A stretch of 64,000 nucleotides of DNA, taken from NCBI GenBank assembly GCA_916048095.2, contig OU696589.1, forward strand, positions 7,455,683 through 7,519,682, given 5' to 3'. A program made the position numbers and the translations under genes. Positions 1-64,000 of the stretch are shown here, in pieces; the stretch's first letter is position 1, and each line of letters begins with the position of its first letter. A model generated the notes under the pieces. It saw only the letters and a program-made list of their open reading frames with translations. It was not told the DNA's origin and did not search any database. The stretch comes from Sacculina carcini. Its lineage: Eukaryota; Arthropoda; Thecostraca; Sacculinidae.

Positions 1-330
1 TTGACAACTTGTCAGAACAATTAAAGATCAATTGAATAATCAGCGAGAGTGTCAGTGAATTTTGCAACAACAACGCAGACGCTTGGAGAAATGAAGCACG
101 AGATTTCACATTTCTCAAAGCATCTCTGTTTCGTTCTGCATGACCTAGCATAGTGGTCCGTGACAGAATCGAACAGGACAACCGTGCGTGTATTATCAAT
201 CAAAATTCACTAATTTCCGTGTATAAAGCTGGCGCTTAATTTGGTGGAACAACTATTATATTAACTTATTAACTATTAACTATTATTATATTTCACAACG
301 AATTTAGAAGGCTACGTGATGAGTGCAAAC

Positions 331-455
331 CGACGTGCAAACACTGCAACACTCAACATACACACACACACAGGGACAGGAACAGTTGTGAATACAGTCC
401 CAATATAATCACCCACAAGATATTACATCACAACACATGCACGTGTGTGTAAATG
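331..455 (+). repeat. direct repeat, copy 1 of a 125-bp segment
   Basis: The segment starts with CGACGTGCAAACACTGCAAC and ends with CGTGTGTGTAAATGC. It recurs at 826-1030 with the same order of words. The main difference is the internal (AC)n stretch, which is about 80 bp longer in the second copy. A local duplication followed by microsatellite growth explains this. Confidence 0.85.
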
Positions 456-825
456 CTCATTAAGAAGTGGGGAAGCAAAGGTGAGAGATTACGAGATATT
501 AAGAGAGAGAGAGAAAGAGAGAGAGTGTGTGTGTGAAACCTTGAACCAACTCTCCGATATCCCAGAATGACAGGGTGTATTGCGCTGCTCCTGAAGTGTC
601 CATGTCTCACGTGGTGTCACACACACGCACACAAAACGCACACACACACATACAAACACATACGCGCTGACACAGACAGGTTGTATACAGCAGAAATGCG
701 CACATCACACTACACCCACACTGAACAGCACACTGCACAAACGCTAACAACACGCAATTCACAATAAAACACACACACACACACACACACATACACACTG
801 CAGTGCATATGCATCAACCCCAAGC

Positions 826-1030
826 CGACGTGCAAACACTGCAACACTCAACATACACACACATACACACACACAAACACACACACACACACACACACAC
901 ACTCAACACACACACATACACACACAAACACACACACACACACACAGGGACAGGAACAGTTGTGAATACAGTCTCAATATAAACACCCACAAGATATTAC
1001 ATCACAACACATGCACGTGTGTGTAAATGC
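826..1030 (+). repeat. direct repeat, copy 2 with expanded (AC)n
   Basis: Second copy of the segment at 331-455. Both flanks of the internal (AC)n stretch match copy 1 with few substitutions, for example GGGACAGGAACAGTTGTGAA in both. The AC tract is longer and broken by TCAACAC and ATACAC words. Confidence 0.85.
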
Positions 1031-1372
1031 ACTCCATCAACATAATATATCAAAACGCAACACGAACACCAAACAGTGAAATGTCACTCGATTTTCACTA
1101 ATATAACCTCGTCCTGTGTTTACATCACAATAATATTGAGAAAAAATTAACCAGATATTGAGAAAAGTTATCATTTTACACTCACTCATACACATCTGGG
1201 TTTAATCTCATTCTCGAGGCATTATCAGCAAATAAACTGTAAGATTTCCAGCCAGAACCAGAGGTCAACACAACAACTGAGCACGTGAAATTCAAACTGA
1301 AAAATAACCACCTGACACCGCACGCAACACACAATACACTATGATAATGTTGGTGTCTGATACCAACTAGAC

Positions 1373-1639
1373 CAGCGCTTCTCAACCTGTGCTTAATTCC
1401 CGCTGGTGCGGAATGAAAGAGTTGCCAAGTGGGAAGCTAAAGGTCGGACAGAACAGGACAACTATGTGTGTTTTTATCAATTGAAATTCGTCTATTTTCA
1501 TTTCTAATCACCTCTTGCCATTGACTTTGATGTAACAACTGAATTTATTGAATTTATCAGCGCTGTGTTGTGTGGAAAATGAAGAGCTGATGCATTGAGA
1601 AGTGGAGAATCAGTGAGAAAAAAGGTTATGAACCACTAG
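1373..1639 (+). mobile_element. hAT-like MITE, copy A (about 267 bp)
   Basis: It starts CAGCGCTTCTCAACC and ends GGTTATGAACCACTAG, so the termini form an imperfect inverted repeat of the CAGNGGTTCTTAACC type typical of hAT transposons. The body is closely similar to the element at 43825-44093: both contain AAGTGGGAAGCTAAAGGTCG and ATTTATCAGCGCTGTGTTGT. There is no transposase frame, so it is non-autonomous. A target duplication is not clear at this copy. Confidence 0.8.
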
Positions 1640-2086
1640 TTTCTAAGTGGTTCACATACTGTCACACAACAACGCAACAAACACTGCCAGTGAACCCAGA
1701 TCCGTGAGCACAAACTGACTCACTAGCAGCTAGTTGATAACATTGAGTAAAATCTGAGTGAACCTCAGTAAATGAAACCATGTATGTGAGAATTGGACAG
1801 AACCGAAGCGTCGACGAGATAATAGGAAAAACAGTAGATTAGTTATTGTAATAGTGCATGAGTGAATTATTGTGTGATTGAAATAATAAATTAGTAAGCA
1901 TATTTAAGCCGAAGTAAATGAGCGAGTGAGAAAACGATTGCATTGATAACTTTGATGCAGTTAATAAATTAAGCATTCAACCAGAAACTGGGTGTGTGAG
2001 GAGCATGAATGACTAGCAGAGTGGTTGTAATATGTGTGAGTGAGAGTGGGAGAGTGAGAGAGTGAGTGAGTGCGGTGGTCACTGTT

Positions 2087-2975
2087 CTACTGACCATCAT
2101 GATTGAACTGGTGTCGATGAGAGCTAGGATCTGTCACATCAGTGTCACTCGACGGTGCAGCCATAGTGCGTACATATTGTCGGCCAAACACCATCGACAC
2201 GGGGCCAGTGGGTGATGAAGTCGCTGTCACCGTCGTGTACGAGACCACTGCCTCACCGCTACTCACAGCTGTACTCACCGCCGCCTCACCGACACACGGC
2301 TCGTGCTGCTCTGTCTTGGTCTTGCGCCCCTCTCGCTCCACAGACTCCTTCTCTTCCTTGTCAATCTTTCTCTTGCGCGTGAGTACCGATGCCAGCGGTA
2401 CCACGGTCACCTGCACACAAAACACCGCAGTCACCACGCGCTCACTAGCTCGCGAGAGTCACGTGACTGACTCTCACGCACAATTGAAGATACAATTGAG
2501 GAATATACGAATGAAAGTGCAGATAAAATACAATAACGACAATATAAGTGAAAACATTCAACTGCAGTAATAAATCAGATGCATCATTCAAATAGTGCAA
2601 TACTGGAGAACGACGGAATACGACGCGCAATTAGTTTTGCCACGATACAACACAACACACCGTGTTCGAGAAGGAAGGAAGTGGCAGCGAGTTGTTGCGC
2701 GAGCTGAGAGATTGAGTGACGACTGGAGACGAGCTAGACGATGATGACGCAGAAGAGTCACACTTGGCGAGCAGACGAGCCGACGAGCTCGATGATGAAG
2801 AAGGTAGCAGTGACACGACCGAGGACAGAGGCACGACGCTGTCAGGTCGCGAGACTGGGGCAACACCGTGAACCAGCAGAAAGTCAGACTCGTCGGAGGC
2901 GTTCTCATCTAGCTCGAGCGTGGCGGATGACGAGGAGCAGCGCGAGCTAGGCCTGACACCGCTGCCACGACCCAT
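2087..2975 (-). CDS. unrecognised serine-rich protein, two coding exons
   Basis: Exons on the minus strand are 2975-2661 and 2410-2087, 212 codons plus stop. The intron has a GT donor after AACACG and an acceptor TGTGTGCAG, and both sides are phase 0. The product starts MGRGSGVRPSS, has an acidic patch ENASDESDF, long serine runs (about residues 60-90), a basic stretch TRKRKIDKEEKES in exon 2 and a low-complexity tail. No domain or family is recognised. An acceptor-like TTGTGTTGTAG at 3004-3014 leaves an in-frame reading upstream of the Met, so this may be an internal exon with more exons toward EBNA1BP2. It is head to head with EBNA1BP2. Seen: open frames and splice sites. Inferred: that the two exons belong together. 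Confidence 0.4.
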
Positions 2976-3485
2976 TTCACCAGCCTCGATCAAACAGCCC
3001 TGCTACAACACAAACCAAACAAAATGAGCAACAGTAAAAAACTGAGCTCCGTCGGAGTTCATATCCATTCGCCTAGCGATCAATAAACCAGTGCTAGTTA
3101 GCTTCAGCATGCAGACACTGAAGAGCAGAAACTGTAGCACGTGCAAATATAACGCCACAAATGCACGCATCAAGCACAATCAATAAAGCTGGATTCGATA
3201 AGACTTACCAGTTATACATTTCAAATGAAAATATCACCGAGCAATAGAAACAAGCAAAAGAACGCTGGCTGAAGCTAGCAAGCAACCTAGAAAAACAATG
3301 AAACTGCATACTACAAGAACATTCTAAAATCACAAGAAAAACTCATAAATGACCAATATGCTGCGCAGACGCTACAAATAACATGTGCTCATCAATTCGA
3401 CTTCTTCCCTCATGTAATCGGTGCTTTTTCTTTTCCGTGTTTATTTGTCGAATTGTTGACTTTTTAGTTTCCAGTCCTCACAATC

Positions 3486-5707
3486 ATGAAGTATGAGGGC
3501 GACTTGGACCGCGATGAAGAACTGGATGAATCTGACGAGGAGGTGAGATAATTACACTTGTCAGACCATTTGATTGGTGTTTTGTGTTTCCATGTGAACG
3601 ATTTTCAGGTTATAGTAATATTGTCTTATTGATATTGTCTTATACGTAATTTTTTCCGTTTTATACATGCATTCCATTTCAAGTTATTGACTTATAAATA
3701 CATAATGTATTCAGTAAGTTTTTTATTTATATTTTTCTGTGGAATGGTTTAATTTTCTTTTCGCACACGAAGGTTCAATATTTTTGGCATATCTAATAGT
3801 CTACAGAGCTGCGTTAGAATATAAGGACTTTTTGCACTGTCAAAAATTTGCGATGAATGATGATGCGATTATATCCCTCTCAAGCGATTAATTCGAATGT
3901 CGAATTTCTTTTGTTTCAGCTTCAGCAAGCGTTCCAGTCTGGCAAACTGAAGCCCGGCATCAATGTAGTGAAGGAGCGAGTAGTGAAGAACGCCGTCAAC
4001 AATGAGGTGCCGTGCCGTCTAACAGTCGACAACTGTGACAGCTTCTCACTATTGTGTCCGTTATTGATTATTCTAGCTATTGATGACAATTGTGGTTGTT
4101 TTGGGATAATAATATTGCGTGGGTATACGTTGTGTGCGTGCGTGCTTGTTATACGGTAAACTAATTGTAATTGTGTAGTGTGAGTGCTTTGCTGGTATAA
4201 ATTTCACGATCGTGTGCTTGTTATACGGTAAACTAATTGTAAGTGTGCAGTGTGAGTGCTGGTATAAATTTCACGATCGTGTGCGACTTTTCTCGACTTG
4301 TGTCTGTATGCTTGCAGAAACTTATACTGCAGAAGCTGGAGGAGATACGGCTGCGACTGCCTTGGCTCGAGAGACTCGATCTCTCGTGCAGTCCCGCCAC
4401 CATGGCTCCTCAATTGCGCCAGCAGGTAAGCGCTTCAACACGCACATCCACATACACTGGTTTTTATGTTTTGTTGTTTTTGGCAGCGGTGGTAGTGTTG
4501 TGAAGATGATCACTTGGTTCTGGACAAATATCAAGCGATTCTGCCCTGAATCGTCCTGTTTTATACCGAGACTATTGCTCGCTAACGTGAAATAACAACG
4601 CAGTGTGGTTTCACTAGACAAACTAACTTTAACATTAATCATTTCACTTTTCCAGCTGTTTTTATGTGTGTTGTTTTCACGGTGTTTTGGGGTCACGTGG
4701 CTGCGGTTGATGTACAGTTGGAGGTGAGTGAAGGTCGCAGTGCTGGTGATGCGAGCAATCACAAACCACCTGCTGTATCCTCGCAACTTCCCGACTCCGA
4801 GGACGATTTTCGTAGAGAAACCCTGTTCTACCGCATTGCTCAGGTTGGCCGATATTTGCTTGTTTTTACATCAAGCTCACTGCTTTCTCTCGCTGCTTTC
4901 ATCCACTTCGAGTGAGTAGATTGACTCGTGCAGCCTGCATTGAGTTCTCTTACACGTAGCTTGGCTGGCTGTCTCTTCGCTCGCTGGTATTTCCAGGTGG
5001 AAAACTACAGTTATCTCTTGCTACTTTGTGTCAGCTCAGTTATGGCAGCCTATCTGAGATTCAATCGACCGAAACGAACACACACACGCATACAAACGAT
5101 GTGTATGTTCATGTGTGTGTGTGTGTATTTAAGGCGGGAGTGCTCGAGGGTCTGCCTCGTTTACACGAGCTTGGAGTGAAGACCAAGCGACCTGCCGACT
5201 ACTTGGCGCAGATGGTCAAGTCGGACGACCAGATGGACCGGGTGAGTGTGGCGCGTGCTGGACAATTGCACTGCGCTCGTGTGTGTGTGTGTATAATAAT
5301 AATAATAATTGCGTGTATTGCAATCGCCCGTAATGCGCTTTTCATTGCAATTTCATCCACACTTCACGCACACTCTCATTCACTCATGGATACATATATA
5401 CACTTTCATACAACGACATGCATATATACAGGTATTTGAAGTTTTCGACATATATGAAGAAAGAAAAGAAAACACAAATGACTGCCACTTTAGTCAAACG
5501 TTTCGGTCTTGAGACCTTCGTCAGTGACTATAGACAGATCAGTGATTCAAATGCTTCATTGCAACAGATCAGTGCATTTGAATCACTGATCTGACGAAGT
5601 CACTGACGAAGGTCTCAAGACCGAAACGTTTGACAAAGAGTGGCAGTAATTTGTGTTTTCTTTTCTTTCTTCATATACAGGTATACATAGAATTAAAGGT
5701 TTACATA

Positions 5708-5742
<35 letters not shown>

Positions 5743-6473
5743 TGTGTGTGTGTGTACGTGCTGGGTGATGAATGTTGCGCAATGTCTACAGGTGCGCAAG
5801 TTTCTGCTGCAGCAGAAGACACGCAAGGAAATGTCTGAGAAAGCTCGCAAGATGCGCGCCATGAGGAAACTCAGCAAGCAAACTCAGGTACAGGCCGAGC
5901 AGCGCAAGGCTCGCGAGAAGAGGGACATGTTGGAGCAGGTGAAGAAGGTCAGGAAAGGTCAACAGAAGAGCCTCGATTTCCTCGACGACCTCAAGAACAA
6001 CAACCGCAAACTCCAGGGCAAAACGTCAGTTAGCACGATCAAAGTGAACGGAATATCTTATGTTTTTTTCTGATCAAACAACGACGGCATTGAGCTGACA
6101 CTCTTCCAATTAGATTTGCAATATTTTAGTGCGATTCAGCGGTTCGCTATTATCACAATATGAACCTCTTGCATCCTTACACCATGATATTTGTGTGTGT
6201 GTGTGCAGTAAGACGAAGCGTGAGCAGAAAGACAAGAAATTCGGTCACGGAGGCAAGAAGCGCGGTCAGAAACGTAACACTGCCTCCAGTGCGGCTGATA
6301 TGCGCTGGGCGGGTGCCGGCAGTGGCCTGGGAGGTGCAGGCGGCACAAGTGCACGTACCGCACCTCGTCACGGCTCCTCTGGTAAAAAAGCGGCGCGTGC
6401 ACACAAAAAGTCGGTCAAACAGAAACGACCAGGCAAAATGGCACGACAGGCAAGGAAAAATAAAAGAAAGTAG
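3486..6473 (+). CDS. EBNA1BP2: rRNA-processing protein EBP2 (EBNA1-binding protein 2 homologue)
   Basis: Seven coding exons: 3486-3542, 3920-4006, 4318-4425, 4718-4843, 5134-5241, 5792-6024 and 6209-6473, giving 327 residues. All junction phases agree. The protein follows the known EBP2 order: acidic N-terminus, LQQAFQSGKLKPGINVV, WLERLDL, EDDFRRETLFYR, PRLHELGVKTKRPADYLAQM, a long basic coiled-coil stretch in exon 6, KKFGHGGKKRGQKRNT, and a lysine/arginine-rich tail ending KNKRK. Human EBP2 is about 306 residues. The family acts in the nucleolus in 60S subunit assembly and 27S pre-rRNA processing; the EBNA1 name reflects a human viral partner only. Intron 2 carries a roughly 72-bp direct duplication (4142-4213, then 4214-4280). 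Intron 5 holds an inverted-repeat element. Introns 4-6 end in TG-rich tracts. Confidence 0.93.
5436..5672. mobile_element. inverted-repeat element with hammerhead-like core, possibly Penelope-derived
   Basis: Two copies of one roughly 85-bp sequence lie head to head in EBNA1BP2 intron 5: minus-oriented at about 5451-5530 and plus-oriented at about 5600-5677, joined by a second inverted pair (CAGATCAGTG and CACTGATCTG). Both arms hold CTGACGA, then a GGTCT/AGACC stem, then GAAAC (5603-5627 on plus, 5499-5524 on minus). Twelve-base direct repeats ATATACAGGTAT flank it (5424-5435 and 5673-5684). CTGANGA plus stem plus GAAAC is the core order of hammerhead ribozymes, which are known from Penelope-like retroelements. 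Assignment to that group is inference; no coding frame is present. Confidence 0.55.
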
Positions 6474-6794
6474 TTTTTTATTTCGCGTTGTCAATATCGG
6501 CCTGTTTAGTGCATATTCGTTTGTGCTGAATGTCTTTTACAGTGCGGTATCATTTCTTCCCAACGTTTTCACACTTCAAAACGCTGCCTGCGCTGTGGCC
6601 AATACGGTTGTGTTAGCGAGCATTCAGCTGTTCACAATCAAATAGACGAAACAAATGAGTATTGTAAATCAACCGTTTTGTTCTTACACATTTGTCGTCG
6701 TTGCGAACATGTTTCCAATTCGAGCGCAAATACACCTTCAAACTGTGCGGCAGTTTCGTTTTTGAGCATTATTTCTGGCAACGCAAATATTTCA
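6474..6794. other. convergent intergenic spacer
   Basis: This lies between the stop of EBNA1BP2 (plus) and the stop of the 649-codon frame (minus). No repeat, RNA gene or exon is visible. It should hold both 3' UTRs. An AATAAA occurs at 6459-6464, but it overlaps the last EBNA1BP2 codons and is unlikely to be the working poly(A) signal. Confidence 0.5.
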
Positions 6795-8744
6795 CTACCT
6801 TTTGCGAGACATTTTCTCGAATTGCGCCCTCAGTTGACTCACCGCCCCTGGTTTTATCAGGTTGTGTATTGTCTTGCCTTCCTGTAGCGGTGTCGCTTCA
6901 TTCAGAGGCTGTAGTGATTTGTCCCGTCGTTTCTCACATTGTTCACAATGCTGCCAGGCAGCGCTCCATTCAGGATTCGTTGTGGCAGTCAGCTGTTCAT
7001 CGTTGTCAGCGCGGTTTTCCTTGTCGAATTCACGTGCTGTGTTCGTGGCGCATACTTCACTGAATCTCGTTTGCACGTCTCCCCCGAGAACCGTCATAGA
7101 GAGTTGGTCTGCTGAACTGATACGGTCCTCATCAGGGTGTTTATCCACCTGTTCACCGCGCTGAACAATATTTGCCACAGTTTTTTCTTTTCTTCTGAGT
7201 TTCCTGAAGAATTTCCCTTCATTCTTCATTTGTTTAGTATCCAGCAAATCTTCCATTGATCTCCAGTATGCGTTTATTCGTGCGAAATGTTCGTTCGCTT
7301 TTACATCCTTGTTTCCAAGTATTAGGACTTTGTTTTCAAAGCGGGTGTTATACGCGACCATATCCACTACTACAGCAGGACATGTGATAATGGCACGCGA
7401 GGAGTTGACAGCATTTGATGACTGAGTGTGGGAAACTGCCTGTTTTCTGCGTGGTTTTGTCATTGATGACTGTTCTATGTCCAAGCTGTTTCGCACGACC
7501 GCAAGTTTTGTTTCGCCTCGATCATTATTCGTGCTGCCTTCTGAGCTGCTTGTTGTCAGCTGCTCGGTTTCATTGGTTGATTGCCGGCAAGCACTGTGAC
7601 ACGGTCTATTGACACGTCGTGGTCTGTTGCGATATCGTGGCGGTGTTGGACGTGATCGGGTCACAGATGGCAGAATGTGGTGCAGTTGAGGAGCTCCCAT
7701 CTCGGCCACGTATTTGTCGTCCCCAGTGTCTGTACTATTCTCCTCGGCACCACGCTCAACTGCCAGACAGGTATCTTCACTAGAATGAGCAGTGAAGATC
7801 TCACTTGTACCGTCCGGTGTGTCGTCAGTTTGCGGCTGATAATTTGGGCGGGGCACGCAGCGAGGATGTGGCGATATTCGTGGTGAAACAGTTGTTGCTT
7901 GTTGGCGGGCTGTGTGCACATATCCCGTGCTGCCGCGAGATTGCCAGTACCGCTTGATTTCACCGACCAGAGGACTGAAGAATGCCAACTGCTGGCTGAA
8001 CATTTTCTCCACGCTGTTGCTTGCTGCACGTTCACTCGCACTTGGTCGCTGATCGCTCGTTAACTGACTGTGCTCCTCGACCTGCTCGGGCGGTGTTGTC
8101 GTCTTGTCTCGTCTCACAGACAACACGGACAAGCATGGACACGAGGCGGTCCTGGGAGTCGACAGTGATGATGAACTGGGCCTGCGGTAACACTGCAACG
8201 ACAGTCGTAATGAAGAGTGACGCACAACCCTTCTCTGCTGCTCGTGCGATGCGACGCCAGACCGCATGATAGAGTCATGAGATCGTCTCCTGATCGACCT
8301 CTGTTGCTCGCGTGCTTGAAGCGCGTGTCGAGATGGTGTTGTTTCTGCAGTTCCCGGCAGTACGTGGTTTGTGTACGGCGACATGATGGACGAGTGCGAG
8401 AAGCGAGCACACTGTGCCGCACACTCCTCATCAATCACGTGCTCATCAATCACGTGCTCATCAATCACGTGCTCATCAATCACGTGCTCATCAATCACGT
8501 GCCAGTGAACACAAGTCGACCGATTCTTGCGTGACCAGCGTATTTTGATGCGGGGCATAGCGGGACAGCGTGGCCGCTTTCTGCGCCCAGCTGCTGGCTG
8601 TGTACAGGGCGAGTGTATTGTGTTGTTGATAGGAGAGAAGGGCGAGCTGTACCTGCTCTGTCCTCCAGCAGTGATGTCACTGACACGAGGCGCCGTCGAC
8701 CTCCACAAACGTCCAGAATGAGCATCCTTGCTGAACGAGTACAT
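6795..8744 (-). CDS. unrecognised 649-codon open frame with HVIDE pentapeptide repeats
   Basis: This is a continuous minus-strand frame from an ATG at 8744, with an in-frame TGA five codons upstream, to a stop at 6795. The product is basic, serine/arginine-rich and looks mostly disordered. It contains five tandem HVIDE pentapeptides (about residues 81-105) encoded by a 15-bp minisatellite. The more ordered C-terminal third has charged helical stretches (NEHFARINAYWRSMEDLLD, FRKLRRKEKTVANIV) and ends AVSQLRAQFEKMSRKR. The last codons overlap a good donor, CAAAAG followed by GTAGTG, so the stop may lie in an intron and the gene may continue toward lower coordinates. No homologue is recognised. 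A random open frame this long is unlikely, but expression is unproven. Confidence 0.5.
   Translation of the reverse strand: MYSFSKDAHSGRLWRSTAPRVSDITAGGQSRYSSPFSPINNTIHSPCTQPAAGRRKRPRCPAMPRIKIRWSRKNRSTCVHWHVIDEHVIDEHVIDEHVIDEHVIDEECAAQCARFSHSSIMSPYTNHVLPGTAETTPSRHALQAREQQRSIRRRSHDSIMRSGVASHEQQRRVVRHSSLRLSLQCYRRPSSSSLSTPRTASCPCLSVLSVRRDKTTTPPEQVEEHSQLTSDQRPSASERAASNSVEKMFSQQLAFFSPLVGEIKRYWQSRGSTGYVHTARQQATTVSPRISPHPRCVPRPNYQPQTDDTPDGTSEIFTAHSSEDTCLAVERGAEENSTDTGDDKYVAEMGAPQLHHILPSVTRSRPTPPRYRNRPRRVNRPCHSACRQSTNETEQLTTSSSEGSTNNDRGETKLAVVRNSLDIEQSSMTKPRRKQAVSHTQSSNAVNSSRAIITCPAVVVDMVAYNTRFENKVLILGNKDVKANEHFARINAYWRSMEDLLDTKQMKNEGKFFRKLRRKEKTVANIVQRGEQVDKHPDEDRISSADQLSMTVLGGDVQTRFSEVCATNTAREFDKENRADNDEQLTATTNPEWSAAWQHCEQCEKRRDKSLQPLNEATPLQEGKTIHNLIKPGAVSQLRAQFEKMSRKR
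8429..8503 (-). repeat. 15-bp coding minisatellite, five copies
   Basis: Five tandem copies of CATCAATCACGTGCT (plus strand), the last ending GCC. The unit length is a multiple of three, so the minus-strand frame stays open and encodes HVIDE repeats. Each copy carries the E-box-like palindrome CACGTG, giving five evenly spaced CACGTG sites. Confidence 0.95.
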
Positions 8745-10537
8745 CGTGCCACTCTCTCACTATCACACCACACTTTTGTGATTTGCCCGCCGCTGTAATA
8801 TTCGCTCACCTCACTGTGTCTGTACACTGTACTTGTGCATCTATCCACTACAACCTCAAATTGAACACACACACACACACACAGAGCAGCGATTAAAAAC
8901 ATCTGTGTCGCACACCTGTTTGAGCCCATGTTTCTGCGTGTGTGCGTGTGATACGTAATTACAGGACAGTCAACATCACATCAATGCGTTGTTGTTATGA
9001 GTTGCTCGTCAAAACACAGCTTCATCATTCAATAGTTCAATTATTTGCTTATCACACGTGCCTCGTAGTTTACCCCGCCACCACTTACATTCACACACAC
9101 ACACACACACACACAGGTCGATATTTTGCTGTGATGTCACCCGGGTCAATATTACTGCCGTGTGACCCAGTTCAAACTTATTCCCAGTCTCACGCGCTAT
9201 TCCAGTTTAGCAAGTGAATTCGCTAGCACGGTTCAACAAGCCACCGTTGAGCGTGAAAAAAACAGTTGAAAGCATGCATTGTATTCTCGATTACAAGCTA
9301 TTTGTATTCTCCAATAATCCAATATATACGCGAATACTTGAGTTAAAATCTAGAAATCGTCTTAGAATGCATATAACGCGCAATATATGTATGTGTAATG
9401 GGCAGTGAGATTCCCAGCAGCGTACGCATGTGATTTATCACCTAATTAACAGCAGTGTGTATGTCACGTGTCACAGAGCGCACATAACTTGAGCTAACTG
9501 TTGAGAACAAGCTACCGGGCAAGAAGCATAGTCATCGCTCGACCGAATATGACTCACTCTTAGCAGAACGACAACGCCGATTCTAAGAGGCAAGCAAGCA
9601 AAAAGGCGCCAGTAAAGTAGACAATGAAGCAGAATCAGCGGCACACACAGAGAGAGCAGTAACAATTAAAAAACTCAAGCGTTCAGCTTGCTCTTAGAAT
9701 AGACCGTCCTAGAGCAACACTGGACACACGCGCATACAAACACATAGCTAACATATGCTAGCACACACACGACCAGCACGACAGTAAAACCGACACGACC
9801 TGGCGAATTTTCTCGATGATGTGGTGACTGTGTATGATGGTGTATGATGGTGTATGATGATGTATGATGATGTATGATGATGTGGTGACTGTGTATGATG
9901 GTGTGCTGACTGTGTATGATAGTGTATGATGATGTATTATGATGTGGTGACGGTGTATGATGATGTATTATGATGTGGTGACTGTGTATGATGATGTATG
10001 ATGATGTGGTGACTGTGTATGATGATGTATGATGGTGTGGTGACTGTGTATGATGATGTATGATGGTGTATGATGATGTGGTGATGATGTATGATGATGT
10101 ATGATGGTGTGGTGACTGTGGTGACGGTGTATGATAGTGTATAATGGTGGTGTTGTTTGTGTGTGTGATTAATGAATGACAGTTGACGTCTCGCTTTCTA
10201 CACGTATGAATCCAAACGTTCTCCACTCTTGAACACGCTGAAACTTGCCACAATAACAAAATCAGACGAACACGCCGGAATATCAACTAGAACTCATCAG
10301 CATACGTCTGACAGTTAGCACAGAACAGTGCTATTAAGAACAGTTGGACTGTTCAATGTGACAGACAGACATCTAATATTTCAACGTGTAAACAAAACAT
10401 AGACATAATGATCACCACAAACACTGTCTGAGCATAGATCGGTATACACAGCTCTACTGAGCGTGTCCACCACTATTACTGAAATACTGTTGAAAACCAG
10501 TGCGTCACTGTGTCCACGACACCGCATGCACGCGTCA
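8745..10537. other. intergenic region with minisatellite
   Basis: No exon is supported. It holds short (AC)n tracts (about 8862-8882 and 9093-9116) and a GATGATGTAT-rich minisatellite (9825-10147). The part near 10160-10537 should include the 3' UTR of RCHY1. Confidence 0.55.
9825..10147 (+). repeat. TGTATGATGATG minisatellite
   Basis: Tandem words TGTATGATGATG and TGTATGATGGTG alternate with GTGGTGACTG over about 320 bp. Periods of roughly 12 and 30 bp are visible. The open frame across it is a repeat translation (HHTSSY-like), not a gene. Confidence 0.9.
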
Positions 10538-10948
10538 CTATTGAGTCGAGTTCTGCTGCTGGTCCTGTGATGATGATGAAGAAGATGAAGATGTCGGATC
10601 TTCCTCTTCATCCGTGTCGTCTTGTTCGCTGAACGGAACCAATTCTCCCTCGCCTACACACACACATGCACGCATAACACAGCAAGCAGTAGGAGCGACA
10701 GATACTATTAACAAAAGAAACCACATAGAACAACAATTGATCGAGGATTGTTGTGGGACGCGGTGAAAGATGAATTGTTGAGAAGGATGAAGGAGGAATA
10801 CTCGAAGGAGGATTGTTGTGGGATGGAAACGGTGGTGTGTGCGTCAGCGTGTGTGTGTGTGTATGTGTGTGTGTATGTATGTGTGTATGTCAGTGTGTGT
10901 GTATGTATATGTGTTTGTGTGTATGTCAGTGTGTGTCAGCATGTATGT

Positions 10949-11003
<55 letters not shown>

Positions 11004-11017
11004 TGTGTGTGTGTGTA

Positions 11018-11050
<33 letters not shown>

Positions 11051-11260
11051 CAGCGTGTGTGTGTGTGTGTCAGTGTGTGTGTGTGTGTGTGTGTATGCCA
11101 GCGTTTGTGTCAGTGTGTGTGTCAGTGCGTGTGTGTGTGTGTCAGCGTGTATGTCAGTGTGTGTGTGTGTGTGTGTCAGCGTGTATGTCAGTGTGTGTGT
11201 GTGTGTGTCAGCATGTATGTCAGTGTGTGTGTGTGTGTGTGTCAGCATGTATGTCAGTGT

Positions 11261-11310
<50 letters not shown>

Positions 11311-14300
11311 CAGCATGTATGTCAGTGTGTGTGTGTGTCAGCATGTGTGTCAGCATGTATGTCAGCATGTATGTCAGTGTGTGTGTGTCAGCATGTATGT
11401 GTGTGTATGTCAGTGTGTGTGTGTCAGCATGTATGTCAGCATGTATGTCAGTGTGTGTCTGGCAGACTGACCAGTACGTCGGTACAGAGGTCCGTCAGTA
11501 CGTGCCGTATTATACGAGCCACAATCAGCGCATTTCAGACCGATTATGTGGAAACTGGTTATTGTTTTAGCGTGACAGTCGTTACATAGCACGCGCGCAC
11601 AACAGTTTTGATAACGACGCGGCATCCTCGTCTCAGCCACTTCCAAGTCCAACTTGCTCCACACCTGCTCACAACAACAACAACAGTTGAGAAACATCAG
11701 CACATTCAACACATTATATCAGAACATTCAACACATTATATCAGCACATTCAACACATTATATCAGCACATTCAACACATTATATCAGCACATTCAACAC
11801 ATTATATCAGGACATTCAACACATTATATCAGAACATTCAACACATTATATCAGGGCTTTCAACACATTATATCAGCACATTCAACACATTATATCAGCA
11901 CATTCAACACATTATATCAGAACATTCAACACATTATATCAGCACATTCAACACATTATATCAGAACATTCAACACATTATATCAGGGCTTTCAACACAT
12001 TATATCAGGATATTCAACACATTATATCAGCACATTCAACACATTATATCAGCACATTCAACACATTATATCTGGACATTCAACACATTATATCAGCACA
12101 TTCAACACATTATATCAGCACATTCAACACATTCAAGACTGAAGCAAGTGGTATGGCACTGACAGAGTCCATTTTGAACATGGCGGCGCTGCACACAGGA
12201 CAGGCGTAGTAGCCGCGGTCCACGAGTCGTCTGAAACAAGGACGGTGCAGCATGTGACCGCACGGTGGAATATGCGACGACACGCGTGATGTGTGAATGT
12301 CCTCCATGCATACAGCGCAGTTGGCGTGACTCACACGCTCCACACACTGACACACACACACACACACATCAGTAACAAGAATATTCGCTGGTTGATGGTG
12401 ATGTTTTTGGTGTTTTTGGTATTCACATCATTTGGAGTTCATCGGTGCATTCCTAATTGTCATCTCTGGTGCTGTAGAGGCAGGAAAAGTGTGATTTTTT
12501 TCGTTAGTTTTGTTGTATTTCGGGCGATTTTGAATGAAATACTTTTTTCGGCTAAAATTTCTGCGCAAAAAACGTGCTCTCATCCGATAAGCAACCCTCG
12601 AAACGAACAATTTTTTTAGTCTATTATATATTCTTCTCAACTTCACCACTTCAGTCTACCGCTTCCACTTCAGTCACTTCAGTCACTTCAGTCTACCGCT
12701 TCAGTAACTTCAGTCTACCGCGCGCGGCGCTGGAGTTCGCACGCGACCGGGGCTCCTGTGATAATTTGTCGTGTAGTTATTGTTATATATATCTAAGTTG
12801 TAAGATGCTTCTAAAAACCACGTAGTGGATGAGTGTCGCAATAAATGAAATGAAATGTTGGATGGCGCTGAAAAAAGGTTCACTAAAACAATGAACCATA
12901 GGAAATCAAAGACAACACCAAAAAATCTCACCCCATAATATAATAATTAAAATAAAACAATTGGTATATCAACCAGTCAAAAATAAATGTGAAGAGAGCG
13001 ATATGATTGTGAATGATTGTTATTGTGATTGTAAATGAGTGTGATTGTGAATTATTGTCATTGTGATTGTGAATGATTATTATTGTCATTGTGAATGAGT
13101 GTTATTGTGATTGTAAATTATTGTTATTGTGATTGTTAATGATTGTGATTGTGAATGATTGTCATTGTCATTGTGAATGATTATTATTGTCATTGTGAAT
13201 GAGTGTTATTGTGATTGTAAATTATTGTTATTGTGATTGTAAATGAGTGTGATCGAGAATGATTGGTATTGTGATTGTGAATGATTGTTATTGTGATTGT
13301 GAATGATTGGTATTGTGATTGTGAATGATTGTTACTGTGATTGTAAATTTGTGTGATGGTGAATTATTGTTATTGTGATTGTGAATGATTGTTAATAATT
13401 GTGAATGATTGTTATTGTCATTGTGAATGAGTGTTATTGTGATTGTGAATTATTGTTATTGTGATTGTAAATGAGTGTGATCGAGAATGATTGGTATTGT
13501 GATTGTGAATGATTGTTATTGTGATTGTGAATGATTGGTATTGTGATTGTGAATGATTGTTACTGTGATTGTAAATTAGTGTGATTGTGAATTATTGTTA
13601 TTGTGATTGTGAATGATTGTTAATAATTGTGAATGATTGTTATTGTCATTGTGAATGAGTGTTATTGTGATTGTGAATTATTGTTATTGTGATTGTAAAT
13701 GAGTGTGATCGAGAATGATTGGTATTGTGATTGTGAATGATTGTTATTGTGATTGTGAATGATTGTTAATAATTGTGAATGATTGTTATTGTAATTGTGA
13801 ATGATTGTCATTGTGATTGTGAATTATTGTTATTGTGAATGATTGTTATTGTGAATTATTGTTATTGTCATTGTTAATGATTGTTAATAATTGTGTTTGT
13901 CACCTTGTGCTTGCCCTCCATGTCCTTGGGCAGACACATGTCACAGCGCGAGCAGTGGAAGAAACTGTCTCGACCCCCGACACGACAAATACCGCAGCCA
14001 TCACAATGATACTGCCGCTTCGACTCGTCATCGTACAGGTGACAGATATCACAGTAATACTGCACACACACACACACACACACACGCACACACACACACA
14101 CACACACACATTTCATTTTCATTTTTTTCATTTATTGAACATTTATAATGCGCCTTTACAATAGTTTCACAAATTCTCAAAAGCGCCACACACACACACA
14201 CACCCACATTTATATGCCTACATGCACATACTCATGCATGCATGTACATATGCGCACATACATACAAGTGCACACCCACATACAATCATACACACATATA

Positions 14301-17300
14301 CTCACATATACATATGAAGCTCAATACAGGACAATACGCACCTCAATCACACTCTCAATGAATGAAACATTAGTGCATGCACAATGAAAACAAGTAAATC
14401 TAATAACATGAATAATACAATAACATTAGAATAAAACACATCATAGCGCATATGGGTGTTTAATGGCGAGCAGTGACGTGTCATAACATATGCACTGGTA
14501 ATGCTTTTTAGCGCTATTTTTAAAAACAGAAAATGAGGGAGCACTTCTCACATACAACGGCAGCTTATTGAAGAGTCGAGGAGCTTCATAACGAAAACCT
14601 CTGGAATACCTGGTGTCTCGAGAAGGGTATTTAGGTGTAGCCAGAAACTGTTTGTCATCTGAACGTAGATTGTGTGAAGTCGTAGACTTGAGCTCCAGCC
14701 AATTGTTAAAATAGGCTGGCGACTTGAAGAACAATGCCATGTAGACAAGACACACTATCCTAAACTCAATAATAGCTTTTATCGGAAGCCATGATAGTCG
14801 AATGAGATGCTCAGTTATATGTGCTCTAACTGAAAGTGGAAATATTAGCCTGCACGCTTTGTTTATAATACGCTGAATTCTGCGAAGTTGTCTATGTGGT
14901 AAATTCAAATAAAGCGAACAGCAATAATAAATTCGCGACATTACAACACTTTCAACAATTGCCCTGGTTGAGGTAGTGGAAAGATATCTTCTGATGGCGT
15001 AAATACGACGAATGTGATAACTGCAAGATTTAATAAGAGCATCAACTTGGTTTGAGAATGACAGTTGGCTATCAAATACAATACCCAAATTTTTTGCAGA
15101 CAGTGATAAATCAACACCGAGTGACAAAGAGTTTGCAGGTATGTTCGGGCTATTCGAAAAAACTAAGAAAATGGTCTTAGCCGGATTTAGACACAATTTT
15201 CGAGACTTAGCCCAAGTCTCAATGTTGTTCATGACAGATGTAATACGTTGACGAGCTTCAGTTTCATCATCGTAGGAGAAGAACAGCTGCACATCATCTG
15301 CAAATATCTGATAATCAACATTGTGAAAATCGTCAAGAACTCGACTGATTGAGGATACATAGACGTTGAACAAGAGCGGGCCAAGTACCGATCCTTGTGG
15401 CACCCCGCTATGCAATGGAAACGGAGCACTGTGACAGCCACTCACTGTGACAGATTGTGTTCTGTCCATAAGATAATCCTGTAGAAGACAAAGCGCAGAT
15501 CCAGAGATTCCACAATGCCGCAAGTCATTCAACAAGATGTCATGGCTGACAGTGTCAAACGCTGAGGAAAAGTCAATTAGAACGAGCATAACTTTTTGTG
15601 ACAAAGCTTTTTTTCAAGAGCAAAATTATACATATACAACAAAGCAGTTTCAGTAGAATGATGTTCACGGAAACCTGATTGATGAGGACCGATGATATTG
15701 TTTATTTCCAACACATGTTCACACAGTTGTTCATGTATGGCGGACTCAATCAGCTTGGAGATCCAAGGTATCATGGAAACAGGACGATAATTAGATAGTG
15801 AAAATTAGATAGTGTAGATAGTGTAGATAATTAGATAGTGTAAATTAGTCTCCCGATTTAGCGATGACATTTTCAACAGCGGTGATATTACAGCATGTTT
15901 TCCGCCCAAAAACCTTCCATGCAGAAAACAGGCATTTATCAGGTATGTGATGAATGGCAAAAGATGGACTAGCGCAGGTACAATCTTGTCAAAACGAATA
16001 GGATCCTGATCGGAAGTATGCTTATTTGATGCTGCCATCAACTTCATACAACAAGACACGTCAATCTGAGAGAATGACGCAATAGGAGAGACAATGCCAC
16101 GGGTAAATTCAGAGATAGACGGGTTAGTAGTGTGAAATGCATTCATAATACGATCCAACTTCGATTTGAAGAAGTCAGCAAAAGCCTGAGCCAAAAATGT
16201 GGGATTACCGGTAGGCAATGGAGATTCATCTTCATTGCCCAGAAGACGGTTCAAAATTGACCAGGTTATACGCGAATTGTTGCAACACTCGTCAAGTTTG
16301 CCGTTGTAGTAGTTTCGTTTGGCTATCTCACAAGCTCTAACATATTTGTTTCGATCAACACTGAACTGACTTGCCGCATTGGCCGAGTTCAGGCGTCTGA
16401 ATCTGCGCTCAGAATGACGACAATGCCTCTTCATTTGAGCAAGAGACCCATTGTACCATGGCGATCCTCTAGCGAATTTGAAAGTCTTTTTTACAAATTT
16501 GATGCAATAGTCCCTGATAGCAATCAGCGAATCAGTAAAGAAATAGTAAAGGCATTCAATAGGTAGACCTACGTAGTTTTCCCCTGCAAAAATAGAGAAT
16601 ACCGAGACGGCACAGTCTCAGCCTAAAAGCTCTTTTACCGTATCAACAAATCGCTGAATCGTTGGATACATACACACAGGCCGCATGTAGCAAACATGCT
16701 ACCACAAAACATACGAGCAAAAAGCGCCGCATGAAACGCATTACTTAATGTATGTGTGTGTGAGAGAGTGTGTATGTGTGTGAGTGTGTATGTGTGTGTG
16801 TGTGTGTGTGTGTGGGCGATACCTGTGCTAGTTTTAGTTGGCAGTTGGTGCATATTTGCGAGGCAGGTTGTCTGTGACCGCACGAGCAACACTCCACCTC
16901 GCGCACCAGCTTTCTGTCCAGCTGGTGAGTCTCCGAATCATCGTGACAAAAACGACACGAGTACACCCGGCCACAACACGGCGCCTGCAAACACACACAC
17001 ACACACACACGCGCGCGCGTACAGTACACACAAGACCGTCGGGAATATCCTGCACAGTCATGTGCTAGTCCAGGGTACTGGGCAGTAGACGCATGCACGC
17101 GCATGAATTAAACATATATATATATATATATATAATATTTTAATTGTGGTCATAATTTTAACCTTTTCACAATTCGTCCTTCGCACGAGAGATCCGTTCC
17201 ATATTTCATTTATTTCACATAAGTTTTGATGAAATTATGAGCGGCGTGAAATGGTCAACGTTGGCCGAAACGCCAAGCCCAAATCAACAACAAAACGCGC

Positions 17301-17611
17301 GTACACAAAAAGACACGCGCGCGAGTCAAACGTTCATCGGCGAATTCAATGATGAATACGACCGACAAATACTTTGCTGTTATGTGTGAAATTCGGTGAA
17401 TTCGCACGTGCAAGACACAAGCGAGTGATAACACCGGAGACACTGTAGCACGTGATGAGAGCACGTGCAGCGTGGTGCTGGTTGATTGGTACAGTGACAA
17501 ACTCACCACCAGTCGCGCCTTGCGTTTGTAATGTTTGCAGCCGTATTTGTCGTTCAGTCTGTCAGATAGCGACTCGGAAACCTCGTGCTCACTCGTCTCT
17601 GTGTCCCCCAT
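10538..17611 (-). CDS. RCHY1: RING finger and CHY zinc finger protein 1 (PIRH2-type E3 ubiquitin ligase)
   Basis: Six minus-strand exons: 17611-17507, 16984-16823, 14059-13904, 12346-12164, 11664-11472 and 10653-10538, 304 residues, with consistent phases. The order is CHY zinc finger ([13 protein letters not shown], then [14 protein letters not shown]), CTCHY region ([32 protein letters not shown]), a C3H2C3 RING (Cys151, Cys154, Cys170, His172, His175, Cys178, Cys190, Cys193) and a C-terminal zinc ribbon ([22 protein letters not shown]). The family ubiquitinates p53 and other targets with UbcH5-type E2 enzymes. The tail ([11 protein letters not shown], then polyserine) is longer and more acidic than in the roughly 261-residue human protein. 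Exon 5 has a phase-compatible alternative donor after TACGGCAC (near 11504) that would drop eleven residues. The introns carry four arrays and a LINE. Confidence 0.94.
10835..11460 (+). repeat. TG-rich array with CAGCATGTATGTCAG words (RCHY1 intron 5)
   Basis: Runs of (TG)n are interspersed with GTCAGCATGTATGTCAGTG units. It fills most of RCHY1 intron 5. On the sense (minus) strand it reads as CACACTGACATAC from just after the donor, while the acceptor of the same intron ends in TGTGTGTGTAG. All six frames show repetitive C/V or H/T strings that are not protein. Confidence 0.95.
11700..12135 (+). repeat. 22-bp tandem repeat, about 20 copies (RCHY1 intron 4)
   Basis: The unit is ACATTCAACACATTATATCA plus two variable bases (GC, GA or GG). 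It nearly fills intron 4, ending about 29 bp from the exon 4 donor and starting about 35 bp from the exon 5 acceptor. Variants with GGGCTTTC occur twice, suggesting a higher-order block. Confidence 0.95.
12972..13890 (+). repeat. ATTGTGATTGTGAATG minisatellite with 228-bp higher-order period (RCHY1 intron 3)
   Basis: Imperfect units of ATTGTGAATG and ATTGTTATTGTG cover about 920 bp. The marker word GATCGAGAATGATTGG recurs at 13251, 13479 and 13707, exactly 228 bp apart each time, showing block duplication. The array reaches to within about 15 bp of the exon 3 donor on the minus strand. Confidence 0.93.
14110..16625 (-). mobile_element. 5'-truncated CR1/Jockey-type LINE with broken reverse transcriptase (RCHY1 intron 2)
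   Basis: The minus strand encodes reverse transcriptase pieces in order: the pre-RT region (about 16620-15805), a fragment with [10 protein letters not shown] and [13 protein letters not shown] (15774-15577), and the main block (15604-14441) with [29 protein letters not shown], the catalytic FADD box and LGIVFDSQL. The frame is lost at a run of A residues near 15610 and at an inserted GATAGTGTA microsatellite at 15790-15845. No endonuclease domain lies upstream, so the copy is 5' truncated. The 3' end forms a GGCGCTTTTGAG hairpin and an AATAAATGAAA tail (14110-14190). It has the same orientation as the host gene. The copy is dead. Confidence 0.9.
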
Positions 17612-19295
17612 TCCTTCAACCCGCTGGAAAATTCACTTGATTTATTAATACAATTAAACTCACGGGAAGATGACATAAGTATTAGCGTTACATACAAGAT
17701 GAACGACATGTGTTCACTCGGAAGAGGAGACTCAAGCAAAACCAACCGAAAATGCAAAAATATTTCCAGTACACCTCAACCAAAAACGAGATACGCCCAT
17801 GTAGGACAGCAAAAGCTACGAAAGTGGCTGAGCACCGAGGCAAATCCTACAATAGGATTTAAATACCTTGGACAAATACATATAATTCAAATTAAGCAAA
17901 ATTCACTGCATGAGATATACAGAAATACACGCAGCACAACAGTGAAACGGGCAAACACATGACTCGACGAGGCCAAGAAAAACAAAACAAAACTCCAATA
18001 AACCAATATAACTTTCAAGGTTACCTTATATACTATGCAAATGAATGTTTGAAATATTAAAATCCGCACAACCTAGAATAGGACTTCGCAGACAACACAA
18101 CAACGCAATAGATAACAAAGCAATGAAATCAGCTGCATAAAGGAAGTAAACAGCTGTTTGACATCATTGTTGCCACTTCAGATTTCCATGAATATTAATT
18201 ATAAGCTCATACTGGAAAAAAAATGCATTAGTCTTTTTTTGTTTAAAAAAGCGGCAATATAAAACTAAAATAATTGTATAACATAATTAAAAGTAGGCCT
18301 AGAATAATATTAATTGATTTACCGTGGTAAATCGTGAAACAACGCTTGTGTAATATCCCATGATGATTGGTATGCATATATATAAACAACCTTACAGGGA
18401 TATCTAGGTGGCGTTGCTTCAACTAACGAACTACACCAGGACAACGCTCCGTCCAACTTGAAGCAAAACGAGGGTTATAATCGCTACGTTCTAGTCCGGT
18501 TAGGTTAGACTAGACTAGCTTGCTACAGGTTAGGCTGGCTTAGTTTAGGTTAGGTTAGGCTAGGTTAGGTTAGATTGGGTTAGGTTGGGCTGGGTTACGT
18601 TAGGTTAGGTTAGGTTAGGTCAGGCTAGGTTAAGCAAGGTTAGATTAGGTTATGTTAAGTTAAATTAGGTTAGGTCTATTGTTAGGCTATTGTTCATATG
18701 CAAACGTATGTTTAGTATATAATGTTTAGTATAGTAACGAATATAGTATACTAACGAATGTTTAGTGTAGTAACGAATATAGTATACTAATATACTATAC
18801 TAACGAATGTTTAGCATAGTCTAGCTATATGTTTATAGGCGCATATAGCATGTTCCCGTTCACGTAAGCGATTTATTGTATGTGTTATTATCTGGAAGTA
18901 TGTGCATTACTATCTGGGTTGAATCATACGTCTCTTGAAATGGGAGTACATCAATTGAAAATAGTTTTATGTTCGTCCTTTAATATATTTATATTTGTTT
19001 CCAGCATTGACTCGCTTTGATATCAATACAAACACACCGCATCTGTTGCTTACTCGGCCTGTCGCTTGGATACGTGGCTGGCGTCGATTTTTTGGGTAAT
19101 TATATCCGTTCTGGGAATTGATCTGACTATATATTTACTTTACTATGTTTTTATGCTTGCATATTTCATTAGTTTGAACTATTATTCTTTGTCTTGCTGC
19201 AGGGCTAAGCGTACGTTCATTGGACATGTGAGCGTATCGTGACTTTACGCCTTGCTCAATCGACTTGGGATTTAGCGAGTGGTCGTGTGGTGAAA
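17612..19295. other. divergent promoter region between RCHY1 and MOGS
   Basis: Head-to-head spacer of 1.7 kb. It holds a degenerate TTAGG-type repeat (18497-18682), a smaller TTTAGTATAGTAACGAATA repeat (18715-18825) and otherwise AT-rich unique sequence. The MOGS 5' UTR should lie at its right end, just before 19296. Confidence 0.55.
18497..18682 (+). repeat. degenerate GGTTA/TTAGG pentanucleotide repeat
   Basis: About 185 bp of mostly GGTTA units (TTAGGTTAGGTTAGGTTAGG-like stretches) with interruptions such as GGCTA, GATTA and GGGCT. TTAGG is the telomere repeat of many arthropods, but the tract here is interstitial and degenerate, so it may be a simple repeat of other origin. Confidence 0.85.
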
Positions 19296-22200
19296 ATGCG
19301 TCGTCAATCGCGACGACGTGGTGCCGGGGGGCATATGGAGCAGTCCAGTCATGTTGACAACACTGCAACTGCGCATGAAAAATGGCGTCGGAAACACCAA
19401 AGGGGTGGCGTACCTTGTGCTTGCGTATGGACGGTGGCTCTAGTTCTGCTGGCCGCGGGAGCTTATCTCGGCTACCGTGGGTATCTGGAGAGGAGAGTTA
19501 GCACACCTCTTCCCTACCCTCAGGTACCGTTTGATCACTGGGATCACTGAAGACGTGATGAAGGATTTTTCTTCATTTGCTTTTGAACTAGTGAAGAGCA
19601 ACTCAGAGCTGACAGATATGATTTATTTAGCTATTCGTATCAATGTTAATAGAGTCTACTTGTATTCTCACCATAATATACCCATATTTCATTTTTTCGC
19701 TACGGCATGCCAATAGTTTAATACGTAAACTATCAACCGATTTTTACACTCACATTTACGCTATTACGTGTGATCAGATGGTGGAGCCCTCACTAGCTGA
19801 CGAGTTGTACTGGGGCACTTACCGTCCAGGACATTATTTCGGCATGAAGGTGCGCCACCCTCGCTCGCCAGTGTTCGGCCTCATGTGGTTCACTCCTGCT
19901 ACGTTTCAGGGAGGAAATTTGCCGCTGCGGTCAGTGGCCTGTCTGCGTGTGAACTGCACTATCAGTAGTTGCTAGCTGCAAGCACATTGCACTGGCCGTT
20001 CTCTCAGTCCGCGTGGCATAACTGGCTTATTGGGCGAACTCACACACATAAATCATAAATATCAGCGACAAACGTCTCCCAACTGTTCATACACATGTCT
20101 CGTTTGCGCGTATATTTCTCATATATTTTGTGAAACAGCCGCGCCACTTGATCAGACTAAACAAATGCAATATCTTAAAACTTGTTATATTATCGATTAT
20201 ATGAGGAAATATGCCATCGAAATATTGTTGCTATCGAAGCATCAGACTGGTTTTCGTCGATTTCTCAACATATTCTTCATATTTCATATTCATACAGACG
20301 TTTTCTGCCTGGCTTGAGGCGGGTTGTTGTGACGCGTCCAGTAGTGAGCATGCTGCATAATGCTGTGTGACAGACACTGGTGCGATCAGGCTGATAATTT
20401 GCCCAGTTATGGCTGGCTGGAGCACGATGGTCGTCGGTTCGGCGTGCAACAGCTGGTAGACAAGCACATTGTCATCAACACGACGTTTGTGAAGCGCGTG
20501 CGACCAGAATACGGCGGAGACTGGACGGCTAGAATCTCGGTGGCTGCCAAGGTCAGTGACCTGTTCTGTTCTGTCACTGAGCAGTGTCGTACACAAGCCG
20601 ACAGTGTGGTACACAAGCCGGCAGTGTGGTACACAAGCCGACAGTGTGGTACACAAGCCGACAGTGTGGTACACAAGCCGACAGTGTGGTACACAAGCCG
20701 ACAGTGTGGTACACAAGCCGACAGTGTGGTACACAAGCCGACAGTGTGGTACACAAGCCGACAGTGTGGTACACAAGCCGACAGTGTGGTACACAAGCCG
20801 ACAGTGTGGTACACAAGCCGACAGTGTGGTACACAAGCCGACAGTGTGGTACACAAGCCGACAGTGTGGTACACAAGCCGACAGTGTGGTACACAAGCCG
20901 ACAGTGCGCACCGCACCAACTCGCACCGGTCGCTTGTCACCTGGTTTTTAGTTATCTTATTATCACATGCCGTTTTGTAAACGGAAATAATGATCGTGGA
21001 GGGCGTAATTTAATCCACAATGTAATTAGGAATGTTTCCGTGGGTTATTAGGTCACTTGTTATTAATTTGACGCTACTGAACCCCCAAATTACCGTAAAT
21101 TCTCTATTTATCCGACAGGCTCTAATAATCCGACAGGCTCTAATAACCCGACAGGCTCTAATAACCCGCCACCCTCAGGTATGGGTTGAAAAATAATCCG
21201 GCAGGCTCTAATAATCCGGCACTTCCTGGAAAGGCTTATTGAAACTGCAACCATTATTCAGTTATAGTTCAGCAACAGTTTATTTAGCAATCCTCTTATA
21301 AACCGGCACTCATTAATTACAGCAGAAATCCTCGTCTTCTCTCGTCCCTGTTATCAGTGCACTATTTTTTGTGTTGCAGTTTTTGCGCAATCCTACCGTG
21401 CGGAGTGACCAAAAATAATCCGACAGGCTCTAATAATCCGATAGGCTCATATAATCCGGCACCATACGCAGGGGGTCGAAAAATAATCTGAGATGCCGGA
21501 TGAAAAGAACATTTACGGTAACTGTCACTTGTAGCGTGTTGGAATGATATGCAAGGTGAAATTGCTCAGCTTGCTTATCAGTCTCTGTTACAGCTATGTT
21601 GAATGATCTTTGACTGCTGATGCTGGTTTAGATTGGCTAGTGGTGATATCTCATATTTGCCAGCCGGCCAGGTTGAGTGTGCGTGCGTGAGTGGCATGTG
21701 ACGGCGGTGTGTTGTTGTGTCAGACAGAGAAGTTGTCGGGGCTGCACGTGTCGGTGTTGTTTTATGTGGCGCTCGATGACATGGCCGCCTCCTCGGACCT
21801 ACTGTTTGCCGATGCGGCCGGCGACACTCTGCGCCGTATAGATGGCAGCACCGAGGCACTCGGAGATTTTAGCGTGTCGTTCACGCCGGTGTCGGGCACT
21901 TTTCACCGCCAGTTCTACTTGTCCACACACACTGCCAGTCTACGAGACATCAGCGACGTGACGGTACGAGGCTTCCGCATGGTGCGCTCCGGTGACGAGC
22001 GGTTCATTGGCTTGGCAGGCGAATGGTTCGACCAGGCCTCGTCAGATGGCGGTGGTGGAGAGCGTCGGCCCAACCTGGTCGTGTACCAGGTGGTGGGCGA
22101 GGCTCCGTTCCAGCTGGAGGTGCGCTACCACAACAAGCAGCTGCCACCGCACGACGCCGCGCCGCTGGCTGGCGCACAGTACGAGGCCGAGCTGCGGCGA

Positions 22201-23640
22201 CTGCGCCACGAGTTCGCCGACCGTTTCGACCGCCTGTTTCCACTGACACAGCGCGGATTCGAACAGCAGCAGCACGTGCAGTTCGCTCGCGCAGCGCTCA
22301 GCAACATGGTCGGCGGTCTGGGCTACTTTTACGGTCAGTCTCGCGTGCAGTCAGAGCACAATAGTGAGCCGGTGCCATACTGGCCGGCCGCCTTGTTCAC
22401 TGCCGTGCCGTCGCGCAGTTTCTTCCCGCGCGGCTTTCTCTGGGACGAGGGCTTCCACGGTCTGCTGCTGGCGCGCTGGGACGAGCCGCTCGCGCTGCAA
22501 GTGCTCGCTCACTGGCTCGACCTGCTCAACGCCGACGGCTGGATCCCGCGCGAGCAGATTCTCGGCAGTGAGGCGGTGGCGCGCGTGCCCGCCGAGTTTG
22601 TGGTGCAGCGCAGTTCGAGTGCCAACCCGCCCACACTGATGTTAACGCTGCATGCAATAGTGCGGCGCGCCATGGTCGAGACAGGCGCACTAGCCGGCCA
22701 GCAGCTGGAATTCGTGCGACGCGCGTGGCCTCGTCTCGAGGCGTGGTACGACTGGTTCAACCGCACTCAAACTGGACCTGAGCCGGGCACATATCGGTGG
22801 CGCGGTCGCGATCCACACGCCTCGCACGAGCTCAACGCCAAAACACTAACGTCTGGTCTGGACGACTACCCTCGCGCGTCTCACCCATCGTCCGTCGAGC
22901 GGCACCTGGATCTACGCTGCTGGATGGCCCTGGCGTCGCGTCTGATGGCCGATATCGGCGCTGCGTTGCAGGCAGCCACAGCGCCGTTGTACAGCGACAC
23001 AGCCGAGGTGCTGGGCGATGCGCAACTGCTTGACGCGCTGCATTGGTCACACGAAGCGGCCGGCTTCATGGACTACGGCCTGCACTCGACCAAGGTGCGA
23101 CTGCGACGCGTGCCGTCACCACAGCAGCCTGGCCAGTGGCTCGTGAATCGCGAGGAGCTCGAGCCGCCGACACTGCGACACGTCGACCATCACGGTTACG
23201 TCAGTCTGTTCCCCCTGCTGCTGCAACTTCTGCCGGCCAACAGTTCGCGACTGGCAGCCGTGCTGGACAGCGTGGAGGATCGGCGCCGCTTGTGGACCGA
23301 CTTCGGCCTGCGCTCATTGGCGGCCGACGCGCCACTCTACCTGCGTCGCAACACCGAGCACGACCCGCCCTACTGGCGCGGTCCCATCTGGCTCAACATG
23401 AACTTCCTGGCCGTGCGCGCCCTGCACTACTACGCCAGCCAGCCGGGACCCGAACAGCGTCGCGCCGCGCTCTTGTACGGCCGTCTGCGTGAAAATCTGG
23501 TGCGCAACATGGTGGCCGAGTATCGACGCAGCGGTTACATCTGGGAGCAGTACAATGACGCTACAGGTCGCGGCCAGGGGTGTCGTCCTTTCACCGGCTG
23601 GTCGTCGCTCATCGTGCTCATCATGGCGGAAACATACTGA
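19296..23640 (+). CDS. MOGS: mannosyl-oligosaccharide glucosidase (ER glucosidase I, GH63)
   Basis: Four exons: 19296-19523, 19778-19929, 20374-20551 and 21724-23640, 824 residues (human about 837), phases consistent. It is a type II membrane protein: a basic cytosolic N-terminus with RRQSRRR, one membrane segment at about residues 42-60 ([17 protein letters not shown]), then a lumenal catalytic part. The signature [16 protein letters not shown] is intact (Asp about 427), as are [12 protein letters not shown] and [15 protein letters not shown] (Glu about 794), matching the two acidic catalytic residues of GH63. The enzyme removes the terminal alpha-1,2 glucose from Glc3Man9GlcNAc2 on new glycoproteins in the ER. 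The last exon is very long and GC-rich. Intron 3 holds a 20-bp array and a pogo-like MITE. The ATG follows an in-frame GTG-rich lead and is the first good start. Confidence 0.95.
20588..20906 (+). repeat. 20-bp tandem repeat, 16 copies (MOGS intron 3)
   Basis: The unit is ACACAAGCCGACAGTGTGGT and is almost perfectly homogeneous; one copy has GGCAGT for GACAGT. It begins about 36 bp after the exon 3 donor. The homogeneity points to recent expansion or gene conversion. The frames through it ([18 protein letters not shown]) are repeat translations. Confidence 0.97.
21090..21521. mobile_element. pogo/Tigger-like MITE (MOGS intron 3)
   Basis: Perfect 11-bp terminal inverted repeats TTACCGTAAAT and ATTTACGGTAA bound a 432-bp element. 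Similarity continues inward to ATCCGACAG on the left and CCGGAT on the right. TA at both ends is a possible target duplication. Inside, AATAATCCGACAGGCTC-type words are repeated near each end. The AATCCGGCAC word family resembles pogo/Tigger termini. No transposase frame is present. Confidence 0.75.
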
Positions 23641-23726
23641 CTGCCGACTCACCTGTCTTCCTCTTCCATTGCCGTGCATTACTCCGATGTCGTATGCATG
23701 TTTAAACATATCACGACCTTCATCAT

Positions 23727-23732
23727 ATTAAA
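23727..23732 (+). terminator. probable MOGS poly(A) signal ATTAAA
   Basis: The common variant ATTAAA lies 87 bp after the MOGS stop and just before the convergent APEX1 3' end. No AATAAA is closer. Confidence 0.5.
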
Positions 23733-23810
23733 AGTGTATTCAAAACGGAAAACGCTGAGTGAATGTAAGTGTACAATGAAACGCATACAGTGACGGTACG
23801 ATGAAAACAT

Positions 23811-24713
23811 TCACAGTTTGACGTGGAGAGCCACGGGACAATGATCACTTCCCATTACGTCAGACTTGATGAGGGAGTCGCTGATCGAAGGTAGAAATCT
23901 TTTGGAAACAACAAAATAATCCAGTCTCCAGCCTACGTTTCTAGCCCGCGCATTGCCCATGTAGGTCCAGAATGTAAACATATCAGTTTTATCAGGATAC
24001 AAGTACCTGAACGTGTCAACGAATCCTTGCCCACTATTCAAGAGCTCAGTGAATCCTTCACGCTCCTCTTTCGTGAATCCTGCATTTTTCGTGTTTGATT
24101 TTGGATTTTTTAGGTCGATTTCGTTGTGTGCGACATTCATATCACCACATAATATGACTGGTTTCTTATTATCTAGTTTAGTCAAGTAACTGTGCAGCAA
24201 CGTGTCCCACTTCATTCTCTTGGGTAATGTAACAAGTTGACGACCAGCGTTGGGAACGTACACGTTCACGATGAAAAAACGCTCAAACTCTGCTGTAATC
24301 ATGCGAGCCTCGGCATCTTGCTCTTGATCCCCTATGCCATAGCTTACGTCCAATGGTTTAGTCTTCGAATACAGACCAACACCGCAATACCCTTCTTTTT
24401 TACCAGAAAGCCAGTAGGCGTGATAACCCGTCACATTTGCTTCCAGTGGTAATTTTGGCTTTGAACATTTTGTTTCTTGGAGACATACAATATCGGCATT
24501 TTCCTCTTTGATATACTTAAAACCTCCTTTCTTTGCCCAGGCTCTAATACCGGCAACATTAAAAGATATCACCCTTAGAAAACCAGAAGCATTCATACCA
24601 GATTCCATCGACAGAGCATCATCGCGAGTCTTAAGGTCTGGTTTTTTCGTATCAACAGGACTTTCCCTATCAGAATCACCAACAATTTTCCTTTTGCTAG
24701 ATTTTTTGGGCAT
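23811..24713 (-). CDS. APEX1: apurinic/apyrimidinic endonuclease 1, intronless
   Basis: Single-exon minus-strand gene, 300 residues from MPKKSSKRK (human 318). An upstream in-frame extension to 24818 exists, but a donor-like CTGTCAGGTAAAG lies in it, and MPKK aligns with the known N-terminus, so 24713 was chosen. An N-terminal PKKSSKRK can act as a nuclear signal. The exonuclease III-type fold is complete: Glu80 in LQETKC, Tyr152 in VYVPNAGR, Asp191 and Asn193 in GDMNVAH, and Asp290/His291 in GSDHCP correspond to human Glu96, Tyr171, Asp210, Asn212, Asp308 and His309. It incises abasic sites in base-excision repair. Human Cys65 (redox) is Ile49 here and human Asp70 is Ala54. The gene converges with MOGS and diverges from COA6. 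Confidence 0.96.
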   Translation of the reverse strand: MPKKSSKRKIVGDSDRESPVDTKKPDLKTRDDALSMESGMNASGFLRVISFNVAGIRAWAKKGGFKYIKEENADIVCLQETKCSKPKLPLEANVTGYHAYWLSGKKEGYCGVGLYSKTKPLDVSYGIGDQEQDAEARMITAEFERFFIVNVYVPNAGRQLVTLPKRMKWDTLLHSYLTKLDNKKPVILCGDMNVAHNEIDLKNPKSNTKNAGFTKEEREGFTELLNSGQGFVDTFRYLYPDKTDMFTFWTYMGNARARNVGWRLDYFVVSKRFLPSISDSLIKSDVMGSDHCPVALHVKL

Positions 24714-25518
24714 ATCGACGCAAGAACACTGCTTATCACGCGCCAGGTGAATGCACCAAGTTTCCTTTTGATTTGGCCGCGCTTGTATTGTCTTTACCTG
24801 ACAGAATTTGCCGCGCATATTCTGCTAGTACAAAATATTTTTTTTGAACTGAAATTGTGATATTTTCATATTTTTAAAAAGAATGTCATTTTTTAAGAAA
24901 TTTGTCAAACCGAGTTGTATTGTCTGACTTCCTGATTGATCCCGTGATCATTCAGGTGTCCACCGAATACGACCGAGGTTTTTGTGCGTGTGACTTTCGT
25001 GGTTTTGGCTGCATTTTCGGGTAAGATTTTTGATCACGTCAACATCATTCTATGTCGTGCAGATTTTACGTAATCATCCACTGCTTTTGCACGTTACTTT
25101 CACCTCGTCTCATTCATTCATTTCTGCATTCCTATCCTATGTCACGCGTCTGCATCGCTCATCTATGTTCTTTCTCACTGCCATTGAATATCAAGCTCAT
25201 CATTGTCCTTTCTTACTTCTTCATTGATTATCATAACTTATTTTGGAACCTCTTACTGTCGTTTTGCGTTTTTATCACGTTGTTAATGCTGCTTCTTTGT
25301 CGCGTTGTCTGCGTCTGCCTGATTGGCTTAGCGAGATTCGACAAACCTGAATCTAATTATATTTTTTGGAAAAAGTGAAATATATTGATTTGATTTCATT
25401 TGAGGGTATTAATGCCATTTCGTTGTGTAATATACTTGTCCCCGTTGTTGCAAAAAATGAGCATTTTGAACTTTCCGTAAAAACACAATACACACACACA
25501 CACACAGGCGGTCGGACA
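24714..25518. other. divergent promoter region between APEX1 and COA6
   Basis: An 800-bp head-to-head spacer. A likely COA6 5' UTR exon ends near 25020 (TTTTCGG followed by GTAAGA), with its acceptor in an (AC)n tract at about 25500-25507 (ACACACAG). Otherwise it is AT-rich unique sequence. Confidence 0.5.
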
Positions 25519-25770
25519 ATGACTTTTCCCGACCGTGCTGCACGTGAGCTGTGCTGGCGACGTCGCGACGATCATTGGCGATGTTTGGACGAGAAGGAGG
25601 TGCAGGGAGAGAGTGGCGCCGCTGAGGCGTGTGCTCGCACGCTGGCAGAGTTTGAGAGTGTGTGTCCTCGACAGTGGGTGACGCACTTTATCAGACGACG
25701 CGAGTACCTGAAGTTCAAGGAGAAGTTCGAGCGAGGCGAGGTCACTCCAGACGGCCAGAAAATCGAGTGA
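25519..25770 (+). CDS. COA6: cytochrome c oxidase assembly factor 6
   Basis: An 83-residue protein in one coding exon (human short form about 79). Cys12 and Cys22 form CX9C, and Cys38 and Cys49 form CX10C, the unusual pair typical of COA6. The words LCWRRRDDHWRCLDE, FESVCPRQWVTHF and REYLKFKEKFERG match the family. COA6 works in the mitochondrial intermembrane space in copper delivery to COX2 (with SCO1/SCO2) and is imported through the MIA40 disulfide relay. The ATG lies 12 bp after an (AC)n-acceptor, so the upstream UTR is probably spliced. Compared with human it has a slightly longer linker between the two cysteine pairs. Confidence 0.93.
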   Translation: MTFPDRAARELCWRRRDDHWRCLDEKEVQGESGAAEACARTLAEFESVCPRQWVTHFIRRREYLKFKEKFERGEVTPDGQKIE

Positions 25771-26696
25771 TCTAGATATGTTGAGCCTGAGTGATCGAGA
25801 CATCTGTTGCTCCAGTGATTGAATCAACATCGCTTATGAACGATCAGACACTCATTTTCCAAAATGCCGCGTGCTACTCCGTGTGTGTGTGTGTGTGTGT
25901 CGTAGTTGTGTTGTGGTCTATTGCTGGTCGTGTGAGTGTAGTTGTGAGCATGTTTGTGCTTCACAAGTTACTGTTGTTTTGGCTGTGTCGATGAACGTTT
26001 TACTGACAATAAACAATCACTGGGAGCTCTGCCGTGTGTGTGTGTGTGTGTGTTGTGTCGGTCGTTGTGTGTGTGAGTGTTTGCACTTAACACGAGCAGA
26101 TCTACTCATCAAGCATAAGCATTCAATGTCAGAAAAGTTCGAGGTGTTTGGTAAATTTGATTGTAATTTAGATGATTTGCGCATGCGCGTTGTTGATTTC
26201 TGATTGACTGCGTGTATTAAAGTATCCGGGCTATTTGTTGCTCCTCATAAGAGAGTGTAGTGCTTCATAGTCAACTGCTTTTCTGTGCAAAAATTGCGCT
26301 TTAAATTCCGCATAAGGTGCGAGTTATTGTGTGTGTGTGCCAGAATGATGAAATAACCCAGCAAATTGGAGTTCCAGATATATTCCTACTAGATTATGCG
26401 GTCGTCAATATGACATGTCCATATATTGTGTCAACTGTCAATATAAACTGTGAATGCTGGCTAGATTGACTGGCATGGAGAGGCCTCCGTCACATACGCA
26501 CACACATACACGCACCTACTGTGTATTAATACCATTCCTCGTTGGTGTGTGTGTGTGTGTGTGTATTTTTCCTACGCCAGTCGACTGTGTGATGTTGATA
26601 TATCACATTGTGTTTGTTGATCGCAGCGGCGTTGATGTGTGTGTGTGTGTGTGTGTGTGTGCCGGCAGACGCTGTTGTTGAATCAACGACGCCAGC
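25771..26696. other. COA6 3' UTR and ATP6V0A promoter region
   Basis: About 0.9 kb between two plus-strand genes. It holds the COA6 poly(A) signal (26008-26013), several TG tracts (25886-25900, 26036-26056, 26545-26564, 26636-26662) and an acceptor-like GTGTGCCGGCAG at about 26667 that may precede the first coding ATP6V0A exon. Confidence 0.5.
26008..26013 (+). terminator. COA6 poly(A) signal AATAAA with GU-rich downstream element
   Basis: AATAAA sits 238 bp after the COA6 stop and is followed 20-40 bp later by a (TG)n tract, the usual arrangement for cleavage and polyadenylation. Confidence 0.7.
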
Positions 26697-29600
26697 ATGT
26701 CCGAGTGGGGGTTGTTTCGCAGCGAGCAGATGCGACTGTGTCAGTTGTTCCTTCAGACCGAGGCGGCGTACACGTGCGTCTCAGAACTGGGAGAACTGGG
26801 TCTCGTGCAGTTCCGCGATGTTAGTCACCGCTGTCTCACTGGTGTATATATCTGCAGTAAACAATAGTATTGCTAGTGGTAATAGTGATATATCACCGCT
26901 GTCTCACTAGTGTATATATCTGCAGTAAACAATAGTATTGCTAGTGGTAATAGTGATATATCACCGCTGTCTCACTGGTGTATATATCTGCAGTAAACAA
27001 TAGTATTGCTAGTGGTAATAGTGATATATCACTTGCTGTCTCACTAGTGTATATATCTGCAGTAAACAATAGTATTGCTAGTGGTAATAGTGATATATCA
27101 CCGCTGTCTCACTGGTGTATATATCTGCAGTAAACAATAGTATTGCTAGTGGTAATAGTGATATATCACTTGCTGTCTCATATACCAGCCGATTTCTCTC
27201 TGACAAGTTCACGCAGTGCGGCAGCGTTGCGGTTAAGGTTAAAAATTTAACTGCCCAAGTGGCAGCTGCTACACGGGAAGAAGCCGAAGCTTATGAACAC
27301 ACAGGTGTGTCCCGTGCAGCTCGCTGCCACCGCAGAACCGACCCTCTCCACGCTATGACGCCACAAGGACGTAAGACGTATTAGAGAGGGCCACCTCCCC
27401 AGAATGCATGATACAACACATGACTGATATCTGGTACCATCATTTACTGCTGGGTGGACAGGGGCTGTTGGATTATAGAATTCGCCCAATGAAATTTTGC
27501 TCCGCCGGGTTTCGAACCACGAACATCCCGCTTGTGAGGCGGGTGTGCTAACAACTACACCACCGAGTCCACAAGCTGTGTTTTGTGCTAATGTTTGACT
27601 GAGATCAGCTGTTAGCTGGCTATTAGGTGTCGGCGATTATTCAGCGATGTTCTTGTCTTTGGTTGCGTTGGGCAGTTGAACCCTGACGTCAACTCGTTCC
27701 AGCGCAAATTCGTCAACGAGGTTCGTCGATGCGACGAGATGGAGCGAAAACTGCGCTATCTTGACAAGGAGATAAAAAAGGACGGTATTCCCATTCTGGA
27801 CGCTGGTGATAATCCCGAGGCTCCGCAGCCTCGAGAAATGATAGACCTCGAGGTAATCACACTCACAACTACCACCTTCCATCTCATCATCGTGTTTGTG
27901 TATCACTGATCAAATGATAGATCTCGAGGTAATCACAATCACAACTACCACCTTCCATCTCATCATCGTGTTTATGTATCACTGATCAAATGATAGACCT
28001 CGAGGTAACCACACTCACAACTACCACCTTCCATTTCATCATCGTGTTTGTGTATCACTGATCAAATGATCAACTGCAACCGGGCAGAATATCGGCACAC
28101 TAACAAGCGTTTGCTGTTGAATTCGCCATTTTCATGTGCATGTCCGCGCGTGTGTGTGTGTTTGCAGGCTACATTTGAGAAGTTGGAGAATGAGTTGAAG
28201 GAGGTCAACGTGAACGCTGAGTCGCTGAAGAAAAACTACCTTGAGCTGATCGAACTCAAGTATATTCTTCAAAAAACACAACTTTTCTTCGATGAGGTGC
28301 TCACACACACGCATACATATGCACGCACACATACACTCATACATATGCACATACACATACACCCACATACACACACATACGCATACACAAACACACACAC
28401 TCATACATATGCACACACATGCACGCAGACGCACACCCACATACACAAACACACATACAAACACTCACACTCACACACACAAGCACACATACAAACACTC
28501 ACACTCACACACACACACAAGCACACACATACACATGTACAAACACTCACACTTAAACGTTCAGAGATTTCGTGTTTTTCAATTTTTTTTCAGTTTTGCT
28601 GGCGACTTGCAGTGTTGTTGTCATTTGTCTGTTTCTTGTTGAAGTTAATATTTCTTATATAGTGTGTTAAAACTCGTGTTTTCCGTCGTTTACCTTGCTT
28701 TTAGCAGAATTTATTTGTTAGCATTGGTTTGCTGTGTCGTTTGGTTCATTTCTGTTTTGGATATATGTGTGTGTATATCTATTGATTTTGTCTCGAGTCG
28801 GTGTTTGTTTCACTTTCCAAATTAACCGTTATATTTGATTGATGGATAATGTGGTGTTGCAGTCGGTGTATTTGCATAATGCATTGCGCATGCGCAGTTC
28901 ATGACCGTCATTGGTGCCATGTTGCGTGCAATGACACACACAGTCGGTCAAGCACGTGGTTATAGCACGGCACGTGCACACTAACTGACATCATACACCC
29001 CTGTCTCACACTAACTGACATCATACATCCCTGTCTCACACTAACTGACACCATACATCCCTGTCTCACACTTACTGACATCATACATCCCTGTCTCACA
29101 CTAACTGACACCATACATCCCTGTCTCACACTAACTCACACCATCCTACCCTGTCTCACACTTACTGACACCATACATCCCTGTCTCACACTAACTGACA
29201 CCATACATCCCTGTCTCACACTAACTGACACCATACACCCCTGTCTCACACTAACTGACACCATACATCCCTGTCTCACACTAACTGACACCATACATCC
29301 CTGTCTCACACTAACTGACACCATACATCCCTGTCTCACACTAACTGACATCATACACCCCTGTCTCACACTAACTGACACCATACATCCCTGTCTCACA
29401 CTAACTGACACCATACATCCCTGTCTCACACTAACTCACATCATACATCCCTGTCTCACACTAACTGACACCATACATCCCTGTCTCACACTAACTGACA
29501 TCATACACCCCTGTCTCACACTAACTGACACCATACATCCCTGTCTCACACTAACTGACACCATACATCCCTGTCTCACACTAACTGACACCATACATCC

Positions 29601-32600
29601 CTGTCTCACACTAACTGACACCATACATCCCTGTCTCACACTAACTCACATCATACATCCCTGTCTCACACTAAATGACACCATACATCCCTGTCTCACA
29701 CTAACTGACATCATACATCCCTGTCTCACACTAACTGACATCATACATCCCTGTCTCACACTAACTGACATCATACATCCCTGTCTCACACTAACTGACA
29801 CCATACATCCCTGTCTCACACTAACTCACATCATACATCCCTGTCTCACACTTACTGACACCATACATCCCTGTCTCACACTAACTGACATCATACATCC
29901 CTGTCTCACACTAACTGACATCATACATCCCTGTCTCACACTAACTGACACCATACATCCCTGTCTCACACTAACTGACATCATACATCCCTGTCTCACA
30001 CTAACTCACACCATACATCCCTGTCTCACACTAACTGACATCATACATCCCTGTCTCACACTAACTGACACCATACATCCCTGTCTCACACTAACTGACA
30101 CCATACATCCCTGTCTCACACTAACTGACATCATACATCCCTGTCTCACACTAACTGACACCATACATCCCTGTCTCACACCATACATCCCTGTCTCACA
30201 CTAACTCACACCATACATCCCTGTCTCACACTAACTGATATCATACATCCCTGTCTCACACTAACTCACACCATCCTACCCTGTCTCACACTTACTGACA
30301 CCATACATCCCTGTCTCACACTAACTGACACCATACATCCCTGTCTCACACTAACTGACATCATACATCCCTGTCTCACACCATACATCCCTGTCTCACA
30401 CTAACTGACATCATACACCCCTGTCTCACACTAACTCACATCATACATCCCTGTCTCACACTAACTGACATCATACATCCCTGTCTCACACTTACTGACA
30501 CCATACATCCCTGTCTCACACCATACATCCCTGTCTCACACCATACATCCCTGTCTCACACTAACTCACACCATACATCCCTGTCTCACACTAACTGACA
30601 TCATACATCCCTGTCTCACACTAACTGACACCATACATCCCTGTCTCACACTAACTGACACCATACATCCCTGTCTCACACCATACATCCCTGTCTCACA
30701 CTAACTGACATCATACACCCCTGTCTCACACTAACTCACATCATACATCCCTGTCTCACACTAACTGACATCATACATCCCTGTCTCACACTTACTGACA
30801 CCATACATCCCTGTCTCACACCATACATCCCTGTCTCACACCATACATCCCTGTCTCACACTAACTCACACCATACATCCCTGTCTCACACTAACTGACA
30901 CCATACATCCCTGTCTCACACTAACTGACATCATACATCCCTGTCTCACACTAACTGACACCATACATCCCTGTCTCACACTAACTGACATCATACATCC
31001 CTGTCTCACACTAACTGACACCATACATCCCTGTCTCACACTAACTCACACCATACATCCCTGTCTCACACTAACTGACATCATACATCCCTGTCTCACA
31101 CTAACTGACATCATACACCCCTGTCTCACACCATACATCCCTGTCTCACACTAACTCACACCATACATCCCTGTCTCACACTAACTGACACCATACATCC
31201 CTGTCTCACACTAACTGACATCATACATCCCTGTCTCACACTAACTGACATCATACATCCCTGTCTCACACTAACTGACATCATACATCCCTGTCTCACA
31301 CTAACTGACATCATACATCCCTGTCTCACACTAACTGACATCATACACCCCTGTCTCACACCATACATCCCTGTCTCACACTAACTGACATCATACATCC
31401 CTGTCTCACACTAACTCACACCATACATCCCTGTCTCACACTAACTCACATCATACATCCCTGTCTCACACTAACTGACACCATACATCCCTGTCTCACA
31501 CTAACTAACACCATACATCCCTGTCTCACACTAACTGACATCATACATCCCTGTCTCACACTAACTCACATCATACACCCCTGTCTCACACTAACTGACA
31601 TCATACATCCCTGTCTCACACTAACTGACACCATACATCCCTGTCTCACACTAACTCACACCATACATCCCTGTCTCACACTAACTCACATCATACATCC
31701 CTGTCTCACACTAACTGACATCATACATCCCTGTCTCACACTAACTGACATCATACATCCCTGTCTCATAATAACTGACACCATACATCCCTGTCTCACA
31801 CTAACTGACACCATACATCCCTGTCTCACACTAACTCACACCATCCTACCCTGTCTCACACTTACTGACACCATACATCCCTGTCTCACACTAACTGACA
31901 TCATACATCCCTGTCTCACACTAACTGACACCATACATCCCTGTCTCACACTAACTGACATCATACATCCCTGTCTCACACTAACTGACATCATACATCC
32001 CTGTCTCACACTAACTGACATCATACATCCCTGTCTCACACTAACTGACACCATACATCCCTGTCTCACACTAACTCACACCATCCTACCCTGTCTCACA
32101 CTTACTGACACCATACATCCCTGTCTCACACTAACTGACACCATACATCCCTGTCTCACACTAACTGACATCATACATCCCTGTCTCACACTAACTCACA
32201 CCATACATCCCTGTCTCACACTAACTGACATCATACATCCCTGTCTCACACTTACTGACACCATACATCCCTGTCTCACACCATACATCCCTGTCTCACA
32301 CCATACATCCCTGTCTCACACTAACTGACATCATACATCCCTGTCTCACACTAACTGACACCATACATCCCTGTCTCACACTAACTGACACCATACATCC
32401 CTGTCTCACACTAACTCACACCATACATCCCTGTCTCACACTAACTGACACCATACATCCCTGTCTCACACTAACTGACATCATACATCCCTGTCTCACA
32501 CTAACTGACACCATACATCCCTGTCTCACACTAACTCACATCATACATCCCTGTCTCACACTAACTGACACCATACATCCCTGTCTCACACTAACTCACA

Positions 32601-34984
32601 CCATACATCCCTGTCTCACACTAACTGACATCATACATCCCTGTCTCACACTTACTGACACCATACATCCCTGTCTCACACCATACATCCCTGTCTCACA
32701 CCATACATCCCTGTCTCACACTAACTGACATCATACATCCCTGTCTCACACTAACTCACACCATACATCCCTGTCTCACACTAACTGACACCATACATCC
32801 CTGTCTCACACTAACTGACATCATACATCCCTGTCTCACACTAACTGACATCATACATCCCTGTCTCACACTTACTGACACCATACATCCCTGTCTCACA
32901 CTAACTCACATCATACATCCCTGTCTCACACTAACTGACATCATACATCCCTGTCTCACACTAACTCACATCATACACCCCTGTCTCACACTTACTGACA
33001 CCATACATCCCTGTCTCACACTAACTCACACCATACATCCCTGTCTCACACCATACATCCCTGTCTCACACTTACTGACACTGGTCTCGCTGGCTCCCGA
33101 CAACACGCACCGTCGCGAAACACTAAACACTCGCGATTGCCACGATAATTGGACGATTATTTCAACCTCATTATCTCGTGCCAAGCGAGTATGGTTTCCT
33201 CTGCAAGCACAGGATAATCTGGTGATTGAGAGGATAGACATTTATTTGTGGTGTTTTATTTGTTGTTCTAATGGCGTGCACGAGCTGATGTTATCAAGCC
33301 ACTGCTTCATGGCTGGTCGTAACTTGGTTGTGTTGGCTTGTTGGTTCCACACAGATTGTCTGTTTTACTTGGTTCATTTTGTGAGCACGTGTTTGTGTGT
33401 GTGTTTGTTTGTGTGTGCATGCTTGCATGTGGGTGATGGAATTTGCTTGAATTGCATTTGGATGAATTTGCACGAGTATTATATGGTTTTTTGGTATGGT
33501 TACCACGTGAATGCCTGAATTGTATTATACCCATACACTGTCATCTTGATTGAATAACTGTTTAGCTACCATGTTTTTGTTTTTCAACAAATATTGGCCG
33601 TTTGTTTTGTTTCACTAAATATTGCATATTGCTCATCGGTGAGTTTCGTGTTGATGTTGCATGTGTGCAGTTTGAAGTGCATGCACGAGCTTGTGTGTGT
33701 ACACATACTCTTGTGAATAATTCTCACATTCTGCTTCCTGATTGCATTTTCGAGTGTTTTTATTTGTGTGATTTTTTGTTTTTGTTTCAACTTTTATTTG
33801 ATTGCTCGTGCCGAGTTTGGCTGTGCCGAGTTTGGCTGTTTATTTTGTTGTTTTATCATCCGTGGCGCGTGATTATCACGTGCGGCTGGTGCGTGGTGCG
33901 GTGTAACTGGCACTTGTGGCCGGCTCGCGCCTACTGGTCATGTTTGTCACCAGATGGAGCTATCAGAGCAGCAGCAGCAGCAGCAGTTCCAACAACGCCG
34001 CCTCTCCACGCTGGTTCACGACGACGCCGTGCTCATGGAAACAATCACAAACAGCGCCGCGGGCGGGACGGCGGTCACCAGCTCGCTGGCTGTTAGGTCC
34101 GCCCTTATTACGGCTCCTCGTCCAGCACTGTGCATGTGTGCATGTTGGCGGTGTCTGTCTGTCTGTCTGTCTGTCTCGGTGTGCACGTCTAGTAACTGGC
34201 TGCTTGTTGTGTGATTGGTGGCGGCTGAAGTTGTGATATTATTGTGGTCGTCTTGTTATTGGTCGTCATTGCTGTCACTGCTGCTTCTCTCAATGTATCC
34301 GTCACCAGCACTGGCTTGCAAGTGACGCAACCTGCGTGATATACAGTGATAATTCACCAGCTGCCAGTATTACGCGCCATGTCTCTCTAACACACACGCG
34401 CGCGCGTCACATTCGTTCACCGACACACTGGACGATGGTGTTGGTTGTTTCATTATGAGATGATGATGAGAACAGGTGCTGGTCTTCTCGGCCACTGCTG
34501 TCTGGCAGCTTTCCGACTCTCACTGTCCGTCTTGCTGCACTAGTGTGTGTGTGTGTGTGTGTGTTGTGGCGGGTGCAGGGTGTGAGTCATCAGCGACGAC
34601 AGAGCATGCAGTCAGGGGATATTGTCAGTCAGTCTCGACCTGCTCATACGAACAACACACCATCGTTGGCTGCCACGGGCCAACTGAAGTAAGACAACCG
34701 CCCCATGTGCAGGAATTCTCTTATCTCTTGTCTCTTAGTCGGCGGTCGTTTATTAAATCAACTCCTGGTTGTGTTTATGCCACTTCTTGTCATCGAACAA
34801 GAGCTGTCATTCATATCACCTGACTCAAGCCATCTAGCTGACTTTACTTGTCATTTATCCTGGCGTCGCCTGTACTGCTGTGTTTTCTGTGTCCAGTTGT
34901 CATGTTGTGATTGTGTTTCTTCCAGCGTGTGTGAGTGTTCGACTCATAGTGTGCTCGTATGTGGCGTGCGGAATTGAATGAAAT

Positions 34985-35017
<33 letters not shown>

Positions 35018-38000
35018 GAGTGCATGTTTGATGTGGCTTCCATTTTCACGCCTCGTCTTGCTAGCTGCACTGTGATAGTTTCAATTATGACTCGTGCACA
35101 TTAGTAGTCACAATATTAATCACTGTATTTTGGTCTGGTGGAGGGCGGGCTACTGATGCAAGTATAAACACCCAATAGTGTTGATGTTGGGTCTGAAAGA
35201 AACAGCGAGAAAATGTTGCCTGCACACACTGTGTGGTTTTATGGGTTCTGAAACACTGTATTATAAACTCACTGATGATCAACACGAACATTTGATATCT
35301 AACTCACACAAAATGGCAGGCGATTGAGACTGTATAATTGCGTGGTGAAATATCAAACAATGCACAATACAATATAGTGACTGCAGTTTTCAACGATTTA
35401 TTCACTGATTTGTTGAAAATGAGGGAGGTGCAATGATAGACTAGGCTGGTGAAATCGCATTTATATACCGTGTGTGTGTGTGTGTGTGTGTTAGTTTTGT
35501 GGCTGGCGTGATGCAGCGGGACCGAGTTCCCTCGTTCGAGCGTATGTTATGGCGAGCGTGTCGTGGTAACGTGTTCCTGCGCCAGGCAGACATCGGCTCT
35601 CCGCTCGAAGATCCAGTCACTGTCAGTCTCTATATATACACTGACACACACTGACACAGTCACTGTCAGTCTCTATATATACTGACACACACTGACCCAG
35701 TCACTGCCAGTCTCTATATACACTGACACACACTGACCCAGTCACTGTCAGTCTCTATATACACTGACCCAGTCACTGTCAGTCTCTATATACACTGACA
35801 CACACTGACCCAGTCACTGTCAGTCTCTATATACACTGACCCAGTCACTGTCAGTCTCTATATACACTGACCCAGTCACTGTCAGTCTCTATATACACTG
35901 ACCCAGTCACTGTCAGTCTCTATATACACTGACCCAGTCACTGTCAGTCTCTATATACACTGACACACACTGACCCAGTCACTGTCAGTCTCTATATACA
36001 CTGACACACGGCTGGCTCCTATATGTGTCTGCGTGTTGTTGAACTCACGTCCTCGTTCAGGCATCATGCGGCTCACTATGTGTGTGTGCGTGTGTGTGTT
36101 GAAACAGGGAGACCAGATGTACAAGGTGGTGTTCATCGCGTTCTTCCAGGGAGAGCAGCTGAAGATGCGCGTGAAGAAAATATGCGAGGGGTTTCGAGCC
36201 ACGTTGTACCCGTGTCCTGACACCGTGTCTGAGCGACAGCAGATGCGCATGGGAGTAATGACTCGCATCGACGACCTCAACACGGTACTAATACTCAACC
36301 GAGACATGCTCCACTACACCGACAGTGACTACATGTGTGCCTCACTCTCGCTTGCAGCGAGTGTTACTGTGTTGCGGTGTTGTTGTTGTGTGAGTGCAGG
36401 TGCTCAGTCAGACGCAGGATCATCGGCACCGCGTGCTCGTGGCCGCCGCTAAGAGCGTGCATGGCTGGGCGGTGAAGGTGCGCAAAATCAAGGCCATCTA
36501 CCACACACTCAACCTGTTCAACCTGGACGTCACGCGCAAGTGTCTGATAGCTGAGTGTTGGGCGCCGGCGGCGGACATCGGCGTCGTCCAGATGGCGCTG
36601 CGACGCGGTTGTGAACGGTCTGGCTCGAGCGTGCAGGCCGTGCTCACTCAGCTGGACAATTGTCCGCCACCTCCCACGTTCAACCGCTGCGGCAAAGTGG
36701 CGGCCGGCTTCCAGACACTGGTCGACGCTTACGGCGTGGCCAGCTACCGCGAGATGAACCCAGGTATCCAGTGATTAACTCGGCAACACTGTATTACTGA
36801 GTGATTCAGATATTAAGACACTGTGTGACTGGGTGATTCAGATATTAAGACACTGTGTGACTGAGTGATTCAGATATTATAACACTGTATTACTGAGTGA
36901 TTCAGATATTAAGACACTGTATTACTGAGTGATTCAGATATTAAGACACTGTGTGACTGAGTGATTCAGATATTAAGACACTGTATTACTGAGTGATTCA
37001 GATATTAAGACACTGTGTAACTCAGTGATTCAGATATTAAGACACTGTATTACTGGGTGATTCAGATATTAAGACACTGTGTAACTGAGTGATTCAGATA
37101 TTAAGACACTGTATTACTGAGTGATTCAGATATTAAGAAACTGTATTACTGAGTGATTCAGATATTAAGAAACTGTATTACTGGGTGATTCAGATATTAA
37201 GACACTGTATTACTGGGTGATTCAGATATTAAGACACTGTATTACTAAGTGATTCAGATATTAAGACACTGTGTAACTCAGTGATTCAGATATTAAGACA
37301 CTGTATTACTGAGTGATTCAGATATTAAGAAACTGTATTACTGAGTGATTCAGATATTAAGACACTGTGTGACTCAGTGATTCAGATATTAAGAAACTGT
37401 ATTACTGAGTGATTCAGATATTAAGACACTGTGTAACTCAGTGATTCAGATATTAAGACACTGTATTACTGGGTGATTCAGATATTAAGACACTGTGTAA
37501 CTGAGTGATTCAGATATTAAGACACTGTATTACTGGGTGATTCAGATATTAAGACACTGTGTGACTGAGTGATTCAGATATTAAGACACTGTATTACTGA
37601 GTGATTCAGATATTAAGACACTGTGTAACTGAGTGATTCAGATATTAAGAAACTGTATTACTGGGTGATTCAGATATTAAGACACTGTATTACTAAGTGA
37701 TTCAGATATTAAGACACTGTGTAACTCAGTGATTCAGATATTAAGACACTGTATTACTGAGTGATTCAGATATTAAGAAACTGTATTACTGAGTGATTCA
37801 GATATTAAGACACTGTGTGACTCAGTGATTCAGATATTAAGAAACTGTATTACTGAGTGATTCAGATATTAAGACACTGTGTAACTCAGTGATTCAGATA
37901 TTAAGACACTGTATTACTGGGTGATTCAGATATTAAGACACTGTGTAACTGAGTGATTCAGATATTAAGACACTGTATTACTGGGTGATTCAGATATTAA

Positions 38001-41000
38001 GACACTGTGTAACTGAGTGATTCAGATATTAAGACACTGTATGACTCAGTGATTCAGATATTAAGACACTGTATTACTGAGTGATTCAGATATTAAGACA
38101 CTGTAACTGAGTGATTCAGATATTAAGACACTGTGTGACTGAGTGATTCAGATATTAAGACACTGTGTGACTCAGTGATTCAGATATTAAGACACTGTAT
38201 TACTGGGTGATTCAGATATTAAGAAAATGTGTGACTGAGTGATTCAGATATTAAGACACTGTGTGACTGAGTGATTCAGATATTAAGACACTGTATTACT
38301 GAGTGATTCAGATATTAAGAAACTGTGTAACTGAGTGATTCAGATATTAAGAAACTGTATTACTGGGTGATTCAGATATTAAGACACTGTATTACTAAGT
38401 GATTCAGATATTAAGACACTGTGTAACTCAGTGATTCAGATATTAAGACACTGTATTACTGAGTGATTCAGATATTAAGAAACTGTATTACTGAGTGATT
38501 CAGATATTAAGACACTGTGTGACTCAGTGATTCAGATATTAAGACACTGTATTACTGGGTGATTCAGATATTAAGAAACTGTATTACTGAGTGATTCAGA
38601 TATTAAGACACTGTATTACTGAGTGATTCAGATATTAAGGCACTGTGTGACTCAGTGATTCAGATATTAAGACACTGTATTACTGGGTGATTCAGATATT
38701 AAGACACTGTATTACTAAGTGATTCAGATATTAAGACACTGTATGACTCAGTGATTCAGATATTAAGACACTGTATTACTGGATGATTCAGATATTAAGA
38801 CACTGTATTACTGGGTGATTCAGATATTAAGACACTGTATTACTAAGTGATTCAGATATTAAGACACTGTGTGACTCAGTGATTCAGATATTATGACACT
38901 GTATTACTGAGTGATTCAGATATTAAGAAAATGTGTAACTGAGTGATTCAGATATTAAGAAACTGTATTACTGGATGATTCAGATATTAAGACACTGTAA
39001 CTGGGTGATTCAGATATTAAGACACTGTATTACTGAGTGATTCAGATATTAAGACACTGTGTAACTGAGTGATTCAGATATTAAGACACTGTATTACTGA
39101 GTGATTCAGATATTATGACACTGTATTACTGAGTGATTCAGATATTAAGACACTGTGTGACTGAGTGATTCAGATATTAAGACACTGTGTAACTGAGTGA
39201 TTCAGATATTAAGACACTGTATGACTCAGTGATTCAGATATTAAGACACTGTATTACTGAGTGATTCAGATATTAAGACACTGTAACTGAGTGATTCAGA
39301 TATTAAGACACTGTGTGACTCAGTGATTCAGATATTAAGACACTGTGTGACTGAGTGATTCAGATATTAAGACACTGTATTACTGGGTGATTCAGATATT
39401 AAGAAAATGTGTGACTGAGTGATTCAGATATTAAGACACTGTGTGACTCAGTGATTCAGATATTATGACACTGTATTACTGAGTGATTCAGATATTAAGA
39501 AAATGTGTAACTGAGTGATTCAGATATTAAGAAACTGTATTACTGGATGATTCAGATATTAAGACACTGTGTAACTGAGTGATTCAGATATTAAGACACT
39601 GTATTACTGAGTGATTCAGATATTAAGACACTGTGTAACTGAGTGATTCAGATATTAAGACACTGTATTACTGAGTGATTCAGATATTAAGACACTGTAT
39701 TACTGAGTGATTCAGATATTAAGACACTGTAACTGAGTGATTCAGATATTAAGACACTGTGTAACTGAGTGATTCAGATATTAAGACACTGTGTGACTGA
39801 GTGATTCAGATATTAAGACACTGTATTACTGAGTGATTCAGATATTAAGACACTGTATTACTGAGTGATTCAGATATTAAGACACTGTAACTGGGTGATT
39901 CAGATATTAAGACACTGTATTACTGAGTGATTCAGATATTAAGACACTGTGTAACTGAGTGATTCAGATATTAAGACACTGTATTACTGAGTGATTCAGA
40001 TATTATGACACTGTATTACTGAGTGATTCAGATATTAAGACACTGTATTACTGAGTGATTCAGATATTAAGACACTGTATTACTGAGTGATTCAGATATT
40101 AAGACACTGTGTGACTCAGTGATTCAGATATTAAGACACTGTGTGACTGAGAAGAATTGATGTGATATTTCTTTTTTCAGCACCTTACACGATCATCACG
40201 TTTCCGTTTTTGTTCGCCGTGATGTTTGGCGATTTCGGGCACGGTATTTTGATGGCTGTGTTTGCTGGCTGGATGATAATGAAGGAAGGTCAACTGTCGT
40301 CGAGAAAACTCGGCAACGAGGTGCCTCAGTTCTCGCTCTTCTTGTACACTCACGTCTTCAATCAGCCTGTCTTCTTGTTGTTTGTATTTGCCAAGTGCGT
40401 ATTTTAATTTCAGCAATGACAATTTGCAACGGTATGAGTTTTCTTATTGTTGCATTATACCGGTGAATGTTGATGTGAACTATCAGATAGCGGAGATATT
40501 CTTCGGAGGTCGCTACATCATTTTCCTCATGGGGTTGTTCTCGATCTACACGGGAATCATCTACAATGATATTTTCTCCAAGTCTGTCAACGTGCTCGGC
40601 TCGTCATGGCGTGTCTGTTTCTCACAGCAGGTAATTAACAGTAGCAGTTTGTGTCAGCTAGTGTTGTTCTGCTGACTTAGTGTGTGGTTCTGTTCGCCTC
40701 GTCCACTCGCAATCTCATGATGAGTGATATTCGAGTTGGCTCACTTCATTCTCTCGTTCTGTACGCACACACTCACCGTCATCCAGGGTGTTGCTCGCTC
40801 ACAAACAAATTGTTTGTGTGTGTGTGTGTGTGTGTCTGATATGCTGTCATCCTCAATAGGTATGTGTGTGTGTGTGTGTGCTTTTGTCTTTTATGTATGG
40901 AAGTGTGATTTTCAGTGTATGTGCACTCGTCTGTCTTCTTTTTGTCTGTGTGTATGTGTGTGTGTTGGTGTGTGTGATTGTGAATGTGTGTGTCCTTTGC

Positions 41001-42421
41001 TTGAGTGTGTGTGTACAGCGCCTTAGAGACCCTCTAGGTGTAGGGCGCTGTATATATATATCTTAATGTGATGTAATGTGTGTGTTGGTACTTAGGACAT
41101 AATGCATTCCGAGTCGATGATGTTGCCTCCCGAGAACTCGAGCTGTTATTACGGCACTCCCTACGCTGTCGGCATGGACCCCGTCTGGCAAGTGGCTACC
41201 AACAAAGTGACCTATCAGAACGCGTTCAAAATGAAAGTCTCCGTGCTGCTGGGAGTGGCTCAAATGCTGTTCGGCGTGATTCTGTCTCTGTTCAACTACA
41301 GGTCGGAACATTATGTAGTGTTATGATAATGTATTGTTTCTCATACTATTGTTCAACTACAGGTCGGAACATTATATCAGTGTAATGATAATGTATTGTT
41401 TCTCATACTATTGTTCAACTACAGGTCGAAACATTATATCAGTGTAATGATAATGTATTGTTTCTCATACTATTGTTCAACTACAGGTCGGAACATTATG
41501 TAGTGTTATGATAATGTATTGTTTCTCATACTATTGTTCAACTAACAATTTATAAACACACACACGCACACACACAGAAAGACGAGTGATAAACAGTACT
41601 GCATTCACTTCTGTATCAACGCCAATACAACGATTGTGTGTGTGTGTGTGTGTTTGCGCGCGTGTGTGTGTGTGCGTGTGTGTGTATGTGTGCGCGTGTG
41701 TGTGGCGCAGGTATTTCAAGCGGTCGATGGACGTTGTGACTGCGTTTGTGCCGCAGTTAGTGTTTCTGCTCGCCCTGTTCGGCTGGTTGTGTCTGCTGTG
41801 CGTGCTCAAGTGGAGCATGTACAGTTCGCAGAGTACTGACGTACGCTACGGCAATCACTGTGCCCCCTCACTTCTTCTCATCTTCATCAACATGTTCCTG
41901 ATGAAGGACATGAACGCCGAGCGACAACCTGATGACCCGTGTGACGGCTACTTGTTCGACGGTCAGCGGTCCCTGCAAACAGTGCTGGTGCTGGCCGCCT
42001 TGCTCTGCATTCCCTGCTTGCTCGCTGCCAAACCTGTACTCGTGTGGCGCGCGCGCCGACGACGATACACCGCCTCAAGCTCCGCCCACCTCGCCGATAA
42101 CGACCAATCAGCGCTCAATCTCAATGGTGACGTCACCAGCGACGGGCCGAGCGAGACAGCAATGGAGGAGGATTTCAGCGAGTTGTGCATCCATCAGGCG
42201 ATTCACACGGTCGAGTATGTGCTCGGCTCCGTGTCTCACACGGCCTCGTATCTGCGACTGTGGGCTCTGTCGCTGGCTCATTCACGTCAGTATCACAACA
42301 AACAACTCACTAACTCAATTCACTAACTCATAACGCCATTCACTCACTCATAACGCCATTCACTCACTCAATTCAGGCGCTGATTGTTCAGTGCACAATA
42401 GCGTTCTAGCAATGTGCAATA

Positions 42422-42501
<80 letters not shown>

Positions 42502-43179
42502 TGACAGAGTTGTCAGAGGTATTGTGGACAATGGTGCTGGTGAATGGATTCAACATATCACACGAGTGGTGGGGTGGTATAGTGTTGTTTGTGATATTCG
42601 CCGCGTGGGCGGTGCTCACAGTTAGCATTCTTATTCTGATGGAGGGTCTGTCTGCTTTTCTGCACACACTTCGTCTGCACTGGTAAACCACAAACACAAA
42701 CAAACACAAACAAACACATACACTTCGTCGGTGTTTGGCGTATGTAGTTACGCGCGTGTGTGTCATGTAACATGTATGCGTCTGTGTGTCATGTGTGCAT
42801 GTATATGTCATGTGTATGTGTGTGTGTCATGTGTACGTGTGTATGTGTGTCATGTGTACGTGTGTATGTGTCATGTGTACACGCATGTGTGTGTCATGTG
42901 TACATGTATGTGGGTGTGTGTCATGTGTACATGTGTGTGTATGCGTATGTCATGTGTACATGCGTGTGTGTCGTGTGTCATGTGTACACGCGTGTGTGTG
43001 TCGTGTGTGTCGTGTGTCATGTGTACACGCGTGTGTGTGTGTTTGTACAGGCGTGTATATATATGTGTATGTGTGTGTGTGACAGGGTGGAGTTTCAGTC
43101 CAAGTTCTACAGTGGAGACGGCTATTTGTTTGTACCGTTCAGTTTTAAAGCTATTTTGCGTGAAGAGAGCGAGGAGTAA
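26697..43179 (+). CDS. ATP6V0A1: V-type proton ATPase 116 kDa subunit a
   Basis: Thirteen exons: 26697-26819, 27676-27852, 28168-28296, 33954-34096, 35495-35621, 36108-36284, 36400-36763, 40181-40320, 40487-40630, 41096-41301, 41711-42285, 42508-42682 and 43086-43179, 857 residues, every phase matching. The cytosolic half starts [20 protein letters not shown] and includes [20 protein letters not shown] and [18 protein letters not shown]. The membrane half starts [21 protein letters not shown] and ends with [18 protein letters not shown]. The essential arginine of the proton half-channel is present in [12 protein letters not shown] (about residue 759). Subunit a joins V1 to V0 and carries protons in V-ATPases of endosomes, lysosomes, Golgi and plasma membrane. 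The isoform (a1/a4 type) cannot be decided. A Gln-rich loop ([11 protein letters not shown]) lies in exon 4. Eighty-four percent of the locus is intron, mostly arrays; several repeat the splice donors. Confidence 0.95.
26825..27180 (+). repeat. 68-bp tandem repeat, five copies plus a partial (ATP6V0A intron 1)
   Basis: Units start TCACCGCTGTCTCAC or TCACTTGCTGTCTCA at 26825, 26893, 26961, 27029, 27098 and 27166. The array begins five bases into intron 1, directly behind the donor. Each unit carries TATATATCTGCAG, an acceptor-like word. Confidence 0.95.
27190..27570 (-). mobile_element. tRNA-derived SINE (ATP6V0A intron 1)
   Basis: On the minus strand, 27570-27500 resembles a tRNA head: an A box TGGTGTAGTTG, an anticodon arm CCCGC-CTCACAA-GCGGG (anticodon CAC, valine-like) and a B box GGTTCGAAACC. 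The acceptor stem does not pair, so it is not a working tRNA. A SINE body with CCTGTCCACCCAGCAGTAAA follows. The left limit is approximate. Confidence 0.75.
27838..28070 (+). repeat. 76-bp repeat of the exon 2 donor, three copies (ATP6V0A)
   Basis: ATGATAGACCTCGAG, the last 15 bases of exon 2, followed by GTAATC, recurs at 27838, 27914 and 27990, exactly 76 bp apart; a partial fourth copy starts at 28066. Donor positions are 27853 (real, by frame), 27929 (GTAATC) and 28005 (GTAACC). Use of a decoy would add 76 or 152 bases and shift the frame. Confidence 0.95.
28978..33080 (+). repeat. 4.1-kb array of a 30-bp unit (ATP6V0A intron 3)
   Basis: Unit parts are CTAACTGACA, C/TCATACATCC and CTGTCTCACA in this order, about 135 units, with 20-bp short units lacking the first block. 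A block near 30361-30600 recurs 300 bp later. Because 30 is a multiple of three, the minus strand stays open for up to 97 codons ([14 protein letters not shown]), which is not a gene. CACTAAC in most units matches the U2 branch-point consensus on the transcribed sense strand. Confidence 0.98.
34984..35018 (+). repeat. (GATA)n tetranucleotide microsatellite
   Basis: About eight perfect TAGA units lie in ATP6V0A intron 4. Confidence 0.95.
35612..36003 (+). repeat. 30-40 bp repeat of the exon 5 donor, 11 copies (ATP6V0A)
   Basis: Exon 5 ends CCAGTCACT followed by GTCAGTCTCTATATA. The joined boundary CAGTCACTGTCAGTCTCTAT is repeated eleven times, with ACACTGAC spacers of 10 or 20 bp. Ten copies keep the GT; one reads GCCAGT. 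The reading frame and family alignment point to the first copy (exon end 35621) as the real donor. Confidence 0.95.
36786..40150 (+). repeat. 3.4-kb array of a 32-bp unit (ATP6V0A intron 7)
   Basis: The unit parts are ACTGAGTGATTCAGATATTA and AGACACTGTATT, about 105 copies with GTGTAACT/ATTACTG variants. It starts some 20 bp after the exon 7 donor and stops about 30 bp before the exon 8 acceptor, so it is essentially the whole intron. Every copy contains TGATTCAG, an acceptor-like word. Confidence 0.98.
41015..41070 (+). repeat. retroposon 3'-end hairpin (ATP6V0A intron 9)
   Basis: CAGCGCC, then AGACCCTCTAGG, then GGGCGCTG forms a stem-loop, followed by TATATATATATCTTAATG. The same layout occurs at 49260-49313 and at the 3' end of the LINE in RCHY1, so these are probably tails of related LINE/SINE copies. 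Confidence 0.65.
41289..41545 (+). repeat. 61-bp repeat of the exon 10 donor, four copies (ATP6V0A)
   Basis: TTCAACTACAG, the end of exon 10, followed by GTCGGAAC recurs at 41291, 41352, 41414 and 41476. A fifth truncated copy at 41537 reads TTCAACTAAC and has lost the donor. Decoy donors lie at 41363, 41425 and 41487. Confidence 0.95.
42423..42500 (+). repeat. (TG)39 microsatellite directly before exon 12 acceptor (ATP6V0A)
   Basis: A pure TG run of about 78 bp ends at ATGACAG, the exon 12 acceptor. No pyrimidine tract lies between. Confidence 0.97.
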
Positions 43180-43824
43180 GCAGTACTCATACACAACACA
43201 GACAGACATACTAACAATCACACACAAGCCACGTGTTTGCACTGCTTGTTTCTGAATATCTGGCCGTATTTTTGCTGTTTCAGTGTCTTAATGTGCGATT
43301 ATTCAATATGTGTTATTATTTTTCTATCTGTGTTTATTGCGTGTGCTATTTTTGGCTCGATACGGATTATACAATTATTGCATATCTTCCATGCATACCC
43401 GTTATCAATTAATCAATTTATTCGCGGTATTTTCGAAAGCACTGGTTATGAGCAACCTTTTTATCTATCAATTGTTAATCTTGAGGGCAATTGTTTATGC
43501 ATGAAAACATTTTATATCTACAATTAAAATGTGCGCGACTTTTCCTGTTGAATACTTGACCTTAGAAAATATGGATGTATTATTAATGTTTATTTTTGGC
43601 ATCCTAATGTAGATTTTCACTTAGTCTAGCGGGGATTTCTTGATAAATGTGTTGTGTTATCATTGATTGTGTCTGTCATAACGATGTACGGTTTCGATGG
43701 TATTATTGCGCCGGTGTTAATGTGATTTAGAGCGCTTATTTGAACAACTGCGATTCTGTGCTTACTTGCTATCCTGTAGCCATGCTCGTTAAATATATTC
43801 TTGGTGGGACTTGTTTGTTTAGTA

Positions 43825-44093
43825 CAGCGGTTCTTAACCTGTGGGGCCAAGTGCCCACTGGTGGAGAATGGAAGAGTTGTCAAGTGGGAAGCTAAAGGTC
43901 GGACAGAACAGCACGAATGTGTGTTTTTACCTATTCAAATTCGTTTATTTTTGTTTCTAATGACCTCTAATGACATTTACTTTGATGTAACAACTGAATT
44001 TATTGAATTTATCAGCGCTGTGTTGTGTGGAAAATGAAGAGATGGTTCATTAAGAAGTGAGGAATCAGATATAAAAATGGTTAAGAACTAATG
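43825..44093 (+). mobile_element. hAT-like MITE, copy B (about 269 bp)
   Basis: Same family and orientation as 1373-1639. It begins CAGCGGTTCTTAACC and ends GGTTAAGAACTAATG, and is flanked by GTTTAGTA (43817-43824) and ATTTAGTA (44094-44101). The 8-bp flanks match at seven positions, as expected for a hAT target duplication. Confidence 0.87.
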
Positions 44094-44488
44094 ATTTAGT
44101 ACAAATTTATATCGATGTATCATGAGAAAACTGAACGAAAACACCAAGCGACTTGCAATGACGCTTGATATAAAGAAAAATGTATTTAGATTGATAATTA
44201 TTACTGATATGGAGTCAGATGACACGTTATTTGATTAGCAAATGACTCAAATTTGATTATCAAATGATATACAAACCCCATAGTTCACACATCTATTTGA
44301 GAATTCATAGAGAATAATTACAAATGATGTAAATCACACAAAACACTAGTAAAATGTGGTGTAAAGCTTGTTGAATGACACGCACCACGCACAACAGCAT
44401 AATTACTGTCGAACAAGACGATACTAGAGCAAAACTCACCGTGCATCTCACTAACACATTAATTAACCTGTGACAAACACCAATTGAC

Positions 44489-44729
44489 CAATGGCGGATC
44501 CAGATGGGAGGGCTCGGGGGTTTCAGCCCCCCCACATGTTTCCATCAACTTCTCATAACTAAAAGGTTCACTAAAAAAGTTTAAGAAAAAAATATTTCTG
44601 TAGAATTTGTTGATATAAGCATTATCGCAGAGCGGTTGCATAATAATGCATGTATATCACTGATCGCCTCAAAATTCTGCCCCTCCCCAAGATAATTTCA
44701 GCCCCTCCCAAAATTGCACTCCGCCACTG
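44489..44729 (+). mobile_element. hAT-like MITE of a second family (241 bp)
   Basis: It begins CAATGGCGGATCC and ends CTCCGCCACTG, giving CAGTGGCGGA-type inverted ends. Flanks CAATTGAC (44481-44488) and CAAATGAC (44730-44737) match at seven of eight bases. Inside, GGGAGGGCTC and GGGGTTTCAGCCCCCC on the left mirror CAGCCCCTCCC on the right. It has no coding frame. Confidence 0.8.
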
Positions 44730-44775
44730 CAAATGACGAGAAAACTGGTGAAAATGACGTCACAACATCGTTATT

Positions 44776-45020
44776 TCACGCATGAAACATGTCCAACTGA
44801 TGTGACAGCGCTGTTATGCTCTCATCATCATCATCATCATCATCTTGTTCACCATCAACAGCAGGCAGCACGTGCAACACTAACTGCCTGCACCTGTGTT
44901 CCCGCTGGTCTCGCTCGGTCTCGCGCTGCATCCACGCGCGGTACTTGTTCTGTGATTCTGTCGTGTCAACATGTTCGCTGGCCGGCGACAATACACACGC
45001 CATTGCCAGACCGCTGTAAC

Positions 45021-45051
<31 letters not shown>

Positions 45052-45601
45052 TAATGATGAGTGCAAGCATTGTGACAGCAGCACTGTATTGGCACAAGCT
45101 TGTGTGAAAATGACCAGTAAGCACACAATAATAGCACACTGTGGTACGATGCGGTCTGTACATAAGCTTATCGTGAAGTCAAACATGACAGAACCTAGCG
45201 AAATGTGAGTTTACTCATTACGTACTTGACTAGCCTGAGGCAACTCAGCAACCCAATTCTTTGCTCTGAATACAACACAGGTTGCCTGCGCAGAGGTGGA
45301 CGTGTATCGATGCATGCGCTCAAGTCAGGTTGATTCCAGCGTTCCCTGGCTCACTTGTGGATTATCTGCTGGTAGCAGCGCTGTTTAGAAGCGGTCGTCT
45401 TCACAGCCGAGCCACTGTTGTAGTTCCTGCTAGTGACACGTAGACGGCGCCACCATCGCTGCACGACGGTTGCGGCCGAATCAAGTCGCCAGTCTTCATT
45501 GTGACGTGGTCGAAGTCGCATCAACTGTGCTCGCCACCACGACTGCAGCACAACGGCGGCGCTGTGTCGGCGAGAACTCACATAACATACAGCCTCGGCT
45601 G

Positions 45602-45643
<42 letters not shown>

Positions 45644-46208
45644 GCTATGAGAATGACACAAACACGGACAAGCTGTCACATATTCTAGCCAAGAAAATCA
45701 AAGTTAAATTTTGATGGAATGTTATTGCTGCATTTCAAGTGAGAGTAGATTGAATGTTATCAAATGTTGAATTAAGCGTTACATGTAAATTACATTAATG
45801 TTAGTTAAACATCAAATGCAACAAATGTTTACCAAAAAATCAGCGATTATCATGTTAACATTTGCCAAATTTCTCATATTGCCATTGTTACGTCTTCCTG
45901 TACAGCATATTCATGAATACTTCAGTGAAATACTTGCACCAAAACACATCACTACTTGAACGTGAATGTGGGGCATGTTACTGTGAGTCAATTGGTGAAG
46001 TCGATGGTATAAGAGTTCCGAGCGCTGCTTGTGTGTGCGTGCTTCATGCAGCAGTTGAGAAAATCGCCGCTGTTTTTCACGTCGCTCTCTCCTGTATCTC
46101 CTCTCTTCCTCTGCCAACCTCCAACTGAACACACACACATATACATCTTCGTCTGTCGATCATAGAAACGCCTCTACCACACTGGCTGAGCGTAGACAGT
46201 GTATGTGT

Positions 46209-46257
<49 letters not shown>

Positions 46258-46266
46258 TGTGTGTGT

Positions 46267-46337
<71 letters not shown>

Positions 46338-46489
46338 GAGACGGACCGCCAGCGAGTCTGGATACACACAATGGCTCGTTTGAGACGAGCCATTGTAAGT
46401 CTGGCTGCGTGGCCACGATAAGCTGCCTGAATGATGACAGCGCTGCGATGTCGGTGTCTTTGTCTCATCGCCGCTACGTCTCCTGTCAC

Positions 46490-46572
<83 letters not shown>

Positions 46573-47802
46573 CACTTGCAGCTCGATAGTGAAGCCGTCA
46601 TGACAGTGCAAGCCATTCAGTGACAGCCGACTGCATCCCTGTACTGGTGCAGATAATGTGAACTGAGGCACCTGAGAGCAGCAGGTCGGCCAGGCACGTG
46701 AGACGACCATTGAGGGTCCTCGCTCTGAGTCTGTGCAACAATGGTCTCATGCCCGCCACACTGTACCTCTCACGGAACACGTGCAACACGCCACATTGCA
46801 CGCTCAACAAGTTCAACAACGTGTCCACAGTCACACTGCCAAAAACACGCGCGCACTTTGCTTAACATAGCGCGTCTATTGAGGTACCTTTTCATTGTAC
46901 AATTGTAATTTATATTCATGCTGTATTATTTGGTAGTTCCTGGTCAATAATTGTCCTGAGAATGCACCAGCACCGCCACCGTGACCTGTACATGAGCGTG
47001 ACCTCCACACGACCCTGACCTCTACCTGACCGTTATCTGTACATAACGTGACCTCCACACGACCCTGATCTGTACATGACCGTGACCTCTACCTGACCCT
47101 GACCTCTACCTGACCGTGACCTCTACCTGACCCTGATCTGTACATGACCGTGACCTCTACATAACCGTGACCTCTACCTGACCGTGACCTCTACCTGACC
47201 GTGACCTGTACATGACCTGTACATAACCGTGACATCTACATAACTGTGACCTCTACATGACCGTGACCTCTACCTGACCGTGACCGGGTCGTCTGCACGT
47301 GCCAGCAGCACGACCAGTTCATCAAGCAGGGCGATCATATTGTGTGCAGCCGTGAGACTGGTGACGTCATCAGGCGTGTTGCCAGCTCGTTGCTGGTACA
47401 GCTGGATGAAGCAGAGGGCCGAGTTGAGCGCGTGCAACGTGGCGCGCACCACCCGCTCACAATGCGTGACCAGCAATCTAACTGCAGCATCGCTCGATAT
47501 AACTGCACACGCGCACACAAACACATACACACATACTGTTGTAGTTGAGTGAAATTTGTCTTCAAGACGCTCAATGATAAAAGATGAGACAATCAATTGA
47601 TTGCAAATAAGGACTCGCCACGGTAATTTTCTCAATTAACAATTCAGTGTGTCCGATTACTCTTACGCTTACCTCTCCACAAGTCTGCTACATGAGAAGA
47701 CTTGATGAGACCAATACTTTCCTCGATCAGCGCCACACAGCCCTCATCGTCAGGCTGGTCTCGATCAAGAGAGCGAGCAGCTTGCTCCACAATGGAGTTC
47801 AT
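44776..47802 (-). CDS. IQCB1: IQ calmodulin-binding motif protein 1-like (nephrocystin-5)
   Basis: Seven minus-strand exons: 47802-47673, 47502-47274, 46835-46672, 46482-46347, 46124-45982, 45598-45355 and 45013-44776, 427 residues, each phase matching. Exons 1-3 give a helical, armadillo-like part (TVDTLLNLLSVQCGVLHVF, LLHRLRARTLNGRLTCLADL). Exon 4 holds IQ motifs (SAVIIQAAYRGHAARL, AIVCIQTRWR), exon 5 a charged coiled coil (EEERRYRRERREKQRR), and exon 6 two more IQ motifs (SAAVVLQSWWRAQL, SAATVVQRWWRRLR). The tail is acidic and ends ESITALSHQLDMFHA, resembling the human C-terminus. IQCB1 binds calmodulin and CEP290 at the ciliary transition zone. The human protein is 598 residues, so upstream exons may be missed or lost; the start Met is uncertain. 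Exon 2's donor is repeated in an array. It is divergent with SLC35C1. Confidence 0.75.
46200..46335 (+). repeat. (GT)n microsatellite, downstream flank of IQCB1 exon 4
   Basis: About 135 bp of nearly pure GT with TATG and TACG interruptions. On the IQCB1 sense strand it reads (AC)n and starts about 11 bp after the exon 4 donor. Confidence 0.97.
46488..46571 (+). repeat. (AC)n microsatellite, upstream flank of IQCB1 exon 4
   Basis: About 80 bp of nearly pure AC. On the IQCB1 sense strand it reads (GU)n and runs into the exon 4 acceptor TTGTGACAG. Confidence 0.97.
46978..47285 (-). repeat. 17-bp repeat of the exon 2 donor (IQCB1 intron 2)
   Basis: On the sense (minus) strand the exon 2 end and donor read CACGGTCAG followed by GTAGAGGTCACG. 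The same GGTCAGGTAGAGGTCAC unit, with GGTCATGTAGAG and GGTTATGTACAG variants, repeats about 17 times through the intron. Several units keep an intact CAG-GTAGAG donor. Phase with exon 3 supports 47274 as the true exon end. Confidence 0.9.
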
Positions 47803-48438
47803 TACTGTGCTGGCTTGATCGTCGGACCAAACATAGAATGAATGATACGAGAGGAATATCGTTGATATTGTCGGCGTACTGAAGCCACTAACCAGCTATG
47901 CAAGAAGCAAGTCTGAACCACGCATTAACCACATGTACGACAGCCCACATTGACGAAATACAACAGCCATATTGTTTTGCTCAGCTACAATGTTTCCCTA
48001 TTTCCAAATCACGGTCTTCCTCAATTACTTCTACTATATTAACCATTTCGTAGTGCCCATAGAACACAGATGTCAAATCAACCATGTACTCTTTACCCGC
48101 CAACATTTTCTATCAGCATTTTGTTCTGTTGTTGTTGTTGTTATCGGTTACCGCATATAGCACAGGTTAGGCTATGATGCATTTTGTACCCTTTACCCAT
48201 CAGGAAAAACACACGTGCGCAATATACACTAATAAAATGGATCAAGTGTATCATGTGAAGAATGATTTTTCACACAAAAATTCGTGCTAAATTGACTATA
48301 ATTGTTGGACATGCGCTAGAAAAAGAATTTGACATTTGCAATTTGACGTTCCTGGTGCGGCCTATAGTAACTTGTTAAGACAGTTAACGTTGGCGTAAAT
48401 ATTTTTTGTGTTGTGCAAGCGTAAGGTATTATATTTGA
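47803..48438. other. divergent promoter region between IQCB1 and SLC35C1
   Basis: A 636-bp head-to-head spacer without repeats. The IQCB1 reading stays open a short way upstream of the chosen Met (YHSFYVWSDDQASTV), so part of it may be coding or 5' UTR. Confidence 0.5.
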
Positions 48439-49747
48439 ATGTCTGCTGATAAACAAGCTATTCTTCCTTTGGTTGAGGAAAAGCCTGTGGGAACAATGAA
48501 TACATATCAGACAAAAAGGTAATGTTCACCTTTTTCAATATCCGTTCATCGGTCTATGCGACACACTGTTTTCAATACATTTGTCATGTATTGTCATTTA
48601 TTTATTCTCATGTATCTCGTTTTCCACATGTTTGACTGGCGCTCTTATTTTACCCGTGTGGTGGAACATTATTGTTTATCCTGTAAGTGGGTCGGGTCGA
48701 ATTTATTTGTTTATGTGTTTATTGTCATTTTGTCGAAATTTTTAGTTTTTAATTTTAGTCTGTGTAAGCCTGTTGTAGCCAGTCTTGTCAATATTTGCGT
48801 TGGTATACAATGACATGCATAATAATGCTGATGCACCAATATCATGAAAGGCAAACGGCGTTATCCATTACATCATTGCTCACGTGTGTGGCAATGCATG
48901 CACGCTTAATGTGTCTGTTAAACATGCTGTTCAGTGCAAGTAGATTTCTGTAAAATGTGTGTGTGTATTGTGAGCTCACAGAATTTGTGATCCACTGGTG
49001 TGAAGTTTGATTCGTCTCTGTTGATTCTATGTTTTTCCCCAATATGACCAACACTTGTTATTAATGTCTCATGTTGTATCTGTTTAACATAGAGCACGAG
49101 ATGACTCGCTGTTCAGACAGTACATCACCATATTTGCTGTTGTCTCTGCCTACTGGTGAGTGGCTATCTCAATGTACGTGTGTATGGGCTTGAATGTGTG
49201 TGTGCTCGTCATTGTGTATGTGTATGACTCTGGTGCTTGAGTGTGTGCATGTGTGTGTGAGCGCTTTTCAGACCCTCGGGTGAAAAGCGCGATATAAATG
49301 TCTTAATGTAATGTGTATGTATGTGTGTGTATGTGTGTGTCTGGTGCTGGTTTGACTGTTTCTCTTGTTGTGGCATCTCGGTGTTTTATGTTTCCTATAA
49401 TAATTTCCGTGAGTTGCATATTAACACGTTTCACCAATCATGATAATTTGCTGATGGTCTGCATCATGATGGTGGAGTCAGGCTGGTGTCCATCACCATG
49501 GTGTTCGCCAACAAGACTCTGCTCAGTGGAGACAGTCTGCGCGCGCCATTCTTCATCACCGGCTTCCAGTGTGTCGCGACAGTGCTGCTGTGCGCCACAT
49601 TGTCTCACATTGCGCCACTTGTGTCTCGCGTCGTCACATTGCCCACGGTGCAGTTCCGTCCCCAGCTCTTGCTCAAGGTAATCACCCTGTCAATTGTGCC
49701 GCGTTCACTCAATATGATTTTCCTTTTATATCTGTGTCCCACGTGAC

Positions 49748-49780
<33 letters not shown>

Positions 49781-49789
49781 TGTGTGTGT

Positions 49790-49834
<45 letters not shown>

Positions 49835-52800
49835 GGCAGGTGTTGCCCTTGTCAGTGGTGTTTGTCGGCATGATCGTCTTCAACAACCTGTGTCTGCAGA
49901 ACGTTGATGTCTCGTTCTACTACATCGGCCGATCTCTCACCACCGTCTTCAACGTTCTCTGCTCGTTCCTCATTCTCGGTGAGATGTTTCTGTCACAAAC
50001 ATAGCGTTTATAATGTGACTCAAGCACGCCATTTTACAGGACAACTTATCACATTGTACTTATCCCTCCAGCTTCTAGTCGCATTCAATGCAAAGTTTCC
50101 CATACTGCACATTTTCTATCTGATTTGTTTAAAGTAATTTTACACAAGGAATTTCATATACGTCAAAAAAGTTTTCATTACTTATTTCAATGCACTTATT
50201 GGAATTTCTGTTAATAATTTGGTCTCTTATTTATTGTGAACAATTTTTGAATGATAATTTGTAATTTTAGAATTAGGTATTAATTTTATAAATTATAATA
50301 AATAATGTTCGTAATTTATTGTTTTATGTGTTGTATTTTGTTAAAGTTCTTGAGGTTGAGGTCACATAATATTATATCAGTCACTTATGAGACAGCGTTG
50401 TCAGAGCTGTTTTGACTGTGTGACTGGCTGATTTGGTTGGTTGCCTCTGTCAATTACTACATCGTTGTGTGCATATCATTGTTCTACTGTGTATCATTGC
50501 ACACTGGCTCAATCGTGCACGCGCTTGTTTCAGTGGTGTTCATCTTAATATCTGTGTGTGTGCGTGTTAATATGGTGATACATTCACCAGCATTGTGTTT
50601 TCAACATGGCTGGCTTTATCATTGTTTTCCTGACTCGTTCAGCAGTGTCGGCCTGTTGTTTGTCAACTGCCGTCTGATACATTATCACTGGTGTCGTGTA
50701 ACATGTTTGTGATAGAGCGTTTGTGCTCGCCGTATACTGCGGTGAATTGTGTGTTAATTGCACTGTGATTCAAGCGCTCTCACTCACAAATACAGTCAAA
50801 CATTAATATAAGACGCATCGATGAAGCGAGATAATCAGTTGGGCGTGATAGAGTCTTGAGATAGAGTCTTGAGATAGTATTGAGATAGAGTCTTGAGATA
50901 TTATTGAGATAGAGTCTTGAGATATTATTGAGATAGTCTTGAGATAGAGTCCTGAGATAGTATTGAGATAGAGTCTTGAGATAGTCTTGAGATATTATTG
51001 AGATAGTATTGAGATAGTCTTGAGATAGAGTCTTGAGATAGAGTCTTGAGATAGAGTCTTGAGATAGTATTGAGATAGAGTCTTGAGATAGAGTCTTGAG
51101 ATAGTCTTGAGATAGAGTCTTGAGATAGAGTCTTGAGATAGAGTCTTGAGATAGAGTCTTGAGATATTATTGAGATAGTATTGAGATAGAGTCTTGAGAT
51201 ATTATTGAGATAGTATTGAGATAGAGTCTTGAGATAGAGTCTTGAGATATTATTGAGATAGTATTGAGATATAGTCTTGAGATAGTATTGAGATAGAGTC
51301 TTGAGATAGAGTCTTGAGATATAGTCTTGAGATAGAGTCTTGAGATAGTATTGAGATAGAGTCTTGAGATAGAGTCTTGAGATAGAGTCTTGAGATATAG
51401 TCTTGAGATAGAGTCTTGAGATAGTCTTGAGATAGTATTGAGATAGAGTCTTGAGATAGAGTCTTGAGATAGAGTCTTGAGATATTATTGAGATAGAGTC
51501 TTGAGATAGTATTGAGATAGTATTGAGATAGAGTCTTGAGATAGTATTGAGATAGAGTCTTGAGATAGTCTTGAGATAGAGTCTTGAGATAGTATTGAGA
51601 TAGAGTCTTGAAATAGAGTCTTGAGATAGAGTCTTGAGATAGTATTGAGATAGAGTCTTGAGATAGTATTGAGATAGAGTCTTGAGATAGTATTGAGATA
51701 GAGTCTTGAAATAGAGTCTTGAGATAGTCTTGAGATAGAGTCTTGAGATAGAGTCTTGAAATAGAGTCTTGAGATAGAGTCTTGAGATAGAGTCTTGAAA
51801 TAGAGTCTTGAGATAGTATTGAGATAGAGTCTCGAGATAGAATCTTGAGATAGAATCTTGAGATAGAGTCTTGAGATAGAGTCTTGAGATAGAGTCTTGA
51901 GATAGTATTGAGATATAGTCTTGAGATAGTCTTGAGATAGTCTTGAGATAGAGTCTTGAGATAGAATCTTGAGATATAGTCTTGAGATAGAGTCTTGAGA
52001 TAGAGTCTTGAGATAGTATTGAGATAGTCTTGAGATAGAGTCTTGAGATAGAGTCTTGAGATATAGTCTTGAGATAGAGTCTTGAGATAGTCTTGAGATA
52101 GAGTCTTGAGATAGTCTTGAGATAGAGTCTTGAGATAGTATTGAGATAGAGTCTTGAGATAGTCTTGAGATAGAGTCTTGAGATAGAATCTTGAGATAGA
52201 ATCTTGAGATAGAGTCTTGAGATAGAGTCTTGAGATAGAGTCTTGAGATAGAGTCTTGAGATAATATTGAGATAGTCTTGAGATAGAGTCTTGAGATAGA
52301 GTCTTGAGATAGTCTTGAGATAGAGTCTTGAGATAGAATCTTGAGATAGAGTCTTGAGATAGTATTGAGATAGAATCTTGAGATAGAGTCTTGAGATAGT
52401 CTTGAGATAGAGTCTTGAGATAGTATTGAGATAGAGTCTTGAGATAGTATTGAGATAGTATTGAGATAGAGTCTTGAGATAGAGTCTTGAGATAGAGTCT
52501 TGAGATATAGTCTTGAGATAGAGTCTTGAGATAGAGTCTTGAGATAGTCTTGAGATAGAGTCTTGAGATAGTCTTGAGATAGTATTGAGATAGAGTCTTG
52601 AAATAGAGTCTTGAGATAGAGTCTTGAGATAGTATTGAGATAGAGTCTTGAGATAGAGTCTTGAGATAGAGTCTTGAGATAGAGTCTTGAGATAGTCTTG
52701 AGATAGAGTCTTGAGATAGTCTTGAGATAGAGTCTTGAGATAGAGTCTTGAGATAGAGTCTTGAGATATTATTGAGATAGTATTGAGATAGAGTCTTGAG

Positions 52801-55800
52801 ATAGAGTCTTGAGATATTATTGAGATAGAGTCTTGAGATAGTATTGAGATATAGTCTTGAGATAGTATTGAGATAGAGTCTTGAGATAGAGTCTTGAGAT
52901 ATAGTCTTGAGATAGAGTCTTGAGATAGAGTCTTGAGATAGTATTGAGATAGAGTCTTGAGATAGAGTCTTGAGATATAGTCTTGAGATATAGTCTTGAG
53001 ATAGAGTCTTGAGATAGTCTTGAGATAGTATTGAGATAGAGTCTTGAGATAGAGTCTTGAGATAGAGTCTTGAGATATTATTGAGATAGAGTCTTGAGAT
53101 AGTATTGAGATAGTATTGAGATAGAGTCTTGAGATAGTATTGAGATAGAGTCTTGAGATAGTCTTGAGATAGAGTCTTGAGATAGTATTGAGATAGAGTC
53201 TTGAAATAGAGTCTTGAGATAGAGTCTTGAGATAGTATTGAGATAGAGTCTTGAGATAGTATTGAGATAGAGTCTTGAAATAGAGTCTTGAGATAGAGTC
53301 TTGAGATAGAGTCTTGAGATAGAGTCTTGAAATAGAGTCTTGAGATAGAGTCTTGAGATAGAGTCTTGAAATAGAGTCTTGAGATAGTATTGAGATAGAG
53401 TCTCGAGATAGAATCTTGAGATAGAATCTTGAGATAGAGTCTTGAGATAGAGTCTTGAGATAGAGTCTTGAGATAGTATTGAGATATAGTCTTGAGATAG
53501 TCTTGAGATAGTCTTGAGATAGAGTCTTGAGATAGAATCTTGAGATATAGTCTTGAGATAGAGTCTTGAGATAGAGTCTTGAGATAGTATTGAGATAGTC
53601 TTGAGATAGAGTCTTGAGATAGAGTCTTGAGATAGAGTCTTGAGATAATATTGAGATAGTCTTGAGATAGAGTCTTGAGATAGAGTCTTGAGATAGTCTT
53701 GAGATAGAGTCTTGAGATAGAATCTTGAGATAGAGTCTTGAGATAGAGTCTTGAGATAGTATTGAGATAGAATCTTGAGATAGAGTCTTGAGATAGTCTT
53801 GAGATAGAGTCTTGAGATAGTATTGAGATAGAATCTTGAGATAGAGTCTTGAGATAGAGTCTTGAGATAGTATTGAGATAGAGTCTTGAGATAGTATTGA
53901 GATAGAGTCTTGAGATAGAGTCTTGAGATATAGTCTTGAGATAGAGTCTTGAGATAGAGTCTTGAGATAGTCTTGAGATAGAGTCTTGAGATAGAGTCTT
54001 GAGATAGTATTGAGATAGAGTCTTGAAATAGAGTCTTGAGATAGAGTCTTGAGATAGTATTGAGATAGAGTCTTGAGATAGAGTCTTGAGATAGAGTCTT
54101 GAGATAGAGTCTTGAGATAGTCTTGAGATAGAGTCTTGAGATAGTCTTGAGATAGAGTCTTGAGATAGTATTGAAATAGAGTCTTGAGATAGAGTCTCGA
54201 GATAGTATTGAGATAGAGTCTCGAGATAGTATTGAGATAGAGTCTTGAGATAGTATTGAGATAGAGTCTTGAGATAGTATTGAGATAGTCTTGAGATAGA
54301 GTCTTGGACCCAGATTTTTTCAGGTTTCTATTAAAAAATATATAAATAATAAGTGAAATTATAAATAAAATATACTATATCATTGGTGTAAATAGTTGTA
54401 TTTATTTGTCTTTATTTCACTAGGAAACACGTAAATTCTGTTTTATCCTCACGTACCACGAGGATCAAAATAATATAAAGTCAAATCGGTATAATCGGCG
54501 CAATCAGATCGACAACGCGGTGTAATTCTGTGCACCCAACTAGCACCTTATATCGCGATGTTTGACTGTGCTCTCTCTCACGTGCTTTCATCACTGGCTG
54601 CTCGATATTTGCTTTTTTCCATATGCATTTGTATATTGTATGATGTTATATATCATGGCTGTTATATTTGATGATACGGATATTATGTGCTTACTGGAAT
54701 GTGTTTGTTTTTACTCGCTGAGTTATGTCAAAGTACACATAGAAGGTCGACTATAGCTGTATAGGGGACTGTAGGGGATGGGCTTGCGGCAGGGGAGTGA
54801 CATTCATTGAGCGAGTTAACACTGTCTGTCTGTCTGACAATTGGCACAATTGACACACGCACATAGACACAAAGACAAACATATATGACGCGTAGCAGAT
54901 CGAGTTATTTCACAAGTTAGGTTTTATAATTATATAATAATATATTGTAATGTGTTATGTATAAATGTATGTCATCGGTTATAGCAGTGTTCATAGCAGC
55001 AGTTATAATGTGTGGTTTCATGTCAGCATCACACCAACACTTGTTTGATGATAAGTAGTACTCGCTAGTGATCTGATTCACTTGATCTGTTCGCTGTTTC
55101 CAATTATGTGTGTGTGTGTGTGTGTGTCGTGCTGGAAGGTCAGAGAACATGTGTGTCCAGTCTTGTGTGTTGTGCGGTGATCATCCTGGGTTTTTTGCTG
55201 GGAGTCGACCAGGAAAAAGTGGTTGGTCAGTGTCCAGGCGCCTCATCATGTCTTGTCTCTGTCATTCACTGTCGTGCTATTTCCAGCGGTCATTTTGAGT
55301 TGCCACTTTTCTTCAGTGTTGTATATATCTCATTGACAGCAGTGTTGTCTTCTACATTGGTTTTGTTTCGCACTGAATGTGCTCAATTTTCGTGAATTCT
55401 TGAGAATACCCCTGTTTGATATATCACCATTTTCCTCATATACAAATACAAAATGTTACAATAATTCGCTTGTTATTCTGGCGTTGATCATCATTGTTCG
55501 ACGTTTAACAGGCACATTGTCGGTGAACGGAGTTGTTTTCGGCGTTTTGGCCTCTTTTTTCGTCTCTCTCTACGCTATTTTCACTAAAAAGGTGCACTTA
55601 CACACACATTAACATCACACTTACACACACATGACGGTGGAAATGCAAATGCTTATGCTATAAAATACTAAAACTGTGCTTGTTTTCCTAGTATTAAATT
55701 CACTTATTTTGTGTCTGCAAAGGTATTAATATCTTGTGGTTGATTGCAAGTTCTGCGATTTGGCTTAACGTTTTCAAAACTTGTATTCAATTAATTTGTG

Positions 55801-57308
55801 TTGTTAATCTTATAATCTCCTATACTTTCTTGTGCAAATCAACTGTGTTTTTCTATTTATTTTGCACTTGCATTGTTATTGTATGTGTGGTCATTATAAG
55901 CTGCATACTAAGATATATAATTTATTACTGTGCTAACTATGGAAAGGCTACACTAAAATGTTGCGGATAGAAAAATGCATCGTATGTGTGTGTATGTGTG
56001 TGTGTGTGGCTGGTGTACTAAAGGTCACCATGTTTTGTGTGTGACATTATCCGTGTGTGTGTGCGTGTCTTGCATGCGGCTCATTGTAAATATTTATCCA
56101 GTGCTCATGTGTTCAGTGTATCATCACAAACAAAGTGGCCCGTGCTGAAGGAACTACATGTGCACAACACTTGTCGCTAAAACACACTGCCATGACAGAC
56201 ATCATTTGTATCCGTGTGTATGTATGTGTGTGTGTGTATGTGACAGTGTGCATCTCTGTGTGTCTACATGCACATACCGTAATCACACCCAAGTATATTC
56301 AGCTCCCATTTTCGTGTCAAATTTCAACATTAAAAGTTGGGGCAGCAGCATTATACTTGAGTATGTGAGAAATACCAGTTTGAAAAGTCGAATTGTGTGT
56401 AAGGCGAGATTAAATTGTGTAATAAACTAACTCCGGAAGAATTTCATCAAATTTTTGGTGACATTGATGATGATGATAATGATGACTTTGTTGAATTCTG
56501 ATTGAAATGCATAAAATGCAACTTTTTGTCAGAAATAATTTTATCTGAAAAAGGGCAGCGTTATACCCAGCGTTATACCTATATGTCCAAAAAAGACCAG
56601 TTTTTCTATTAAAACGTGGAGGCAGCATTTTACTTGGGTAATTAAGATGTTTTGTGCTTGTGTGTGTGTGTGTTAGGTGTTGTCAGTGGTTGATGGCAGT
56701 GTGTATGTGTGTGTGTGTGTGTGTGTTAGGTGTTGTCAGTGGTTGATGACAGTGTGTATGTGTGTGTTAGGTGTTACCAGTGGTTGATGGCAGTGTGTAT
56801 GTGTGTGTGTGTGTTAGGTGTTGTCAGTGGTTGATGGCAGTGTGTATATGTGTGTGTGTGTGTGTGTTAGGTATTGTCAGTGGTTGATGGCAGTGTATGT
56901 GTGTGTGTGTGTGTGTTAGGTGTTGTCAGTGGTTGATGGCAGTGTGTATATGTGTGTGTGTGTGTGTGTTAGGTGTTGTCAGTGGTTGATGGCAGTGTGT
57001 GTGTGTGTGTGTGTTAGGTGTTGTCAGTGGTTGATGGCAGTGTGTATATGTGTGTGTGTGTATGTGTGTGTGTGTGTGTGTGTGTTAGGTGTTGTCAGTG
57101 GTTGATGGCAGTGTGTGTGTGTGTGTGTGTTAGATGTTGTCAGTGGTTGATGACAGTGTGTGTATGTGTGTGTGTGTGTGTGTGTTAGGTATTGTCAGTG
57201 GTTGATGGCAGTGTATGTGTGTGTGTGTTAGGTGTTGTCAGTGGTTGATGGCAGTGTGTGTATGTGTGTGTGTGTGTATGTGTGTTAGATGTTGTCAGTG
57301 GTTGATGA

Positions 57309-57356
<48 letters not shown>

Positions 57357-57712
57357 GGTGTTGTCAGTGGTTGATGACAGTGTGTATGTATGTGTGTGTG
57401 TGTGTTAGGTGTTGTCAGTGGTTGATGACAGTGTGTATGTGTGTGTGTTAGGTGTTGTCAGTGGTTGATGACAGTGTGTGTGTGTGTGTGTGTGTGTGTT
57501 AGGTGTTGTCAGTGGTTGATGGCAGTGTGTGTGTGTGTGTTAGGTGTTGTCAGTGGTTGATGGCAGTGTGTGTATGTGTGTGTGTGTGTGTTAGGTGTTG
57601 TCAGTGGTTGATGGCAGTGTGTATATGTGTGTGTTAGGTGTTGTCAGTGGTTGATGGCAGTGTGTATATGTGTGTGTGTGTGTGTGTGTTAGATGTTGTC
57701 AGTGGTTGATGA

Positions 57713-57764
<52 letters not shown>

Positions 57765-58263
57765 GGTGTTGTCAGTGGTTGATGACAGTGTGTATGTATG
57801 TGTGTGTGTGTGTTAGGTGTTGTCAGTGGTTGATGACAGTGTGTATGTGTGTGTGTTAGGTGTTGTCAGTGGTTGATGGCAGTGTATGTGTGTGTTAGGT
57901 GTTGTCAGTGGTTGATGGCAGTGTGTGTGTGTATGTGTGTGTGTTAGGTGTTGTCAGTGGTTGATGGCAGTGTGTATATGTGTGTTAGGTGTTGTCAGTG
58001 GTTGATGACAGTGTGTGTGTGTGTGTGTGTGTGTGTTAGGTGTTGTCAGTGGTTGATGGCAGTGTGTATATGTGTGTTAGGTGTTGTCAGTGGTTGATGG
58101 CAGTGTGTATATGTGTGTGTGTGTGTATGTGTGTTAGATGTTGTCAGTGGTTGATGACAGTGTGTGTATGTGTGTGTGTGTGTGTTAGGTGTTGTCAGTG
58201 GTTGATGGCAGTGTGTATATATGTGTGTGTGTGTGTGTGTTAGATGTTGTCAGTGGTTGATGA

Positions 58264-58305
<42 letters not shown>

Positions 58306-58477
58306 TAGGTGTTGTCAGTGGTTGATGACAGTGTGTATGTATGTGTGTGTGTGTGTTAGGTGTTGTCAGTGGTTGATGGCAGTGTGTGTGTGTGTGTGTT
58401 AGGTGTTGTCAGTGGTTGATGGCAGTGTGTATATGTGTGTGTGTGTGTGTGTGTTAGATGTTGTCAGTGGTTGATGA

Positions 58478-58523
<46 letters not shown>

Positions 58524-59104
58524 GGTGTTGTCAGTGGTTGATGGCAGTGTATGTGTGTGTTAGGTGTTGTCAGTGGTTGATGGCAGTGTGTATATGTGTG
58601 TGTGTTAGGTGTTGTCAGTGGTTGATGGCAGTGTGTGTGTGTGTGTTAGGTGTTGTCAGTGGTTGATGACAGTGTATGTGTGTGTGTTAGGTGTTGTCAG
58701 TGGTTGATGGCAGTGTGTATGTGTGTGTGTGTGTGTGTGTGTATGTGTGTGTGTGTGTGTTAGGTGTTGTCAGTGGTTGATGGCAGTGTATGTGTGTGTT
58801 AGGTGTTGTCAGTGGTTGATGGCAGTGTGTGTGTGTATGTGTGTGTGTTAGGTGTTGTCAGTGGTTGATGGCAGTGTGTATATGTGTGTTAGGTGTTGTC
58901 AGTGGTTGATGGCAGTGTGTGTGTGTGTGTTAGGTGTTGTCAGTGGTTGATGGCAGTGTGTATATGTGTGTTAGGTGTTGTCAGTGGTTGATGGCAGTGT
59001 GTATATGTGTGTGTGTGTGTATGTGTGTTAGATGTTGTCAGTGGTTGATGACAGTGTGTGTATGTGTGTGTGTGTGTGTTAGGTGTTGTCAGTGGTTGAT
59101 GGCA

Positions 59105-59140
<36 letters not shown>

Positions 59141-59467
59141 TAGATGTTGTCAGTGGTTGATGACAGTGTGTGTGTGTGTGTGTATGTGTTAGGTGTTGTC
59201 AGTGGTTGATGACAGTGTGTATGTATGTGTGTGTGTGTGTGTTAGGTGTTGTCAGTGGTTGATGGCAGTGTGTGTGTGTGTGTGTTAGGTGTTGTCAGTG
59301 GTTGATGGCAGTGTGTATATGTGTGTGTGTTAGGTGTTGTCAGTGGTTGATGGCAGTGTGTATATGTGTGTGTGTGTGTGTATGTGTGTTAGATGTTGTC
59401 AGTGGTTGATGACAGTGTGTGTATGTGTGTGTGTGTGTGTGTTAGGTGTTGTCAGTGGTTGATGGCA

Positions 59468-59499
<32 letters not shown>

Positions 59500-60160
59500 T
59501 AGATGTTGTCAGTGGTTGATGGCAGTGTGTGTGTGTGTGTATGTGTTAGGTGTTGTCAGTGGTTGATGACAGTGTGTATGTGTGTGTGTGTGTGTGTTAG
59601 GTGTTGTCAGTGGTTGATGGCAGTGTGTGTGTGTGTGTTAGGTGTTGTCAGTGGTTGATGGCAGTGTGTGTATGTGTGTGTGTGTGTATGTGTGTTAGAT
59701 GTTGTCAGTGGTTGATGGCAGTGTATATATGTGTGTGTGTTAGGTGTTGTCAGTGGTTGATGACAGTGTGTATGTGTATGTGTTAGGTGTTGTCAGTGGT
59801 TGATGGCAGTGTGTGTGTGTGTGTTGTGTGTGTTAGGTGTTGTCAGTGGTTGATGGCAGTGTGTGTGTGTGTGTGTGTGTTAGGTGTTGTCAGTGGTTGA
59901 TGGCAGTGTGTGTGTGTGTGTGTGTGTGTGTTAGGTGTTGTCAGTGGTTGATGACAGTGTGTATGTATGTGTGTGTGTGTGTTAGGTGTTGTCAGTGGTT
60001 GATGGCAGTGTGTGTGCGTGTGTGTGTGTGTGTTAGGTGTTGTCAGTGGTTGATGGCAGTGTGTATATGTATGTGTGTGTGTGTGTGTTAGGTGTTGTCA
60101 GTGGTTGATGGCAGTGTGTATGTGTGTGTGTGTGTTAGGTGTTGTCAGTGGTTGATGGCA

Positions 60161-60211
<51 letters not shown>

Positions 60212-60247
60212 TGTGTGTGTGTGTTAGGTGTTGTCAGTGGTTGATGA

Positions 60248-60283
<36 letters not shown>

Positions 60284-60654
60284 GGTGTTGTCAGTGGTTG
60301 ATGGCAGTGTGTGTGTGTGTGTGTGTGTGTTAGGTGTTGTCAGTGGTTGATGGCAGTGTGTATGTGTGTGTGTGTGTTAGGTGTTGTCAGTGGTTGATGG
60401 CAGTGTGTATATGTGTGTTAGGTGTTGTCAGTGGTTGATGACAGTGTGTGTGTGTGTGTGTGTTGTGTGTGTAAGGTGTTGTCAGTGGTTGATGGCAGTG
60501 TGTGTGTGTGTGTATGTATGTGTGTGTGTGTGTTAGGTGTTGTCAGTGGTTGATGGCAGTGTGTGTGTGTGTGTGTTAGGTGTTGTCAGTGGTTGATGGC
60601 AGTGTGTATATGTGTGTGTGTGTGTGTGTGTTAGATGTTGTCAGTGGTTGATGA

Positions 60655-60693
<39 letters not shown>

Positions 60694-60902
60694 TGTGTGT
60701 GTGTTAGGTGTTGTCAGTGGTTGATGGCAGTGTATGTGTGTGTTAGGTGTTGTCAGTGGTTGATGGCAGTGTGTATATGTGTGTGTGTTAGGTGTTGTCA
60801 GTGGTTGATGGCAGTGTGTGTGTGTGTGTTAGGTGTTGTCAGTGGTTGATGACAGTGTATGTGTGTGTGTTAGGTGTTGTCAGTGGTTGATGGCAGTGTG
60901 TA

Positions 60903-60934
<32 letters not shown>

Positions 60935-61287
60935 TGTGTGTGTGTTAGGTGTTGTCAGTGGTTGATGGCAGTGTATGTGTGTGTTAGGTGTTGTCAGTGG
61001 TTGATGGCAGTGTGTGTGTGTATGTGTGTGTGTTAGGTGTTGTCAGTGGTTGATGGCAGTGTGTATATGTGTGTTAGGTGTTGTCAGTGGTTGATGGCAG
61101 TGTGTGTGTGTGTGTTAGGTGTTGTCAGTGGTTGATGGCAGTGTGTATATGTGTGTTAGGTGTTGTCAGTGGTTGATGGCAGTGTGTATATGTGTGTGTG
61201 TGTATGTGTGTTAGATGTTGTCAGTGGTTGATGACAGTGTGTGTATGTGTGTGTGTGTGTGTTAGGTGTTGTCAGTGGTTGATGGCA

Positions 61288-61321
<34 letters not shown>

Positions 61322-61648
61322 TAGATGTTGTCAGTGGTTGATGACAGTGTGTGTGTGTGTGTGTATGTGTTAGGTGTTGTCAGTGGTTGATGACAGTGTG
61401 TATGTATGTGTGTGTGTGTGTGTTAGGTGTTGTCAGTGGTTGATGGCAGTGTGTGTGTGTGTGTGTTAGGTGTTGTCAGTGGTTGATGGCAGTGTGTATA
61501 TGTGTGTGTGTTAGGTGTTGTCAGTGGTTGATGGCAGTGTGTATATGTGTGTGTGTGTGTGTATGTGTGTTAGATGTTGTCAGTGGTTGATGACAGTGTG
61601 TGTATGTGTGTGTGTGTGTGTGTTAGGTGTTGTCAGTGGTTGATGGCA

Positions 61649-61680
<32 letters not shown>

Positions 61681-62341
61681 TAGATGTTGTCAGTGGTTGA
61701 TGGCAGTGTGTGTGTGTGTGTATGTGTTAGGTGTTGTCAGTGGTTGATGACAGTGTGTATGTGTGTGTGTGTGTGTGTTAGGTGTTGTCAGTGGTTGATG
61801 GCAGTGTGTGTGTGTGTGTTAGGTGTTGTCAGTGGTTGATGGCAGTGTGTGTATGTGTGTGTGTGTGTATGTGTGTTAGATGTTGTCAGTGGTTGATGGC
61901 AGTGTATATATGTGTGTGTGTTAGGTGTTGTCAGTGGTTGATGACAGTGTGTATGTGTATGTGTTAGGTGTTGTCAGTGGTTGATGGCAGTGTGTGTGTG
62001 TGTGTTGTGTGTGTTAGGTGTTGTCAGTGGTTGATGGCAGTGTGTGTGTGTGTGTGTGTGTTAGGTGTTGTCAGTGGTTGATGGCAGTGTGTGTGCGTGT
62101 GTGTGTGTGTGTTAGGTGTTGTCAGTGGTTGATGACAGTGTGTATGTATGTGTGTGTGTGTGTTAGGTGTTGTCAGTGGTTGATGGCAGTGTGTGTGCGT
62201 GTGTGTGTGTGTGTTAGGTGTTGTCAGTGGTTGATGGCAGTGTGTATATGTATGTGTGTGTGTGTGTGTTAGGTGTTGTCAGTGGTTGATGGCAGTGTGT
62301 ATGTGTGTGTGTGTGTTAGGTGTTGTCAGTGGTTGATGGCA

Positions 62342-62382
<41 letters not shown>

Positions 62383-62418
62383 TGTGTGTGTGTGTTAGGT
62401 GTTGTCAGTGGTTGATGA

Positions 62419-62452
<34 letters not shown>

Positions 62453-62661
62453 GGTGTTGTCAGTGGTTGATGGCAGTGTGTGTGTGTGTGTGTGTGTTAG
62501 GTGTTGTCAGTGGTTGATGGCAGTGTGTATGTGTGTGTGTGTGTTAGGTGTTGTCAGTGGTTGATGGCAGTGTGTATATGTGTGTTAGGTGTTGTCAGTG
62601 GTTGATGACAGTGTGTGTGTGTGTGTGTGTTGTGTGTGTAAGGTGTTGTCAGTGGTTGATG

Positions 62662-62704
<43 letters not shown>

Positions 62705-63453
62705 GGTGTTGTCAGTGGTTGATGGCAGTGTGTGGCAGTTGTCATTCATCAACAACATCAACGCTGCCATCATGTTAGCAGTGTTGATGTTTTGTGCCGG
62801 CGAGACGCGAGTTGTGATGCATTATGAACGTATTGGCTCGCCTCATTTCTGGCTGCTTATGAGCTTGGCCGGTGTGTTCGGTCTCGCCATAGGTTATGTG
62901 ACAGGCCTGCAAATTCAGGTAGCTCCACACACACACACTCACACATACACACACACACATAAACACACACATACACGTGCCTCCTCACTATCACACTGTC
63001 ACTTGTCATAGACAAAATCACCAATGTTATGTGCACGGCAGTTGATATGTGGCAATGTGTTATGACGCCTGCTTAATTGACTGCTTGCACCGAGACTGCT
63101 CACATATGTGTCTCATTATTACTCACATCAGACAAGTCACACACACACACACACACCGTGTCTACATGCATCCTAATAACTCGCGCCTAGACTATCACAC
63201 TAGATACACACGAGTGTGTGTGTGTGTGTGTCAGGTGACTTCGCCGCTCACACACAACATATCGGGCACTGCCAAGGCGTGTGCACAGACAGTGTTGGGC
63301 TCGTGGTGGGCGGCACAGTGGCGATCCCAGTTGTGGTGGCTTGGCAACTTGCTAGTGCTCTCTGGCAGCGCTGCTTACACGCGTGTCAAGCAGAAACAAA
63401 TGGCCGCCGCCGCCGCTGGACGCGCCAGGGACTCGAACATGACCCGAGCATGA
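48439..63453 (+). CDS. SLC35C1: GDP-fucose transporter 1 (Golgi)
   Basis: Eight exons: 48439-48518, 49093-49155, 49482-49677, 49840-49978, 55139-55225, 55512-55591, 62706-62918 and 63235-63453, 358 residues (human 364), phases all consistent. A multi-pass protein of the drug/metabolite transporter fold, typically ten helices. Family words: [31 protein letters not shown], the very conserved [88 protein letters not shown] and GSAAYT. It imports GDP-fucose into the Golgi lumen in exchange for GMP, for fucosylation of glycans and of Notch-type proteins. The tail is alanine/arginine-rich, not like human. Introns 4 and 6 hold 3.5-kb and 6-kb arrays; the latter repeats the exon 7 acceptor. Confidence 0.95.
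49260..49313 (+). repeat. retroposon 3'-end hairpin (SLC35C1 intron 2)
   Basis: GCGCTTTTCA and TGAAAAGCGC form a perfect 10-bp stem around GACCCTCGGG, followed by GATATAAATGTCTTAATG. It has the same design as 41015-41070 and the LINE 3' end. Confidence 0.7.
50848..54306 (+). repeat. 3.5-kb array of 11- and 13-bp units (SLC35C1 intron 4)
   Basis: It mixes GAGATAGAGTCTT (13 bp), GAGATAGTCTT, GAGATAGTATT and GAGATATTATT (11 bp). Rare variants act as markers: GTCTCGAGATAGAATC occurs near 51829 and 53400, about 1.57 kb apart, showing a large internal duplication. It has no relation to the splice sites of this intron. Confidence 0.97.
56675..62705 (+). repeat. 6-kb array repeating the exon 7 acceptor and exon start (SLC35C1 intron 6)
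   Basis: Each unit is (TG)n, then TTAG, then GTGTTGTCAGTGGTTGATGG and CAGTGTG, the last 27 bases being the first nine codons of exon 7 (VLSVVDGSV). Unit length varies from about 33 to 75 bp with the TG tract, giving well over 100 units. Variants include TTAGATG, GATGACAG and TAAGG. The final unit at 62701-62732 continues into TGGCAGTTG and is the real exon. A block of about 2.17 kb is duplicated within the array (about 58480-60480 and 60660-62640). Confidence 0.97.
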
Positions 63454-64000
63454 TACGGTCTCATATTGTGCCGGCAGCTGTGTGTTAAGCTGTGTGTTCA
63501 AGTTATCAGGTGCCTTCATTATCAAACCAAACTGTTGGAGATTTTTGCCAAAGTGTTTTTTATATTGTATCCAATACACGTGCATACACGCACCAGGCAT
63601 TTCATATTGTTTTTATCACTTCAATTCTGTTATTTATTTGTGTTTATCGGCAGGTTTATATGTGTGTTATCTCATAATGAGAATTGTTCCATGCGTATTC
63701 TATGTGGTGATTGGTCAATTTGAGTTTGTTTACTGTGGTGTATTTTTTATAATGACAGATCTCGCTGGTGTTATTAAACTCAGCAACAAACACTTGTGTT
63801 TTTCTCGCGCAAGCAACTTGCAATTCCCATGCAATCTGCTTTCAACATCTAATTTGACCAATCCGCGGATATTGACAGCTAAATATTTGCTCAAGTAATC
63901 AGGAGTGTATTCGGTTTGATACTGACAGATCATAATTCACCGATACAGTGGAACATGAGTGAACGCAGTGACATTATTACGGCTCGTTGTAATGTGTAGC
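63454..64000 (+). other. SLC35C1 3' flank
   Basis: AT-rich sequence after the SLC35C1 stop, probably 3' UTR. No repeat, RNA gene or further exon is visible before the window ends. Confidence 0.5.

Follow-up and report, generated by a model that had tools for sequence, protein, structure and literature searches.

A minisatellite of candidate 3′ splice sites in intron 6 of SLC35C1 from Sacculina carcini, and related arrays at exon borders of the adjacent V-ATPase gene

The window studied here, a stretch of 64,000 nucleotides from Sacculina carcini, carries two adjacent genes on its plus strand. One of them (48439..63453) has eight coding exons, which encode 358 amino acids in an intact frame with a Pfam TPT domain. 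The named best relatives of its protein, among the matches listed, are mostly GDP-fucose transporters, in agreement with the preliminary description of this DNA, in which the gene was identified as that of the GDP-fucose transporter SLC35C1. Barnacles supply the closest named relatives among the matches listed. The other gene encodes the V-ATPase V0 subunit a (26697..43179); 12 of its exons were mapped, with a part of the protein (roughly human residues 146-176) and, in exon 9, the 5′ edge left unplaced.

Intron 6 of SLC35C1 (55592..62705, plus strand; 7114 nt, donor AAAG/GTGCAC) has at its 3′ end a long tandem array (56659..62705, plus strand). The array consists of 119 units of (TG)n-TTAG, each followed by 25-29 nt from the start of exon 7 (62706..62918, plus strand), and the edge of the exon itself makes the 120th copy. 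More than a hundred such copies had been claimed to lie before the real exon, and the count bears this out; of the proposed span, 56675..62730, the array stands and only the start has to be moved, the TG tract beginning at about 56659. As assembled, the 25-nt exon 7 edge is found from 56677 to 62706 in 120 copies, 119 intronic ones and the true exon edge. A search of the animal's own genome with this pattern (up to three mismatches) gave 120 forward and 0 reverse matches, the count within the window also being 120. All listed matches fall inside the window, the reversed pattern used as a control gave 0 matches, and no further copy was found outside the array in this genome-wide search, which covered all sequence not masked as N. 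Units are 39-89 nt long (mean 50.7 nt; a multiple of 3 in 43/119) and comprise six core types and many linker types. As had been stated, the exon part is intact in most copies: 78/120 have the exact exon 7 sequence over 25 nt, and 80 encode VLSVVDGS, the others giving VLSVVDDS (22), MLSVVDDS (13), MLSVVDGS (4) and VLPVVDGS (1). The sole copy of the last kind, unit 3 (56771..56795, plus strand), reads TTA CCA instead of TTG TCA and is possibly a fossil of the ancestral exon 7 edge.

Comparison of the 119 units with exon 7 shows 91-100% agreement at exon positions 26-28, 52% at position 29 and 0% at positions 30-32. Exon 7 has a GTGTGTG run at positions 23-29, so that unit-exon identity stops where this run ends. 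Within the array, units 37-75 (58525..60475) and units 80-118 (60708..62642), both on the plus strand, are the two copies of a recently duplicated block of 39 units (1.95 kb), which differ by one substitution and six TG-indel events.

Each copy had been described as a plausible acceptor, and this holds by the standard of the 17 acceptors mapped in the two genes, exon 7's own included. The weakest copy scores above 7 of these 17, and 105/120 copies reach or exceed their median; the median copy corresponds to the 99.5th percentile among 3266 plus-strand AGs of the window, array excluded. AG is present in 120/120 copies, within TTAG at 118 and TAAG at two, and the TG linkers are free of AG throughout. 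Branch points follow the pattern yUnAy. This pattern is fitted by TTGAT, which occurs in 120/120 units at 22-72 nt (mean 33.7) upstream of the next acceptor, with one other AG 6 nt past its A in 119/119. At the sequence level, the SLC35C1 units thus contain a duplicated border with a branch-site candidate, a tract and a 3′ splice site. The acceptor score does not single out the true site among the 120 copies, the top score of the exon 7 acceptor being common to 38 others (39 in all).

The reading frame does distinguish it. The intact 358-aa frame requires the acceptor before 62706; used alone, with the units that follow retained, 0/119 upstream acceptors leave the frame open to the end. The protein therefore depends on the exon-proximal site, and coding intactness suggests that this acceptor is the one in use. 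The earlier proposal that the gene makes a family of transcripts with extra units is not supported as far as proteins are concerned, and extra-unit protein isoforms arising by simple retention were rejected, the frame being kept by none of the 119 acceptors. At the unit junctions, AG/GT is found in 103/120 cases and AG/AT in 17/120. The donor recreated by joining exon 6 to a unit, AAG/GTGTTG, scores 2.92 bits vs 5.09 for the intron 6 donor; 16 of the 18 mapped donors score higher, and among all plus-strand GTs of the window it stands at the 88th percentile.

The preliminary description reported one array. Among 36 exon edges probed in SLC35C1 and the V-ATPase gene, tandem splice-site copies occur at four, the other 32 having no copies (up to three mismatches, within 8 kb). 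Three of the four are in the V-ATPase gene, on the plus strand, and repeat an exon 3′ edge with its donor: CTCGAG/GTAATC three times in a 76-nt unit (27836..28070; GTAACC in the third copy), GTCACT/GTCAGT 11 times at a spacing of 31-43 nt (35613..36009), and CTACAG/GTCGGA four times at 61-62 nt (41289..41544; GTCGAA in the third copy). One copy of the 11-fold array reads GCCAGT, which is not a GT donor and leaves ten with GT. Just outside the window, a CP2-like gene probably has a donor array of 43 copies and a DHHC-like gene an acceptor array of three; such candidates were picked by eye among the best 45 of 216 rows of a listing of open reading frames against arrays. Extra donor copies give an open frame in 0/2, 0/10 and 0/3 cases in the V-ATPase gene and in 0/42 in the CP2-like gene. 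In the next 20 kb rightward, 11 arrays were found, two of them of at least 100 bp, and inspection by eye revealed none at an exon edge. Farther away on the same contig, the open reading frames of another 200 kb look, by eye, retroelement-rich.

Splice sites within minisatellites are known from other organisms. The minisatellite of human IFI6, reportedly described by Turri in 1995, is said to have a 12-nt unit in about 26 copies. It is a splice-donor minisatellite at an exon border of this gene (also called 6-16), with several splice sites of one kind (PMC4526556). As in IFI6, tandem units here contain an exon border and a splice site (120 copies in SLC35C1; 3, 11, ten of them GT, and 4 in the V-ATPase gene). 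Unlike IFI6, which has donors, SLC35C1 has 120 acceptors, and the donor arrays belong to the next gene. Human introns from tandem arrays, reportedly studied by Zhuo in 2007, are said to have both ends inside the repeat; splice sites lie within direct tandem repeats there as in SLC35C1, where, in contrast, the repeat holds only one end. Human UBC and VCX3A carry tandem arrays of dual-specific splice sites (PMC10809524). UBC resembles SLC35C1 in having AGGT at the unit junction (103/120 SLC35C1 units, 17 having AGAT) and in that removal of whole units keeps the message readable; the UBC units are, however, coding and a multiple of three in length, whereas only 43/119 SLC35C1 units are divisible by three and their retention breaks the frame. 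Intron gain by tandem duplication was reported for a potato RdRp gene and for 24-bp AGGT repeats in fission yeast (PMC4974935). These cases share with SLC35C1 a duplicated intron/exon border that may pass on a 3′ splice site together with its tract and branch site, but one or few duplications make a new intron there, whereas 119 extra copies end a single intron here. The arrangement was put forward as undescribed; its kind has known relatives, while for its size and local recurrence a limited literature search found no comparable case.

It appears fairly probable that the array is a splice-site minisatellite, born by a tandem duplication spanning the exon border, grown by duplication of units and blocks, and tolerated through exon-proximal splicing. 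From its anatomy, exchange or slippage between the (TG)n of the intron and the GTGTGTG run, which starts 22 nt into exon 7, may have duplicated the TTAG and exon edge lying between them. The array has grown by unit and block duplication, the clearest recent event being that of 39 units (about 2 kb). Exon 6 would be joined to the last acceptor because it alone lies directly before the 213-nt exon and its donor, in accordance with exon definition. Use of an upstream acceptor would yield either a frame-broken RNA or one repaired via a second splice, as 103/120 junctions are AG/GT and removal of whole units keeps the message unchanged; the weak rescue donor AAG/GTGTTG counts somewhat against such repair. 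With upstream splicing either broken or repairable, expansion would hardly show in the protein and would hence be tolerated, and border-spanning duplications would survive because the exon-proximal copy is spliced. Other exon borders nearby have undergone the same, most of them at donors, for which the copy closest to the exon is the first. Since the top score is common to 38 further copies and upstream copies are transcribed first, mis-splicing could nevertheless be substantial.

Other readings have to be weighed. An ordinary intronic minisatellite, touching an exon by chance and having no special link to splice sites, has a minority chance of being the explanation. The region is rich in minisatellites, with 54 non-overlapping arrays (period of at least 10) in a 104-kb block, and of the 18 arrays within SLC35C1 and the V-ATPase gene, 14 span no exon edge. 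Four of these 18 do span one, vs 1.07-1.25 expected (P 0.012-0.023) under a placement null with gene lengths corrected for inflation by the arrays, a modest excess over chance drawn from two genes only, one of which was chosen because its case was already known. Furthermore, every SLC35C1 unit contains an acceptor, a branch-point candidate and the exon edge, which argues against chance contact. An artefact, with the array or its copy number made by the assembler, is highly improbable: a near-identical 1.95-kb block does occur twice, but the two blocks differ at six TG tracts and one base, the units are of six core and many linker types, and three more arrays of like design are found at V-ATPase exon borders.

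The array might instead be removed by recursive, dual-specific splicing, in which exon 6 joins an upstream unit, the recreated AG/GT serves as donor, and the cycle is repeated up to exon 7, every path giving an identical mRNA. Ratchet points of recursive splicing have the consensus YAG/GTRAGT, an acceptor followed by a good donor. GTGTTG departs from this consensus, and the low score of the recreated donor, together with the 17 AG/AT units that would halt the process, makes this mode unlikely despite the 103 AG/GT junctions, the exposure of early acceptors before the last that a 6-kb array would entail, and the use made of such sites in the UBC tandem array (PMC10809524). Alternatively, frequent use of upstream acceptors could act as poison splicing, array length setting the SLC35C1 level through degraded frame-broken RNA. 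The copies score like real acceptors and none of the 119 keeps the frame; the same layout in the unrelated V-ATPase gene fits a general mutational process better, and we regard such regulation as improbable.

More tentatively, and with doubt prevailing, splice-site minisatellites might form a regular class in this genome, comprising donors and acceptors of many genes and hidden by exon-proximal splicing and, at AG/GT junctions, by unit-wise re-splicing. As the exon 7 edge belongs to the array, its codons could join the concerted evolution of the array; coding exon edges would then become members of concertedly evolving arrays, and the exon 7 edge may already have lost one conserved proline together with the array. 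This suggests a route that ties the first codons of an exon to a fast-evolving repeat. Two old questions are concerned, namely how the spliceosome chooses among equal acceptors and how tandem duplications become introns. Splice-site choice and intron birth are directly testable at the SLC35C1 and V-ATPase arrays, since one animal offers a natural series of 120, 11, 4 and 3 copies beside intact exons of two genes, and probably of 43 and 3 in two more.

Pairing between intron ends was also considered. In zebrafish, U2AF2-independent splicing was reported for introns with dinucleotide repeats at opposite ends (Lin 2016, as cited in PMC9198270). Intron 6 of SLC35C1 resembles this type, with an AC-rich 5′ end (55592..55632, plus strand) predicted to pair with the UG tracts of the array; the predicted duplex of −68 kcal/mol is the strongest of 17 introns. 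More generally, at least three TG occur in the last 60 nt of 12/17 introns (the same for CA in 1/17), and 5′ ends are CA-rich on average (0.279 vs 0.148 for the window). Matched ends of the 17 introns, however, pair no better than shuffled ones (mean −24.2 vs −22.6 kcal/mol, P 0.21), and a reversed-3′-end control pairs equally well (−24.4 vs −24.2 kcal/mol). Repeat pairing as a general rule for picking sites was rejected, the shuffled and reversed controls being no worse. When the 120 copies are ordered by pairing energy, the true acceptor comes 5th, 4th and 4th (over 40, 60 and 80 nt, respectively), and it also comes 4th when they are ordered by the length of the TG run; this is no more than suggestive of a role of these features in site choice.

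The right-hand gene of the window (C24:7455683-7519682, from a genome of 264 Mb in 43 contigs) is SLC35C1, which encodes a GDP-fucose transporter. Eight exons were read, with GT-AG borders and an intact joined frame of 358 aa, whose Pfam match is TPT. Among the 120 listed of 2185 matches, the closest named proteins are GDP-fucose transporters, at 67% identity in the barnacle Pollicipes and 64% in the barnacle Amphibalanus, so that the source is probably a cirripede. The end of intron 6 (56659-62705) is occupied by an array of 119 units, copy 120 being the true exon edge at 62706. In each unit, TTAG (n = 118) or TAAG (n = 2) is combined with nt 1-25 of exon 7 and with a linker rich in TG. A genome search for the exon edge (at most 3 mismatches) gave 120 forward matches, equal to the window's own count, and no match on the other strand or with a reversed control. 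Intron 4 of the same gene carries a 13-nt minisatellite of 281 copies (50847-54306).

Agreement between the units and exon 7 remains at 91-100% at positions 26-28, falls to 52% at position 29 and is 0% at positions 30-32. Since positions 23-29 of exon 7 themselves read GTGTGTG (Ser-Val-Trp codons), the founding duplication is most simply explained by the joining of two TG runs, one intronic and one exonic. Introns here usually end with a TG tract: at least three TG occur in the last 60 nt in 12/17 introns, and CA in 1/17. Sixteen pure TG runs within the array reach at least 24 nt, a length that PMC12962679 gives for the poly(UG) fold.

Later growth of the array included a block duplication, units 37-75 (1951 nt) and 80-118 (1935 nt) differing by one substitution and six TG-indel events. 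Unit 3, close to the far end, codes VLPVVDGS; its proline is missing in the remaining 119 copies, exon 7 included. At this position, Pro is found in 110 of the 120 listed relatives, the four nearest among them, with Ser in 6 and another residue in 4. Starting from the common unit, VLPVVDGS is reached by 1/72 single changes, 1/207 adjacent double changes and 19/2484 of any two changes, a count made post hoc with unit 3 already known. Most simply, unit 3 would be a fossil of an older exon edge, the Ser form having later taken over the exon and the rest of the array. Such a replacement would mean concerted evolution between coding codons of exon 7 and an intronic repeat.

No AG is found in the linkers of the array (0/119). 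The exon-derived TTGAT, which fits the yUnAy branch-point pattern, is present in 120/120 copies, 22-72 nt (mean 33.7) upstream of the next acceptor. A single AG lies between the two in 119/119 cases, 6 nt past the candidate branch A and probably too near it for use. Acceptors were scored with a weight matrix built from 17 sites of SLC35C1 and the neighboring V-ATPase gene, with exon 7 excluded for the array copies. The lowest of these copies scored 8.4, above 7/17 real acceptors, and 105/120 copies equaled or exceeded the median of the 17. The true exon 7 site has the top score, tied with 38 other copies. After use of an upstream acceptor and retention of the remainder, the frame stays open to the gene end in 0/119 cases, so that the protein would need the exon-proximal acceptor. 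The main reading is that exon definition would select this site. Re-splicing is a possible repair of upstream-spliced transcripts: because AG|GT occurs at the unit junction in 103/120 copies, a transcript joined to an upstream unit could undergo a second splice and end correct. The donor thus recreated is a weak one: it reaches 2.92 bits, the intron 6 donor 5.09, and the 18 mapped donors span 0.87-9.25.

Twelve exons of the gene for V-ATPase V0 subunit a were mapped at 26697-43179 with a human sequence as guide, and all four exon pieces submitted to Pfam were matched. Exon edges of both genes (n = 36) were then surveyed with 20-nt probes, allowing at most 3 mismatches and a distance of 8 kb; four edges sat one base off and the exon 9 acceptor lacked a true placement, and no such edge is among the four positives. 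Extra splice-site copies were found at 4/36 edges (119, 10, 3 and 2) and at none of the other 32 under these settings. All three V-ATPase arrays repeat a donor, with an exon 3' edge joined to GTAATC (three copies), GTCAGT (11 copies, one of them GCCAGT) or GTCGGA (four copies). As in SLC35C1, no extra copy would keep the frame if used (0/2, 0/10 and 0/3). Two minisatellites also lie within V-ATPase introns. The one at 36786-40151 (32 nt, 105 copies) fills its intron from about 22 nt past the donor to about 29 nt short of the next exon, copying neither splice site; the other, at 28977-33051 (30 nt, 140 copies), includes in its unit CTAAC, a branch-point-like motif.

Overall, 4/18 tandem arrays in the two mapped genes span an exon edge, where 1.07-1.25 are expected by chance (P 0.012-0.023) when each array is collapsed to one unit and the founders are placed at random. 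Because one of the two genes was picked for its known case and about 100 readable kb of the 264 Mb were surveyed, this excess is a lead rather than a genome-wide claim.

Two more splice-site arrays probably lie just beyond the window. On the left side, a CP2-like gene on the minus strand, from L009:3745 downward into L010, has a row of 43 copies, each of about 55 nt of exon 3' edge together with the donor, with GT in 43/43. The row is interrupted by one 1.3-kb gap, and spacing is mostly 86 nt plus multiples of 8. The exon concerned ends GAG|GTACC and has no Pfam match; the preceding exon carries the Pfam CP2 domain. If used, no extra copy would maintain the frame (0/42). To the right (L011:8690-8990), a DHHC-like gene has three copies of acceptor plus exon start, spaced 90 and 98 nt, whose AGs are candidate acceptors. 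The array-bearing exon has no Pfam match, and two upstream exons match Pfam DHHC, one over and one under the cut-off.

The closest comparisons for the SLC35C1 array are the donor minisatellite of human IFI6 (PMC4526556), the tandem dual-specific splice sites of UBC (PMC10809524, where tandem repeats are stated to contain 792 human introns) and an intron gained in potato by a tandem duplication, with inherited splice signals (PMC4974935). A limited search of the open-licence literature, by title or abstract, retrieved no earlier acceptor array. The general kind is already known, and the SLC35C1 array stands out by its size and by recurrence in the adjoining gene.

Elsewhere in the window, a 15-nt repeat (8427-8502) lies within a 649-aa minus-strand ORF (HVIDE repeats), and a 20-nt repeat (20582-20906; 16 copies, 99% alike) has several frames open. 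Minus-strand ORFs at 14441-16434 resemble, by eye, the reverse transcriptase of a non-LTR element.
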